In this document: in pieces, positions 1-64,000 of the stretch | How the letters are laid out: every line of letters begins with the position of its first letter | Numbering within the stretch: position 1 is the first letter of the stretch | Origin: Liolophura sinensis | Lineage: Eukaryota; Mollusca; Polyplacophora; Chitonida; Chitonidae | NCBI RefSeq assembly: GCF_032854445.1 | Contig: NC_088305.1 | Location: forward strand, 1,555,001 to 1,619,000 | DNA: 64,000 nt | Direction of reading: 5' to 3' | Position numbers and translations under genes: made by a program | Notes under the pieces: model-generated | Told to the model about the DNA's origin: nothing | The model's database searches: none | Seen by the model: the letters and a program-made list of their open reading frames with translations, nothing else

Positions 1-308
1 CACGATGAATAAACTGTCCCATTAAACAGATGTTTAATATTATTCTGGATATAGTGACGAAAGTCGTATTAACACAAAATGAATTATTGTCTTTTTGCCC
101 GAGAAAAAGTTTGCTAAGTTTTAAAGAATGGCGAGAGGTAATGTACTTCTCCCTAAGCTCCATTGTCCTACACACAAGTCTGCACTTTCGCACACATAGC
201 TGTATCCCTCATAAATTCTTACCCAGTCATATGTTTTAACAATAATGCTTGGCAACGATACAAATTAGCTCCTCATCGTAGCCAATGTACATGCTTTAAT
301 ATACTTAC

Positions 309-1023
309 GAGTAAATTTGCTGTAGTATTTCCACCGTGTGTGGAGACATATCTGAAAAACCACTAGACGAATTCGTGGAGAATTCTGATGCCACGGTCAG
401 TCCGAATAAATCTCTAAAATCATTGTAAGGTGACAGCCCATGGTCTCTTCCCCGCTGAATGTTGAATGCGGGCAGATCGAATCCGTTTCCGTATCTGGTC
501 TGGTAGAGGTTGTTGACAAGAGCGTTCGTCACAATACGACTCACATCCTTACTGGCATCAACAAGTGTTCCCCGCATAAACTGTTGTTCATGCATCAGAT
601 AGATGTTGGACTTGAAGAACATATCCTCCAACCGAAGTGGCGGTCCGTCCGCTGGCTGGTAGAGTTTGTCAACCAGGTTAAAGTTTGATCGCATGAGCGA
701 GTGTCCGAAACGAAAAGCAGCCGTGGCCACTTCGTTAGTTGTGGACGGATCGACGGAAGGGTCATACCCGGTGAAGTAGCCTTCGTCCGATAGGTGGAGC
801 TGATACTGGTTCATAACATCGGAGCCTAGCGATAGAGGGAGCCACTCGCTGTATGTCACGTGTTGGATCAGGGCTATGACTAGCCTCCGAGCCTCCTGGT
901 ACAACGTCTCGTCGTCCCATTTAGGATTTTCCTCAGCGAGAAGACGGGCTAAACGATTGTGCTCCCGAAACCAGAGCGTCTCCATCCCTGTCAAACCGGC
1001 ATAGACAGTCACGCGGTCGTCCC
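309..1023 (-). CDS. Peroxidase exon 9 (catalytic Arg to NIQRGRDHG)
   Basis: A 715-nt exon coding for 237 whole codons. The acceptor TTCAG at 1024-1026 is preceded by a pyrimidine-rich tract, and the donor GTAAGT is at 303-308. It contains GDDR (catalytic Arg), REHNRLARLL, QEARRLVIALIQHVTY, FRFGHSL (proximal His), LPAFNIQRGRDHG and PYNDFRDLFGL, the most conserved part of the family. The open frame runs past 1023 to a Met at 1054, but that stretch is intron: the phase-1 start fits exon 8. Confidence 0.93.
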
Positions 1024-4000
1024 CTGAACGCAGAAAGAGCATAGAATTGAACAATTTTGCAGGCCAGATCTGATAATCATGTAATTTCGATGCAAGTCAC
1101 ACCCTATCGTGAATTGTAGGCCCCCAAATGCGTTTTTGTATTAAGATGACAGATCTACAATTTTTCCCTGTACTAGTCCACGTTCGTGCGGAGTAACCAT
1201 GAGCTTGGCAGGAACAAACCCTTACGGTTCCTGACCCCATATGGTCTCCACTCAGCCGGGTACCTGGCAATGTATGGTTATGTGTTTTTCTCCAAGTTGT
1301 GTCTGAACCGGCATTTATCTCCATTCAGAAATTTTCTTTAGACAACTGAAATGTTTTCAGGTACAAATCGATATAACACAACAATCAAATATAGGAATTA
1401 GATAATACATCCATGTATGGTACCTACTGTGTACAGATAGCTTGATATCATATTGTTTAGCAGAAAAGAGTACGTCCTTTTTTATGTAGATGCATGGAAG
1501 TGTAGAAACATATAGCCGGGCAAATAACAAACAGCAGAAAACTATTGGCTCTACGTAATCGACAGGTGTGGTAAAATCATAGCCCATCGTGTACTTCTTT
1601 AGATTAATAAGGCTACTGGTTGTCGTTTGACATTTAATCACGTTACCTGACTGCATGGTTGTATATCCCTGTTTTTCTCCCATAAAGTTTGGGTGGGACC
1701 GGAAGGGCAAGTGGTCTGGCTCAGACATAGTAAGTTCTCCTTTGAATTACAAAAGAAACATCCCCAGTCAAACGTCAGAAATTGTTATAACGACGTGTCT
1801 TCAAAGTATACAATAACGAACGGTGAACAAAACCATGTGATATGCCTCACCAGAATTCCCACATTAAAGATGAACCATAAATGGGTTCAGGAAACATATA
1901 CGTAAAAAGTTTAATGTACTCTTGTTTCCAAATCATAGACCAATCTTTTGATTTTCTAAGAAAAGCGTAAAACATTTTTTCACAAAGTTGTGACTCGAGG
2001 CAGACGCTCGATTCTTCTTTCCAAAATAGTTATTTTCGTATAAAATCATTTTGTTTCAGTTTATCCAGAATTTGGGCCCAATTCTGTAAGTTTTAAGTTG
2101 AAATTGGGTACTTCTTCCAGGTGGTACCTTTTTGGGGAATAACTTGTCACAGTACCTGCGGTGAACCGACGGAGAAAGGCGGCTTTTTCTCGGGTTTGCC
2201 CGTACACACTGCTGCCATCGATAAAGGATGAGGCTTGATTCAGCTGCTCACGCTGGCCTGGTGTAGATTAGGTGTATACGAAGAAAGACTTTGTGTTAAT
2301 TGATCATCTTTGAACGTCAGCAACTTCCAAAGTTTGATGCTAGGATCGCGATTTATCGTGCTTTCTTCATAGGTGGTTTTTGTACTATAATCTTTGTATA
2401 TGCAGATATATTTCACTGTATATTACACGATAGCCACTACACACAATGGATAGTAACTACAGTGAAAACGCGATAAAAGCACCCAGCAAATCTTGTCAGC
2501 ATAGTCAGACGCGTTACAGTACACGTATGTGTAACAGCATTAGAGTATATGTGTGTGTAACAACATTACAGTATATGAATTTGTAACAGCGTTACTGTTC
2601 ATGTGTGTGTAACAGCATTACAGTATATGAATGCGTAACAGCATTACAGTGTATGTATGCGTTACAGCGTTACAGTGTATGCATGTGTAACATCATTACA
2701 GTGTTTGCATGTGTAGCATGATTACAGTGTATGCACGTGTAACAACATTACACTGTATGCATGTGTAACAGTGTTACAGTATATGCATGTGCAATCGCAT
2801 TACAGTATATGTAACTGCATTACAATATATGCATGTGTAACAGATTTATAATATTGGCGGGGATCCATCTAACTGGGAATGGTTTAAAATTTTCGTCGAA
2901 GACAACTTAAATGTTAGCTGAATTTAGCATATTAATTACTTGTGTTACAACGTAAAGTCTAAATCAGTTCAAGTACGTGTGCACTAGATTACTTCAAAAT
3001 GGATAAAAGAAAAAGCCCTCACCTTGTCGACAGTTTAAGTCTGTCACTGGAGCTGACCGTGGAAAATTAAGACATTTACGTCCCCAACCCTGGAAAATGT
3101 CGTTCTCTGGAACGTCTATGTTGAAACATTTCCCCCTGACGTGTGAAAGAAGCAATCACAAATTATTCCGTACAATATATGAATGAAAACGAAAGTTAGC
3201 TGTAATTACCTTCAACGGAGACATACTTACAGTAAACACCGAAATGTTTCAGTGAAACAAAATTCATACAGTGATATTATAGTGCACATGAAAACTTTGT
3301 GATCGTCTTTACAATTTCTTAGTTTACATTCTCGGCGTACATCCCCCCTGGATAACACAATATAGGAATGACGAACTCACTATAAAGGCTTTCTCACCAC
3401 ATATTGTAAAGAATTTTATGAAAGAACGCAAATCTGGTATAATCGATGCAATAATCTATACGAAAAAATGTTGAACATTTATGGGAAGTGATGGTCTTAC
3501 GTGGGAATGTCTTGGTTACAGCAGTCAATGACGGACTGTCGGTGACCTACATGGAGGGGCAGAAAAGAACCAGTGAAAGATTTCAGTATCATTTGCTTCT
3601 GGGGTATCAATACCCATGCCATAAACTGATCATCTATATACCCCTCGACCAGTTCCGTTCACCAACAACCACTTTAATAATTTTGAAAAAGCTAACTTAT
3701 ATTATAACTGGAAAGAACAAGCCTTCAAAGTATTGTAAGTTCGTTAAAATCAACTGCGTCATTTTAATTCTCAAAGCCACCTTTTAGCAGCTTGTAAACC
3801 TTGGAACTTGTATTCTTCTGATTTTAGACGCTCTTTTGTTTCCTTTGCGGGGCTGGTTGGCTAACAGTCAGTGGACATAACTTCAGCTAGGTCCTAACGA
3901 TATCTGAGTTGCGACACGGATAAATCAGAAATGACCATTTGCGACAAGAATGAAGCAGAAATGACCCTTTGCAAACGGGTCAAACAGAAATGACCATATG

Positions 4001-7000
4001 CGACACGGGTCAAACAGAAATGGCCACTTGCGACACAACGTCAACGCAGAAATGACCATTTGCGACACGAATAAAGCCGAAACGGCCATTTGCGGCACGA
4101 GTCAAAGCAGAAATGAATGAGTAAAACGTCACCGCAAGAGCACTGATGAACAATAGACTACAGAGCTGAGACTCGAGTTACATTAGGTTGGAACGTGTGT
4201 TTTTTTTCAACGGCATTTAGAAGATGAATTGGATAACATAGCAGATATATTGATCACAACTTCTATTTATTCAGCGAGCGACGTTTTGGTAGAGATACTA
4301 ATATTTATTTATTTATTTATTTATTTGATTGGTGTTTTACGCCGTACTCAAGAATATTTCACTTATACGACGGCGGCCAGCATTATGGTGGGAGGAAACC
4401 GGGCAGAGCCCGGGGAAAACCCACGACCATTAGATACTAATACGGTTAGTGGGAGGCTCCTGGGTGATTGAATAAATAGAAGTGATATCTGTTATGTTTA
4501 GATGGTAACGGTTCGCCATTAAACACCAAGTAGGAACCTACCTTTCCCAGGTGCGCGGTCTGTAACGTCGTGGGCGATGAACTGACCCCAAATTGCAAAC
4601 ATGAAGGTCAGGTGAGAATCGTAACGTGCTGTCTTATTCAGATGATGAAACCGCATGCTAATCTCACGTGCGCCGGGTAGCTGTGAACCATCACGTGACG
4701 TGGTCCTCGGCAACTCTCGTAAACCGGCGGGACCTGACAATTGTATAGTAAAAACAGTAAAATGGTCACGTGTGACGAGTTGTCAACTACCACACTGTCG
4801 TCGCTGCCCTGGATTTGCTTTCTGTGCCATAGCTGTATTTCACCGGCTATGTGTGACCAGTTGCTAACTATCACATTGTCCTCTCTGCCCTGGTATTGCT
4901 CTCTGTGATTAAAGTCTTTATATACATCTATACGCAAGGAATTTAATTAAGCGCCCCCCCCCCCACTCCCCCCATGGGGTGAACTATGTGACCCTTTGGC
5001 TAATGAAAAACGACACGGTGATTGCAATCCATGTGTCTTAATGATAACACACACGCATTTCAATTATCACTGGTTTTGATGTGAAACAATTATTTTACAA
5101 GTATGGTCGTGGATTGAGCAATGTTGAAGCAGTGCTTGAAATTACTCAATAAAAACGTCATTTGGTATGTCTGAAAGCGTTTTACGTCAATATCGGGTGT
5201 TTCCGCCAAAACTTTGGGGTTTGTCTAAAAGTGTCCATTCATGCTTCGACTGTAGGCTAAATCGTAGCCTATTATGTGAAAAAGACATATGGCCTACCTT
5301 GTTCATAATCCGCAGGTAACTCTCTGGGGAAGGGTGTGAAGCCCATCCCCAGGAGTGGGTTATTTAGGTTGTTACAAGACCCGTCAATCGTTCGGTACTT
5401 GGAGACGGAGCAGTTTAAAGGTGTCTTGAAAGGACAGCTGATGTTCAAAGCCACGGCATCTGGGTGCCGGATAACTTCAACCGGGGTGAATGGCAAACCT
5501 CTGGAACTGTCACAGTAATTGTGATATGTAATAATGCTGTGTATCAGTTTTACGCAATTCCAAAAAATTCCCAAGGATAAACTGTTGGTTTTCAAACTAA
5601 ACAATAAATGTTAAAAAAAACTTGCGTTTCAAGAAAGCTTAGGTCTTGGTAGCAAGTAAATCAACGATCAATCAGAGCGAAACTGATGGATTAGACTGAT
5701 GGAGGCAGCTGTGCTTATGAAGTAAAAAAAGAAAAACAGAGAATGCCTCATAACTTCCGCAGACCGTAACCAATCAAGGTATTTCAAAGTGTTTTATTAA
5801 AAGAACCTTTCACTTGGCTGACAGTAGAAATATGGTGGCTCCAGCTGCTTCCATCGCTGAGAAATCAAGCCTTAACTATCGCCTGCATGCACTTTTCCTT
5901 ACCGGCTTTGACCGACTAACAAAAAACCTACAAGCTTACGGGTTTCTGGCTTCGTGTAGCCAAGTGAAAGCACGTTTGTTTGCCAATTCATACAACCATG
6001 TAAAGCTTAATGTATCAGCTTTCAAACGAACGTTTTTTGGTTGAGATTGGGTTATTTTTCCGTGTTCATGTCCATATATATATAAAGTTGGGTCTTCTTC
6101 TAAATATTGATTTATTTATTTGATTGGTAGTTTACGCCTTACTCAAGAATATTTCACTTAAAGCGGCCAACATAAGGTGGGTAGGGCACGAGGGAAACCC
6201 ACGACCATCCGCAGGTTGCTGGGAGACCTACCCACGTACGACCGGAGGGTAAGCCAGGGTGAGCTGGACTTGAACTCACAGCGACCGCATTGGTGGTAGG
6301 CTCCTGGGTGAATATGCCGTGCTGACGCGTGATTAGGGTTTATCGCCATGTACATTGCCCGTGTTTCAGGCATATCGATGCGATAATCCTCATATTTAGG
6401 GATTATTCTCCTGCAAGGCGCCATACATCAATCAATTAATCGATCTATCGATCAGTCAAGTCTGTCCAAGACAGAAGTAGTCACTTTATTTCGCTGGCTA
6501 TCCAGTTGATTGCCCGGCTTTCCTGCTCGATCTCGTGAACGTCTAATGGACTCTCGGAAAAAAGAATCGGCTCGGCTGTCTGGAAATCCGTCACATCTTT
6601 ATCGATACCTGAAATAAAAGACGATATGAAAATAACAAGTCTTCCGATCAGGCTTTTCGGTGATGTCATTTCTGTCTCTGATGGATTACTCTTGAAAGGT
6701 CGAGAATACGGGAAACAGCCATCGTGTTTCTCAACAACAGGCGACAATTGCGGAAACATTACGTGTCACGTGACAAGTTAGAATTTCTTTCTATGTCTTT
6801 ACCAGTGATGTATTAAAATCTATAATTGTTGAATGACAAATTCTTTTCACTTAGGTACAAAAAAATCACAAAAAATTGTTCAAAATGTCCTGGAAATAGT
6901 AACATTTGATTCACCATATGATTTATAGTTAAATCTGCATAGTAGCCTAAAAGATAAAATTTGCCTTCGGTTAAGTTTAGTCCTTCACCTTATATTATTA

Positions 7001-7466
7001 TATTATTATTATATCCGGTATTATTTTGAAGTCATTACATTGCAATAATGCATCCTTACATTTACTTTTCTTGGAGTAGTGCCAGAGTTCATGCCAGCTC
7101 GCACCTCAGGCTCTTATAGTGTGTCTCCTGTACAGAAATAACAGACCGCCACAAATATGCACGCTACACGGCCTCACCTTTATTTATTAGCAGCCTGTGG
7201 ATCTTGAAGACCACTGTACATAGTGTGTTTAAAACAACATCGGAGCGAAGGTGCTGTCATGCAGGACTATAGGTTGAGCTATAGGTACTCAGTACTTTGG
7301 TTTACTTTTTTTACCTTACAAAGCTTTTCTAACTCTGCATAAACATGCTACCTGTGAAATGCCTCGATTCCATCACAGCATTTTCTTTGTTCACTCTGGC
7401 AATGGCGGTCCTGATTACAGAAGCGATCTCAAGGTTAACGACATTTGGCAACACGGCGATGGATGG
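309..7466 (-). CDS. Animal haem peroxidase (peroxinectin/chorion-peroxidase type), nine exons, 3' end outside window
   Basis: A haem-dependent peroxidase, probably secreted, that would oxidise halide or phenolic substrates with H2O2 if active. Nine exons (7352-7466, 6485-6608, 5298-5506, 4542-4733, 3501-3546, 3023-3135, 2156-2257, 1647-1739, 309-1023) have AG/GT borders, and every intron phase matches its neighbour. Domain order follows the family: CNN-containing SKYRTIDGSCNN, WGQF with distal His (QFIAHD), a CC pair, the Ca-site loop SSFIDGSSVYG, catalytic Arg in GDDR, proximal His in FRFGHSL, then NIQRGRDHG. The Asp usually before the distal His is Ala, and the Glu-Met/Glu-Gln after GDDR-x-x is Val-Tyr, so the usual covalent haem links are missing. 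The last exon ends at a GTAAGT donor, so the C-terminus lies past the left edge. No signal peptide exon is certain. The family call is firm; the substrate and subfamily are unknown. Confidence 0.9.
1647..1739 (-). CDS. Peroxidase exon 8
   Basis: A 93-nt exon, phase 1 to phase 1, with acceptor TTCAAAG and donor GTAACG. It codes for the variable linker (SEPDHLPFRSHPNFMGEKQG) between the Ca-site helix and GDDR. This linker is poorly conserved across the family, so the call rests on splice sites, phase and position. Confidence 0.72.
2156..2257 (-). CDS. Peroxidase exon 7 (Ca-binding loop)
   Basis: A 102-nt exon, phase 1 to phase 1. It codes for QREQLNQASSFIDGSSVYGQ, which matches the family's REQxNQxTSYxDASxVYG segment. 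Its Ser/Phe/Asp/Ser loop matches the Ca ligands of mammalian peroxidases. Acceptor TGGCCTG on the plus strand and donor GTACTG border it. Confidence 0.9.
2515..2850. repeat. Degenerate ~30-bp tandem array in peroxidase intron 6
   Basis: About eleven imperfect units built around TGTAACAGCATTACAGTATA. The spacer between units varies (TGTGTG, TGCATG). No coding or splice signal noticed. Confidence 0.85.
3023..3135 (-). CDS. Peroxidase exon 6
   Basis: A 113-nt exon, phase 2 to phase 1. It codes for GKCFNIDVPENDIFQGWGRK followed by CLNFPRSAP, the family's CFPIxVPxxDPFF...CMxFVRSAP block with its cysteines. It has a GTGAGG donor. Confidence 0.9.
3501..3546 (-). CDS. Peroxidase exon 5 (short, double-Cys)
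   Basis: A 46-nt exon, phase 1 to phase 2, coding for HRQSVIDCCNQDIP. The CC pair follows the distal-His exon as in other family members. Acceptor CCATGTAG and donor GTAAGA. Too short for ORF calling, but phase-matched on both sides. Confidence 0.82.
3925..4112. repeat. ~30-bp tandem array in peroxidase intron 4
   Basis: Six or seven units with core CAGAAATGACCATTTGCGAC. It lies between exons 4 and 5 of the peroxidase. Confidence 0.85.
4297..4437 (-). mobile_element. tRNA-derived SINE, truncated
   Basis: Tail and core of the main SINE family. The ATTTATTT run at 4300-4325 is the 3' tail in reverse. The core is ACGCCGTACTCAAGAATATT and CAGCATTATGGTGGGAGG. The tRNA-like head is missing. Confidence 0.85.
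4542..4733 (-). CDS. Peroxidase exon 4 (distal His)
   Basis: A 192-nt exon, phase 1 to phase 1. It codes for LPGAREISMRF and AIWGQFIAHDVTDRAPGK. The His and following Asp of QFIAHD match the distal His and a Ca-site Asp. The residue before the His is Ala where Asp is usual. Donor GTAGGT. Confidence 0.93.
5298..5506 (-). CDS. Peroxidase exon 3
   Basis: A 209-nt exon, phase 2 to phase 1, with SKYRTIDGSCNNLNNPLLG and ELPADYEQG, the N-terminal signature of the catalytic domain. The acceptor region holds two AGs six bases apart (exon start 5506 or 5500). Both keep the frame and differ by two residues. Confidence 0.92.
6105..6335 (-). mobile_element. tRNA-derived SINE, nearly complete
   Basis: ATTTATTT tail, GTACTCAAGAATATTTCAC-type core, then the reverse of the tRNA head with the B box (GACTTGAACTCACAG). 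Mutated core. It lies in peroxidase intron 2. Confidence 0.85.
6485..6608 (-). CDS. Peroxidase exon 2 (propeptide region)
   Basis: A 124-nt exon, phase 1 to phase 2, acceptor TTTCAG and a weak GTGACT donor. It codes for GIDKDVTDFQTAEPILFSES and ends EQESRAINWIASEI. Without splicing the frame hits a stop just after the donor. Exact phase matches to exons 1 and 3 support membership. The sequence itself is not diagnostic. Confidence 0.65.
7352..7466 (-). CDS. Peroxidase exon 1 of the supported set
   Basis: A 115-nt exon, phase 0 to phase 1, between acceptor ATTTTTGCAG and donor GTAGCA. One frame is open: PSIAVLPNVVNLEIASVIRT continuing to ESRHFTG. It reads as an amphipathic propeptide helix. 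It starts in phase 0 without a Met, so an upstream exon is needed. Confidence 0.6.
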
Positions 7467-8216
7467 CTGCAAAAATAAGCGTCAAATCACATTGTTATAA
7501 TGGGACTTTCGTCGTATTCTTTTGTTTTCATATATTTTTTAAGCGAGTCGCCTATATTAAGTTCTCTGTAAAATAAATCATACTCGCTACTAAAATTGAC
7601 TTTAGTCAGTCACACGTAACAACACAAGCTCTACACATTGATATGACGGAAATTCATATTCTTGCAACGACAATGAAATTAGAACACTTTTTTCTAAGTC
7701 ATAATGTTAAACTCCATAAGCTTGGTTTCGACCCATTGCCTCGCGTGAAGTCAGAATTATTTAAAAAAAACAGTGGCATGCTAGATATTGGGTTGAGTTC
7801 AACAAGATTGACATGTTTGATGGCGAGACTCAGGTACCTAAACTGCTATCAGCTTACCTGTAAACCCTGTTACTGACGTTGATATCTTTGAAATTGTTTA
7901 CACGTTTTAGTGTAATATAACCTTCCTAAATGATTTTTTATTTTATCTCTTGTAGTATATGATCTCAGGGCAGTATAGATATAGAAATGGGTGTTAGGAA
8001 TTTAAAATGATGTGGTCTATTTGCGGAGACAGTAGATTTATTGCTTGAAACAGTCGTATTTTATAACAGAAAACGTTTTCCTACATGCTTTTCTCTCGCT
8101 GCTATTTCTTATGTAACAACTTCATACTCATGCATGCAAACAGAAAAACCAAAGTCTGAAGCAGGTGATACTTTAGATGTCTACTTAGCGTGACGCCAGT
8201 ATTGGGAGTGGCTACT

Positions 8217-8470
8217 AGATTTGACGTAATGACCCAGGACCCAGTTGCTGTGAGTTCAAGTCCAGCTCATGCAAGCCTCCTCTCCAGCCGTACGTGGGAA
8301 AGTCAGCAGTAGCCTGCGGATGGTCATGGGTTTCCCCGGGCTCTGCTCGGTTTTCTCCCACCATAATGCTGGCCGCCGTCCAGATATTAAAAATATTATT
8401 ATTCCAAATATTGAAGTGAAATATTTTTGAGTACGACATAAAACGCCAATCAAATAAATCAAATAAAATA
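8217..8470 (+). mobile_element. tRNA-derived SINE, plus orientation
   Basis: B box GTGAGTTCAAGTCCAG at the left, then the body (GGGTTTCCCCGGGCTCTGC), the CACCATAATGCTGGCCGCCG core with a small insertion near 8385, and an AATAAATC-type tail. ORFs here are shadows of the element. Confidence 0.87.
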
Positions 8471-8869
8471 CCAGATTTGACTTTCAAACTTAGTGATAAT
8501 GAAATAATTGCGCAAACTACCAAAAATAATCTGTTTATTTTAACAGTTATTGTAACATTATGTTGTGTCATGTTCAACATATAGTATCCTGTTAGTCTAA
8601 TACAGTTTTTATGTTGAATCAAGAGAATTTAGTGGTATATTTAACAGAGTAATATGCTCCAATAACATAACAATCCACTACAATAAGATAATACATTCTG
8701 GCATCACTCAGACAACAGACTTTCTGTTAAATTTAACAGATTATCTTTTTGAGAGCAGACATGTAATTAGCAAATGAATGCAAACTGGGAAACCCACGAA
8801 TGTTGTCTTATTAACGAACACTATGTAATGAAAACTTCAGCACAGGTCTGGATTGTTTCTACACTAGGC

Positions 8870-10343
8870 CAGGATGTGTAATTCACGTATGTAGCCTACT
8901 CACGCTGGTGAGGATGTGTAATTCACATATGTAGCCTACTCACGCTGGTGAGGATTTGTAATTCACATATGTAGCCTACTCACGCTGGTGAGGATGTGTA
9001 ATTCACATATGTAGCCTATTCACGCTAGTGAGAATGTGTAATTTACATATGTAGCCTACTCCCGCTGGTGAGGATGTGTAATTCACATATGTAGCCTATT
9101 CACGCAAGTGAGAATTTGTAATTCACATGTGTAGCCTACTCACGCTGGTGACGATGTGTAATTCACATATGTAGCCTATTCACGGTGGTGACGATGTGTA
9201 ATTCACATATGTAGCCTATTCACGGTGGTGAAGATGTGTAATTCACATATGTAGCCTATCTACTCTGGTGAGGGTGTGTAATTCACATGTGTAGCCTACT
9301 CACGCTGGTGAGGATGTGTAATTCACATATGTAGCCTATTCACGCTGATGAAGATGTGTAATTGACATGTGTAGCCTACTCACGGTGGTGACGATGTGTA
9401 ATTCACATATGTAGCCTATTCACGGTGGTGACGATGTGTAATTCACATATGTAGCCTATTCACGGTGGTGAAGATGTGTAATTCACATATGTAGCCTATT
9501 TACTCTGGTGAGGGTGTGTAATTCACATGTGTAGCCTGCTCACGCTGGTGAAGATGTGTAATTCACATATGTAGCCTATTCACGCTGATGAAGATGTGTA
9601 ATTGACATGTTTAGCCTACTCACGGTGGTGAAGATGTGTAATTCACATATGTAGCCTATTTACTCTGGTGAGGGTGTGTAATTCACAAGTGTAGCCTACT
9701 CACGGTGGTGAAGATGTGTAATTCACATATGTAGCCTATTTACTCTGGTGAGGGTGTGTAATTCACATGTGTAACCTACTCACGCTGGTGAGGATGTGGA
9801 ATTCACATATGCAGCCTGCTCACGCTGGTGAGGATGCGTAATTCACATGTGTGGCCTGCTTAAGCTGGTAAGGATGTGTAATTCACATGTGTAGCCTATT
9901 CACGCTGGTGAGGATGTGTAATTCACATATGTAGCCTATTTACTCTGGTGAGGGTGTGTAATTCACATGTGTAGCCTATTCACGCTGGTGAAGATGTGTA
10001 ATTCACATGTGTAGCCTGCTCATGCTGGTGTGGATGTGTAATTCATATGTGTAGCCTGCTCATGCTGGTGTGGATGTGTAATTCATATGTGTAGCCCACT
10101 CATGCTGGTGAGGATGTGTAATTCACATATGTAGCCTATTTACTCTGGTGAGGGTGTGTAATTCACATGTGTAGCCTACTCACGCTGGTGAAGATGTCTA
10201 ATTCACATATGTAGCCTATTTACGCTGGTAACGATGTGTAATTCACATTTGTAGCCCACTCACGGTGTTGTGGATGTGTAATTCACAAGTGTAGCCTACT
10301 CAAGGTGGTGAGGATGTGTTATTCACATATGTAGCCTACTTAC
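8870..10343 (-). repeat. 40-bp minisatellite carrying a 5' splice-site motif in each unit
   Basis: About 37 units of GTAGCCTACTCACGCTGGTG plus AGGATGTGTAATTCACATAT. On the minus strand each unit reads ...CTCACC(A/G)xC|GTGAGTAGGC, with GTGAGT, GTGAAT or GTAAAT after the border. The rightmost unit is the consensus donor GTAAGTAG of the candidate exon at 10344-10386. Thus the unit equals about 9 nt of exon end plus 31 nt of intron start. Confidence 0.9.
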
Positions 10344-10386
10344 GGTTGTGAGACTGGAGACTGTTATTAACGGTATAAGGAATTTC
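10344..10386 (-). CDS. Candidate upstream peroxidase exon
   Basis: 43 nt between a strong acceptor (TTTTTTGTTTCAG) and a consensus donor (GTAAGTAG). Only one frame fits the phase-0 start of the exon at 7466: KFLIPLITVSSLTT. It may be signal or propeptide sequence. The donor is the first unit of the 40-bp array that follows. No homology can be seen, so it is inferred from splice signals and phase only. Confidence 0.4.
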
Positions 10387-10515
10387 CTGAAACAAAAAAC
10401 CAGACACATTTATATTTTTAGCTTTCGTTTTTGTTGTCACTACATTGCTAACCACAAGAATCTTACATGTAATTATCGTTACTGCTGACGTAGACAAGGT
10501 CAAATTTACTGCATC

Positions 10516-10715
10516 CTTTTTTATTTATTTTGTGATTTGAAGACTTTTTCACTTATATGTCCGTAATCAGGTTTATGATGTGGAGGGAGGTGGAGTGCCC
10601 GGATGTAAACCATCGCCTTACACCAGGTACAGGTACCTGACCAATGTCGTGATTTAAAACAGCAATGTAAGCAGCGAGAGCCGAATTTGAACTTGCGACC
10701 TCGTGAGTAACAGAG
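10516..10715 (-). mobile_element. Old SINE-like element
   Basis: TTTATTTATTTTGTGATT tail-like start, TTTTTCACTTATATG core-like motif, then GAATTTGAACTTGCGACCTC near 10685, resembling a reversed B box. It is too divergent to place in the main family with certainty. Confidence 0.45.
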
Positions 10716-11140
10716 AGAAATCTACGCAAAATGGAAAATAACTGAACTCTTTAAAATTTTCCACAGTGCCTTATCAATCCACTAAGGCAATAACAGGCAG
10801 CTGTAGAGATGGATGCCACACAGAATGTCAGAAAGTGCATACGCCTACCCAAGGGTTTTAAGTTCAATTCCATTCAAGCAAATCTGACATCGACTGCGGA
10901 CGAGAAACATGTAGGAGAGCATGCATTCTAACATGAAGTGATCAGAAAACGCACTGGCTATCAGATCATTGTTATGAATGTCGTATCAGCTATCAAAGCA
11001 CGATAATACACTTTGTTATTATATGTTGAGCGAAGTTTTACGCAAGACTCGCCAATATTTCACTTGTATATCATTGCCGTTAGGTTCATACGTTTTCAAC
11101 GGACGCTATATGTGCGAACTAGACCAAATTAGCCAAGGGC

Positions 11141-11345
11141 CTGCTGGATTGGAAACTGGGGTCTAATTGACCAAACGTTTGCTGGATTAGAATACCCGCC
11201 AATGGTCGTCTAGAATCGAAGATAAGACGTAATTGGCCAAGGACTTGCTGGATTGGAAAATAGGGTCTAACTGCCCAAACGTTAGCTGGATTAGAATACC
11301 CGCCAATGGTCGTCTAGAATCGAAGATAAGACGTAACTGGCCAGG
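11141..11345. repeat. ~104-bp tandem duplication
   Basis: Two near-identical copies starting at GCTGGATTGG (11143 and 11247), both with ATTAGAATACCCGCCAATGG and TCTAGAATCGAAGATAAGAC. Weaker GGCCAAGG/ATTCGAAC relics continue to about 11,590. Confidence 0.8.
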
Positions 11346-11698
11346 AGCCTTCTAGATTCGAACATGAGGGTTTGCTGTACTCGATCATTCGAGACCAAAC
11401 TCACCACGGCCCTGGTAGACCCAAATACAGGAATTAACTTGCCAAGAACCTTCTGTAGATTCCAACACCTGACCTAATCGGCCACGGACCCTCTACAAAT
11501 TCAAACATAGCAAAGACCTCGGCCATAAGACCTAGCTGGTTAAAAACCTGATGAATTTGGAAATATGACCCAACTGACCAATAGCTATGCAGCGGAACGC
11601 ACCGCGAACTAGCGAGGCCATAGGCCATCACATGGCGAGCTAGATCTGTAAATTGGTCGATTGATTTCTCAGGCTCAAATACGGTACTTTCTACTTAC

Positions 11699-11810
11699 CA
11701 CATTTTGACGTGACAGAATGCCAAGGCTGTAAATATGGGTAGAGTTGTAGCATTCAGTGTGAGTATAACCACTGAAATAAATTCTTTTATCCAGCAACCT
11801 CGTCTGTAGT
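11699..11810 (-). CDS. Candidate exon, hydrophobic segment
   Basis: 112 nt between acceptor TGTTTCAG and donor GTAAGTAG, open in the frame whose phase 2 end fits the exon at 10386. It codes for a hydrophobic stretch (FISVVILTLNATTLPIFTAL), which could be a signal anchor or chance. No family match seen. Confidence 0.22.
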
Positions 11811-12585
11811 CTGAAACAGTAACTAAACCGTGTCGTCACCACGTCACCACGTGGCCCTGAAGTGTTTTCCCCCAAAATGTATGTATAGATGAGTTGTACA
11901 ACTATGCGACCGACTGGTCACCAACACGTATCTTATACAACTTTATTCCTTTATGTCAGATCATGTCTGCTCAAAAGGAAATGGCTTACGTTTTTTGATT
12001 ATATCATGTTATAAGATAGTAAGACAGGACACAAAAAGATATTTTAGTGTTCGTGTGACACATGTTTCCGCATTGTGCAGTATCTCGGTGACAAATATTA
12101 TATGCATTTTTTTCTGTCACTGCGCATTCAATCCATGACCAGCTATACATTTTGCATAATCGCGTTTTTGTGTTATACGTCGTTTTTGGAAATTGGCCGC
12201 CTCGCGATTATTGACCTGGAACGTCTTTATTGGTTGAAGATTGGTATGCGAATGTCTGTTTCGACGCATAGATTCAGATCATTGCTTAGTTAGAAAGTTA
12301 GGATAATCCAGATGTAAGCAAGATTCCTACCTGTTTCCCAATCGGGGTTCACTGATTATGGTATTAATTCGTTTTTTGATCTGTACCTTTCCTTTAAATA
12401 TGATAACTATCAGTTTTATAAGTGGAGGAAACCGACCATAATTATCAATTATGTTTTTTTTTTAAATATTATTATTACTTCGGTCTTCTGACTACTGCCA
12501 TGTTATTTTTTGTTTGATGTGACAACAACACATCATTTGAGGATTTCTAGACCAGTGACGTCTAATACACACCATTCTTTCACCT
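11811..12585. other. Intergenic, nothing recognised
   Basis: AT-rich sequence with short ORFs on the plus strand (11953-12293). No homology, splice pattern or repeat recognised. Confidence 0.5.
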
Positions 12586-12589
12586 ATAA

Positions 12590-13142
12590 TTCAGATAAGA
12601 ACAGAATAATACCCTTCTATAACGGAGGTAAATTGACAAGAGGTATAAGAACAGAATAATACCCTTCTATAACGGAGGTAAATTGACAAGAGATATAAGA
12701 ACAGAATAATACTCTTCTATAACGGAGGTAAACTGACAAGAGGTATAAGAACAGAATAGTATCCTTCTATAACTGAGGTAAATTGACAAGAGGTATAAGA
12801 ACAGAATAATACTCTTCTATAACGGAGGTAAATTGACAAGAGATATAAGAACAGAATAATACTCTTCTATAACGGAGGTAAACTGACAAGAGGTATAAGA
12901 ACAGAATAGTATCCTTCTATAACTGAGGTAAATTGACAAGAGGTATAAGAACAGAATAATACTCTTCTATAACCGAGGTAAATTGACAAGAGGTATAAGA
13001 ACAGAATAGTATCCTTCTATAACTGAGTAAAATTGACAAGAGGTATAAAAACAGAATAATACCCGTCTATAACGGAGGTAAATGGACAAGAGGTATAAGA
13101 AAAAAATAATACTCATCTATAACTGAGGAAAATTGACAGAGG
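12590..13142. repeat. 50-bp minisatellite
   Basis: Eleven units of AAGAACAGAATAATACCCTT plus CTATAACGGAGGTAAATTGA plus CAAGAGGTAT. A two-unit sub-pattern (CCC/CTC/GTATCC variants) recurs, suggesting multi-unit duplication. Confidence 0.92.
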
Positions 13143-13792
13143 GGAATATTTGACAGGTTACGTGTGACCAATGGCCAGCTGTGTAAAACTGTCGTCGCTG
13201 ATTTGGGTTTCCTCTTCATGTTGTACGTCTTTGTATATCTTTTTTTTTTTTGCTGCGAGCTAAACGGGTCATCTCCGAGCCCATTTCTTACATGCCGATC
13301 GATCAGAAATATTCTGGGGCACGTCTTTCCTCATCCTGTCGGTCAAATGGGTCACAAAAGCGGTTTCAGCTAACAGGTAAGCGTTAGGGATATAAATGAG
13401 ACCCATGAGGCAATCCGATCATATAGACCTTAATCCGCAAACTGTGTTGAGATGCACGCGGATTCAGGTCACATAGGCTCTAACTTCCCAGTGGCGTTCC
13501 ATCATTATATGGATCATTTATACATTTCTAGATAATATCTTGTTCTTTAAGATTATATCTAAAATATCCTTTATCTAGTTATTAACACATCCGTCTATTG
13601 TTGTTTATTATGGATGTTCTCATCGTCACGTGGAAAACCATTTACTAACTCCTGTTTAAAACTTGTTCTCGCCCCGACATGGCTGAAATATTGCCGATGT
13701 GACGTGAAACCATATTCATTCGTTCATTCATACATACTTTTACAGACCTGACTCTACAGTGGGCTAACGATATGGATAAGTTAGACCCCTAC
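13143..13792. other. Intergenic, nothing recognised
   Basis: Unique-looking sequence with a T run at 13240. The plus-strand ORF at 13164-13373 has a hydrophobic stretch but no recognisable family or splice context. Confidence 0.45.
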
Positions 13793-13948
13793 GCTTATTT
13801 ATTTATTAGATTTATGTTTTACGCGTATTCAACAATATTTGACTTATACGACGGTGGCCAACATTATGGTCGGAGGAAGCCGTTAAATTGACGATCATCC
13901 GCAGATTGCGGACAAACAGTCCCAGTATCAGGTGGACTCCTGTGCTGG
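13793..13948 (-). mobile_element. SINE fragment, diverged
   Basis: TTTATTTATT tail, ACGCGTATTCAACAATATTT core and a shortened body. It is directly followed by a second copy in the same orientation. Confidence 0.75.
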
Positions 13949-14056
13949 ACTTTATTTCATTTGTGTTTTACGCCGTACTCAAGAATATTTCACTTATACG
14001 ACGGCGGCCAGCATTATGGTGGGAGGGAACCCACGACCATCCACAGGTTGCTGCAG
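13949..14056 (-). mobile_element. SINE fragment, young core
   Basis: Near-consensus core (ACGCCGTACTCAAGAATATT, CAGCATTATGGTGGGAGG), then ACCCACGACCATCCACAGG. The head is missing. It abuts the older copy to its left. Confidence 0.82.
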
Positions 14057-14560
14057 CATTTTCATCAAGGTAACAACAAGAAAATCTTAAAATTTTCAGA
14101 ACGGAACTTCGAGGGTAAGTCACCTGCGACCATTTGTCAAACTAGTACCATAATATTATATTAGTAGTCACACAAATAGTATAATTTTGATATTACTGGA
14201 ATTATGGTTTTATATACGTCACTAACCAGTTGTGCTATTTCTACAATTCGGCATGTTTGGTAGGCTACTATATGTTCTAGATTCTTTGTAAACAGGACAT
14301 ATATACTCTATTTATATGAAAACGGACAACAAGGTTCAGTTTCATTTCTTAATTTATATTAATGATATGGAGTGTCATATAGACGCTAGAGCCATAATAG
14401 CACAAATGGTTCAGCTTAAGAAAAGACAAGATTCCTGATCGCTGTATAATAAAGCTTTACTTCTGAATCCAAGCAGCCCTTGGAACAAAACTCAAAACCC
14501 GGATATAATCATAATATATAGACAATGACAGAGTCTCAGATGAGCACATATCGCATGGTT
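14057..14560. other. Intergenic, nothing recognised
   Basis: AT-rich sequence between the SINE pair and the 33-bp array. No gene seen. Confidence 0.5.
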
Positions 14561-14569
14561 AGCACACTA

Positions 14570-17050
14570 AATAGCCAAGGAAGTTTTCGCAGAATGGACA
14601 GTTCCCAGCAAATTTCACATAGTGGGCACACTTCCCCGGAACTGTCACTATGTCTGTGCGAATTTCCGTACAGTGGTCACAAGGCCCATGGGAATTTGCC
14701 CAGAGTGACCACAAGGTCCCTTGGAATTCTTCCCAGAGTGACCACAAGGCCCCTAGGAATTCTTCCCAGAGTGACCACAAGGTCCCTAGGAATTCATCCC
14801 AGAGTAACCACAAGGTCTCTAGGAATTCTTCTCAGAGTGACCACAAGGTCCCTAGGAATTCTTCTCAGGGTAACCACAAGGCCCCTTGGAATTCTTCCTT
14901 GAGTGACCACAAGGCCCCTAGGAATTCTTCCCAGGGTAACCACAAGGTCCCTAGGAATTCATCCCAGAGTAACCACAAGGTCCCTAGGAATTCTTCCCAG
15001 AGTGACCACAAGGTCTCTAGGAATTCTTCCCTGAGTGACCACAAGGTCCCTAGGAATTCTTCCCAGAGTGACCACAAGGTCCCTAGGAATTCTTCCAAGA
15101 GTGACCACAAGGTCCCTAGGAATTCTTCCCAGAGTAACCACAAGGTCCCTAGGAATTCTTCCCAGAGTGACCACAAGGTCTCTAGGAATTCTTCCAAGAG
15201 TGACCACAAGGTCCCTAAGAATTCTTCCAAGAGTGACCACAAGGTCCCTAGGAATTCTTCCAAGAGTGACCACAAGGTCCCTAGGAATTCTTCCCAAAGT
15301 GACAAGGTTCCCAGGAATTCTTCCCAGTGTGACCACAAGGTCCCTAGGAATTCTTCCCAGAGTGACAAGGTCCCTAGGAATTCTTCCCAGTGACCACAAG
15401 GTCTCTAGGAATTCTTTCCAGAATGACCACAAGGTCCCTAGGAATTCTTCCCAGAGTGACCACAAGGTCCCTAGGAATTCTTTCCACAGCGAAAACAAGG
15501 TCTCTAGGACTTCATCCCAGAGTGACCACAAGGTCCCTAGGAATTCTTCCCAGAGTGACCACAAGGTCCCTAGGAATTCTTCCCAGTGTGACCACAAGGT
15601 CCCTAGGAATTCTTCTCAGGGTGACCACAAGGCCCCTTGGAATCCTCAAGGTCCCTAGGAATTCTTTCCAGAGTGACCACAAGGTCCCTAGGAATTCTTC
15701 CCAGTGTGACCACAAGGTCCCTAGGAATTCTTCTCAGGGTGACCACAAGGCCCCTTGGAATTCTTCCCAGAGTGACCACAAGGCCCCTGGGAATTCTTCC
15801 CAGAGTGACCACAAGGTCCCTAGGAATTCTTCCCAGTGTGACCACAAGGTCCCTAGGAATTCTTCTCAGGGTGACCACAAGGCCCCTTGGAATTCTTCCC
15901 AGAGTGACCACAAGGCCCCTTGGAATTCTTCCCAGAGTGACCACAAGGTCCCTAGGAATTCTTCCCAGAGTGACCACAAGGTCCCTAGGAATTCATCCCA
16001 GAGTAACCACAAGGTCCCTAGGAATTCTTCTCAGAGTGACCACAAGGTCCCTAGGAATTCTTCTCAGGGTAACCACAAGGCCCCTTGGAATTCTTCCCTG
16101 AGTGACCACAAGGCCCCTTGGAATTCTTCCCAGAGTGACCACAAGGTCCCTAGGAATTCTTCCCAGAGTGACCACAAGGTCCCTAGGAATTCATCCCAGA
16201 GTAACCACAAGGTCCCTAGGAATTCTTCTCAGAGTGACCACAAGGTCCCTAGGAATTCTTCCCAGAGTGACCACAAGGTCCCTAGGAATTCTCCCCAGAG
16301 TGATCACAGGGTATCTAGGAATTCTTCCCAGAGTGACCATAGGGTTCCTAGGAATTCTTTCCAGAGTGACCACAAGGTCCCTCAGAATTCTCCCCAGTGA
16401 CCACAAGGTCCCTCAGAATTCTCCCCAGTGACCACAAGGTCCCTCAGAATTCTTCCCAGGGCGACCACAAGGTTCCATTGAATAACAGTGGACACACGCC
16501 TCCTGTGAATTTCCCCACAGTGGTCATAATCCATGAGATTTTCCCCATAAAGAGCACAAATCCCCTGGAATTTCCCTTGAGTAGACATTCTACATGTATT
16601 TCTCTTCAGTGGGCCACACATTTTAAAAGAATTTCCCTTGAATGGCCACACACTATAAAAGAATTTCCCTTGAGTGGCCACACATTTTAAAAGAATTTCC
16701 CTTTAGTGGCCACACATTCTACAAGAATTTCCCCAGAATGGACCCCAATCAGACAAAATTCCCCAGAGTGGACACAAGGTCACTGGGAATTTTCCAGGTG
16801 GTTACAGAATGAATAGTGTCTAGGAATTTTCTCAAGACTGAGCACAAGGTGCATGGAAACATCAACAGAATGGTCAACCAATACATGTGATTTCTCCAGG
16901 AAAGACAACAAATTTTCCTAGAGATGACACGAAGTCCCTAGGAATTTCCCCAGAGTGGTCACAATCTATGAGAATTTCTCCAGAATCCCCGGGAGTGGAG
17001 ACAAAGCCCATGTGAATTTCCCCTGAGTGGCCACAAGCTCTAAGAATTCC
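14570..17050. repeat. 33-bp minisatellite with degenerate flanks
   Basis: More than 50 units of GTGACCACAAGGTCCCTAGG plus AATTCTTCCCAGA between about 14,690 and 16,450, with decayed relatives on both sides. Each unit carries GAATTC and usually CCTAGG. Because 33 is divisible by three and the unit lacks stops in several frames, long ORFs appear on both strands. They are artefacts. Higher-order structure is visible: blocks of about 130 bp (four units) recur at 15,585-15,900, and the pattern at 14,730-14,930 returns near 15,940-16,140. It lies downstream of the OXSR1-like gene. Confidence 0.93.
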
Positions 17051-17545
17051 CTAGTCCCTCTAGTCACAGATTGGTTTCTACACTCCGCACTAATACATAA
17101 CAGTACTCTCTTGGACTAATACATGACATATATCATTTAACATTTCACAATAATAATACTTAATCAGCTACTTCTAGAAGTACAGTCTTTAAAATTCACA
17201 TACATGTTGGTATCTTACTGAACAGTACAATTCATAACAATCCCATATTATATATACAAGAATTATAGTACAACAAAACAAGAAATACAATCAGGACACA
17301 ATCAAGGTCACACATCCCCTGTTTCGTAAATGGATCAACCAGTAGGTCTGGGACCCTGATTTCACTGACTGATAAGGGTCAGTGGAACGGACCACTTCAT
17401 TATCAGGGGTGAACTTAATTTCAGTTTTGTTATTAAAATACACAATTAACCAGTGTTAGCATGTGTTTTGGTCAGGTGTAGGATAAGGGTTATTGTACAC
17501 AGGTTATAATGATTAAGGGTTGGAGGGTGGGGTCGGGGAACTCTT
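17051..17545 (-). other. Probable OXSR1-like 3' UTR and downstream sequence
   Basis: Follows the stop codon directly. No canonical AATAAA was found on the minus strand close to the stop, so the transcript end is undetermined. Confidence 0.4.
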
Positions 17546-17656
17546 TTAGGACTGCATAGCTGGGGCACCAGGGGCAGGAGGCTCGCTTATTGTTAACTGG
17601 GCATATCCTATTAAACATTTGTCATCTGGGGCGTCATTCGGTTGGCAACCAGAGTT
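17546..17656 (-). CDS. OXSR1/STK39: OXSR1 exon 17, C-terminus with stop
   Basis: Residues 506-541. Acceptor TTTTTCAG, then [24 protein letters not shown] and a Pro/Ala-rich end before TAA at 17546-17548. [10 protein letters not shown] matches the vertebrate ending LIGFAQLSIS. About 12 extra residues follow. Confidence 0.95.
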   Translation of the reverse strand, partial: NSGCQPNDAPDDKCLIGYAQLTISEPPAPGAPAMQS

Positions 17657-20600
17657 CTGAAAAAGACAGACACAAGCATGAAAATGCATTTCAACTCTCA
17701 ACGTGGCTGAATGTTCTCACTTGCACAGCCCCTAGATCAAACACACCACACCTAGTCACTAGCAGACATTTAACACTCCACTAGTACCATTCAGAGGCAA
17801 GCCACAGTCTGTCTAGAGGCAAACCACAGTCTGTCTAGAGGCAAATCACTGGTTGGCTAGAGGCAAACCACAGGTTGTCTAGAGGCAAACCACAGGTCGG
17901 CTAGAGGCAAGCCTCTGGTTATCTAGAGGCAAACCACTGGTTGTCTAGGGGCAAACCACAGTGTCTCTAGAGGCAAACCACAGTCTGTCTAGAGGCAAAC
18001 CACTGGTTGGCAAGAGGCAAACCACAGGCTGTCTAGAGGCAACCACTGGTTGTCTAGAAGCAAACCACTGGTTGTTTAGAGGCAAACCACAGGCCAGCTA
18101 GAGGCAAGCTGGTTATCTAGAGGCAAACCACTGGTTGTCTAGAGGCAAACCACAGTCTCTCTAGAGGCAAACTACTGGTTGTCTAGAGGAAAAACACTGG
18201 CTGGCTAGAGGCAAACCACAGGCTGGCTAGAGGCAAATCACTGGCCGGCTAAAGACAAACCACAGGCCGGCTAGAGGCAAACCACTTCCTGGTTAGAGGC
18301 AAACCACTGGCTGGCTAGTGACAAACCACTGGCCAGCTAGAGGCAAACCACAGGCTGACAACAGGCAAACCACAGGCTGCCTAGAGGCAAACCACAGGTC
18401 GGCAACAGGCAAACCACTCGCCGGCTACAGGCAAACCACTGGCTGGCTACAGGGAAACCACTGGCTGGCTAGATGTAAACCACTGGCTGGCTAGAGGTAA
18501 ACCGCTTGCTGGCTACAGAAATTCTCCTAGAAAACATTTCAATCAAAACTGCATTGCAGAATTTATTTATTCTGATTTATCTGGTTGGAGTGTTCTCAAG
18601 AATATTTCACTAATACGAGAGGAAGCCCTCATTATGGAGGGAGGAATCCAGGCTACACCCAACAGGTTGCTGGCAGAGTCACCGTCCCACATATGGCCGG
18701 AGAAGAAGGCAGCAAGAGCTGGACTTGAACTCAAAGCGACTACAGCACTGTAGGATACAAGTAAACATCTACATGTATATATTAGGTGTTTTCATGGCAG
18801 CCAATGAAACTTTTCAAAAATGATGCTTAGAAGCTGATAAAATGAAAACGATAAGGAATTTGGCAACAACTGTTGTACTCATTCACACAAAATCTAATTA
18901 GTCTTTACACTGTATAGCTCATAACAACAAATCACACTGTACCAAATTATCTGACCTATTGACTGATCACAGTTTTCACTAATATTCAAGATTATTTAAG
19001 GTTACTTCAAAATTTCAGAACACAAAAGCCTTACATTCAACTTGGATTGGATTTGAATCCAGGTTCCTCTAATCCAGTAGATAATGATCTAACCCAAACA
19101 TAGAAATGATATGACCACTCAACCACAGCCCCTACAAATCCTTCACACACATACTTCACAAGAAAATACCATACAATTCAGTTTATATTATGTGTACAAT
19201 GCAAAAGTAAACCCATTGACATTAATAATGTGATATCTATTGAGACAGAAGGGAGTCACAAGTCGTTGGTCATTGCCAGTACATGTTATCTATTGAGATA
19301 GCCAGGAGTCACAAGTCGCTGGTCATTGCCAGCAGATGTTATCTATTGAGACAGCCAGGAGTCACAAGTCGCTGGTCATTGCCAGTACATGTTATCTACT
19401 GAGACAGCCAGGAGTTACAAGTCGTTGGTCATTGCCAGTACATGTTATCTATTGAGACAGAAGGGAGTCACAAGTCACTGGTCATTGTCAGTACAGAAGT
19501 TACAAGTCATTGGTCACTGTCAGTACAGGAGTCACAAGTCATTGGTCCCTGTCAGTACAGGAGTCACAAGTCATTGGTCATTGTCAGAACAGGAATCACA
19601 AGTCGTTGGTCATGGTCAGTACAAAAGTCACAAGTCGTTGGTCATTGTCAGTACAGGAGTCACAAGTCGTTGGTCATTGTCAGTACATGAGTCACAAGTT
19701 GTTGGTCATTGTCAGTACAGAAGTCACAAGTGGTTGGTATTTGTCAGTACAGGAGTCACAAGTCGTTGGTCCCTGTCAGTACAGGAGTCACAAGTTGTTG
19801 GTCATGGTCAGTACAGGAATCACAAGTTGTTGGTCATTGTCAGTACAGGAGTCACAAGTCGTTGGTCACTGTCAGTACAGGAGTCACAAGTTATTGGTCA
19901 TCTTCAGTACAGGAGTCACAAGTCATTGGTCACTAGCAGTACAGGAGTCACAAGTCACTGGTCATTGTCAGTACAGGAGTCAGAAGTCATTGGTCATTGT
20001 CAGTACAAGAGTCAGAAGTCGTTGGTCATTGTCAGTACATGAGTCGCAAGTTGTTGGTCATTGTCAGTACAGGAGTCAGAAGTCATTGGTCATTTTCAGT
20101 ACAGGAGTCACAAGTCGTTGGTCATTGTCAGTGCATGAGTCGCAAGTCGATGGTCATTGTCAGTACAGGAGTCACAAGCATGTTAATAATGTATGTGACT
20201 GAGGTGTAAATATCAATAACTCACCAAACCAAACACTAGACTTTTGTTTTCTGGATAGCTATCCAATATTTTTTGTAAATTGGCAGCCACTGAAAAGAAA
20301 AACATTTCGTTCATACAATGAAAATATAAAGCTTAAAAGTGAGCATAAAATCAGTGATTTTGATTTACATTTCTTTTAAAACATGTATTAAAAATAAAAA
20401 AAAAATTGACAGATTTCTGAAAAGTCTGAATAACAACTACCTTCATTACCTTCCCATACGATTATCATTTGTGCATTATTATAGTGTTTATTTGCACCTC
20501 CTATTTGTACTCTGCCATATTCCATTCAAACAGGTTTTAACAGCGGACTTCAGAAAATTTCACTTCTACGACGGCAGTCAGTGTTATGGTTGGAGGAAAT

Positions 20601-23600
20601 TCAGGCTGCCTGGATTCTTGAGTACGGCGTAAAACACCAATCAAATAAATAAATAAATCAGACTGCCTGGAGTAAACCACTGACCTTCACCTTTACTAGT
20701 CACCTGACAAATTTCCTATTTTAAAGCCACAGCCCAACCCATAGGATTGCGAAGACCAGACTCTTGATAAAGGATTTAAAAATCTACGGTTGCTGGATGG
20801 TTTACGCTGTAGAACATCATGATCCAGGTAACTGCAGAATTGTCAGAAATCACAAGCCCAGGTAGATGAGTTAAAACACAGCCTGACTGGACGCCCCCAA
20901 ACTGCTTTCAGATGTTCCAAGATGCTACTGAGTTACAAGGTCAGTCTACGACTAGCTTTAAGACATTATGGTTTAGGACATTTTAACACACTACTGAACA
21001 GCCAGATTCTGAATATCAAGTACATAATTCCCTCTCCTGGCTGTGTATATCTAAATGTATCCCTCGGCCATAAAAACAGATATTACAGAGGCATGGCATT
21101 TTGAGGGGGTTGGGGGTGTATGGCTCATATTCTACAGGGGCACATTTGACTTACCCACAATCATATCCTTGCCGTCCACCAATCCTGCCTCCACCAGCTC
21201 GCGAGACACACTGTCTGACGTGTCTGTAACACAAGACATTTCACAGTTGACCCATAGATTTAATTGCTTATGTTATACTGGTCGAACGTATTAGTTTATG
21301 CCATACTTTTATGCCATACTCAAGAATATTTCACTTATACGACGGCGACCAGCATTATGATGGGCGAAACCCGGCAGAGTATTACGTAACCCACACCACC
21401 AGACATCCACCTCCAAAGGTATTAAGTAACCCACACCACCTGACATCCGCACCCAAAGGCATTAAGTAACCTACACCACTCGGCATCCACACCCAAAGGT
21501 GTTAAGTAACCCACACCACCGGACATCCACACCCAAAGGTGTTAAGTAACCCACACCACCCGACATCCACACCCAAAGGTGTTAAGTAACCTGCACCACC
21601 GGACATCCACCTCCAAAGGTGTTAAACAGCCCACACCACCCGACATCAACACCCAAAGGTGTTAAGTAACCCACACCACCTGACATCCACACCCAAAGGT
21701 GTTAAGTAACCCACACCACCGGACATACACACCCAAAGGTGTTAAGTAACCCACACCACCCGACATCCACACCCAAAGGTGTTAAGTAACCTGCACCACC
21801 GGACATCCACCTCCAAAGGTGTTAAACAGCCCACACCACCCGACATCAACACCCAAAGGTGTTAAGTAACCCACACCACCTGACATCCACACCCAAAAGT
21901 GTTAAGTTACCCACACCACCGGACATTCACCTCCAAAGGTATTAAGTAACCCACATCACCTGACATCCACCTCCAAAGGTATTAAGTAACCCACACCACC
22001 TGACATCCACACCCAAAGGTGTTAAGTAACCCATACCACCGGACATCCACACCCAAAGGTGTTAAGTAACCCGCACCACCGGACATTCACACCCAAAGGT
22101 GTTAAGTAACCCACACCACCTGACATCCACACCCAAAGGTGTTAAGTAACCCACACCACCTGACATCCACCACCAAAGTTATTAAGTAACCCACACCACC
22201 TGACATCCACACCCAAAGGTGTTAAGCAGCCCACAACACCCGACATCCACACCCAAAGGTGTTAAGTAACCCGCACCACCGGACATCCACACCCAAAGGT
22301 GTTAAGTAACCCACACCACCGGACATCCACACCCAAAGGTGTTAAGTTACCCACACCACCGGACATCCACCTCCAAAGGTATTGAGTAACCCGCACCACC
22401 TCCAAAGGTATTAAGCAGCCCACACCACTGGACATCCACACCCAAAGGTGTTAAGTAACCCACACCACCGGACATCCACACCCAAAGGTGTTAAGTTACC
22501 CACACCACCGGACATCCACCTCCAAAGGTGTTGAACAGCCCACACCACCGGACATCCAACTCCAAAGGTATTAAGTAACCTGCACCACCGGACATCCACC
22601 TCCAAAGGTATTAAGTAACCCACACCACCGGACATCCACACCCAAAGGTGTTAAGTAACCCATACCACCTGACATCCACACCCAAAGGTGTTAAGCAGCC
22701 CACACCACCTGACATCCACACCCAAAGGTGTTAAGTAGCCCGCACCACCGGACATCCACCTCCAAAGGTGTTAAGTTACCCACACCACCAGACATCCACA
22801 CCCAAAGGTATTAAGTAACCCACACCACCCGACATCCACACCCAAAGGTATTAAGTAACCCACACCACCTGACATCCACACCCAAAGGTGTTAAGCAGCC
22901 CACACCACCCGACATCCACACCCAAAGGTGTTAAGTAACCTGCACCACCGGATATCCACATCCAAAGGTGTTAAGTAACCCACACCACCGGACATCCACC
23001 TCCAAAGGTATTAAGCAACCCACACCACCCAACATCCACACCCAAAGGTGTTAAGTAACCCGCACCACCCGACATCCACCTCCAAAGGTATTAAGCAACC
23101 CACACCACCCGACATCCACACCCAAAGGTATTAAGTAACCCACACCACCTGACATCCACACCCAAAGGTGTTAAGTAACCCGCACCACCCGACATCCACC
23201 TCAAAAGGTATTAAGTAAACCACACCACCCGACATCCACACCCAAAGGTATTAAGTAACCCACACCACCTGACATCCACACCCAAAGGTGTTAAGCAGCC
23301 CACACCACCCGACATCCACACCTAAAGGTGTTAAGTAACCTCCACCACCGGACATCCACACCCAAAGGTGTTAAGTAACCCACACCACCGGACATCCACC
23401 TCCAAAGGTATTAAGTAACCCACACCACCCGACATCCACACCCAAAGGTATTAAGTAACCCACACCACCTGACATCCACACCCAAAGGTGTTAAGCAGCC
23501 CACACCACCCGACATCCACACCCAAAGGTGTTCAGTAACCTGCACCACCGGACATCCAAACCCAAAGGTGTTAAGCAGCCCACACCACCCGACATCCACA

Positions 23601-26600
23601 CCCAAAGGTGTTAAGTAACCCACACCACCCGACATCCACACCCAAAGGTATTAAGTAACCCACACCACCTGACATCCACACCTAAAGGTGTTAAGTAACC
23701 CGCACCACCCGACATCCACCTCCAAGGGCATTAAGTAACCCACACCACCCGACATCCACACCCAAAGGTATTAAGTAACCCACACCACCTGACATCCACA
23801 CCCAAAGGTGTTAAGCAGCCCACACCACCCGACATCCACACCCAAAGGTGTTAAGTAACCTGCACCACCGGACATCCACACCCAAAGGTGTTAAGCAGCC
23901 CACACCACCCGACATCCACACCCAAAGGTATTAAGTAACCCACACCACCCGACATCCACACCCAAAGGTGTTAAGTAACCCACATCACCTGACATCCACA
24001 CCCAAAGGTGTTAAACAGCCCACACCACCGGACATCCACCTCCAAAGGTATTAAGCAGCCCACACCACCCGACATCCACACCCAAAGGTGTTAAGTAACC
24101 CACACCACCCGACATCCACACCCAAAGGTGTTAAGTAACCCACACCACCGGACATCCACCTCCAAAGGTATTAAGCAACCCACACCACCCGACATCCACA
24201 CCCAAAGGTGTTAAGAAACCCACACCACCGGACATCCACACTCAAAGGTGTTAAGCAGCCCACACCACCCGACATCCACACCCAAAGGTGTTAAGTAACC
24301 TGCACCACCGGACATCCACACCCAAAGGTGTTAAGCAACCCACACCACCCGACATCCACACCCAAAGGTGTTAAGCAGCCCACACCACCCGACATCCACA
24401 CCTTAAGGTGTTAATTAACCCACACCACCGGACATCCACCTCCAAAGGTATTAAGTAACCCACACCACCTGACATCCACCTCCAAAGGTATTAAGTAACC
24501 CACACCACCCGACATCCACACCACCTGACATCCACACCCAAAGGTGTTAAGCAGCCCACACCACCCGACATCCACACCCAAAGGTGTCAAGTAACCTGCA
24601 CCACCGGACATCCACACCCAAAGGTGTTAAGCAACCCACACCACCCGACATCCACACCCAAAGGTGTTAAGCAGCCCACACCACCCGACATCCACACCTA
24701 AAGGTGTTAAGTAACCCACACCACCAGACATCCACACCTAAAGGTGTTAAGTAACCCGCACCACCGGACATCCACACCCAAAGGTATTAAGTAGCCCACA
24801 ACACCTGACATCCATACCCAAAGGTATTAAGTAACCCACACCACCTGACATCCACACCCAGCCCCACCCCCACCCCAACCAACACCTGAAACTAGGAACC
24901 AACGCATAATGTGCCCTAGGGTAAAGTCAGAGAATTCTGAACATTCAGTGATCTTCAGACAGATTATGAATAAGGTCATCGGGAAAATCTTATGAATATA
25001 AGCTATAGTTCTCGGCTGAAGTCCTGTCGTATTTAAGTCAAATATTCTTTAGTATGTGTAAAACACAAATCATATAAATCAACAAGAAGACAGACCCTGT
25101 CCAAATGTGTGCACCCTGTCCAAATGTGTGCACCCTGTCCAAATGTGTGCCTTAGACTTGAAGTATTCCCAGACAGGTGATAGGAGAACCCAGCAAATAT
25201 TGTCTGCTTAAATTTGTTGTTGTGTAAAATAAAGACCAGTTTAATGTAATTGTATACAGATGTATATAAAAGTAATCTTAACAAAAAACTAAAAATGTTC
25301 AAAACTGTTTGAAAGCTCAAAAAGACCTGCTGTCACATGGTGGAAAACCAACAAACCACTTACCTTGCCCAGGTGTGAAGTCAAATTTTATATCGTTTAA
25401 TTCCTTTTTCTCATTTCTGAAAAAGAATGCAGAAAATGAAGAAGGGGACAAGGGATACATATTTTCTGCGAAAACCCATTAAGCAACTGCCCTTGACTCT
25501 CTGTCTCTACCCCATCCCACACCCCACCTATTAAAACATGACCAATTGTGAAACATTCTTAAATACTAAGACAATATCACAATCACGCACACCTTGTACT
25601 TGAATCATACAGCGAACAGTAAACCAACATGAAAGCAATATCCAGTGACAGTCGTGTACGTTTTGGATAAGACTGAGTACTGATTGGCATAAGAAAAACT
25701 GTTTCATAAAGACCTTCCTTCTCCGAGCTATGTCATTCAAGCCACTGCCAGATTTGCAAAGCGAGGTAGCTCTTTTGAAACATTTTATATTTGAACATGT
25801 TTTATTTTTATAATAAAAACACATTTTTACCTGTTGTTTATAGTTCATAGTGTATATGTTTGTATACTGTTTAAAAGCTATTTAAAAAGCTTTATTTCAA
25901 AAGCTATTAAAAATGCTTTGATTATATTCTTTGCCATTCACAGATATTTGTTGTCTGAAGTGATATGTTTTCATCCTACAGCAACTGTCAAAGAGTTCCT
26001 GCAGTAAAATATTGGATAAAAATAATAAAAAATAAATATTGGATTTACTCCTTCCTCCTTTTTTGGTTAGGGTGAAGACTGACCGGTTAAAGTGTAACAA
26101 AGTAGACTGTCACATTACCTTAATCGTAAAACCAGATTTATGGAAGAGTCCTTTTTGGTTAGGGTGAAGGCTGACTGGTTAAAGTGTAACAAAGTAGACA
26201 GTCAAATTACCTTAATCGTAAAACCAGATTTATGGAAGAGACATTGACTTCTTCTTGGGAGCCCTGGGAAATGAAAATGAAGAAACTTTAATACACTGAC
26301 ATGGAGAATACAAAGACAGAAAAACACAGCATAAAGTATTTATTTATTTATTTATTTATTTATTGGATGAGAGATAAATGCCATACTGAGGAACATTTCA
26401 CTTATGTCATGGTTTTCCAGTTTACCGCTGGATGATGGACAAAAGCTGTGGCTACCTTATAACTCAGCTAAATTTGATTTTAGTTCCAGATTTAGGCGAA
26501 GTTAACAATTTTTGATTGTAAATTACGGCTATCATAGCTTGCAATCATTTCACACAAAAAGGTGTGGCTTTTAAGTTAGGATTACTACTGGGATGTTACC

Positions 26601-29600
26601 GACTCAGAGTCATCTCAGGCTTATGATCCCTTTGAACTACATGTGTATGGTATCAGTATCAGCAGAGTGATTAGCAGTGAAAGGTTTATGGGTAGAGAAA
26701 AACACAGTGGTGCCCAGGGGCAAACACCACACGTACATACCCGAGGTGCTGCTTCCTGACAAATCAAACACGACCGATTCAAATCACATCATTGAATGTC
26801 TCCTCATCTTTACAGAGAAAAAATTTGGTGGTACAGCTACGGCTAGGATGCTGTCACCATGGTAACCTACCTCTTTCTGAGGTTGAGGCTGAGCCGCTGG
26901 TTTGTCTGCGGGGGTGGGCTCTTCAGGAACAGAGGGTACACTTGGCTCTTGAGCTGTGCCTGTCGAGGGTTGGGAGAGCTGACTGGATAAGCTCCCTTGA
27001 TCACCTTGTCCACCAGAGGGAGCTTCAGACTGGCCCTTTTGCCCTTCAAAGTCTGGAAACTGCTAACACACCAGAAGAAATCAATAACCATATTATGCAG
27101 TCACCTATTTGTACATGTAATGTAAAATATTTGAACAAACTAACTTATTTATTTATTTCTTTATTTATCTGACTGGAATTTCATGACATGTTCAAGAATA
27201 TTTTAGTTGGTGGCAGACCTTCCCACGTACAACTGGAGAGCAAGCCAGCATGAGCTGGTTTTGAACTCCCAGCAACAACATTGGTCAGAGGCCCCTGGGT
27301 CAAATGCTTTTATTCTACGTGTACAATAGTCTTAAGATAGATCATATTTCATAATAATGAATGTCAGTGATGTGGACCAAGTCTTTCAACTATCAATTTA
27401 ACCTTTGGGAGAATTTCTTGAGAAATTGACTTGTTTCCTCATAAGCCTATAACAGACTACTGTAGCTACTTTAGCATTGGTACACAGCAAACCCGGTATG
27501 AAGTGAAGACTCACAGGACAAGCTTTCGCTGTCGCTGGTTTAACCAGAGATGTATGAAACCCAAATATAATTTATTCAGTGAAATTAGAATTCAAATAAC
27601 TAAATTAATAAATACATAAAAGTAGCTTTGTAAGCTTCACTTGTTTGTTTTCTTTCACTTTAAATCTGGTACATACGTGATATTACATGGAGAAACAGAA
27701 TATTCCAATCTTCATGTTATATGTGCATACAGAAAATCTGATTTCTTACTTACCGCTGGGGAATTTCTGACACGAGGTGACTGTTAAAATGAAGAAAAAA
27801 ACAAAAAAAACAAGGAGAAATCATGAGAAATAATGTTCAGGAGAAGATTATCAACAATGTAATGATACGCCTGGATACCTTGTGACAGCTAATACATTGT
27901 GTACATACATATCACATACATAAAACACAAAGTTGCTACAACATTAAAAATCAAGTCATACCCTAGAGTTGAGTACATGTAGACCTGCACAGATTCACTA
28001 GCCTAAGACAACTTAGCTTTACTGAACATTTCTATTACATTATAGGGTTAGCATTTTAAAGTAAAGCAGGTAGGGCTTGGTGCTACTGGTGTGAAGACAT
28101 TTCTGTGTTGGGGGTACTGGAGTTAGAATTACCATAAATCCTCAACAAATTCAACAAGTAAAGGGTTAATTTCAACGCATTTTGAAAACATGATTCATAA
28201 GATTTTCAACACTTAATATACGTTGTCCCGGTACATGTATGGGGCACATATGAACTTTATACACATTACATAATAACCTGTCCGGGTAGATCAAGTAACA
28301 CATTTCTTATGTTCGAATCTGTCAGTGGTCAAATTTGGTGAGGACTTAGGGGAGGTCAACCACACTGTGCATGTCTACTGCGGGTAAATTTTACTGAGGG
28401 TATTAGAAATGAAAATGACAAAACTATTTCAATTGGACTGACTGATTAATCGCTGTCTAAATACTGTGTTTACACATTTGTTCACTGTGGTCAGGATTAT
28501 GGGTGGAGGAAACCAGAGAGCCCAAATAATAATGATAATCTGGCTTAGTTCAAAACAACTATCAGGTTTGATTTTGAAATAAACTGAAATATCGACCTAT
28601 ATTGGCATCATTATTCAGATTTACACTCCATGAATGACTATAAATCATGAATATGATCAAGTACAAGTTATACATGTATCCATATGTTATACAACATCCA
28701 GTGTTATTTCTCAGTCCAATATTCGTCACTTATTTAGATCAGGGTGAGTGACTAAACATACAATATGACTGTATACATATGACCTGTATACATATGACTG
28801 TATACATATGACCTGTATACATGACTGTAGACATATGACTGTAGACATATGACTGTATACATATGACTGTATACATATGGCTGTATACATATGCTATACA
28901 AGCTTTGTATAATTTCTCATTCCAATATTAGTCAGTGGAGCAAGCCAGACCAACAATTAATGTTACCATATCATGACTCATTACAACACTGATGAACTCA
29001 TTGTATTGCTGGTCAAATGGTAGTTGAGAAAAATGATGAAAGATTAACAATGAAAAACTGTTACATATGTACATTTTGTAGTGTTAAATTCTTTCTCCGA
29101 GCAACGTTAAACAGTGAGACTTTGGGAATGACAGAATAATTATTCATTAATCCATGAATGTTATCATTTACCTGTAGATGTTAGATGTTATAACATTTAC
29201 CTGCAGATGTTAGATGTTATAACATTTACCTGTAGATGTTAGATGTTATAACATTTACCTGCAGATGTTAGATGTTACAACATTTACCTGCAGATGTAAG
29301 ATGTTATAACATTTACCTGCAGATGTAAGATGTTATAACATTTACCTGCAGATGTTAGATGTTATAACATTTACCTGCAGATGTTAGATGTTATAACATT
29401 TACCTGCAGATGTTAGATGTTACAACATTTACCTGCAGATGTTAGATGTTACAACATTTACCTGCAGATGTTAGATGTTACAACATTTACCTGCAGATGT
29501 TAGATGTTACAACATTTACCTGCAGATGTTAGATGTTACAACATTTACCTACAGATGTTAGATGTTATAACATTTACCTGTAGATGTTAGATGTTATAAC

Positions 29601-32600
29601 ATTTACCTGTAGATGTTAGATGTTACAACATTTACCTGCAGATGTAAGATGTTATAACATTTACCTGCAGATGTAAGATGTTACAACATTTACCTGCAGA
29701 TGTTAGATGTTATAACATTTACCTGTAGATGTTATAACATTTACCTGCAGATGTTAGATGTTACAACATTTACCTGCAGATGTTAGATGTTACAACATTT
29801 ACCTGTAGATGTTAGATGTTACAACATTTACCTGTAGATGTTAGATGTTATAACATTTACCTGTAGATGTTAGATGTTATAACATTTACCTGCAGATGTT
29901 AGATGTTACAACATTTACCTGCAGATGTTAGATGTTACAACATTTACCTGTAGATGTTAGATGTTATAACATTTACCTGTAGATGTTAGATGTTATAACA
30001 TTTACCTGTAGATGTTAGATGTTATAACATTTACCTGTAGATGTTAGATGTTACAACATTTACCTGCAGATGTAAGATGTTATAACATTTACCTGCAGAT
30101 GTAAGATGTTATAACATTTACCTGCAGATGTTAGATGTTACAACATTTACCTGCAGATGTTAGATGTTATAACATTTACCTGTAGATGTTAGATGTTATA
30201 ACATTTACCTGCAGATGTAAGATGTTATAACATTTACCTGCAGATGTTAGATGTTACAACATTTACCTGCAGATGTTAGATGTTATAACAAGCCAGCATG
30301 AGCTGGACTTGAACTCACAGAGACCGCATTGGTGAGAGACTCCTGGGTCATTATGCTGCGCTAGCGCTTTAACCGACTGAGCCAGGGAGGCCCCAACACT
30401 CTAAATAACTTTATAATGAATATTACCAGGTTCACGTGAGAAGTAGTGCTAAACGATGCCTTCCAGGCTTTACAACTGTCAGACTGACATTGGAACACTA
30501 AACGCTGCTGTGTTGTGAAGGTGCGCCTCACTAAATCATCTGCATGCCAGTGGGAGGCTAAGTTATGAGTTACCTGCTGGGAGGAACTGGCCCATAAGGA
30601 TACAAATTGGTCACTGTGGATGGAAACTCAGAGGGCGCCAACAAATTTAATAAAATATGTACTAATATTTAATATTTTGGGGTTTATTTCAATGAAAGTT
30701 TTGTAGTCTTTGTCCTTCCCCCCAGGGACTGGTGAGTCTCACACAGCGGGGAGATTCCATGGTGCGGATGGACAGCGGTGTCATCAGAATCTTCACAGTT
30801 ATTCCAGGGCTAGAAATTGGGTTGCTTTTGGAAATCCATTTTCACTTAACGTAAAACTTGACATATGAAACTTAATCCTAATGTTACAGTTAAATAGTGT
30901 TGTGGGGCTATGATGACGACCATGTTTTCAAACATCACATTTTTTGATGCTCAGTATGTAAATGTCTAGGATTCACAAGTGTAAGCTGAAATCCCTATTC
31001 ATGTTCTTCTTTACACTAACGACAAAACCTTTAATACTGTAATTCTTCAACCTTTTCACATGTTTGTAAGGTGTTTATCTGAGCATATTTTGAAGGCATT
31101 ATTCTGTATAGACTGACAAAATTATATCTTTTGTAGAGCCCTGAAATTGTCCAACCCAACCAATGTAGTTTTGTCTCCAAAATCAAATTAAAAACCTGCA
31201 TAAATTGCACTGAAAGTTGCTCTTTCATATGCGAAACGGTTAAGGAATTACGACACTGGCTATCCTTGTCCTGACATCCCATGAAAACAACATGTATCTC
31301 AAAAACTACATTCACGTGCTCTTCAAGGTTTAATTATCAGAGCACCCATTACTTCAAGTTGGCAATAATACACTACAATAATATACTACAAAAAACATTT
31401 ATTAAATACGCTATACATGTACACCTTGAGGAGAAATTGACCATTGTACACCATACAAAAGCTGTCGGCACACATGTACAAATACACATACTGAGAATTC
31501 TGCAATTTGCAGCAGTACTCTAATTATATGCAACAAAATACAATCAACCATACACTGTACTCTGTACTCGCCACAATCAAAGTGGCAAGTCTAACTGAAG
31601 AGCAAAGGCTTTAGCAGTATTACGTCCGTTATTTATTAATCTGATTGTTGCTTAATGCCATACTGAAGAATTTTTCACTTCCATGTGACATAAAAGCAGT
31701 CAGTTTAAAGGGAGGAGGAAATCACCATGCTGGAGGTAAACCACCGACCTTTGGCAAGTTACTGCTGAACTTTCCCATGTACCACACTCAGAAGTGTACA
31801 TGATATAGGTGGAAGACAAGTGGTAAACAGCCCAGTAAGCACTATCACCCACTTCTTGTCACCAAGGGCCCACAAACAGTGTTACCACAGGTTAACAAAG
31901 ATATATACATTTACACATATAGACATTTCAACTATGCCCTGAAGAAAGATTGACAATTCTAACGATAGCAAAATAGAATGCCTACATCTTGACACAAAAT
32001 CTTTGAACATATAAAACACACAAGTACATGCAGCAAAGCTGAGCTGCATGAAATCAATGCTGCAAAAATTACAGGTACATCTAAATGTACACCCTGCACG
32101 GAGGCAGGGTGAAAAGTCTTAAAGAGGAGCCAATCAGAAAGGCTCGTAACCGAATATTAGTGGGACAACTGAGCATCACCCTCACACACACATGTACGAG
32201 CAAGGCAGATATGATATGGCATGGATGAGGTTGTGAGATGACCAGTGAAGTCTTTAGTCAGGTTAGCAGGCAGTGGTTTATGTAGAATTACGAATCATGG
32301 TGCACAGGTTAGCGGCAAAAACAATATATGCAACAACGAACGACAAAAAGCGACAAAGACGGAAATGCACATAGACACATAGAAGGGGGATGTCCTTACG
32401 ACTGGCGATGACAAATCTAACTGGGTGCGATCAACTCTCCGAGCCTGTTGGATCAAAAACAACGCAACATTGAAATTATGAGGACTGCCAATCTTGGGCG
32501 CTCTGCATTTTTTTTTAAAAGCTAAGAGGCGAGCTGAGATGGCTGAGGATATGGGGGTCCTTGTTCCTCAAAATGCTGACTGATGTTCTTGTATATCACA

Positions 32601-35600
32601 ACTCAAGATAAGAGGCAAAAAAAAATACTGCTTACATGAGATTTCAGAATTTCAGGCGCTTTAAATGCTGATGACACCAGAGCAGTCACTTCCTACTCCC
32701 AGCTGACTGACGATAAACCCTACATGTTTTGTGGATTTTATTTAAATATCTTGGGGATAATCTGAATGGACTGATATCTGTCTCACACTTCTGAGGCACG
32801 TGTTGGAAAGCCATTACCACGATTCCAATGCTGTCTAACTCTCCCGAGGGCTACTTCAGTTCCAAGAGAAATTGTGCAAAACTCTTAAAATTATATGTTC
32901 CCTTATGGAACATAATAACACCAAGGTTCAAAAGCATTTAATAAAGATATATAATACGTTGAAGACTGCCACTGTCTACATACATGTAAGTACCTGACAA
33001 GTCCTAAAAGCAAAATTTTAACTGTTTTCATAGATTTGAATGATGCATGTTCATAATATTCCTTATAAATGCAATGTTAAATCAGGCATATCTAAGTTGA
33101 GAAAGGAAAATTTTGCTGGAATGATCTCTAACGTGTTTGAAAACGCAGCGTTGTTTCTGCTTATGCTTTCGGTCAACGAGCAATGTACTTCCTGCTTGAC
33201 GTCAAACCAAGCAAACTTGGAAATGACTGGAAAAAGTTGGTATTTGTTTCTGTATGAGCCTGTAAGTCCCAAATGTTTCGAGACCCCTGGTGTGGCTCTT
33301 GTAAGGATACAGGAAAGGCTTACACAGGTTTATATTTCTCCATGCTGAGCATACGATGTGGCCTTCCAGATGAAAGTATAAAAAACCTTATCAGCTTTGT
33401 TCATTCTCTTTCCACTTTTTATAGTACTTTTCATAAATCTTTTAAAATGCCAAGAATTATTTTTAAAAAAATCCCCCCTCCTTGGATGTAATGTTCTGTG
33501 CCTAGAGATTGACAAAGACTGATTTTGAGTGCGTCCATATGTGATGAGGACACTGTCGTATCAGGGAAATATTCTTAGGTATGTAAAACACCAATAAAAT
33601 AAATAAATAAATAAATAAATATGTGATGAGTCTTTCTTTCACAACTTGTAGCATTTGAGAAAAACAAGTATTGGAAGAGTATTTCCCCCTGTCCATCAGA
33701 TGTCGCCACTTATGTCATACTCTATTGGATGCAGAACCCTATTGCAAGTTCTGTTTTTCGTGGGGGACGAAAGTAATTTTGTGTATTTTAGGGTGTAAAG
33801 TCTTTTTTTCACAGCCAGCCTGCCATTTTTGGTGTACAGGTGCATGCTTGGTATCAAAATGATGAAAACTGTCTAACCTTTGGGCAGGCATGAGTTTTAA
33901 TGAAGAAAGTTTGAAATTCTGGGCGAGAGGACACAAGGAGATAGGTGGTGATGAGGCCGCGAATGACGTCCCCTTGGCACTGCTAGGCACCCCTCCCAGC
34001 TGCCAGCATAGAAAGGTGCAGATTTTAACGGTCAACCTACATGTTTGTCAAGATTTTTATGGCTTCATCTCACAGGCTGGGCCAGGTATGTACCAAAGGT
34101 TACTGGCCACGGGGTGTTTGGGACTGAGCTACAGGGCTAAACGTTAACATTGTCGCTCATGGAAAATTAATGGGGGTCTGAGGCCTACTAATTTCACTCT
34201 CAATGTGGCCACCATGACCTTTTGTTTTTCTAGTTTCAAATGCTCCATTAATGATACTATAGTAAGTCTTCAATAAAGAGTGGAGATAATATGCCTACCA
34301 ATAATCTGCTAATGTGACCCCCCCCCCCCTCCCCCACCAAACAAAAAACCCTTTTTATTTGTTTATGACATTAAAAGTCTTACCTGAAGAAAAAAAAGTC
34401 AAGTACAAGGACAAAAAAAAACAATATCAGACTTCAATAAAATGGCATTTTTAAAGAGTTAAGTTGAGCTATATACTTATTCTTAACTTATCCTTCAGAA
34501 GAGCCTCATTATTTCAATGTTAAATGACAGATTAAGGAAGAAGAGACCTTCCCATATTCTGAACTGGTAAACCAACTCCAAACACATGCATCAGTTGGAT
34601 GAATGTAAGAGAAAAAAAACCATCTCAAATCCCAGGCTTTAAAAGAAAGCCAATGCAATCACAGCAACATCTTGAGTAAAACAAGCTAATCTACCATTAT
34701 AAGACAAACTGTCAACGTCACACATATGCAGAAACTCAATGCCCAAAACTGAGATCTCCAATACTTGTGCACACAATCTACATGTGCACACATCCCTGTG
34801 TGCACACAATCCTTATGTGCACACCAATGTATATGTGCTAACAAAATCTTTTTGTGCAGAATAAACCCTTAGTGCACACACAAAATCTCTATCTGCACCC
34901 AAAAATTTTGAAGTGTACACAAAATCTCCAATCATTAAAAGGCAATCATTAAAACGTGTTCCCTGGGTGTAACATGATATACTCTCCATGAAAGGTCACC
35001 AAAATTTTTCTGGCATTTGGTATAGTTTTTTTTTTTTGTTTGCATTTCTCTATCAAAGTTAATTATTTTAAAATTTCTATCTTCCATAAGTGCAATAGAT
35101 ATTGCACATAAGTAGCTGATGGTAGTTATGTTTTATGTAAAGTTACAAGTCCATGAATTTACTAACTTACACGTATGTCTATGTCTAATAACTTGAGGAT
35201 TGGCACAGCACACTACAGGGGTCAGTGTGCCAGGGTCAGTGTGTCAGTGTGCACACATACTGGAGATCACAGTCGCTCTCAGCCTAGTTCATCACAAAGG
35301 TCAGTCTGTTAAACAATGACCCCTGACCCATGACCTACTTACCCGCTCTGACGTCGCTGCTCTCTTTCCCTCCTCAGAGTTCTCATCCAGTTCATCGTCT
35401 GACCATTCCCACCCACCGTCCTCGGTCTTGTGTAACCTCCCACTCGACCCAGGGACACGCTTCACCTGTGGCAAGGGGCAACCTTTAATAGCAATGCTGG
35501 TAATGCGCATTATATTTATTGTTTGACGTCTGATGATGTAAAAATGAACTTTCTCAGGTGCACAACGGCCCTAAAATAACTTCAATAACATTTTCTGATG

Positions 35601-38600
35601 AGAAATAAATCAAAGTTAACAAAAACCCATATGTGGCCTCAAAGGTGGATTTATCAGTCAGATGCAAGCCATATGTGCCACTTAAAAATGGTAAATTTCA
35701 GGTGAAATACAGTATTTGTTTGATTTAATGTTATTTAACTCTATACTCGAGTATGTTGCACTTATATATGTATGTTTATTTGGCTGACTTGGGGCAATCT
35801 TCATAACAGGCAATGCTGCTACCGTAATCAAACTTTTACATATCCCAACTTGTTTTAACAGTTTGGAGAAACTTTACAAATAACATACTATCTTTACCAT
35901 TATTTAATTTATTTTTTTATGTAGATGATTGAAATTTTACAGTGTACTCAAAAATAGATCACTTATACACCCATCTGCAGGTTGCTGGCAGACCTTTCCA
36001 GGAAACCATTCGTTAGAGGGTTGTTACCTTCTGAGGTTTGACAGGAGGACCTTCTGTTAACAGCGTCTTTTGTAAATATGCCCGGTCCTGAAAAAAACAC
36101 AAAAACAAGAAAAGAATAAAAACACAATAAAAAAAAAATTGAAAATGACATGGAGGAGGACTTCATTAACACATCTTTTTTCCACTAGTGATTTGCCAGC
36201 AGATATAATGCAGTAAATCCCCAGCCCAGTTATCAAGATAGGATAGATGTGTTTATTGTAGCAAATCCCCAGTCCAGTTAAAAAGACAGGTGAGATGTGT
36301 TCATTGTAGCAAATCCCAAGTCCAGTTATAAAGATAGGAGATGTGTTTATTGTAGCAAATCCCCATCCCAGTTATAGACAGGTGAGATGTGTTTATTATA
36401 GCAAATCCCCAGTCCAGTTATAAAGATAGGAGACGTGTTTATTGTAGCAGAGCCCCATCCCAGTTATAAAGACAGGTGAGATGTGTTTATTATAGCAAAT
36501 CCCCAGTCCAGTTATAAAGATAGGAGAGATGTGTTTATTGTAGCAAATCCCCATCCCAGTTATAAAGACAGGTGAGATGTGTTTATTGTAGCAAATCCCC
36601 AGCCCAGTTATAAAGATAGGAGAGATGTGTTTATTGTAGCAAATCCCCAGTCCAGTTATAAAGATAGGAGACGTGTTTATTGTAGCAAATCCCCATCTCA
36701 GTTATAAAGCCAGGAGAGATGTGTTTATTGTAGCAAATCCCAAGCCCAATTATAAAGACAGGAGAGATGTGTTTATTGTAGCAAATCCCCATCTCAGTTA
36801 TAAAGACAGGTGAGATGTGTTTATTGTAGCAAATCCCCAGTCCAGTTATAAAGATAGGAGACGTGTTTATTGTAGCAAATCCCCATCCCAGTTATACAGA
36901 CAGGTGAGATGTGTTTATTGTAGCAAATCCCCAGTCCAGTTATAAAGATAGGAGACGTGTTTATTGTAGCAAATCCCCATCCCAGTTATACAGACAGGTG
37001 AGATGTGTTTATTGTAGCAAATCCCCAGCCCAGTTATAAAGACAGGAGAGATGTGTTTATTGTAGCAAATCCCCATCTCAGTTATAAAGATAGGAGACGT
37101 GTTTATTGTAGCAAATCCCCATCTCAGTTATAAAGACAGGAGAGATGTGTTTATTATAGCAAATCCCCAGTCCAGTTATAAAGATAGGAGATGTGTTTAT
37201 TGTAGCAAATCCCCATCTCAGTTATAAAGACAGGTGAGATGTGTTTATTGTAGCAAATCCCCAGCCCAGTTATAAAGACAGGAGAGATGTGTTTATTGTA
37301 GCAAATCCCCATCTCAGTTATAAAGCCAGGAGAGATGTGTTTATTGTAGCAAATCCCAAGCCCAATTATAAAGACAGGAGAGATGTGTTTATTGTAGTAA
37401 ATCCCCAACCCATTTATAAAGATAGGAGAGTTGTGTTTATTGTAGCAAATCCCCAGTCCAGTTATACAGATAGGATAGATGTGTTTATTGTAGCAAATCC
37501 CTAGCCCAGTAATAAAGATAGGAGTGATGTGTTTATTGTAGCAAATCCCTAGCCCAGTAATAAAGATAGGAGTGATGTGTTTATTGTAGCAAATCCCTAC
37601 CCCAGTAATAAAGACAGGAGAGATGTGTTCATTTACTTGTTTATAGTGGCATAATGTTGAAGGAAGGTGACATAATGATGAAGGAAAGTGGCATAATGTT
37701 GGAGAAAAGTGGCAAATGTTGGAGGAAAGTGGTATAATGAGGAGAAAAGTGGCATAATGTTGGAGCAAAGTGGCATAATGTTGGAGCAAAGTGGTATAAT
37801 GTTGGAGGAAAGTGGTATAATGTTGGAGCAAAGTGGCATAATGTTGGAGAAAAGTGGCATAATGAGGGAGAAAAGTGGCATATGTTGGAGGAAAGTGGCA
37901 TAATGTTGGGGGAAGAGATAATGTTGGGGGAAGAGATAATGTTGGAGGAAAGTGGTATAATGTTGGAGGAAAGTGGTATAATGTTGGAAGAAAGTGGCAT
38001 AATGTTGGAGAAAAGTGGCATAATGAGGGAGAAAAGTGGCATATGTTGGAGGAAAGTGGCATAATGTTGGGGGAAAGTGACATAATGTTGGAGGAAAGTG
38101 GTATAATCAGTGAGTGAGTGCTTGGGGTTTAACGTCGCACTCAACAATTTTTCAGTCATATGACGACGAAGGAATCCTTAGGGTGCATGCACGTGTAATG
38201 TGCCTCCTTGTTGCAGGACAGATTTCCACCGCTCTTTTATTTAGTGCTGCTTCACTGAGACGACTTACCGAAGGCAAGTAAGCCGCCCCGCCTGAGCCAT
38301 TATACTGATACGGGTCCCGAAGCGGACGCTCTACCAACTGTGCTATCCGGGCCGGTATATAATGTTCGAAGAAAGTGACATAATGTTGGGGGAAAGTGAC
38401 ATAATATTGGAGGAAAGTGGTATAATGTTGGAAGAAAGTGACAATGTGGGAGGAAAGTGGCATAATGTTGGAGCAAAGTGGTATAATGTTGGAAGAAAGT
38501 GACATAATGTTGGAGGAAAGTGGCATAATTTTGGAGGAAAGTGGTATAATGTTGGTGGAAAGTGGTATAATGTTGGGGGAAGTGACATAATGTTGGGGAA

Positions 38601-41600
38601 AAGTGACATAATGTTGGAGAAAAGTGGCATAATGTTGGAGGAAAGTGACATAATGTTGGAGAAAAGTGGCATAATGTTGAAAGAAAGTGACATAATGTTG
38701 GTGGAAAGTGGCATAATGTTGGTGGAAAGTGACATAATGTTGGTGGAAAGTGACATAATGTTGAAAGAAAGTGACATAATGTTGGAGAAAAGTGGCATAA
38801 TGTTGGTGGAAAGTGATATATTGTAAAACAACACAAACTACCACAAGACTGCTTAGCCGTGAGAGCATAAACAACTGGACTCACAAAACTCACTTTTGCT
38901 TTTTTGATGAAGTCTGTTTTCAGTAACTGTTTCGCTGTTGGCCTGAAAGTGACACATGACGATTAAAAAACCAAAACAATTTAAATTATCGAACTGTTAA
39001 ATATGGTCAAAAACAAATGGTTAAAAAAAATGAGCCAGCACTTTAAAGGAAAAGATCTCTGAAGCTCGAAGTATTCATCACTACATAGACCACTTAAAAC
39101 TATGCAGGACTATATTTTTATAGATTTCTGTGAAAGGAGTTAAAGGCGTTCAAACATTTTAATTCCACAGTGGGCTTTATGGACCATACTGTCAGAGTTC
39201 AGGAGCTCTGACGCCACAGGAAGTTTTTCCAACTCTGATCACAGCACTGAATGTTTGAATAACTCTTTTTACCCATAAGTAAACAATTACTGAAATAATG
39301 TTCCCAAAAATACCTTCCTTTTGGTGAATCTGAGGAAAAACAGGTGATGTGACGTCAGAGTTCCTAGATACCGTCAGTACAGCTCATAAAGCCCACCATA
39401 GTGTTCAAATACATGAATGCCATTTAACACTCTTAAAAATATCGGAAAACTAAATGAAAGCATTTCGATGCATAGTTTTCAATTGTCTGTATGATGACCC
39501 TTACTTCATATTTTAGCTTCTTTTTACTTTAACAACCTGAGAGAGGTCTCACGGTTTTAGGGAAGATGTTGCACTGTTCTATATAAATGTACGAGTACAC
39601 ATTAAAAGATGAATGAAAGAATACAATGAATAATAAATATCATGGTAAATGACAAAATTTTGCTTCAAACATTCCATTTTTTTAAGGTAAATAAATGTCA
39701 TGAAATACCCTTTTGGTGAAAAGACTTACATTTTCCCAGTAGGATAACACCTTCCAAACAAACCTCAAAACACCTTTCTAAGACCACTAGAACTCTCAGA
39801 ATTACGCTAAATGTACAACTTAATCATGGGCAAAATTTTAGCTAATTAACTGTAATTATTGCAGAAAGATAATGACTGTTCCACTACTGTGGGACTAAAG
39901 TTCTAGGCATATAGAATGTTTTATGCAAAACAAACGAAAAGAAAAAGAACAGGAAAGCATCTGTAGGGAACTCCTAAGTCAGGTTAACAACTACACATGA
40001 CGGAATTATGGTGAATGCCCCAGTTTGAAACACTCATCTATTTATTTATTTCATTGTTAGTTTAACATGTACAGTATGTACATGTACAGAATTATTGATT
40101 TCCATCATGGCTGTCAGGCTTTCCGTAGATGAAACTGAGAAGAGACACAGAGGAGGCTGACCCTTCTCAACTGACACCTGACAAATCTCTAGACTCCAGA
40201 CTCCAGTTCACCCAGTGACAGCTGCATTTCATTTATTTATCTACTTGCTTGATTGGCGTTTTATGTTATACTCAAGAATATTTCATTTATACAACGGCAG
40301 CCAGCATTATGATGGGAGAAAACAGGGCAGAGCCTGGGGGAAACCCACGACCATCTGCAGGTTGCTGACACACCGACCACCTCAGCCACGGAGGATCCCA
40401 GCTGGATTTGAGACAACTTCACTAGTCAAGGTAAGTCCCTTATGAGGGATGCATGCATCATACAGGGATTATGGCTTTGCTTGCTAAGCAACCAAAGTGT
40501 CATGTGACCAACCTTTTCTCGGGTTCCTTCATGAGACACATGGCTATCATCTTTCTGAACACTTTACTGTATGCCTTATACTGGTCTTTATCATCAGCCC
40601 CAGTGTCTAAGGTTGGGGGATCATTCTGTAGAGTCAGCATCAAAACCTGTGAACAGAGGGTCAGGTATGGAGTCAGTTTCTAGGGTTGGGGGATCATTCT
40701 GTAGAGTCAGCATCAAAACCTGTGAACAGAGGGTCAGGTATGGAGTCAATGTCTAGGGTTGGGGGATCATTCTGTAGAGTCAGCATCAAAACCTGTGAAC
40801 AGAGGGTCAGGTATGGAGTCAGTGTCTGGGGTTGGGGGATCATTCTGTAGAGTCAGCATCAAAACCTGTGAACAGAGGGTCAGGTATGGAGTCAGTGTCT
40901 AGGGTTGGGGGATCATTGTGTAGAGCCAGCATCAAAACCTGTGAACAGAGGGTCAGGTATGGAGTCAGTGTCTGGGGTTGGGGGATCATTCTGTAGAGCC
41001 AGCATCAAAACCTGTGAACAGAGGGTCAGGTATGGAGTCAGTGTCTGGGGTTGGGGGATCATTCTGTAGAGTCAGCATCAAAACCTGTGAACAGAGGGTA
41101 AGGTATGGAGTCAGTGTCTACGAATGGGGGATCATTGTGTAGAGTCAGCATTCAAACCCGTGAACAGAGGGTCAGGTATGGAGTCAGTGTCTGGGGTTGG
41201 GGGATCATTCTGTAGAGTCAGCATCAAAACCTGTGAACAGAGGGTAAGGTATGGAGTCAGTGTCTACGAATGGGGGATCATTGTGTAGAGTCAGCATTCA
41301 AACCCGTGAACAGAGGGTCAGGTATGGAGTCAGTGTCTGGGGTTGGGGGATCATTCTGTAGAGTCAGCATCAAAACCTGTGAAAAGAGGGTAAGGTATGG
41401 AGTCAGTGTCTAGGGTTGGGGGATCATTGTGTAGAGTCAGCATCAAAACCCGTGAACTGATGGTAACGGCATGAAGTCAGCTGTGAATATAGGATAACGC
41501 ATGGGGTCTAAAGTTAGATGTCAGTCAGTGGTCAGCAATAAAACCTGTTGATAACTCACCTTCATGGGTGGGTATTTGTGATAGGGAGCAGTGCCTGTTG

Positions 41601-44600
41601 CCAATTCTATGGCAGTGATTCCAAAGCTCCAGATGTCAGCCTTGAAATCGTACCCAGCGACTTGCTCCATGACCTCTGGTGCCATCCAGCATGGTGTCCC
41701 CACGAAGGTGTGCCGGACCGCGTCTCTCGTCATGTCCTTTCCGGATGTGGCCAGTTTGGCACTTACCCCGAAATCTGCAAGCCGCACAATGTACAATGTA
41801 ACAATAGCAGGAGAATGGGAATACATAGGGAATACATACAGTTACCAATAGCTAGGCTTGTTTAGAAGGGTACTGCACCCTGCCCCTAAACTGTGCACCC
41901 TGCCCTTTTCTCTCTGTCACAATGTAACTAATTAAGTAGGGGAAATTGCCACCCTCTCTTTTTTTAAGAATGTACCTTTGCACCCTGCCCCATTTTTAGG
42001 AATGTACCTTTGCACCCTGCCCATTCTTTGAGGAATGTACCTTTGCACCTTGGCCCATTTTAGGAATGTATCTTAGCACCTGGCCCATTTTTTGAGGAAT
42101 GTACCTTTACACCCAGCCCCTTTTTGGAGGAATGTAGCTTTGCACCCTGGAAAAAGTTGAATGGATTTTCACCCGAGGCAGCTACATTCGTGTTCATTAT
42201 GAGCAGATTGTTCTGACACCATTTTGATCGTGTTTTTAACTTACAGCTTGCTTGATAGATACAGTTTTGGGTGCAAACCCCACTTGTGGTGTGGACACCG
42301 TTCACTGGAATTGATAAATGCAGATGGTTGTGGGTTTCCCCTGGATTGAGCGGTGTTTCCTTCCATCATAATGAACAAACTTCATGGATTCATACAGGTT
42401 GCACATTAAAAGACACAACAGCAAAAACCACACAGAGACTCATATCTAGAAAAAACTAAAGTTTCTGATGGCAAAACTTTTAATATGACATTGTGACAGT
42501 GCATAAAGAAATGTTATAAAATGCAACCCAAATCAAGGTTTCGGAGAACTTTTAGTATGTGAAGGAAGGCAGTGTGTATGAAAACTTTTGTCATTGCTAA
42601 CCATAATATTTTTGTTCCATTAACATATTGGTTTCAATACAGCTTGATTAGTTTGAGCGTCCAGCAGTTTGTTTGGGAGTTCACGATTTCCTGAACTAAG
42701 GGCCCTCCGTGGCTTGGGGAAGGTCTGCAAGCATCCTGCCGACTGTCGTGGCTTTTTGCTGGGTTCTGCCAATTTCCTCCCACCATAATGCTGGTCGCCG
42801 TCGTACAAGTGAAACAATCTTGAGTACGGCGTAAAACATCAATCAAATAAATAATAAATTCATAACCTAAAATGTCTCCAGACATGGCCCAGACACATAT
42901 TTCGAAGAACCTAGGACTGTTTGTCATACCTATACATATACTGTATAACATACCTAAACCAATCAAACTTTTGTTGGAGGAGTAAATGTAGAAACTGAGA
43001 AAATGATATACATGCAGAAACACAGACAAATGTCCAATTCTACTTAAATTCTTGCCTCACCTGCAATATACACTGACCCATCTTCACCAAGTAAAATGTT
43101 CCCAGCTTTGATATCCCTGAAGACAGAAAAACAGTACATGTACATCTTGAGATAATATTTATTTGTTTATGTGGTCAATTGGTGTTTTATGCTGAACTCA
43201 AGAATAATTCACTTTTACGACAGTAATCAGTATGTATGTTAACAGATCTGTGTGTCTGGCCAGTGGTATACGGTATTCTGTGTTTATTTTCACAGGCCTG
43301 TGTATCTGGCCAGTGGTATACAGCTATTCAGTGTGTATGTTGACAGATCTGTGTATCTGCCCAGAGGTATACAGATATCCTGTGTGTATTTTAACAGGCC
43401 TTTGTATCTGGCCAGTGGTATACAGGTATTCGGTGTGTATTTTAACAGGCCTGTGTATCTGGCCAGTGGTATACAGGTATTCTGTGTGTATTTTAACAGG
43501 CCTGTGTATCTGGCCATTGGTATACAGGTATTCAATGTGTATTTTAACAGACCTGTGAATCTGGCGTTGATATACAGGTATTCCGTGTATGTTAACAGAC
43601 CTGTGAATCTGGCATGTGGTATACAGGTATTCTATGTGTATATTAACAGGCGTGTGTATCTGGCCATTGGCATACAGGTATTCAATGTGTATTTTAACAG
43701 ACCTGTGTATCTGGCCAGTGGTATACAGGTATACAATGTGTATGTTAACAGACCTGTGAATCTGGCGTGTGGTATACAGGTATTCAGTGTATGTTAACAG
43801 GCCTGTGTCTCTGGCGTGTGGTATACAGCTATTCAGTGTATATTTTAACAGGCCTGTGTATCTGGCCAGAGGTATACAGGTATTCTGTGTGTATTTTAAC
43901 AGGCCTGTGTATCTGGCCATTGGTATACAGGTATTCAATGTGTATTTTAACAGGCCTGTGTAACTGGCCAGTGGTATACAGGTATTCAATGTGCCTGTTA
44001 ACAGACCTGTGAATCTGGCGTGTGGTATACAGGTATTCAGTGCATGTTAACAGGCCTGTGTCTCTGGCCAGTGGTATACAGCTATTCAGTGTGTATTTTA
44101 ACAGGCCTGTGTATCTGGCCAGAGGTATACAGGTATTCTGTGTGTATTTTGACAGGCCTGTGTATCTGGCCATTGGTATACAGGTATTCAATGTGTATTT
44201 TAACAGGCCTGTGTAACTGGCCAGTGGTATACAGGTATTCAATGTGTATTGTAACAGACCTGTGTATCTGGCCAGTGGTATACAGGTATTCTGTGTGTAT
44301 TTTAACAGACCTGTGTATTTGGACTGTGCTATACAGGTATTCTGTGTGTATTTTAACAAACCTGTGAATCTGGCATGTGGTATACAGGTATTCAGTGTAT
44401 ATTAACAAACCTGTGAATCTGGCCAGTGGTATACAGGTATTCTGTGTGTATTTTAACAGACCTGTGTATCTGGCATGTGGTATACAGGTATTTAGTGTGT
44501 ATGCAGGTATTCAGTGTGTATATTAACAAACCTGTGAATCTGGCATGTGGTATACAGGTATTCAATATGTATGTTAACAGACCTGTGAATCTGGCGTGTG

Positions 44601-47600
44601 GTATACAGGTATTCAGTGTGTATTTTAATAGACCTGTGTATCTGGCGTGTGGTATAAAGGTATTCAGTGTGTATGCAGGTATTCAGTGTATGTTAACAGA
44701 CCTGTGTATCTGGCCAGTGGTATGCAGGTAATCCAACCCCTTGAGCACTTCCTTCAATATCGTTGCTATAGCGACTTCCTCCAGCACACCATTCTTGAAC
44801 TGGCCACTACGTATTCGTGTCTTGATGATATCTAACATGGAACCTGGGTACGGAGGGAAAAACGTGCAATATTAACACAAAATACCAGACAAAAAAAGGG
44901 ACAGGTCTTGTATTGGTAAGTGTGAAACAAATACCTGTTCAGTAGAGCTTGCAGTAGTACTTCAACCAGGTTTCTTAGAAGAGACTACATCGCAAAACAA
45001 AAATCAATATTCACTAATCAAATCAAATTTCTGTACTTACCAAGAGTAAGGTAATCTTCAACCTTTTTGGCCTCTAAATCACTATTTTCAGTAGAATTTA
45101 TGCATACAATCATTATGAAAATTATGCTAAAATCATTCATTTGTGTGACTAAAGGTCTGTTAAGCATCATAAAACTAAGCATATTACTCTACACCTCATA
45201 GTTCTCTCAGAATGGTTCAAAATATTTGCTGCAGAGGCAGTCGAAAAGGTTGGAAAAATTAGGGTATACAACACTGGCAAGTAGTTTGCTGGGAAGAAAC
45301 CGACAACCATCCACAGGTCGCTGGCATACCTTTCCATGTATGACCAAAGAGGTAGCCAGCATGGCCTGGAATTGAATTCACAGCGACCACATTGGTGAGA
45401 GGCTCCAATATCAAGTTTAAGAATTAAATAAAATTAAAAACAGCTTTAGATATCTGGAACTAAATGAGGAAACTGATGGAGAGAATTACGGTTTACCTAC
45501 TGCCCAAATGTATAAAGCTGTTTTTAAAATAAGTGGTGTGCAATCGCATAATACGGCTGCAGTTTAGTCATATGATGTGTACATTACAGGTGTAGGATGT
45601 GTATTGCCATGGATACAGCTAGCTCCACCCACCTCCAGCACAGAGCTTCATGATGACCCAGAGTTCCTCCTTGACAACAAAGGATGTGTAGTAACAGACA
45701 ACATTCTCATGCTTACACTGACTCATCGCCTGGATCTCTTTCTGCAAAAATACAACAAAGTATTTAGGGAAAAGAATTTATGTATACAAGAAGAAGTCAA
45801 ATATGTCCTTTTCATATCACTATACATATACTCTTCACTTAAAGTCTACATAAAGTTAAAAGATAATGTCTATATCAAATCTGGGATTAAGTCTATCTTA
45901 ATCCCAAATCACATGGAAGGAAACAGGGAACTGTGTCCAGAAAGGCTTTGAATCATTTTTTTGTTTTTTTTTTTCACCAAGATATTCTATGAAGTTTTCA
46001 AGATGTGTGTTTGAGGCTATGTATTTTTCCAAATTTTTTCAAATTATTAAAAATTCATTAAAAACAGACTAAACTGATCCTAAGGTAGCTTAGGGCTAAC
46101 AATTTTTAGAAAATAATTACTTCAAAATGTTGTGCAAACAAATCTGGGAAATTCTTATGAAGAAAGTGATGAGATCCAAACAAGACACCATATTTAAAAT
46201 GTTTTTCTATCATGGTGTGGCACAGCTAAATATTCTATAAAGATAAATAGAACTGTTTTGGAGACAGTTTTACAAGGTCATTACAAGGTCATTTCTACAC
46301 AGCGGCTTTACTGGCTTACTGTTGTCAGACATCTGACAGTTGTGCGATGACTATAAATACCATAGTGGTGTAACAGCAAAGGCTGAACATGTGCACTCTG
46401 TAGAATGGTCTAATCGTAATATGATGTTTACTTGAGGTCGCTTGCATTCATTCCTTCAATAACAAATGTTACATGTACATACTGGGGAAGTTTACCAGAA
46501 AAGTGTCAAAGGCTGGTTGTTTATGCCTAGAATTCCTGAATCATCCTCACATTAATGAAAACTTCTTCAGTACACTATTAAGCAATAATCAAATAATTTG
46601 AAATAGAATTTGTAAAAAGAAAAAAGGAAATAGATGATCTAAAACTTTATCCAGGACAAAGTTCCTCATTTTGCCCCATTCTGAGGGACTGATCTAAGAA
46701 ATGTGTATGTTTTGAGGCTTGTGTCGCAGGTGGGAGGATACTCTTGTGACACCAGTATTTTATCATACTGATTTACTTCTTAAAAAAAAGGACTATTTTG
46801 GAGCGAAATGTTAGGTCATTTAATCAAACCTCATACATTCGAAATACATTTTGAAACATAATCCATACCAAGAGTTCCTCCACAGATGTGTTGCATTTCT
46901 CTAGGTTAATCCTCTTGATGGCACACCTTTCGTTCCTCGGTTTACAAATAGCTGCTTGGACAACAGCCGTGGCTCCTGCACCTACACATCAGAAATAGAA
47001 ACCAAGGTTTTCACACTTAAAACGTCAACACTACCTGATGACGTGCACTGTATAAGGTAATAAAGTCATGTGTACAAAGTTTTTAGAAAACATCAGCTCT
47101 TTACGAGAAGCAGGCTAAACATCCACGGTCCAGTGTTTACTGATATTTGCCGAACAGTATTGAGTTGTGACGTTGCCTAGAGCCACTAATTATGGTTGAA
47201 GAGCAGTCAGATCTAAGAAAGTCTTGCAAAAAGCAACTCGTATCTTTGAAAGTTTGCAAAACATCGGCTTTAATCAGAGGCCCTTCATTATGACAGAAAA
47301 AATGCTGACTGGTATTGATGCCTTTGCTATCTAGCTTTACCCCAGTGCCAAATTTACCGTATTTTAGGTAGGTGGTTTTCGAACAGGACTAACACTGTAT
47401 TGGAATAGCAGCCGGGATAGTTCTCCTTAAAACTATATTGTTTTGGATGTTTATAGATGGATGACATAGGTGAAGTTTCTCAACCGTCTATGGACAGATC
47501 ACTAACCTCCTGACCTGGATTGGTTAGGTCATGTGACAGGTCAGGTGACACTGACATGTTAAGCTGGGCATTCAATGATGTTTGTGTGCAGCTTGGCATC

Positions 47601-48036
47601 CATATCATTCTGCACTGACATCAACACAGCACCGTTCTGACCATTTAGAATATCATTTCAAGCCATCTCACAACACAGAGAGAAAAAAAGCTCAAGAAAT
47701 ATCGACTGATATAATAATTCCTTAGTTCTGCTGCTGTTTTCTTTTTTTTTTTTAAATGGGCCATATATTCAGACCGCTGCTGAATCTCTGTGCCAAATAC
47801 CTACATCAGCTACAGTGCAAGGCTGATGGCGTCTATTATGCACGATAAGCTGTTAAACCAACAGTGAAGATTAATCATGCCAATGTCGACACGGAAATTG
47901 GGCCACTGTCAATAACGCACAACTGACCTACATGGGTGACATTTGCGACAGTTGAGCTGCAAGATTTGGAGATCTTACCGATGACATCTTTCAGTTCATA
48001 GTCCTCCCTGATGTTGGACCAGCCTGTTTGCTCCAT
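17546..48036 (-). CDS. OXSR1/STK39: STE20-family kinase OSR1/SPAK (Fray), complete, 17 coding exons
   Basis: A serine/threonine kinase activated by WNK kinases. It binds RFxV/I motifs through its CCT domain and phosphorylates cation-chloride cotransporters in cell-volume and ion control. Exons sum to 1626 nt (541 codons plus stop), and all phases match. Residues: ATP lysine K42 ([10 protein letters not shown]), HRD Asp142 split over exons 4/5, DFG Asp160, T-loop [13 protein letters not shown] with T182 (OSR1 T185), APE and [29 protein letters not shown] linker; S-motif SPRV with S354 (OSR1 S325); CCT domain from about residue 433 ([34 protein letters not shown]). The tail after the CCT domain adds [12 protein letters not shown]. 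The start ATG has a good context (A at -3, G at +4). One gene here corresponds to the vertebrate OXSR1/STK39 pair. Introns are dominated by minisatellites. Confidence 0.97.
17793..18516. repeat. ~22-bp minisatellite in OXSR1 intron 16
   Basis: About 32 units of CTAGAGGCAAACCACAGGCT plus GG, with two main variants (CAGTCTGT, CTGGTTGT). Units decay towards the right end. Confidence 0.92.
18558..18752 (-). mobile_element. tRNA-derived SINE, old copy
   Basis: TTTATTTATTCTGATTTATC tail, TTCTCAAGAATATTTCACTA core, and a B-box remnant GGACTTGAACTCAAAGCG. In OXSR1 intron 16. Confidence 0.8.
19232..20185. repeat. 53-bp then 32-bp minisatellite in OXSR1 intron 16
   Basis: The left part (to about 19,490) has ~53-bp units (TATCTATTGAGACAGCCAGG plus GTCACAAGTCGTTGGTCATT...). 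The right part keeps only the 32-bp piece GTCACAAGTCGTTGGTCATT plus GTCAGTACAGGA, about 21 times. The short unit is thus a truncated version of the long one. ORFs on the plus strand are repeat artefacts. Confidence 0.92.
20225..20289 (-). CDS. OXSR1/STK39: OXSR1 exon 16
   Basis: Residues 485-505, [20 protein letters not shown] then GL, part of the CCT domain. Acceptor TTCTTTTCAG, donor GTGAGT, phase 1 to 0. Confidence 0.95.
20545..20660. mobile_element. Two SINE fragments in inverted orientation
   Basis: The core in minus orientation (TTTCACTTCTACGACGGCAG) is followed at 20,616 by a plus-oriented tail (TTCTTGAGTACGGCGTAAAA, AATAAATAAATAAAT). The junction suggests rearrangement or a nested copy. 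Confidence 0.75.
21155..21223 (-). CDS. OXSR1/STK39: OXSR1 exon 15
   Basis: Residues 462-483, [17 protein letters not shown], the core of the CCT domain. Acceptor TGTTACAG, donor GTAAGT, phase 1 to 1. Confidence 0.95.
21296..21379 (-). mobile_element. SINE fragment cut by array
   Basis: Near-consensus core (ATACTCAAGAATATTTCACT, CAGCATTATGATGGG) that stops at CCCGGCAGAGT, exactly where the 40-bp array begins. Confidence 0.8.
21380..24862. repeat. 40-bp minisatellite, about 87 copies, in OXSR1 intron 14
   Basis: Unit GGTGTTAAGTAACCCACACC plus ACCGGACATCCACACCCAAA. Variants (GTATTAAG, AACAGCCC, CCACCTCC, CCTGCACC) form repeating multi-unit blocks. For example, the five-unit pattern at 21,541-21,700 recurs 200 bp later. 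A partial unit near 24,520 shifts the register. Confidence 0.95.
25095..25152. repeat. 19-bp repeat, three copies
   Basis: GTCCAAATGTGTGCACCCT repeated three times in OXSR1 intron 14. Confidence 0.85.
25364..25416 (-). CDS. OXSR1/STK39: OXSR1 exon 14
   Basis: Residues 444-460, [17 protein letters not shown], matching vertebrate NSKKELNDIRFEFTPGR. Acceptor TTTTTCAG, donor GTAAGT, phase 2 to 1. Confidence 0.96.
26056..26240 (-). repeat. 92-bp tandem duplication copying the end of OXSR1 exon 13
   Basis: Two copies, 92 bp apart (GGTTAGGGTG at 26,065 and 26,157). Each ends with the same 30-nt coding end of exon 13 and its donor. The functional copy (26211-26240) has GTAATT, the downstream copy (26119-26148) has GTAATG. 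The second copy lacks the rest of the exon. Confidence 0.92.
26211..26263 (-). CDS. OXSR1/STK39: OXSR1 exon 13
   Basis: Residues 426-442, [17 protein letters not shown], the start of the CCT domain (vertebrate ISLVLRLR). Acceptor TTTCCCAG, donor GTAATT, phase 0 to 2. Confidence 0.95.
26335..26430 (-). mobile_element. SINE fragment
   Basis: Seven TTTA repeats, then ATGCCATACTGAGGAACATT and TCACTTATG: tail and start of the core only. Confidence 0.7.
26871..27059 (-). CDS. OXSR1/STK39: OXSR1 exon 12 (Pro/Gln-rich linker)
   Basis: Residues 363-425, phase 0 to 0. Frame [18 protein letters not shown] ending [10 protein letters not shown], a low-complexity linker before the CCT domain like that of vertebrate OSR1. 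Chosen over another open frame because only this one fits both neighbours' phases. Donor GTAGGT. Confidence 0.88.
27143..27305 (-). mobile_element. SINE with internal deletion
   Basis: ATTTATTTATTTCTTTATTT tail, TGTTCAAGAATATT core, then a jump to CAGACCTTCCCACGTAC and the head with TTTTGAACTCCCAGC. Confidence 0.8.
27754..27780 (-). CDS. OXSR1/STK39: OXSR1 exon 11, 27-nt microexon with the WNK-target S-motif
   Basis: Residues 354-362, SPRVRNSPA, phase 0 to 0, acceptor TTTTAACAG and donor GTAAGT. SPRV matches the OSR1/SPAK S-motif (OSR1 S325, SPAK S373) phosphorylated by WNK. It is separated from exon 10 by a 7.5-kb intron. Confidence 0.92.
27781..28763. other. OXSR1 intron 10, 3' part, nothing recognised
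   Basis: AT-rich intron sequence. A short SINE-like relic (GGATTATGGGTGGAGGAAAC) is at about 28,495-28,515. Confidence 0.5.
28764..28897. repeat. ~11/22-bp CATATGACTGTATA repeat
   Basis: About ten alternating units of ACATATGACTGTATACATAT, partly palindromic, in OXSR1 intron 10. Confidence 0.85.
29158..30288 (-). repeat. 29-bp minisatellite in OXSR1 intron 10
   Basis: About 39 units of GATGTTAGATGTTATAACAT plus TTACCTGCA. On the minus strand each reads CTGCAG|GTAAATG, a fair 5' splice-site match, but no adjacent exon is seen. It ends exactly at a truncated SINE. Confidence 0.93.
30289..30395 (-). mobile_element. SINE head (tRNA-like part) abutting array
   Basis: Near-consensus GAGCTGGACTTGAACTCACA and GACTGAGCCAGGGAGGCCCC, the B and A boxes in reverse. 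The body and tail are missing; the array takes their place. Confidence 0.85.
30396..31038. other. OXSR1 intron 10, nothing recognised
   Basis: Unique intron sequence without gene or repeat signal. Confidence 0.5.
31039..31251. mobile_element. MITE-like element, family A, copy 1
   Basis: About 213 bp with imperfect terminal inverted repeats (TAATTCTTCAACCTTTTCAC at left, reverse complement TAATTCCTTAACCGTTTCGC at right). A second copy sits at 55,368-55,577 in the same orientation. Confidence 0.78.
31624..31790 (-). mobile_element. SINE relic
   Basis: TTATTTATTAATCTGATTGT, ATGCCATACTGAAGAATTTT and GGGAGGAGGAAATCACC follow the family order with many changes. Confidence 0.65.
31791..33555. other. 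OXSR1 intron 10, middle part
   Basis: No exon or clear repeat seen. The plus-strand ORF at 33040-33348 has no recognisable family or codon pattern. Confidence 0.5.
33556..33622 (+). mobile_element. SINE tail fragment
   Basis: GAAATATTCTTAGGTATGTA, AAACACCAATAAAATAAATA and an (AAAT) tail. Confidence 0.7.
33623..35342. other. OXSR1 intron 10, 5' part
   Basis: Contains a C run at 34,319-34,335 and a short GTGCACACAATC-type repeat at about 34,765-34,930. No exon seen. Confidence 0.5.
35343..35465 (-). CDS. OXSR1/STK39: OXSR1 exon 10 (conserved acidic linker)
   Basis: Residues 313-353, [20 protein letters not shown] followed by [17 protein letters not shown]. Almost identical to the OSR1/SPAK segment after the kinase domain. 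Phase 0 to 0, donor GTAAGT. Confidence 0.97.
35880..36012 (-). mobile_element. SINE relic
   Basis: TAATTTATTTTTTTATG tail-like start, GTGTACTCAAAAATAGATCA core, then CATCTGCAGGTTGCTGGCAG. Core and part of the body only. Confidence 0.65.
36028..36087 (-). CDS. OXSR1/STK39: OXSR1 exon 9
   Basis: Residues 293-312, [20 protein letters not shown], comparable to NKEFLQEKTLQRAP in OSR1. Phase 0 to 0, acceptor TTTTTTTCAG, donor GTAACA. Confidence 0.9.
36184..37630. repeat. ~47-bp minisatellite in OXSR1 intron 8
   Basis: About 30 units of GAGATGTGTTTATTGTAGCA plus AATCCCCAGTCCAGTTATAA plus AGATAG. Two alternating subtypes (AGTCCAGT/CATCCCAGT) form two-unit repeats of about 92 bp. The minus-strand ORF is an artefact. 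Confidence 0.93.
37640..38822. repeat. 21-bp minisatellite split by a SINE
   Basis: About 44 units of GTGGCATAATGTTGGAGGAA plus A at 37,640-38,108 and 38,357-38,822. The 249-bp SINE between them was inserted into an existing array. A unit length divisible by three explains the long ORFs. Confidence 0.93.
38109..38357 (-). mobile_element. Second tRNA-derived SINE family, full copy
   Basis: Starts GTGAGTGAGTGCTTGGGGTT and ends with the reverse of a tRNA-like head (CGGACGCTCTACCAACTGTG, CTATCCGGGCC). GTATAAT-like target repeats flank it. The central AACGTCGCACTCAACAAT and CAGTCATATGACGACG match the core of the main SINE family. Confidence 0.88.
38894..38942 (-). CDS. OXSR1/STK39: OXSR1 exon 8
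   Basis: Residues 277-292, [16 protein letters not shown], the end of the kinase domain (vertebrate RPTAAELLRHKFFQKAK). Phase 2 to 0, donor GTGAGT. Confidence 0.96.
38943..40225. other. OXSR1 intron 7, nothing recognised
   Basis: Unique AT-rich intron. No repeat array, unlike its neighbours. Confidence 0.55.
40226..40412 (-). mobile_element. tRNA-derived SINE
   Basis: Tail, core (TACTCAAGAATATTTCATTT, CAGCATTATGATGGGAG), AACCCACGACCATCTGCAGG, and a head with CTCAGCCACGGAGGATCCC. Part of the region between body and head is deleted. Confidence 0.85.
40513..40646 (-). CDS. OXSR1/STK39: OXSR1 exon 7
   Basis: Residues 232-275, [20 protein letters not shown] to [15 protein letters not shown], kinase subdomains X-XI. 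Phase 0 to 2, acceptor TGTTCACAG, donor GTTGGT. Its first 45 nt are the seed of the adjacent 73-bp array. Confidence 0.96.
40602..41467 (-). repeat. 73-bp minisatellite repeating the 3' splice site and start of OXSR1 exon 7
   Basis: About 12 units fill nearly all of intron 6. On the minus strand each has about 28 nt of intron end (CATACCTGACCCTCTGTTCA, CAG) followed by about 45 nt of exon 7 (GTTTTGATGCTGACTCTACA...). The last unit in the transcript is the real exon. Nine units keep CAG at the acceptor; three have lost the AG (near 41,157, 41,303, 41,449). Confidence 0.95.
41560..41774 (-). CDS. OXSR1/STK39: OXSR1 exon 6 (DFG to T-loop to APE)
   Basis: Residues 161-231. It holds [48 protein letters not shown] and PYHKYPPMK. 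The threonine before FVGTP (T182) is the WNK-phosphorylated T-loop site in the family. Phase 1 to 0. Confidence 0.98.
41868..42150. repeat. ~36-bp degenerate tandem array
   Basis: Six or seven units with AGGAATGTACCTTTGCACCC and TGCCCATTTTT, just upstream of exon 6 in intron 5. Confidence 0.82.
42309..42375 (+). mobile_element. SINE body fragment
   Basis: GATGGTTGTGGGTTTCCCCT and TTTCCTTCCATCATAATG, plus orientation, diverged. Confidence 0.6.
42695..42860 (+). mobile_element. SINE with head deletion
   Basis: GGCCCTCCGTGGCTTGGGGA (A box) runs straight into the body, then CACCATAATGCTGGTCGCCG, TCTTGAGTACGGCGTAAAAC and an AATAAAT tail. Confidence 0.85.
43061..43116 (-). CDS. OXSR1/STK39: OXSR1 exon 5 (catalytic loop)
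   Basis: Residues 142-159, [18 protein letters not shown], with the HRD Asp as first full codon. Phase 2 to 1, acceptor GTCTTCAG, donor GTGAGG. Confidence 0.97.
43156..43228 (-). mobile_element. SINE fragment cut by array
   Basis: ATTTATTTGTTTATGTGGTC tail, GCTGAACTCAAGAATAATTC core, ending at ACGACAGTAATCAGTATG where the 51-bp array begins. Confidence 0.75.
43229..44730 (-). repeat. 51-bp minisatellite repeating the end of OXSR1 exon 4 with its 5' splice site
   Basis: About 29 units fill intron 4. On the minus strand each reads TACCTGTATACCACTGGCCA, GATACACAG| then GTCTGTTAAAATACACACTG, AA: 29 nt of exon end plus about 22 nt of intron start. The exon portion codes YLxTTGQIHR, as in vertebrate YLHKNGQIHR, so the exon is the source. 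The units nearest the exon keep GT after CACAG. Most far ones read CACAG|GC, and three have lost the site. ORFs on both strands are shadows of a 17-codon unit. Confidence 0.96.
44702..44843 (-). CDS. OXSR1/STK39: OXSR1 exon 4
   Basis: Residues 95-140, [44 protein letters not shown]. Matches OSR1 SVLDIIKHI..GVLDEATIATILREVLEGLEYLH. The exon ends inside the Arg of HRD (phase 2) at a GTCTGT donor that is also the first array unit. Confidence 0.97.
45285..45412 (-). mobile_element. SINE body and head
   Basis: CCGACAACCATCCACAGGTC, TACCTTTCCATGTATGACC and TTGAATTCACAGCGACCACA, GTGAGAGGCTCC. Core and tail missing. In OXSR1 intron 3. Confidence 0.75.
45633..45741 (-). CDS. OXSR1/STK39: OXSR1 exon 3
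   Basis: Residues 58-93, [20 protein letters not shown] and [16 protein letters not shown], kinase subdomains III-V. Phase 0 to 1, acceptor TTTTTGCAG, donor GTGGGT. Confidence 0.97.
45742..46868. other. OXSR1 intron 2, nothing recognised
   Basis: AT-rich, no arrays, no SINE. Confidence 0.6.
46869..46981 (-). CDS. OXSR1/STK39: OXSR1 exon 2 (Gly loop and ATP lysine)
   Basis: Residues 21-57, [38 protein letters not shown]42 is the ATP-binding lysine (OSR1 K46). Phase 1 to 0, donor GTATGG. Confidence 0.97.
46982..47978. other. OXSR1 intron 1, nothing recognised
   Basis: No repeat or exon signal noticed; a T run is at about 47,740. Confidence 0.6.
47979..48036 (-). CDS. OXSR1/STK39: OXSR1 exon 1 with start codon
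   Basis: [19 protein letters not shown], comparable to the OSR1 start with INRDDYELQEVIG. ATG at 48034-48036 in context AAGCATGG. Donor GTAAGA, phase 1. Confidence 0.94.
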
Positions 48037-48289
48037 GCTTGACCCTACAGAGATTGCCTTCCTTCCGACAGATAATTAAACAAGGCCAGGAATGCTCAAA
48101 CATCCACACACCGCTCACAGCACATTGCGAATACAGTACGCAGAAGACTTCGCCTTAAAGGGGAGATAACACAGGAACCAAAAAATGAAAAAGTCAGCAG
48201 AGAGAGGGAATTGGGTTATGTGGAGAGGAGCTATATGGTTGGTGTTATTCAAGGTTAGCCAAGTTGTTTAAGCTATATTTTGTGACGGA
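48037..48289 (-). promoter_or_regulatory. OXSR1 5' flank, promoter or 5' UTR inferred
   Basis: Upstream of the start codon. No TATA box seen. The transcription start cannot be fixed from sequence. Confidence 0.3.
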
Positions 48290-49335
48290 TTTTGTGAACA
48301 CGATGTACCTGTCTTGAAGCAATTTCCATCAAACTTGTACCACACGAACACCCAAGGATGTAAAATGACATTATTTTTTCACTGATCTTGACCTATTTTT
48401 TCAAAGTCGTTGAACTGCACTTTAATTAATACCATCTTTTGAAGACTACATAACTAGGTCTACCAAATCATTGTGTAAACATTTCTTGACTTCTTCAGGC
48501 AATTTTCACCAAGACTGTTCCACTTGTACACAATATATAGTCAAGTAAAACATCTTTCTGTTTCCACTGACCTTGATTTAATTTTCAAGGTCGTTGGTCG
48601 CAGTGCCGTCATTGCATTGTAAACACTCGTTCTCTTAAAGGCTGTAGCCATGCGCAGATTTACCTAAAGTATCTCATATGTACATGTACGTATGAGTGTG
48701 GAACACCATACATTTCCAGTGACCTTGACATATGTTCAAGGCCACTGGGCCAATGTTTGTAATGGCGGTATATCTGTAAGCAATTTTCATTAAGCGTGTA
48801 CCACATGTGCCACTTGTCATGTAAAAAACATTCCCACTGTGTTTGACCTTGCCCCACTTTTCAAGGTCTCTTGAATATTTCAAGGTTATCGGGGTCATTC
48901 TAAGTTACATTTTATGAGAGTCTTGTAAGTTTAATATCATTTGAAGACGTACAGTAATTTTCATCAAACTTATATCACGTGCACCTAGGCATGTAAAAAA
49001 CTGGATTAATTCCATTGACCTTGAAGTATTTTCCCCAAAGCCGTTGGGCCTTTGTCTAAATTACCTTACGAACATTTTCTGTTTTGAAGACTTGTATAAC
49101 CAGGTTTATATACCGAAGAGAGATAATGGGGAAAAATCGGGCCATTCGGGTCATCTAAGTTATATTTTACGATGTCCAGACTTATGAACTTGATATCTCC
49201 TGAGGAAGTTTCACCAAACACCGTTCATGTACCATACATGCTTCTAGTCATTCGGAGGAGCCTTATTATTTTCATTGACCTTCATCTATTTCTTCAAGGT
49301 CATTGAGCCTGCCACTTTATTAGGCCCACCTTGCG
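48290..49335. repeat. Degenerate ~190-bp tandem region
   Basis: Five or six diverged units, each with TTTTCA(T/C)CAAACTTGTACCAC, CATGTAAAA(C/T), CATTGACCTTGA and TTTTCAAGGTC(A/G)TTG. TGACCTTGA and CAAGGTCA half-sites resemble nuclear-receptor response halves, probably by chance of the repeat. Confidence 0.75.
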
Positions 49336-49536
49336 TATAAGGTATTGCGTTCAACTGTCCTTATACTAGATGGGTACTTAATGCACTGGTAATGTACGCT
49401 GTCAATCAAGACCTGGAAAACGTAGAAATGCATATTTAATATGACATGAATGATGACTTAAAAAAATGACATAAGTTATGTCAGGCAGCATGATGTAGAG
49501 TTTAGGACGGATTTAGTTGTATTTAAATGTATTTAA

Positions 49537-49660
49537 AATGGAAACCGGGCAGAGCCCCGGGAAAAGTCAGGGTCATCCGCAGCTGACTGACAGACCCTTC
49601 TTCGTACGATCGGAGGGGAAGCCTGGACTCACAGCGACCGCATTGGTGAGAGGCTCCTAA
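49537..49660 (-). mobile_element. SINE body and head
   Basis: AAACCGGGCAGAGCCCCGGG, TCATCCGCAGCTGACTGACA, then CTCACAGCGACCGCATTGGT. Tail missing. Confidence 0.8.
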
Positions 49661-49852
49661 CCCAATGATCACCAAGTGATCTTTGGTCAAAATTTGGTAT
49701 GTTACTCTGTGTTACATTTTTGCTCAAATTTGATTCACGATAACTTACCTAGAATTTAAAGTATCAAAGGATATTTTGACATCAGAAAGAACAATCCTCG
49801 AGCAATGCGCAACTGGCCTATATTTACTACATGTAAATGATGTTCTGGAAAC

Positions 49853-50052
49853 AGGATCACGAAGCAACCTTAGACTTAAGTCAAAATTTCAAGTCGCTTA
49901 AAATTGTCACGAAACAATGTAAAAATATTTCTTCACATTGTACATTCTGGGTAAGCTATTTTAAAACAAATTTCAGCCAAAACAACGGAAACGGACATAT
50001 CAAGTTTAGTGAATGAAATTCTGACTTAAGTCTAAGATCGTCTTGTGATCCC
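49853..50052. mobile_element. MITE-like element, family B
   Basis: 200 bp with ~30-bp terminal inverted repeats: GGATCACGAAGCAACCTTAG + ACTTAAGTCA at left, and the reverse complement of GACTTAAGTCTAAGATCGTC + TTGTGATCC at right. No ORF. Confidence 0.82.
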
Positions 50053-50179
50053 GGGGCCAGGGCTCTGAACTCAGTTATCGTACATGTACTGGAAAGCGTT
50101 GCAACATAGAAAACTTGACGAGCAAAATTAGAGCGGCGAGGACGTGTGTGACAGTTGACAGATATATTCTTACTGTTCA

Positions 50180-50480
50180 TAGTGTACATGTTTAAGCAGC
50201 AGCAACTTGCACTCTCTCTACGGCACCATGGTTTAAGCAGCAGCAACTTGCACTCTCTCTACAGCACCATGGTTTAAGCAGCAGCAACTTGCACTCTCTC
50301 TACAACACCATGGATTAAGCAGCAGCAACTTGCATGTTCTCTACGGCACCATGGTTTAAGCAGCAGCAACTTGCATGTTCTCTACGGCACCATGGTTTAA
50401 GCAGCAGAAACTTGCGCTCTCTCTACGGCACCATGGTTTAAGCAGCAGCAACTTGCACTCTCTCTACAACACCATGGCTT
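50180..50480. repeat. 41-bp minisatellite, about 7 copies
   Basis: Unit CATGGTTTAAGCAGCAGCAA plus CTTGCACTCTCTCTACGGCA plus C. Confidence 0.92.
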
Positions 50481-50576
50481 TTCAGCAGGGTTACTGACGT
50501 ACACCAAAGACATACATACAGAGCCATCTTCGCATGGGACCATGATCCTCCAGACGAGCAGACTGTTTAGCAATAA

Positions 50577-50669
50577 ATTTATTTAATTATTTATTTATTT
50601 ATTTATTCTTTTGATTGGTGTTTTAGGCGGTACTCAAGAATATTTCATTTATACCATGGCGATCATATA
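50577..50669 (-). mobile_element. SINE, left part, interrupted by Tc1 element
   Basis: TTTATTTATTTATTTATTCT tail and GCGGTACTCAAGAATATTTC core up to CGATCATA. The rest continues at 52,195. Confidence 0.88.
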
Positions 50670-52194
50670 TACTATCCAAAAAAGAAACGCATAACCCGGT
50701 TTTTTGCGGAGGTGATGCAGTCTTTTCAATTATGCATAACTAAATAAGAATTGCTATTCTGCAAATATTTTTTTACACAGATTAAGGAAGGGTCCATATC
50801 TAGACAACAAGGCCATCAACTTGAGGTAAGACACTCACAATGAGTCTCCCACTTGAGTGGAATGTCAGTATCTGTTGTGACCACCACGGGCACGAATAAC
50901 AGTTCTGACACGCCTTGTCATGGACTGGATGAGACGCTGGATAGAGGCCTGGGGAATGTTCTGCCACTCCTCCTGCAAACATGCAACTTGCTCTTGAAGC
51001 GTTTGGGGTTGAGGTTGACGTTGGCGTAGACGTCGATCAAGTTCATCCCACAGATGCTCAATTAGGCTAAGATCCGGGGAACGGGACGGTCAGGGTAGCA
51101 CATTTACATTGTTTTCGGCGAGGAAGTCCCTTGTGACACGTGCCGTGTGCGGTCTGGCGTTGTCCTGCTGGAACAACTCCCGCTGTACGTCAACGACAGG
51201 TAAGAGGTGTGGCTGCAGGATGGTGTCTCGGTAGCGTACGGCCGTAAGATTTCCCTGACAAGATTTGTACGACCAGTATACGATATTGCTGCCCTCATCA
51301 TCACACTCCCTCCACCAAATCTGTCCACTTGGCGTACGCAGTTAGGGGCATAACGTTCGTGAGCACGTCTGTAAACCCGGTTTCTACCATCACGTCTCTG
51401 CAATAGGAATCTGGACTCATCACTGAACCAAATGCGTCGCCAGTTGCGTAGATTCCATGCAGTAACGTTGTTACACCATCGGAGGCGATTGGCGCGATGG
51501 TGAGGATGCAGCACGATCCCAACATAGGGCCTCCTGGCTCTCAGTTCATGTTCCCTCAGCCTGTTCCGCACCGTCTGACCTGATATCGTCCTCAGTCCCG
51601 GTATGCTGGCTGCTGTGCTTTCAGCTGTAGCACAACGGTCACGCAAATGGAGGACCCTTATGTAGCGATCTTGGGCTGCTGTAGTGACACGTGGTCGACC
51701 TGAACGCCGACGGTTATTTGTTGTCCCAGTATTGTTGTAGCGTGCAGCAAGCCGTGAAATCGTGCTCTGGCTGACGTGTAGACGCCTAGAAATGGACGAT
51801 TGGGACTCTCCAGCTTGAAGTCTTCCAATGGCAATATTTCTTGTGACAGTGTCAAGACGTGGCATGTTGAATCAGCTTGAAAACACCACTTGAAAGATGC
51901 CGATTTCCGGCCCGAAGTTGCGGTTTTATAGTCACACACTGCATGCTTTCCATGCGTAAGTTCGGCGTGTAAGACTGCACGTGATGCAGTGTGGTGCTGT
52001 ATTTTTTACTTCTTCCAAAAACGGCCTCCAAACTCAACATTTTCAACCAAGAAATGTTTTGAGGAATAAAATGTGTGCTAACTGTGACTATTAACAATAT
52101 TAAAACACATTTAGCTCATGAAATGAAGACAAAATGTATTTATTTCATTTTAAAATAAAACAAAACACCTATGCGTTTCTTTTTTTGGATAGTA
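50670..52194 (-). mobile_element. Tc1/mariner-type transposon, 1.5 kb, inactive
   Basis: Terminal inverted repeats TACTATCCAAAAAAGAAACG (left) and the same in reverse with one extra A (right), flanked by TA target repeats. It carries a broken DD34E transposase. It is inserted into the middle of a SINE, so it arrived after that SINE. Confidence 0.93.
50865..51865 (-). pseudogene. Tc1-type transposase, disrupted
   Basis: The N-terminus MPRLDTVTRNIAIGRLQAGE with SISRRLHVSQSTISRLAARY is the HTH DNA-binding part. WFSDESRF holds the first catalytic Asp. A frameshift lies near 51,245-51,262. In the second frame FQQDNARPHT holds the second Asp, and IEHLWDEL holds the Glu 34 residues later (DD34E). 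A stop codon (TGA at 51,091-51,093) stands where Trp of WPSRSPDL is expected. The stop codon is at 50,865. Two independent defects, so no active enzyme from this copy. Confidence 0.93.
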
Positions 52195-52390
52195 TACCAT
52201 TATGGTGGAAGGAAACCGGGCACAGCACGGGGGAAACCCACAACCATCCACAGGTTGCTGGCAGACCTTCCCATGTACGGCTGGAGAGGAAGCCAGCATG
52301 AGCTGGACTTGAACTGACAGGGACCGCATTGTGGAGAGGCTCCTGGGTCACTGCGCTCCGCTAGCGCGCTAACCAACTGAGGCCAAGCAA
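52195..52390 (-). mobile_element. SINE, right part, after the Tc1 insertion
   Basis: Resumes at CCATTATGGTGGAAGGAAAC and runs through the whole head: GGACTTGAACTGACAG, GCTAGCGCGCTAACCAACTG. Together with the left part it is one of the most complete copies here. Confidence 0.9.
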
Positions 52391-53130
52391 ATAAGGTGGG
52401 GAAGTCAAAATTGTACCGCGCAAATTTGCGTTGGCCTGTACTTTAGCAGATGACATGAGAAAAGTGCCTGAAAACTAGGCGAGTTGGCCTGAAAACTAGG
52501 CGAGTTGGCTCGAAAACTAGGTGAGTTGGCAGAACTCTGGCACTACTCCAGGAAAATGAAGTATAACGTTGTATATCCTATAATGTTAGCTAAGGTGTAT
52601 CGGTATGTTGAGCTATTCCAGGATTATCAAACCAACAGATCTAATCCTTGAAAACAAGATAATAATATTGTCACATCGTAAACAGAACGATAACCACACT
52701 GAGTGCAATGACAATATGATTAAAATGATTAACATCTGTGTTTTTAATATCTGTGGTCGTAGTCCAATATAGCCTATAAAACATAATTTTTATGCAATTC
52801 TTGAAATTTATGGTCTGATTTCACAGCACAAACATACCTGTTGTCCACCAATGAGCACTTCCATCGACGCGGAACTCTGACAACTTCCCCGCCATAAAGT
52901 ATTCACAAATTTAACAGGGTTGTTTTGAAAACTATAACAAAAACTCACATTTTTTTTCTTTTTCCGGTCTAGGTTTCAACAAAGTCTATTTTCGGCAACA
53001 CTTCAACTCCTGTCCAGGCTTCAAAAACTCCAAGTTTGCGTCGAACCAGACATTCGGTATACCAGTCTCAGCCAACAAACCTTAAGTCACGAAGATTTCG
53101 GTAAAACAGGCTGTGATCTTTTAGTTCTAA
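52391..53130. other. Intergenic with short repeat
   Basis: Holds a 21-bp repeat (GAAAACTAGGCGAGTTGGC, three to four copies, 52,466-52,532). Nothing else recognised. Confidence 0.6.
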
Positions 53131-53338
53131 GGCCAATTCCACAAAGCCATTTATGACTTAAGTCAACAATGAAATTCGATCTTAAAGCTTATTTTTCCGT
53201 TTTAGAAATCAACATTTTTTGCACCTCATCAATATTAAGGCAAATATGTCCATATTTCAACGAGCAGTACCAACTAAGCATTGTGAAAAGGTTTTACATT
53301 TTGACTTAGGTCAGAAACAGCTTTGTGGAATGTGTCCC
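53131..53338. mobile_element. MITE-like element, family C, copy 1
   Basis: Terminal inverted repeats: CCAATTCCACAAAGCCATTT + ATGACTTAAGTC at left and GACTTAGGTCAGAAACAGCT + TTGTGGAATGTG at right. No ORF. Confidence 0.8.
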
Positions 53339-53832
53339 AAGATGTAGCCTTGTAAGTAAATGGCTTAAGCGCGGCACACCGGAGCATGTTGTCCCACGCT
53401 CTTAATGGACCTATTTCCCTACTTCGCCGGAACCATGTGTACAGGAAACGCTTGGATTTACGTCTTAGTATGCATTTTAATATGTCCTAATATATAAAAG
53501 GACAAAAAATGTATCATATTACTTCCTGGGCGGTAAAAATGGCTTTAATCTACAATCTTCACAGTCCTGTGGAAATGGCGTTTTCTGAACAGCGATAATT
53601 TACCATTATTTTGACCAAAAGCAAATTTGATTTAGGAAATGTTGTGAAAATGGTTTCACAAAACTACTCGTCATTTCTCATCTCCGTTTGATTAAGCTTG
53701 CCTTGCCCAACATCATGACCAACATCCCTGACCGGAACATGGGGTCCTGATTTCTGCATCAAATCTGTTATATATGATCGTATATGAAAATACCGCCATA
53801 TTGGCCGACGTCGCCACTTCCTTCTGAAACAA
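53339..53832. other. Intergenic, nothing recognised
   Basis: Sequence between the two family C copies. Confidence 0.5.
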
Positions 53833-54037
53833 CGGCCACTTCCACAAACCCATTTCTGACTTAATAGGTCAAAATTTGTAATACCATTTTATAGCTTATT
53901 TTTGGGCTCTAGAATTTCAAATGTGGATGAACTCAAAATGTTGTATTAGGACAAACAAGCGAAAATTTCAAATTCCAGCCCAAAAAGACTGAGCATCGTG
54001 ACGAAGTGTTTAGAAACGATTTTGTGGAAATGGCCTC
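53833..54037. mobile_element. MITE-like element, family C, copy 2
   Basis: GGCCACTTCCACAAACCCAT + TTCTGACTTAA at left, GTTTAGAAACGATTTTGTGG + AAATGGCC at right. Same layout as copy 1, with about a quarter of positions changed. Confidence 0.75.
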
Positions 54038-55367
54038 GGGTCCATCTCGTCAAAGGTGTTCATTTTTCCTCCTGAATTAGTATAAATCACACAAAACACC
54101 TCTTCCAATTCCCTAAGACAATTAGAGTATGTATGAAAAAAAAAGGCTCAAGACTCACAACTGTCCGAATTGAAATCTCATTTACATTTTACTTACGATA
54201 TCTTTTCCAAATACATGTAGACTGTGAAGGCGTTCGTTAGCAAAACAAGCATATAACAGCTGTCAAACAATCATTGCACGTGAACAAACAGTGATAACGC
54301 CAGCTAAATCGCGTATTTACACGTGTTAATGTATAGGTATATAAACGCTAACATATATCAAGGCCACAAGATTGTAGAGTATAGAGAAATGGCAACACAC
54401 AACACTCAGCAACCACATCTCCTTATCGTACTTCAACACGTATTTTTAACGAACTATACATAGACACACGCCATTTTGAAGTCTTACATAATTTGTTACA
54501 GGTTCGCATGTGCCACAATTTCCTTCTTTGTAACATTTGCTTTCCATGTATTTTTATTTTTTTTTTGAAAAGTTAAATGAAAATAAAAAGCTTATCTAAA
54601 TCCAATCTGAATGATGCACCAATTTAATTCGTCAATGAGCACTGTTGCAACAGCGATACAGATAGAGCCTATCCCTAATGAAAAACTTGACAGAAACCAA
54701 AAGTGTTCCCATAGCAGAACAGTAGTCTTTTTATCTTTGCGATTACAAAAGTTTTCTAAGTGTGTAGAAAAGCACAAAAATAAATATATTACAAATAAAA
54801 AAAAAAGCAGTTGACTTTGCAAAGCAACCTTAAAAATCTAGAAAAAAAAATGGTAAAAATGAGAAAAGTAATGCAGACAATATATGAAGTAATACATACT
54901 GCTCTACTCGTTTGATTCTGTCTCTGTCACAAAAAAACTGATACAGGTAATATATTGCAAACATCACTCCCAGACCAATGTATATGAAAACTACCTCCCT
55001 TCAGATGTTTTCATAGCCCCTTATTATATACATACACAAGTTCTAAAAATAAAATACATCACAAAAAAAAACAACAACAAACAAATCAAAACCAAAACAA
55101 TGAGATCATACCATGTGATTTTTGTATAAATTAAAAATGACAGAGCTATCATGTACAATGCATATCACTATTAAACCATTCTTTATTTACAATTTGAAAG
55201 GAATTTGATGCATCCCCAGTAAATTGTCTATCTACATTTGCCTAACGATGAAGAGCCATGCTTGGGCACTGCAATATACAAGCCAAATTCCACAACTACA
55301 TGTACACGTCTGAATTTAAATCAAAATCTAAAACATCAAGTAACTGCTTAATTTTTGCAAGGTTATT
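54038..55367. other. Intergenic, AT-rich, nothing recognised
   Basis: Many A runs. Short ORFs at 54,592-54,822 overlap on both strands and show no family features. Confidence 0.5.
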
Positions 55368-55577
55368 GTAATTCTTCAACATTTTCACATGTTTGCAAGG
55401 TTTTTATTCAAGCATATTCTGAAGGTATTATTCTGTGATGACTGATAAAATAGTACTTTTGTGAAGCCCTGAAATTGGCCTATCCGACAAATGTAGTGTT
55501 ATCTCCAAAATCAAATTAATAACATGCATAAAATGCACTGAAAGTTGCTCTTTCATATGTGAAAAGGTTGAAGTGCT
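55368..55577. mobile_element. MITE-like element, family A, copy 2
   Basis: Same ends and interior as 31,039-31,251 (TTCTTCAACATTTTCACATG ... CATATGTGAAAAGGTTGAAG). Orientation identical. Confidence 0.78.
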
Positions 55578-56074
55578 TGCCTCATATTCTGTTTAGTTTT
55601 ATTAAGTGAATTACACGTAAATACCTGTATCAAACCTACAACATAATCCTTCTGAACAATAACTACATATACATCTACCTTTACTAATTACTAACTTAAA
55701 CAAGCCCTACCTTTTCTACAACACCTGTTTGATTTAAACAACAAATGTCCACTTTGAAGTCGTCACATTTACACTTTTAATATATGGAGTCAAAAATTCA
55801 TGATATGTTCTGAGATGTTGAAATGGCTAACTACCTGTCATAAGATGGCGGCTTACAACTTTAACTTGACCTTGCCCAGTTCACTTAGGCACTCAAATTG
55901 TCCTATGAACCACGAACTACTGGACATAAAAGCTTTTTTTGTTGAAAATATTCTTTTTCTTGCAAAATAATTTGCAACCTCAAGACCCTGTCACTTTCCA
56001 AACTTACTTTACCTGTTGATTTTACAACCATGTCAACATATGTTTTAAAACCACCTTTCATACTGAAGTTTGAC
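55578..56074. other. Intergenic, nothing recognised
   Basis: No feature seen beyond AT-rich sequence. Confidence 0.45.
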
Positions 56075-56500
56075 AATGACCTTTCACACCGATGCTTCAC
56101 AATGATCTTTCATACTGATGTTTCACAGTGATCTTTCACAATGATGTTCACAATGACCTTTCACACTGATGCTTCACAATGACCTTTCACAATGATGTTC
56201 ACAGTGACCTTTCACACTGATGCTTCACAATGACCTTTCACAATGATGTTTCACAGTGATCTTTCACAATGATGTTCACGATGACCTTTCAGTTGATGTT
56301 TCAGTGACCTTTCACGCTGATGTTTCACAGTGACCTTTCACACTGATGTTTCATGATGACCTTTCACAATGATGTTCACAATGACCTTTCACACTGACGT
56401 TCACTGATGTTCACAATGACCTTTCACACTGATGTTCACAATGACCTTTCACACTGACGTTCACTGATATTCACAATGATCTTTCACACTGATGTTTCAC
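56075..56500. repeat. ~24-bp tandem array
   Basis: About 17 imperfect units of CACAATGACCTTTCACACTG plus ATGTTT. Some units lack a few bases. Confidence 0.88.
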
Positions 56501-58165
56501 AATAAATTTTTAGGCTCCTGTTTCACAATAATGTTGCACAATCTTTCACACCAATGTTTAAAAATGGACTTCTACAATGATGTTTCACAAAGACCTTTTA
56601 TACCACTGACTTTTGAAAAAACAGTATGGCCAGGACTGAAGAATGATTTTGGCTAAACATTGGACTGGCAATTTATCAGCCATATTGTGGCCAGCTAGGA
56701 CCGTAGAAATCAATCATTTAAGCTTTTGCAGGTTGCTACAAGCAAATTTACAACATTGTTAAAAGTCTGAACATTTTAAGCCTATGCTTGCAAAATTTCT
56801 CGTAACCAAGACAGCATGAGACTACATAAATTTTGTCCTGTTTTTGTGCTTTCCCATTTACATATACGGTGTAAAATGCAGTAATAATCAATCTACATGT
56901 AATACTGTTTCTTACAAAAATCTAATAATGCTGATGTGTACAATATTGTGTACAAACCGAATTGTTCATGAACCTGAATGATGAGATGTTCTAAAACAAC
57001 GTTTTCCCATAGTGAATGGGACAAAGATTCCCTACCTTATAGGCAAGGAAAACACAAATGTGAAGTACAAGTCAGGTGGAAGACCATTAAACACTGTCTA
57101 AAAATTCACATTTTTTTTTTAAAGAACTTTTTGAACCAATCAAAATTCAATTGAACTTTGGATTCTTCGGAGACTTTTTCTGACCATACTGGGACCAGTG
57201 ATGTCGTTTAACGCATAGACTTCTAGATTTCAACATCCTATAAGACACATATACATGTACATTCGCTGGACCTTGGGCCTTGAAACGACATAGTTCAGCC
57301 AGAAATAAGGATGTGAAGTCACCGATACCATCTGGGCCACTACAGACCAGCACAGAATCTGATGTTTTAAAAGCATGATTTTATTCAGCTGGAAAAATTC
57401 TGAGAAACAACTATTTTCCTGGACAAAGTTCACTGGACTTTCATCTGATATATACTTCATTTTAGTGGGGTTTTTTTTTGCCTTTTACTTTACAAACAGG
57501 AAGGGACATTGTGCCATGGAATCCACAACCTTCTCTCCACAACTTCTTCAGCAGCTACAGTCTAAATTTTCCTCTTTCCAAACTGAACAGCATCGAAAGC
57601 CGCCCATCTAAATGATAGAATTTTCACGTGAAAAAGTTTAATGCTCTTGACAAGTTGGCAGTTTATGGATTGAGTGCTGAGAATAAGGTGAAATGGCCAA
57701 ATGCATATGTGAGCTTTGCGTGATACACATGAAGAAACGCAATCAGTTTCTTAAAAAATACCCACTGGGTCCTGCCATGTTCTATTGATCAACTCTAATG
57801 ACAATGGGCGTATGACTCAGCAATGATCAAGTCTGTGATGAAGTTATTTCCTTACTTGTCTCCCCTTCAGGTGAAAATTTGGCAAGTGTGAATTTGGTCA
57901 AAAAAGCACAAATTGACATTAAACTGAGCGGTTGTGTTGCACAAATATCAATATTTTGTTGCATAATACTTTCCTATCAATCCTTTGGATAAAGTCCTTG
58001 AAAAAAAATATGAAAAAAAAAAAATAAAAAGGTTATTTTGTGACTAAAAATATCTTTCTATGTAGATTTTGTTTCCTATGAGACGGCAGTGAATGCTGCA
58101 CATACACTTTGTTGACATTTTGGCTTTGAACATGCTCAGTACAAACAATAACAATAAAATGTTAT
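56501..58165. other. AT-rich downstream region of the unknown gene
   Basis: No exon or repeat recognised. It may include distal 3' UTR of the gene at 58,527. Confidence 0.4.
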
Positions 58166-58345
58166 AATGGTCAGGCCTCCAAACCAAGGTCAGACATCCA
58201 AACCAAGGTCAGACATCCAAACCCAACGTGAGATATCAAGGTCAGACATCCAAACCCAAGGTTAGACATCCAAACCCAAGGTTAGACATCAAGGTCAGAC
58301 ATAAAAAACCAAAATCAGACGTCATATGTCAAGGTCAAATACTGG
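58166..58345. repeat. ~19-bp repeat
   Basis: GGTCAGACATCCAAACCAA in eight or so variable copies. Confidence 0.82.
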
Positions 58346-58514
58346 AGGTCAAGGGCAGATATCAATGTCTACTTATACCTTGTGAGTCCTTCCATGTAGT
58401 ATAGTTCTGCGAAAGCCAAGCCTGATGCTGGCTCAACTTTCTCAATGATTTGTAGAAACATCTGCATGCTTTGACAATTCATATGTTCTCAATTAATACT
58501 CTACGTCTCCCAGC

Positions 58515-58520
58515 TTTATT
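58515..58520 (-). terminator. Poly(A) signal of the unknown gene
   Basis: AATAAA on the minus strand six bases past the stop codon. A second AATAAA overlaps the stop itself. Use is inferred. Confidence 0.4.
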
Positions 58521-58526
58521 ATAGTT

Positions 58527-60231
58527 TTATTCATCCATGTTCAGATAGCTGGCTCCCCTGTCCAATTCAGTGTATTGTTTGTTGACGAAGCGGTCAAGTT
58601 TGTCTGCGGGGTTGTGTGTGTTTAGGTTACGGGGATCTGACAGACCAGTTTTGTGGTACACGTCCAGACTGGTGGGTCTCTGTGTCCGCAAGCCTTCCTC
58701 CCCCATGGGATCGGCTGCTGACCCCTCAGACAACTCATCCTCTACAGTCTGAGGGATTTCGTCCAAACTTCTGTCTATACACGGCACACTGTCACGGTTA
58801 GAGCTGCGTGCCGGCGGCAGCGGACGTGACTTTGGACCCAGGTCTTGGGGAACTCCTACTATACTTCCACGACTAGACCCACTACTGGTGCTGCTACCAG
58901 AGGGTGTGTTGGCTATCGGGCTCCGCTCAAAACTTCCCGCATTGATACGCGGTAGGCCCTCCAACAGCTTCTGTAATCTCTCGTTAGCACTGTATGAAAC
59001 CTTCTGAGGCTGCCGTTGTGGTAGAGGTGGCGCCATCTGGTGGTCCCGATCTCCTGACGGAACCAACTGGATGCGGTTTGGACCTGCTCGGATGACATTG
59101 CTGAAGGTTGGCGGGGATGATGACTGTGACCTTGATCGTGATCTTGGATTGACGAGGTCTTCGATGCTTTTCCGATCAGGATCTTGCTCGCTGCCGTAGC
59201 CCGAGCTTTTCTCACAGCCGCTGCGGGAGTTTGCCGTGCCCTGGTGCGAGCTCAAGTCACTAGTGTTGAGATTACCGTTATCATCGTCTGTCCCTCTCAA
59301 CCCTCTGCCATCGTAATTGCCTCGGGAATGGAGTAGGAACTTTTCAAACCTGAGTGGACTGAGTTTAGGGATGCGAGAGAGCCCTAACCCTGCAGCGTCA
59401 GATGTGGGTGGTTCATGGTCCCTGTGGAACCGCCGGTCCTCCCGATTATTACTGTAGGTGTACTTAGGTGCGCTCGTGTGGTCTGGACGCTTGTTACACT
59501 GATAGTAATCGCGGTCCACCTCAGTCTCACTGCTGCGAATGTCCTCGGAGTTAGACGGCGAGATTTTGTGTTCGTTGGCCATGTCCTCCGGAGATGGTGA
59601 CAGATCCACGTATGTTGACTGATTCCTCTCCATCATGTCTTCCAGGGGACGCAGACGTAGGTGTTTGGCGCGCGCGGGTGACGGAATCCCATTGTCACGT
59701 CCACTGTTGTTGCTTCCACGCCTGGAGTACGGGTATCCACCTGTGCGTCCGCTACTGGCAAAGCTCAGTGCGGGGCTGTGCAGCGGACTGTCGAACATGG
59801 TGGTTGGTGGCGCGGGCAACACAAACTGATTCTCATAGCTGTCTGACCCAGGCATGGTTAGTCCCGCGTAATTGTGGTCGTGGTCTCTATGGTAACAAGC
59901 AGCGGTCCCCTCGAGGATCTGGCGCAGTTCGGCATCCTCATCCTCCTCTTCCAGCTCCTCGTCATTGCCCATACACTGCGTGAGACTCAGACTTGACCTC
60001 GATCCTGTCTCGCAGTCGTTCTGGTCATCTGTGTTTGTGTCCTCGCTGGTCTGAGCCATTGCCTCACGGAACTTTATCGAGTTCAGCGAATTCTTCAGAA
60101 TGCCTTTCTCTGGAGGTTTGGCACTGTTCGGGGAGGTAATGATGATGGGAGGGGGAGGTAACTCTCCAATGTCGCTTTCCTCCTCAGAAGATGGTCTCAT
60201 TTTCTTACCTTTCTTCTTTGATTTACCCAGT
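58527..60231 (-). CDS. Large last exon of the unrecognised protein
   Basis: A 1705-nt exon open to TAA at 58,527-58,529. Acceptor TTATCCTTCCAG. Codon use looks coding: GC-richer than the flanks and stop-free for 568 codons. Features: poly-Lys start, PPPPIIITSP, PEKGILKN, acidic run, SSGYGSEQD, RSRSRSQSSSPP, and phosphorylation-type RRGS/SPSP sites. Confidence 0.9.
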
Positions 60232-63200
60232 CTGGAAGGATAAAACAAAAAAAATTCTTACTCAGATCAGGTGCTTAAAACAATTCTTACGACTTCCAAG
60301 AGAAGAACAAAATTGCTTTGAAGATTCATATTCAAGAAATTGAAAACATGATACTCACGCAAAAACACCTTATGATGTTAACGAAAATAAACGTAACAAT
60401 CAGGGAAATCAAGAAATCAAAATGAAGCAATGTACATGGAATATAAAATCATGTGTAAAATCATCGTGTAAAATCATCCAGATTTATTAAATTATGTGTA
60501 GCTCAAACCCCACCTGGAACCCCACGTATGAAAACAGCCCTAGTACTCATGCACGTGTATATTTATTTATTTATTTGACTGGTGTTTTGCGCCGTACTCA
60601 AGAATATTTCACCTATACGACGGCGGTAAGCATTATGGTGGGAGGGAATTGGGCTGAGCCCTGGGGAAACCCACAACCTCTACAGGTTGCTGGATGACCT
60701 TTCAACCTACGACCAGAAAATAAAACATACACATGTATACATGTATTGACCCTCATGACCCTCACCACCATCACCATCACCAATACCACCACCAGTTAGT
60801 ATCAAGACCCTCACCACCATCACCATCACCACTACCACCACCAGTTAGCATCAAGACCCTCACCACCATCACCATCACCACTACCACCACCAGTTAGCAT
60901 CAAGACCCTCACCACCGTCACCATCACCAATACCACCACCAGTTAGCATCATGACCCTCACCACCATCCCCATCACCACTACCACCACCAGTTAGCATCA
61001 AGACCCTCACCACCATCACCATCACCACTACCACCACCAGTTAGCATCATGACCCTCACCACCATCACCATCACCACTACCACCACCAGTTAGCAACATG
61101 ACCCTCACCACCGTCACCATCACCAATACCACCACCAGTTAGCATCATGACCCTCACCACCATCACCATCACCACTACCACCACCAGTTAGCATCATGAC
61201 CCTCACCACCAACACCATCACCAATACCACCACCAGTTAGCATCATGACCCTCACCACCATCACCATCACCAATACCACCACCCATTAGCATCATGACCC
61301 TCACCACCGTCACCATCACCAATACCACCACCAGTTAGCATCATGACCCTCACCACCATCACCACTACCACCACCAGTTAGCATCATGACCCTCACCACC
61401 ATAATAATCACCACCACCAGTTAGCATCATGACCCTCACCACCATTCCCATCACAATCACCACTACCACCACAAGTTAGAATCATGACCCTCACCACCAT
61501 TCCCATCACAATCACCACTACCACCACAAGTTAGCATCATGACCTCATCACTGTCACCATCACCCATTAGCATCATGACCCTGACCACCGTCACAATATA
61601 CCACCACCCATTAGCATCATGACCCTCACGACCATCACAATATACCACCACCCATTAGCATCAAGACCGTCACCACCGTCACAATATACCACCACCCATT
61701 AGCATCATGACCCTCACCACCATCAACAATACCACAACCAGTTAGCATCATGACCCTCACCACCGTCACAATCACCAATACCACCACCCGTTAGCATCAC
61801 GACCCTCACCACCGTCACCATCACCAATACCACCATCAGTTAGCATCATGACCCTCACCACCATTCCAATCACAATCACCACTGCCACCACAAGTTAGCA
61901 TCATGACCCTCACCACCATCACAATATACCACCACCCATTAGCATCATGACCCTCACCACCGTCACAATATACCACCACCCATTAGCATCATGACCCTCA
62001 CCACCATCACCAATACCACCACCAGTTAGCATCACGACCCTCACCACCATCACCACCACCCATTAGCACCATTGGCATTATTACCACAGTTTTTAAATAA
62101 TCACCATCACCAGCATTGCAATCGCTGCAAACATCACCACACACCAGACACCACTGCTACCAGACACCACACACCACTGCCACCAGACACCACTGCCATC
62201 AGACACCACAGCCACTGGACACCAGACACCACCACCACCATAAAGCACACACACACTGCCAACAGACACCAGACACTACTATCACCAACACCACAGAGGC
62301 ATGGAAAACCTCAACTCTATATATGAAGTACTTTTTGAGGTATATTTATATGTATCATACACGCACTGATTCTAATACCCAATACACTAAGTCATGAATT
62401 TTATACTGAATGGTAATTAATATGCTCACAGCATGTCTCCAGTGGAACAAGCCCTCCAGTTATTGTGCTCTACATGTATGCAAGACCTCAACTCAAACAC
62501 ATCAAGTACTTTACAAGAAATAACTGTCAAGCTAATAATGAAAAATTGGGACAGATCTATTGATGTGGTGTATAAATTCTGGGTTCTGTTCCCTGCCCTG
62601 AGGTGAGTATTACCTGGTGTTTTGTATATATGCTGGGTTGTGTTCCCCTCCCTGAGGTGAGCATTACCTGGTGTTGTGTATAAATGCTGGGTTGTGTTCC
62701 CCTCCCTGAGGTGAGCATTACCTGGTGTTGTGTATAAATGCTGGGTTGTGTTCCCCCCCCGAGGTGAGCATTACCTGGTGTTGTGTATAAATGCTGGGTT
62801 GTGTTCCCCTCCCTGAGGTGAGTATTACCTGGTGTTGTGTATAAATGTTGGGTTGTGTTCCCCTCCCTGAGGTGAGTATTACCTGGTGTTGTGTATAAAT
62901 GCTGGGTTGTGTTCCCCTCCCTGAGGTGAGTATTACCTGGTGTCGTGTATAAATGCTGGGTTCTGTTCTACACGAAGACATTATAACCTTCATCTAAATA
63001 CTTTAACCTTCATCCAATCATTGTAAGCTTTATCAAGACATTGTAACCTTCATCCAGTTATTGTAACCTTCATACAGCTGTTGAAGCGTTAAACATTTTA
63101 TTGTTACACCTTCATCCAGTTAGTGTGACATTCATCCAGTTATTGTTACACCTTCATCCAGTTACTGTAACCATCATCCCATTATTGTGTGAGTAAGAAA

Positions 63201-63454
63201 GCAGACAAAAGCAACAACACCGATTGTTAGAGGCTTGGTTAGTGCTACACATACCTATATGTTGGCAAACTGCCAAAACTTATTAACCTGAGCGATTTCT
63301 TTCCAGACCCGTCAGAGTTGTCCCCTTTCTTCTTGAGGAGAGACGAGTCTTGGCCGATGAAGATGTTGTTTTTACTTCCCGACAAAACTGACTTGTTTGG
63401 TGTCTTTCGTCTTTTGAAAAGAAGCGAAAATATGTAAACATTTTGTTCGGACAT
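58527..63454 (-). CDS. Unrecognised Ser/Pro-rich protein, two exons
   Basis: Exons 63255-63454 and 58527-60231 join in matching phase (AG|A gives Arg). Exon one starts with an ATG directly after a possible acceptor (TTCAG), so 63,454 is either the protein start or an internal border. It codes SLLFKRRKTPNK..., a basic patch after a short hydrophobic run. Exon two (568 residues) begins LGKSKKKGKKMRPSSEEESD and is rich in Ser, Pro, Arg and acidic stretches (ELEEEDEDAELRQILEG). PEKGILKN matches the [GS]ILK docking motif for protein phosphatase 1. PPLPQRQP and RPLPPAR are proline-rich possible SH3 ligands. The chain ends SYLNMDE. No folded domain is seen. It could be the cytoplasmic tail of a membrane protein or an intracellular scaffold. 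Family unknown. Confidence 0.75.
60556..60720 (-). mobile_element. SINE, head missing
   Basis: Near-consensus tail and core (GCGCCGTACTCAAGAATATT, AGCATTATGGTGGGAGGG), body to ACCTTTCAACCTACGACCAG. A minisatellite starts 25 bp later. Confidence 0.85.
60743..62080. repeat. ~49-bp minisatellite rich in ACC
   Basis: About 28 units of GACCCTCACCACCATCACCA plus TCACCAATACCACCACCAGT plus TAGCATCAT. The inner (ACCATC) part varies in length. In the intron of the unrecognised gene. Confidence 0.93.
62128..62295. repeat. CACCAGACACCACTGCC short repeat
   Basis: About ten irregular units of ACCAGACACCACTG. Possibly derived from the array to the left. Confidence 0.8.
62560..62967 (-). repeat. 54-bp minisatellite with donor-like motif
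   Basis: Seven to eight units of GTGTATAAATGCTGGGTTGT plus GTTCCCCTCCCTGAGGTGAG plus CATTACCTGGTGTT. On the minus strand each has ACACCAG|GTAATG (donor-like) and CACCTCAG (acceptor-like). The unit length, divisible by three, gives the ORF at 62718-62993. Confidence 0.92.
62985..63180. repeat. ~20-bp tandem repeat
   Basis: About eight imperfect units of ACCTTCATCCAGTTATTGTA. Confidence 0.82.
63255..63454 (-). CDS. First visible exon of the unrecognised protein
   Basis: 200 nt, phase 0 to 2, donor GTATGT. It codes for MSEQNVYIFSLLFKRRKTPN, then a Ser/Lys-rich stretch ending LISFGSLPTYR. A shorter version starting at about 63,410 (acceptor TTTCAAAAG) is possible. Confidence 0.65.
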
Positions 63455-63675
63455 CTGAATTTAAACGAATAATGTATAACAAAACAATTTATCATGATGA
63501 CTTAAAGGACAAGACAATGACTGATTTAATGATAGATACAAATACTGATGCTGCATCAAAAAACTTTCCATCTTAAAATTAAGATAGTGATTTTCAAACA
63601 AAGATATTATCACAAATAAGACAGAGGAGATATATCTTAATTTTTATTTGATTATTGCTTAATTCAGTTTTAACT

Positions 63676-63905
63676 TACATGATTTATTTATTTATGTGGT
63701 TGGAGTTTTATGCCATTCTGAAGAATATTTCACTAATACGGCGGCGATGAGCATTATGGTGGGAGGAAACCAAACTAAACCCAGAACAATCTGCAGACTG
63801 CTGCCAGACCTTCCACGTATCAGCGGGGAGGAAGCCAGGATGAGCTGGACTTGAACTCACAGTGACCCCACTGGTGAGACCAGGTTGGCCACGGAGGCCC
63901 CCCAC
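63676..63905 (-). mobile_element. tRNA-derived SINE, nearly full length
   Basis: TTTATTTATTTATGTGGTTG tail, GCCATTCTGAAGAATATTTC core, AGCATTATGGTGGGAGGAAA, head with GCTGGACTTGAACTCACAGT and GGCCACGGAGGCCCCCC. Confidence 0.88.
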
Positions 63906-64000
63906 TTATATGATGGCAGTCATTTTTATGGTTAGAAGAAACTGGTGAACTGGTGTACAGACATGCACATCACACTGGTGCCACAAACTTCCATGAACAC

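Follow-up and report, generated by a model that had tools for sequence, protein, structure and literature searches.

Tandem arrays of exon-intron border sequence in an OXSR1/SPAK-type kinase gene and at other conserved exons of the chiton Liolophura sinensis

Intron 4 of an OXSR1/SPAK-type kinase gene in the chiton Liolophura sinensis consists almost entirely of a minisatellite whose 51-bp unit spans the border between exon 4 and the intron. This array appears to be a case, here in a mollusc, of a phenomenon already known from amphioxus, where border-spanning tandem repeats were named "mirages" in Adh3 and are also described for globins, troponin C and PGBD5 in excerpts of the two studies concerned (PMC3087553, PMC3902484). 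We propose, with a probability of roughly 0.8, that the chiton array is such a mirage minisatellite, which would have arisen by local tandem duplication, would carry its copies as passengers and would be spliced normally through choice of the exon-proximal site. The DNA analyzed here (the window) is a stretch of 64,000 nucleotides of contig NC_088305.1 (assembly GCF_032854445.1, positions 1,555,001 to 1,619,000). According to excerpts of the genome report (PMC11068029), the assembly was published as Liolophura japonica; a later correction gives the species as L. sinensis (PMC12441733). Coordinates of the kinase gene are those of the window, and all of its features lie on the minus strand.

Results

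A minisatellite derived from the exon 4/intron 4 border

The minus-strand exons of the kinase gene run from position 48021 to 17585. They were located with a query sequence, and the identity of exons 4 and 6 was confirmed by matches to PDB structures. Exon 4 (44702..44843, 142 nt) ends in YLHTTGQIH followed by AG. Its frame aligns to SPAK/OSR1 structures (phmmer, best E 5.2e-15), the end of the exon being matched by SPAK GLDYLHRNGQIH (YLHRNGQIH). The authentic 5' splice site of intron 4 (44700..44701) starts at 44701 and reads CAG/GTCTGT, the slash marking the junction, and the reading frame is carried on in exon 5 (43061..43116, starting at 43116) as IHR/DIKAGN. Exon 6 (41560..41787, upstream limit approximate) matches OSR1 (phmmer, E 6.4e-40) and ends in ...PPMK, with the donor AAG/GTGAGT after 41560. 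Exon 7 occupies 40513..40646.

The minisatellite in intron 4 (43224..44730) is built from a unit made of the last 29 nt of exon 4, the donor and 22 nt of intron. TRF called the 51-bp array at 43223-44502, and rows with other periods extend it to 44730. In a wrap-around alignment, 28 full inner copies run from 44662 down to 43275, with a partial row at each end. Together with the authentic border copy, this makes 29 copies, in agreement with the initial annotation, which had described the same unit and counted it about 29 times. Its statement that intron 4 is almost nothing but array was also borne out: approximately 1478 of the 1585 nt (93%) belong to the array, and the remaining 107 nt or so at the 3' end are non-array sequence, which includes a normal pyrimidine tract and TCTTCAG.

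At one of its edges, the array retains the intact authentic border of exon 4, and the units contain the conserved GQIHR codons. In all 28 full copies, the C of the exon 4 CAT codon (conserved His) is replaced by T, indicating that this change belongs to the array. The partial copy directly behind the authentic donor keeps the C. As judged from these shared codons, exon 4 is the source of the array, as had been suggested before. A 153-bp piece of the array was searched against the genome (609,464,459 bp, 632 contigs), and all 14 matches fell inside the array itself, the search skipping simple repeats and very common words. The copies differ from one another by substitutions, and TRF reported a 253-bp higher-order period within the array, which points to amplification of blocks of units. 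This period is a sign of concerted turnover among the units, as are the unit blocks 44237-44035 and 43984-43782, which match each other.

The inner donors had been expected to be near-identical throughout, which was not the case. GT was found in only 13 of the 28, while 13 read GC and 2 read AT, so that 15 inner donors are without GT; stricter matching gave 12 intact donors among 27. Inspection by eye revealed no clear pyrimidine tract before AG in the 51-bp units. Reading through the authentic exon 4 donor yields RSVNIH and then a stop, the TGA lying six codons past the Arg, exactly where it had been placed.

A second border array in the same gene

A second border array (40601..41480), in which a 73-bp unit is repeated 12 times, fills almost the whole of intron 6 (41559-40647). 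This unit joins 27 nt of intron, including the 3' splice site TCTGTTCACAG, to the first 46 nt of exon 7, and the 5' end of exon 7 is the seed of the array. By eye, a degenerate copy can be followed until some 10 nt short of the exon 6 donor. The AG was kept in 8 of the 11 inner acceptors compared. Eight inner acceptors match the border exactly, and translation onward from each of them reached a stop after 32 residues. A genome search with a piece of this array, in which very common words were skipped, returned seven matches, all inside the 73-bp array. We thus rejected a dispersed repeat inserted in the OXSR1 introns, since pieces of both arrays match only their own arrays. The same gene carries two border arrays of opposite, mirror type: a donor array at exon 4 and an acceptor array at exon 7.

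Border arrays at other conserved exons

We then sampled conserved exons of three domain families across the genome. Of the 138 kinase-domain hits, 73 (hits of 120-500 bp, chosen by eye) were sampled in 66 loci, and the myosin sample comprised 55 loci around all 81 myosin-head hits. The tyrosine phosphatase sample comprised 20 loci with 23 of 151 hits, namely the top-ranked hits of at most 500 bp plus three further hits within the loci, near-identical paralogues having been removed by eye. Border arrays were found at 14 of the 177 conserved exon hits (about 1 in 13, near 8%), that is, at 5 of 73 kinase, 8 of 81 myosin and 1 of 23 phosphatase hits. Nine are of the donor type (L031, L042, L058, L074, L077, L080, L084, L106 and L111) and five of the acceptor type (L013, L017, L086, L096 and L122). 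The OXSR1 array had implicitly been taken to stand alone. We rejected this idea of a unique feature, given the 14 sampled hits, the second array in the same gene and the mirages that excerpts of an earlier study describe in amphioxus (PMC3087553).

A mechanical scan for exon 24-mers recurring at least twice in their own flank flagged 9 of the 154 hits in the first two samples. Seven of these are border arrays (L013, L017, L031, L077, L080, L096 and L106), and two are repeated exons of L074. In the third sample, 1 of 23 hits was flagged (L122). The scan alone accordingly accounts for 8 border arrays in 177 hits. No hit was flagged in controls with swapped loci (0/924 and 0/138, 0/1062 together) or in antisense controls (0/154 and 0/23, 0/177 together). 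The arrays at L042, L058, L074, L084, L086 and L111 come from TRF and inspection by eye; they fail the scan for the exon concerned and lie outside the swap and antisense controls. At L042, L074 and L086, the exon part of the unit is located at or just outside the HMM hit.

Several candidates were left out of the 14. The two flagged stretches of L074 (701-805 and 1797-1892) are exon copies resembling alternative exons, and the array counted at this locus is a separate 31-bp array (3047-3238). At L101, a TRF call overlaps the exon hit, but by eye the true exon begins beyond the array. Three further loci (L012, L015 and L136) look by eye like border arrays, at exons outside the hit lists, and were likewise not counted.

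Seeding at borders under two null models

Border sequences might give rise to arrays more readily than other sequence, with transcription-linked R-loops or repair at splice sites as conceivable causes, and the abundance of border arrays bears on such targeted seeding. We compared it with two null models, both of which take HMM hit ends as borders and arrays from TRF calls. Under the seed-unit null, 14 of 93 non-redundant arrays, a count partly curated by eye, were border arrays, compared to 4.9-6.6 expected (P 0.0002-0.005). The corresponding values were 10 of 67 versus 3.5-4.7 expected for arrays of at least 2.5 copies (P 0.001-0.015), and 13 of 81 versus 4.1-5.5 expected in the first two samples only. 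The mechanical overlap set of these two samples, which includes the later-rejected L101 and misses L042, L074 and L086, contains 11 border arrays compared to 4.4 expected under the same null (P 0.003). In contrast, whole-array random placement in the first two samples gave no excess, with 11 observed versus 16.6 expected (P 0.97).

Seeding at borders thus appears to be 2 to 3 times chance under the seed null and not above chance under the whole-array null, and we do not claim targeting. We think that the seed null suits array growth better, because growth of an array that was seeded in the intron moves the exon further off and creates no overlap with it. The border excess under this null counts against purely random seeding and hence against the explanation that we favor. 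However, the enrichment depends on which null is chosen, on borders being taken from HMM hit ends and on curation by eye, and both donor and acceptor borders have been struck (nine and five arrays, respectively). Taken together, we regard targeted seeding as possible, although on balance unlikely.

Conservation of inner splice sites and read-through

Across 15 arrays (13 sampled arrays and the two of OXSR1), 103 of 126 inner copies keep their GT or AG; L122 was left out of this comparison, and copies too diverged for the match limit are uncounted. Border columns were variable in 7 of 30 cases, compared to 165 of 538 other columns (P 0.26), and in 4 of 26 cases when OXSR1 was omitted (P 0.12). 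Selection, whether to silence inner sites or to retain them, left no signal in the 15-array test or in 13 arrays in which 75 of 94 sites were intact and 71 were expected. As far as these alignments tell, the inner GT and AG sites are drifting like the neighboring bases.

As in OXSR1, translation continued past the exon runs into a stop in all nine sampled donor arrays. The stop falls within the first unit in seven of them and one base past the first unit in L074; in L080, it lies about 36 nt on, as read by eye from the translation. For acceptor arrays, the read-through analysis covers the OXSR1 array. From the decoy copies and the read-through stops, we would predict that, for a correct mRNA to form, exon 4 has to be spliced from the first donor and exon 7 to the last acceptor. 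Genes with border arrays presumably have to splice correctly among many decoy sites.

The form of the borders suggests a further route to a normal mRNA. Both authentic borders of OXSR1 (CAG/GT and CACAG/GT) read AG/GT. Because of this, the piece kept after splicing at an intact inner site would start with GT and end with AG, and a second round of splicing could excise it. Border arrays would then be self-correcting, a notion that we consider distinctly unlikely.

The arrays could also be functional. Many U1-binding donors might regulate the gene via splicing competition, with poison read-through and decay, or might act as a U1 shield against early polyadenylation. The large number of intact inner sites would be in line with such a role, and the stop that follows the exon in OXSR1 and in the nine other donor arrays is what a poison switch needs. 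However, the inner GT and AG columns are no better kept than their neighbors, with or without OXSR1, and GT is lost in more than half of the OXSR1 inner donors. Furthermore, the acceptor arrays (5 of the 14, plus the one in OXSR1) repeat no donor. A function of this kind is, in our view, very unlikely.

Discussion

Our preferred reading of the OXSR1 array is that of a mirage minisatellite. A short stretch across the exon 4/intron 4 border would have been duplicated in tandem and then expanded toward the intron by the usual minisatellite processes, such as slippage and unequal exchange. The authentic exon and its donor would have been left intact at the edge of the array, the exon being preserved by selection, and the array copies would be passengers that drift neutrally. 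The splicing machinery would pair sites across the exon, so that the exon-proximal site wins and a normal mRNA is made; at exon 4, the winning site would be the first of 29 donor copies, and at exon 7 it would be the last of some 12 acceptor copies. We infer this duplication mechanism, this splice choice and a lack of function as most likely. Exon definition is only one way of favoring the exon-proximal site. A 5'-to-3' order set by transcription would fit the donor arrays but not the acceptor arrays.

A different origin would be that the array created intron 4, by intron gain through tandem duplication of AGGT, instead of invading an existing intron. The CAG/GT border has the form required by duplication models, and excerpts of earlier reports propose intron gain of such a kind for amphioxus globins (PMC3087553) and for a potato gene (PMC4974935). 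However, the 3' end of intron 4 is non-array sequence, and the intron therefore looks older than the array, which makes this origin even less likely than a function. Finally, assembly errors are known to arise in tandem arrays, but inflated or misjoined copies are almost certainly not the explanation here, as the PacBio HiFi reads, with an average of 8,347 bp according to excerpts of the genome report (PMC11068029), exceed the 1.5-kb array, the copies differ by substitutions and the border-array pattern recurs at many separate loci.

With the amphioxus mirages, as portrayed in excerpts of the original studies, the OXSR1 array shares its anatomical features, namely a border-spanning unit and an intact authentic border. 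The amphioxus units measure 10-72 bp in Adh3, 60 and 108 bp in PGBD5 and 150-160 bp in the globins, mirages being present in BflGb6 and BflGb9, and AG/GT is kept in many, but not all, units (PMC3087553, PMC3902484). According to the same excerpts, Adh3 data and globin RT-PCR suggested that splicing is undisturbed. The chiton case differs in that it concerns a mollusc, with 28 full inner copies in one array, a pair of opposite types in one gene and a frequency of 14 in 177. Moreover, splicing and length polymorphism are reported for the amphioxus mirages, whereas the chiton arrays were analyzed in the genome sequence.

Two other systems are similar in part, again as described in excerpts of the respective papers. 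The dual-specific splice site array of polyubiquitin UBC also consists of tandem AG/GT motifs, each a potential donor or acceptor (PMC10809524). However, the UBC sites delimit coding ubiquitin units and are variably spliced, while the chiton units are intronic and read into stops. Compared to the dual-specific AG/GT pattern, the OXSR1 inner copies keep GT in 13 of 28 cases (51-bp array) and AG in 8 of 11 (73-bp array). Internal tandem repeats in human segmental-duplication genes provide a further parallel, in the sense that minisatellites at exon-intron boundaries can alter gene structure and form introns (PMC2812944). Unlike the chiton arrays, these repeats belong to recent primate paralogs, have units of 30 bp on average present about four times, and lie in coding sequence in half of the cases.

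Among the literature matches listed, no title or abstract opening reported a border minisatellite or mirage in a mollusc, most of the subscription literature lying outside the scope of this search. The passages of the eLife chiton genome paper (PMC12005716) on tandem repeats, minisatellites and introns contain nothing on border arrays.

Splice-site choice is usually studied by means of engineered duplications, and the chiton genome offers many natural ones, in which a conserved exon adjoins as many as 29 donor copies or some 12 acceptor copies in tandem. Correct splicing at a donor array depends on the first site and that at an acceptor array on the last one, so that a single dataset can tell exon-based models from intron-based or first-come ones. 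If border arrays were indeed self-correcting, their presence on several percent of exons would be tolerated via re-splicing and not by first choice alone, and they would offer a natural setting in which to study exon definition and stepwise splicing. Overall, a frequency of about 8% among the sampled mollusc exons suggests that mirages are no amphioxus oddity, and they may feed intron gain and changes in intron length more widely.

Further tandem arrays with splice-site-like units in the window

The region that contains an animal haem peroxidase gene holds an array of 37 copies of a 40-bp unit at 8871-10352 (minus strand). The tandem-repeat consensus of this array contains CTCACGCTGGTG on the plus strand, which on the minus strand reads as the donor form CACCAGC/GTGAGTAGG, and the array starts where a possible exon of 43 nt, at about 10386-10344, would have its donor. 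The 40-bp array is likely to be another border array, that is, one whose unit spans an exon-intron border, its exon being a candidate only.

The window holds two further arrays. Within a long intron of OXSR1, a 29-bp unit is repeated 39 times (29158-30290, minus strand); its consensus, read on the OXSR1 strand, includes CTGCAG/GTAAATGT, and no exon was recognised at the edges of the array. The other array has 7.5 copies of a 54-bp unit (62564-62968, plus strand) whose consensus includes CCTGAG/GTGAGTATT, donor-like on the plus strand, and no exon was identified for it.

Arrays at other loci and overall array density

Among the loci cut from the same genome around conserved-domain exon hits, we noted by eye three arrays that resemble border arrays of exons outside the hit lists, one of the donor type (5' splice site; L012, 136-334) and two of the acceptor type (3' splice site; L015, 1-150, and L136, 1165-1553). 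Separately, a myosin gene (L074, 701-1892) contains three mutually similar exon-like copies resembling mutually exclusive alternative exons.

The window also harbors an open frame (51107-51871, minus strand) in which domains of the Tc3-type transposase and helix-turn-helix kinds were recognised. Tandem arrays with a period of at least 15 cover 31% of the window (1-64000) and 39% of the OXSR1 span, whereas across the 121 loci sampled for kinase and myosin the tandem-array share was 8.5%.
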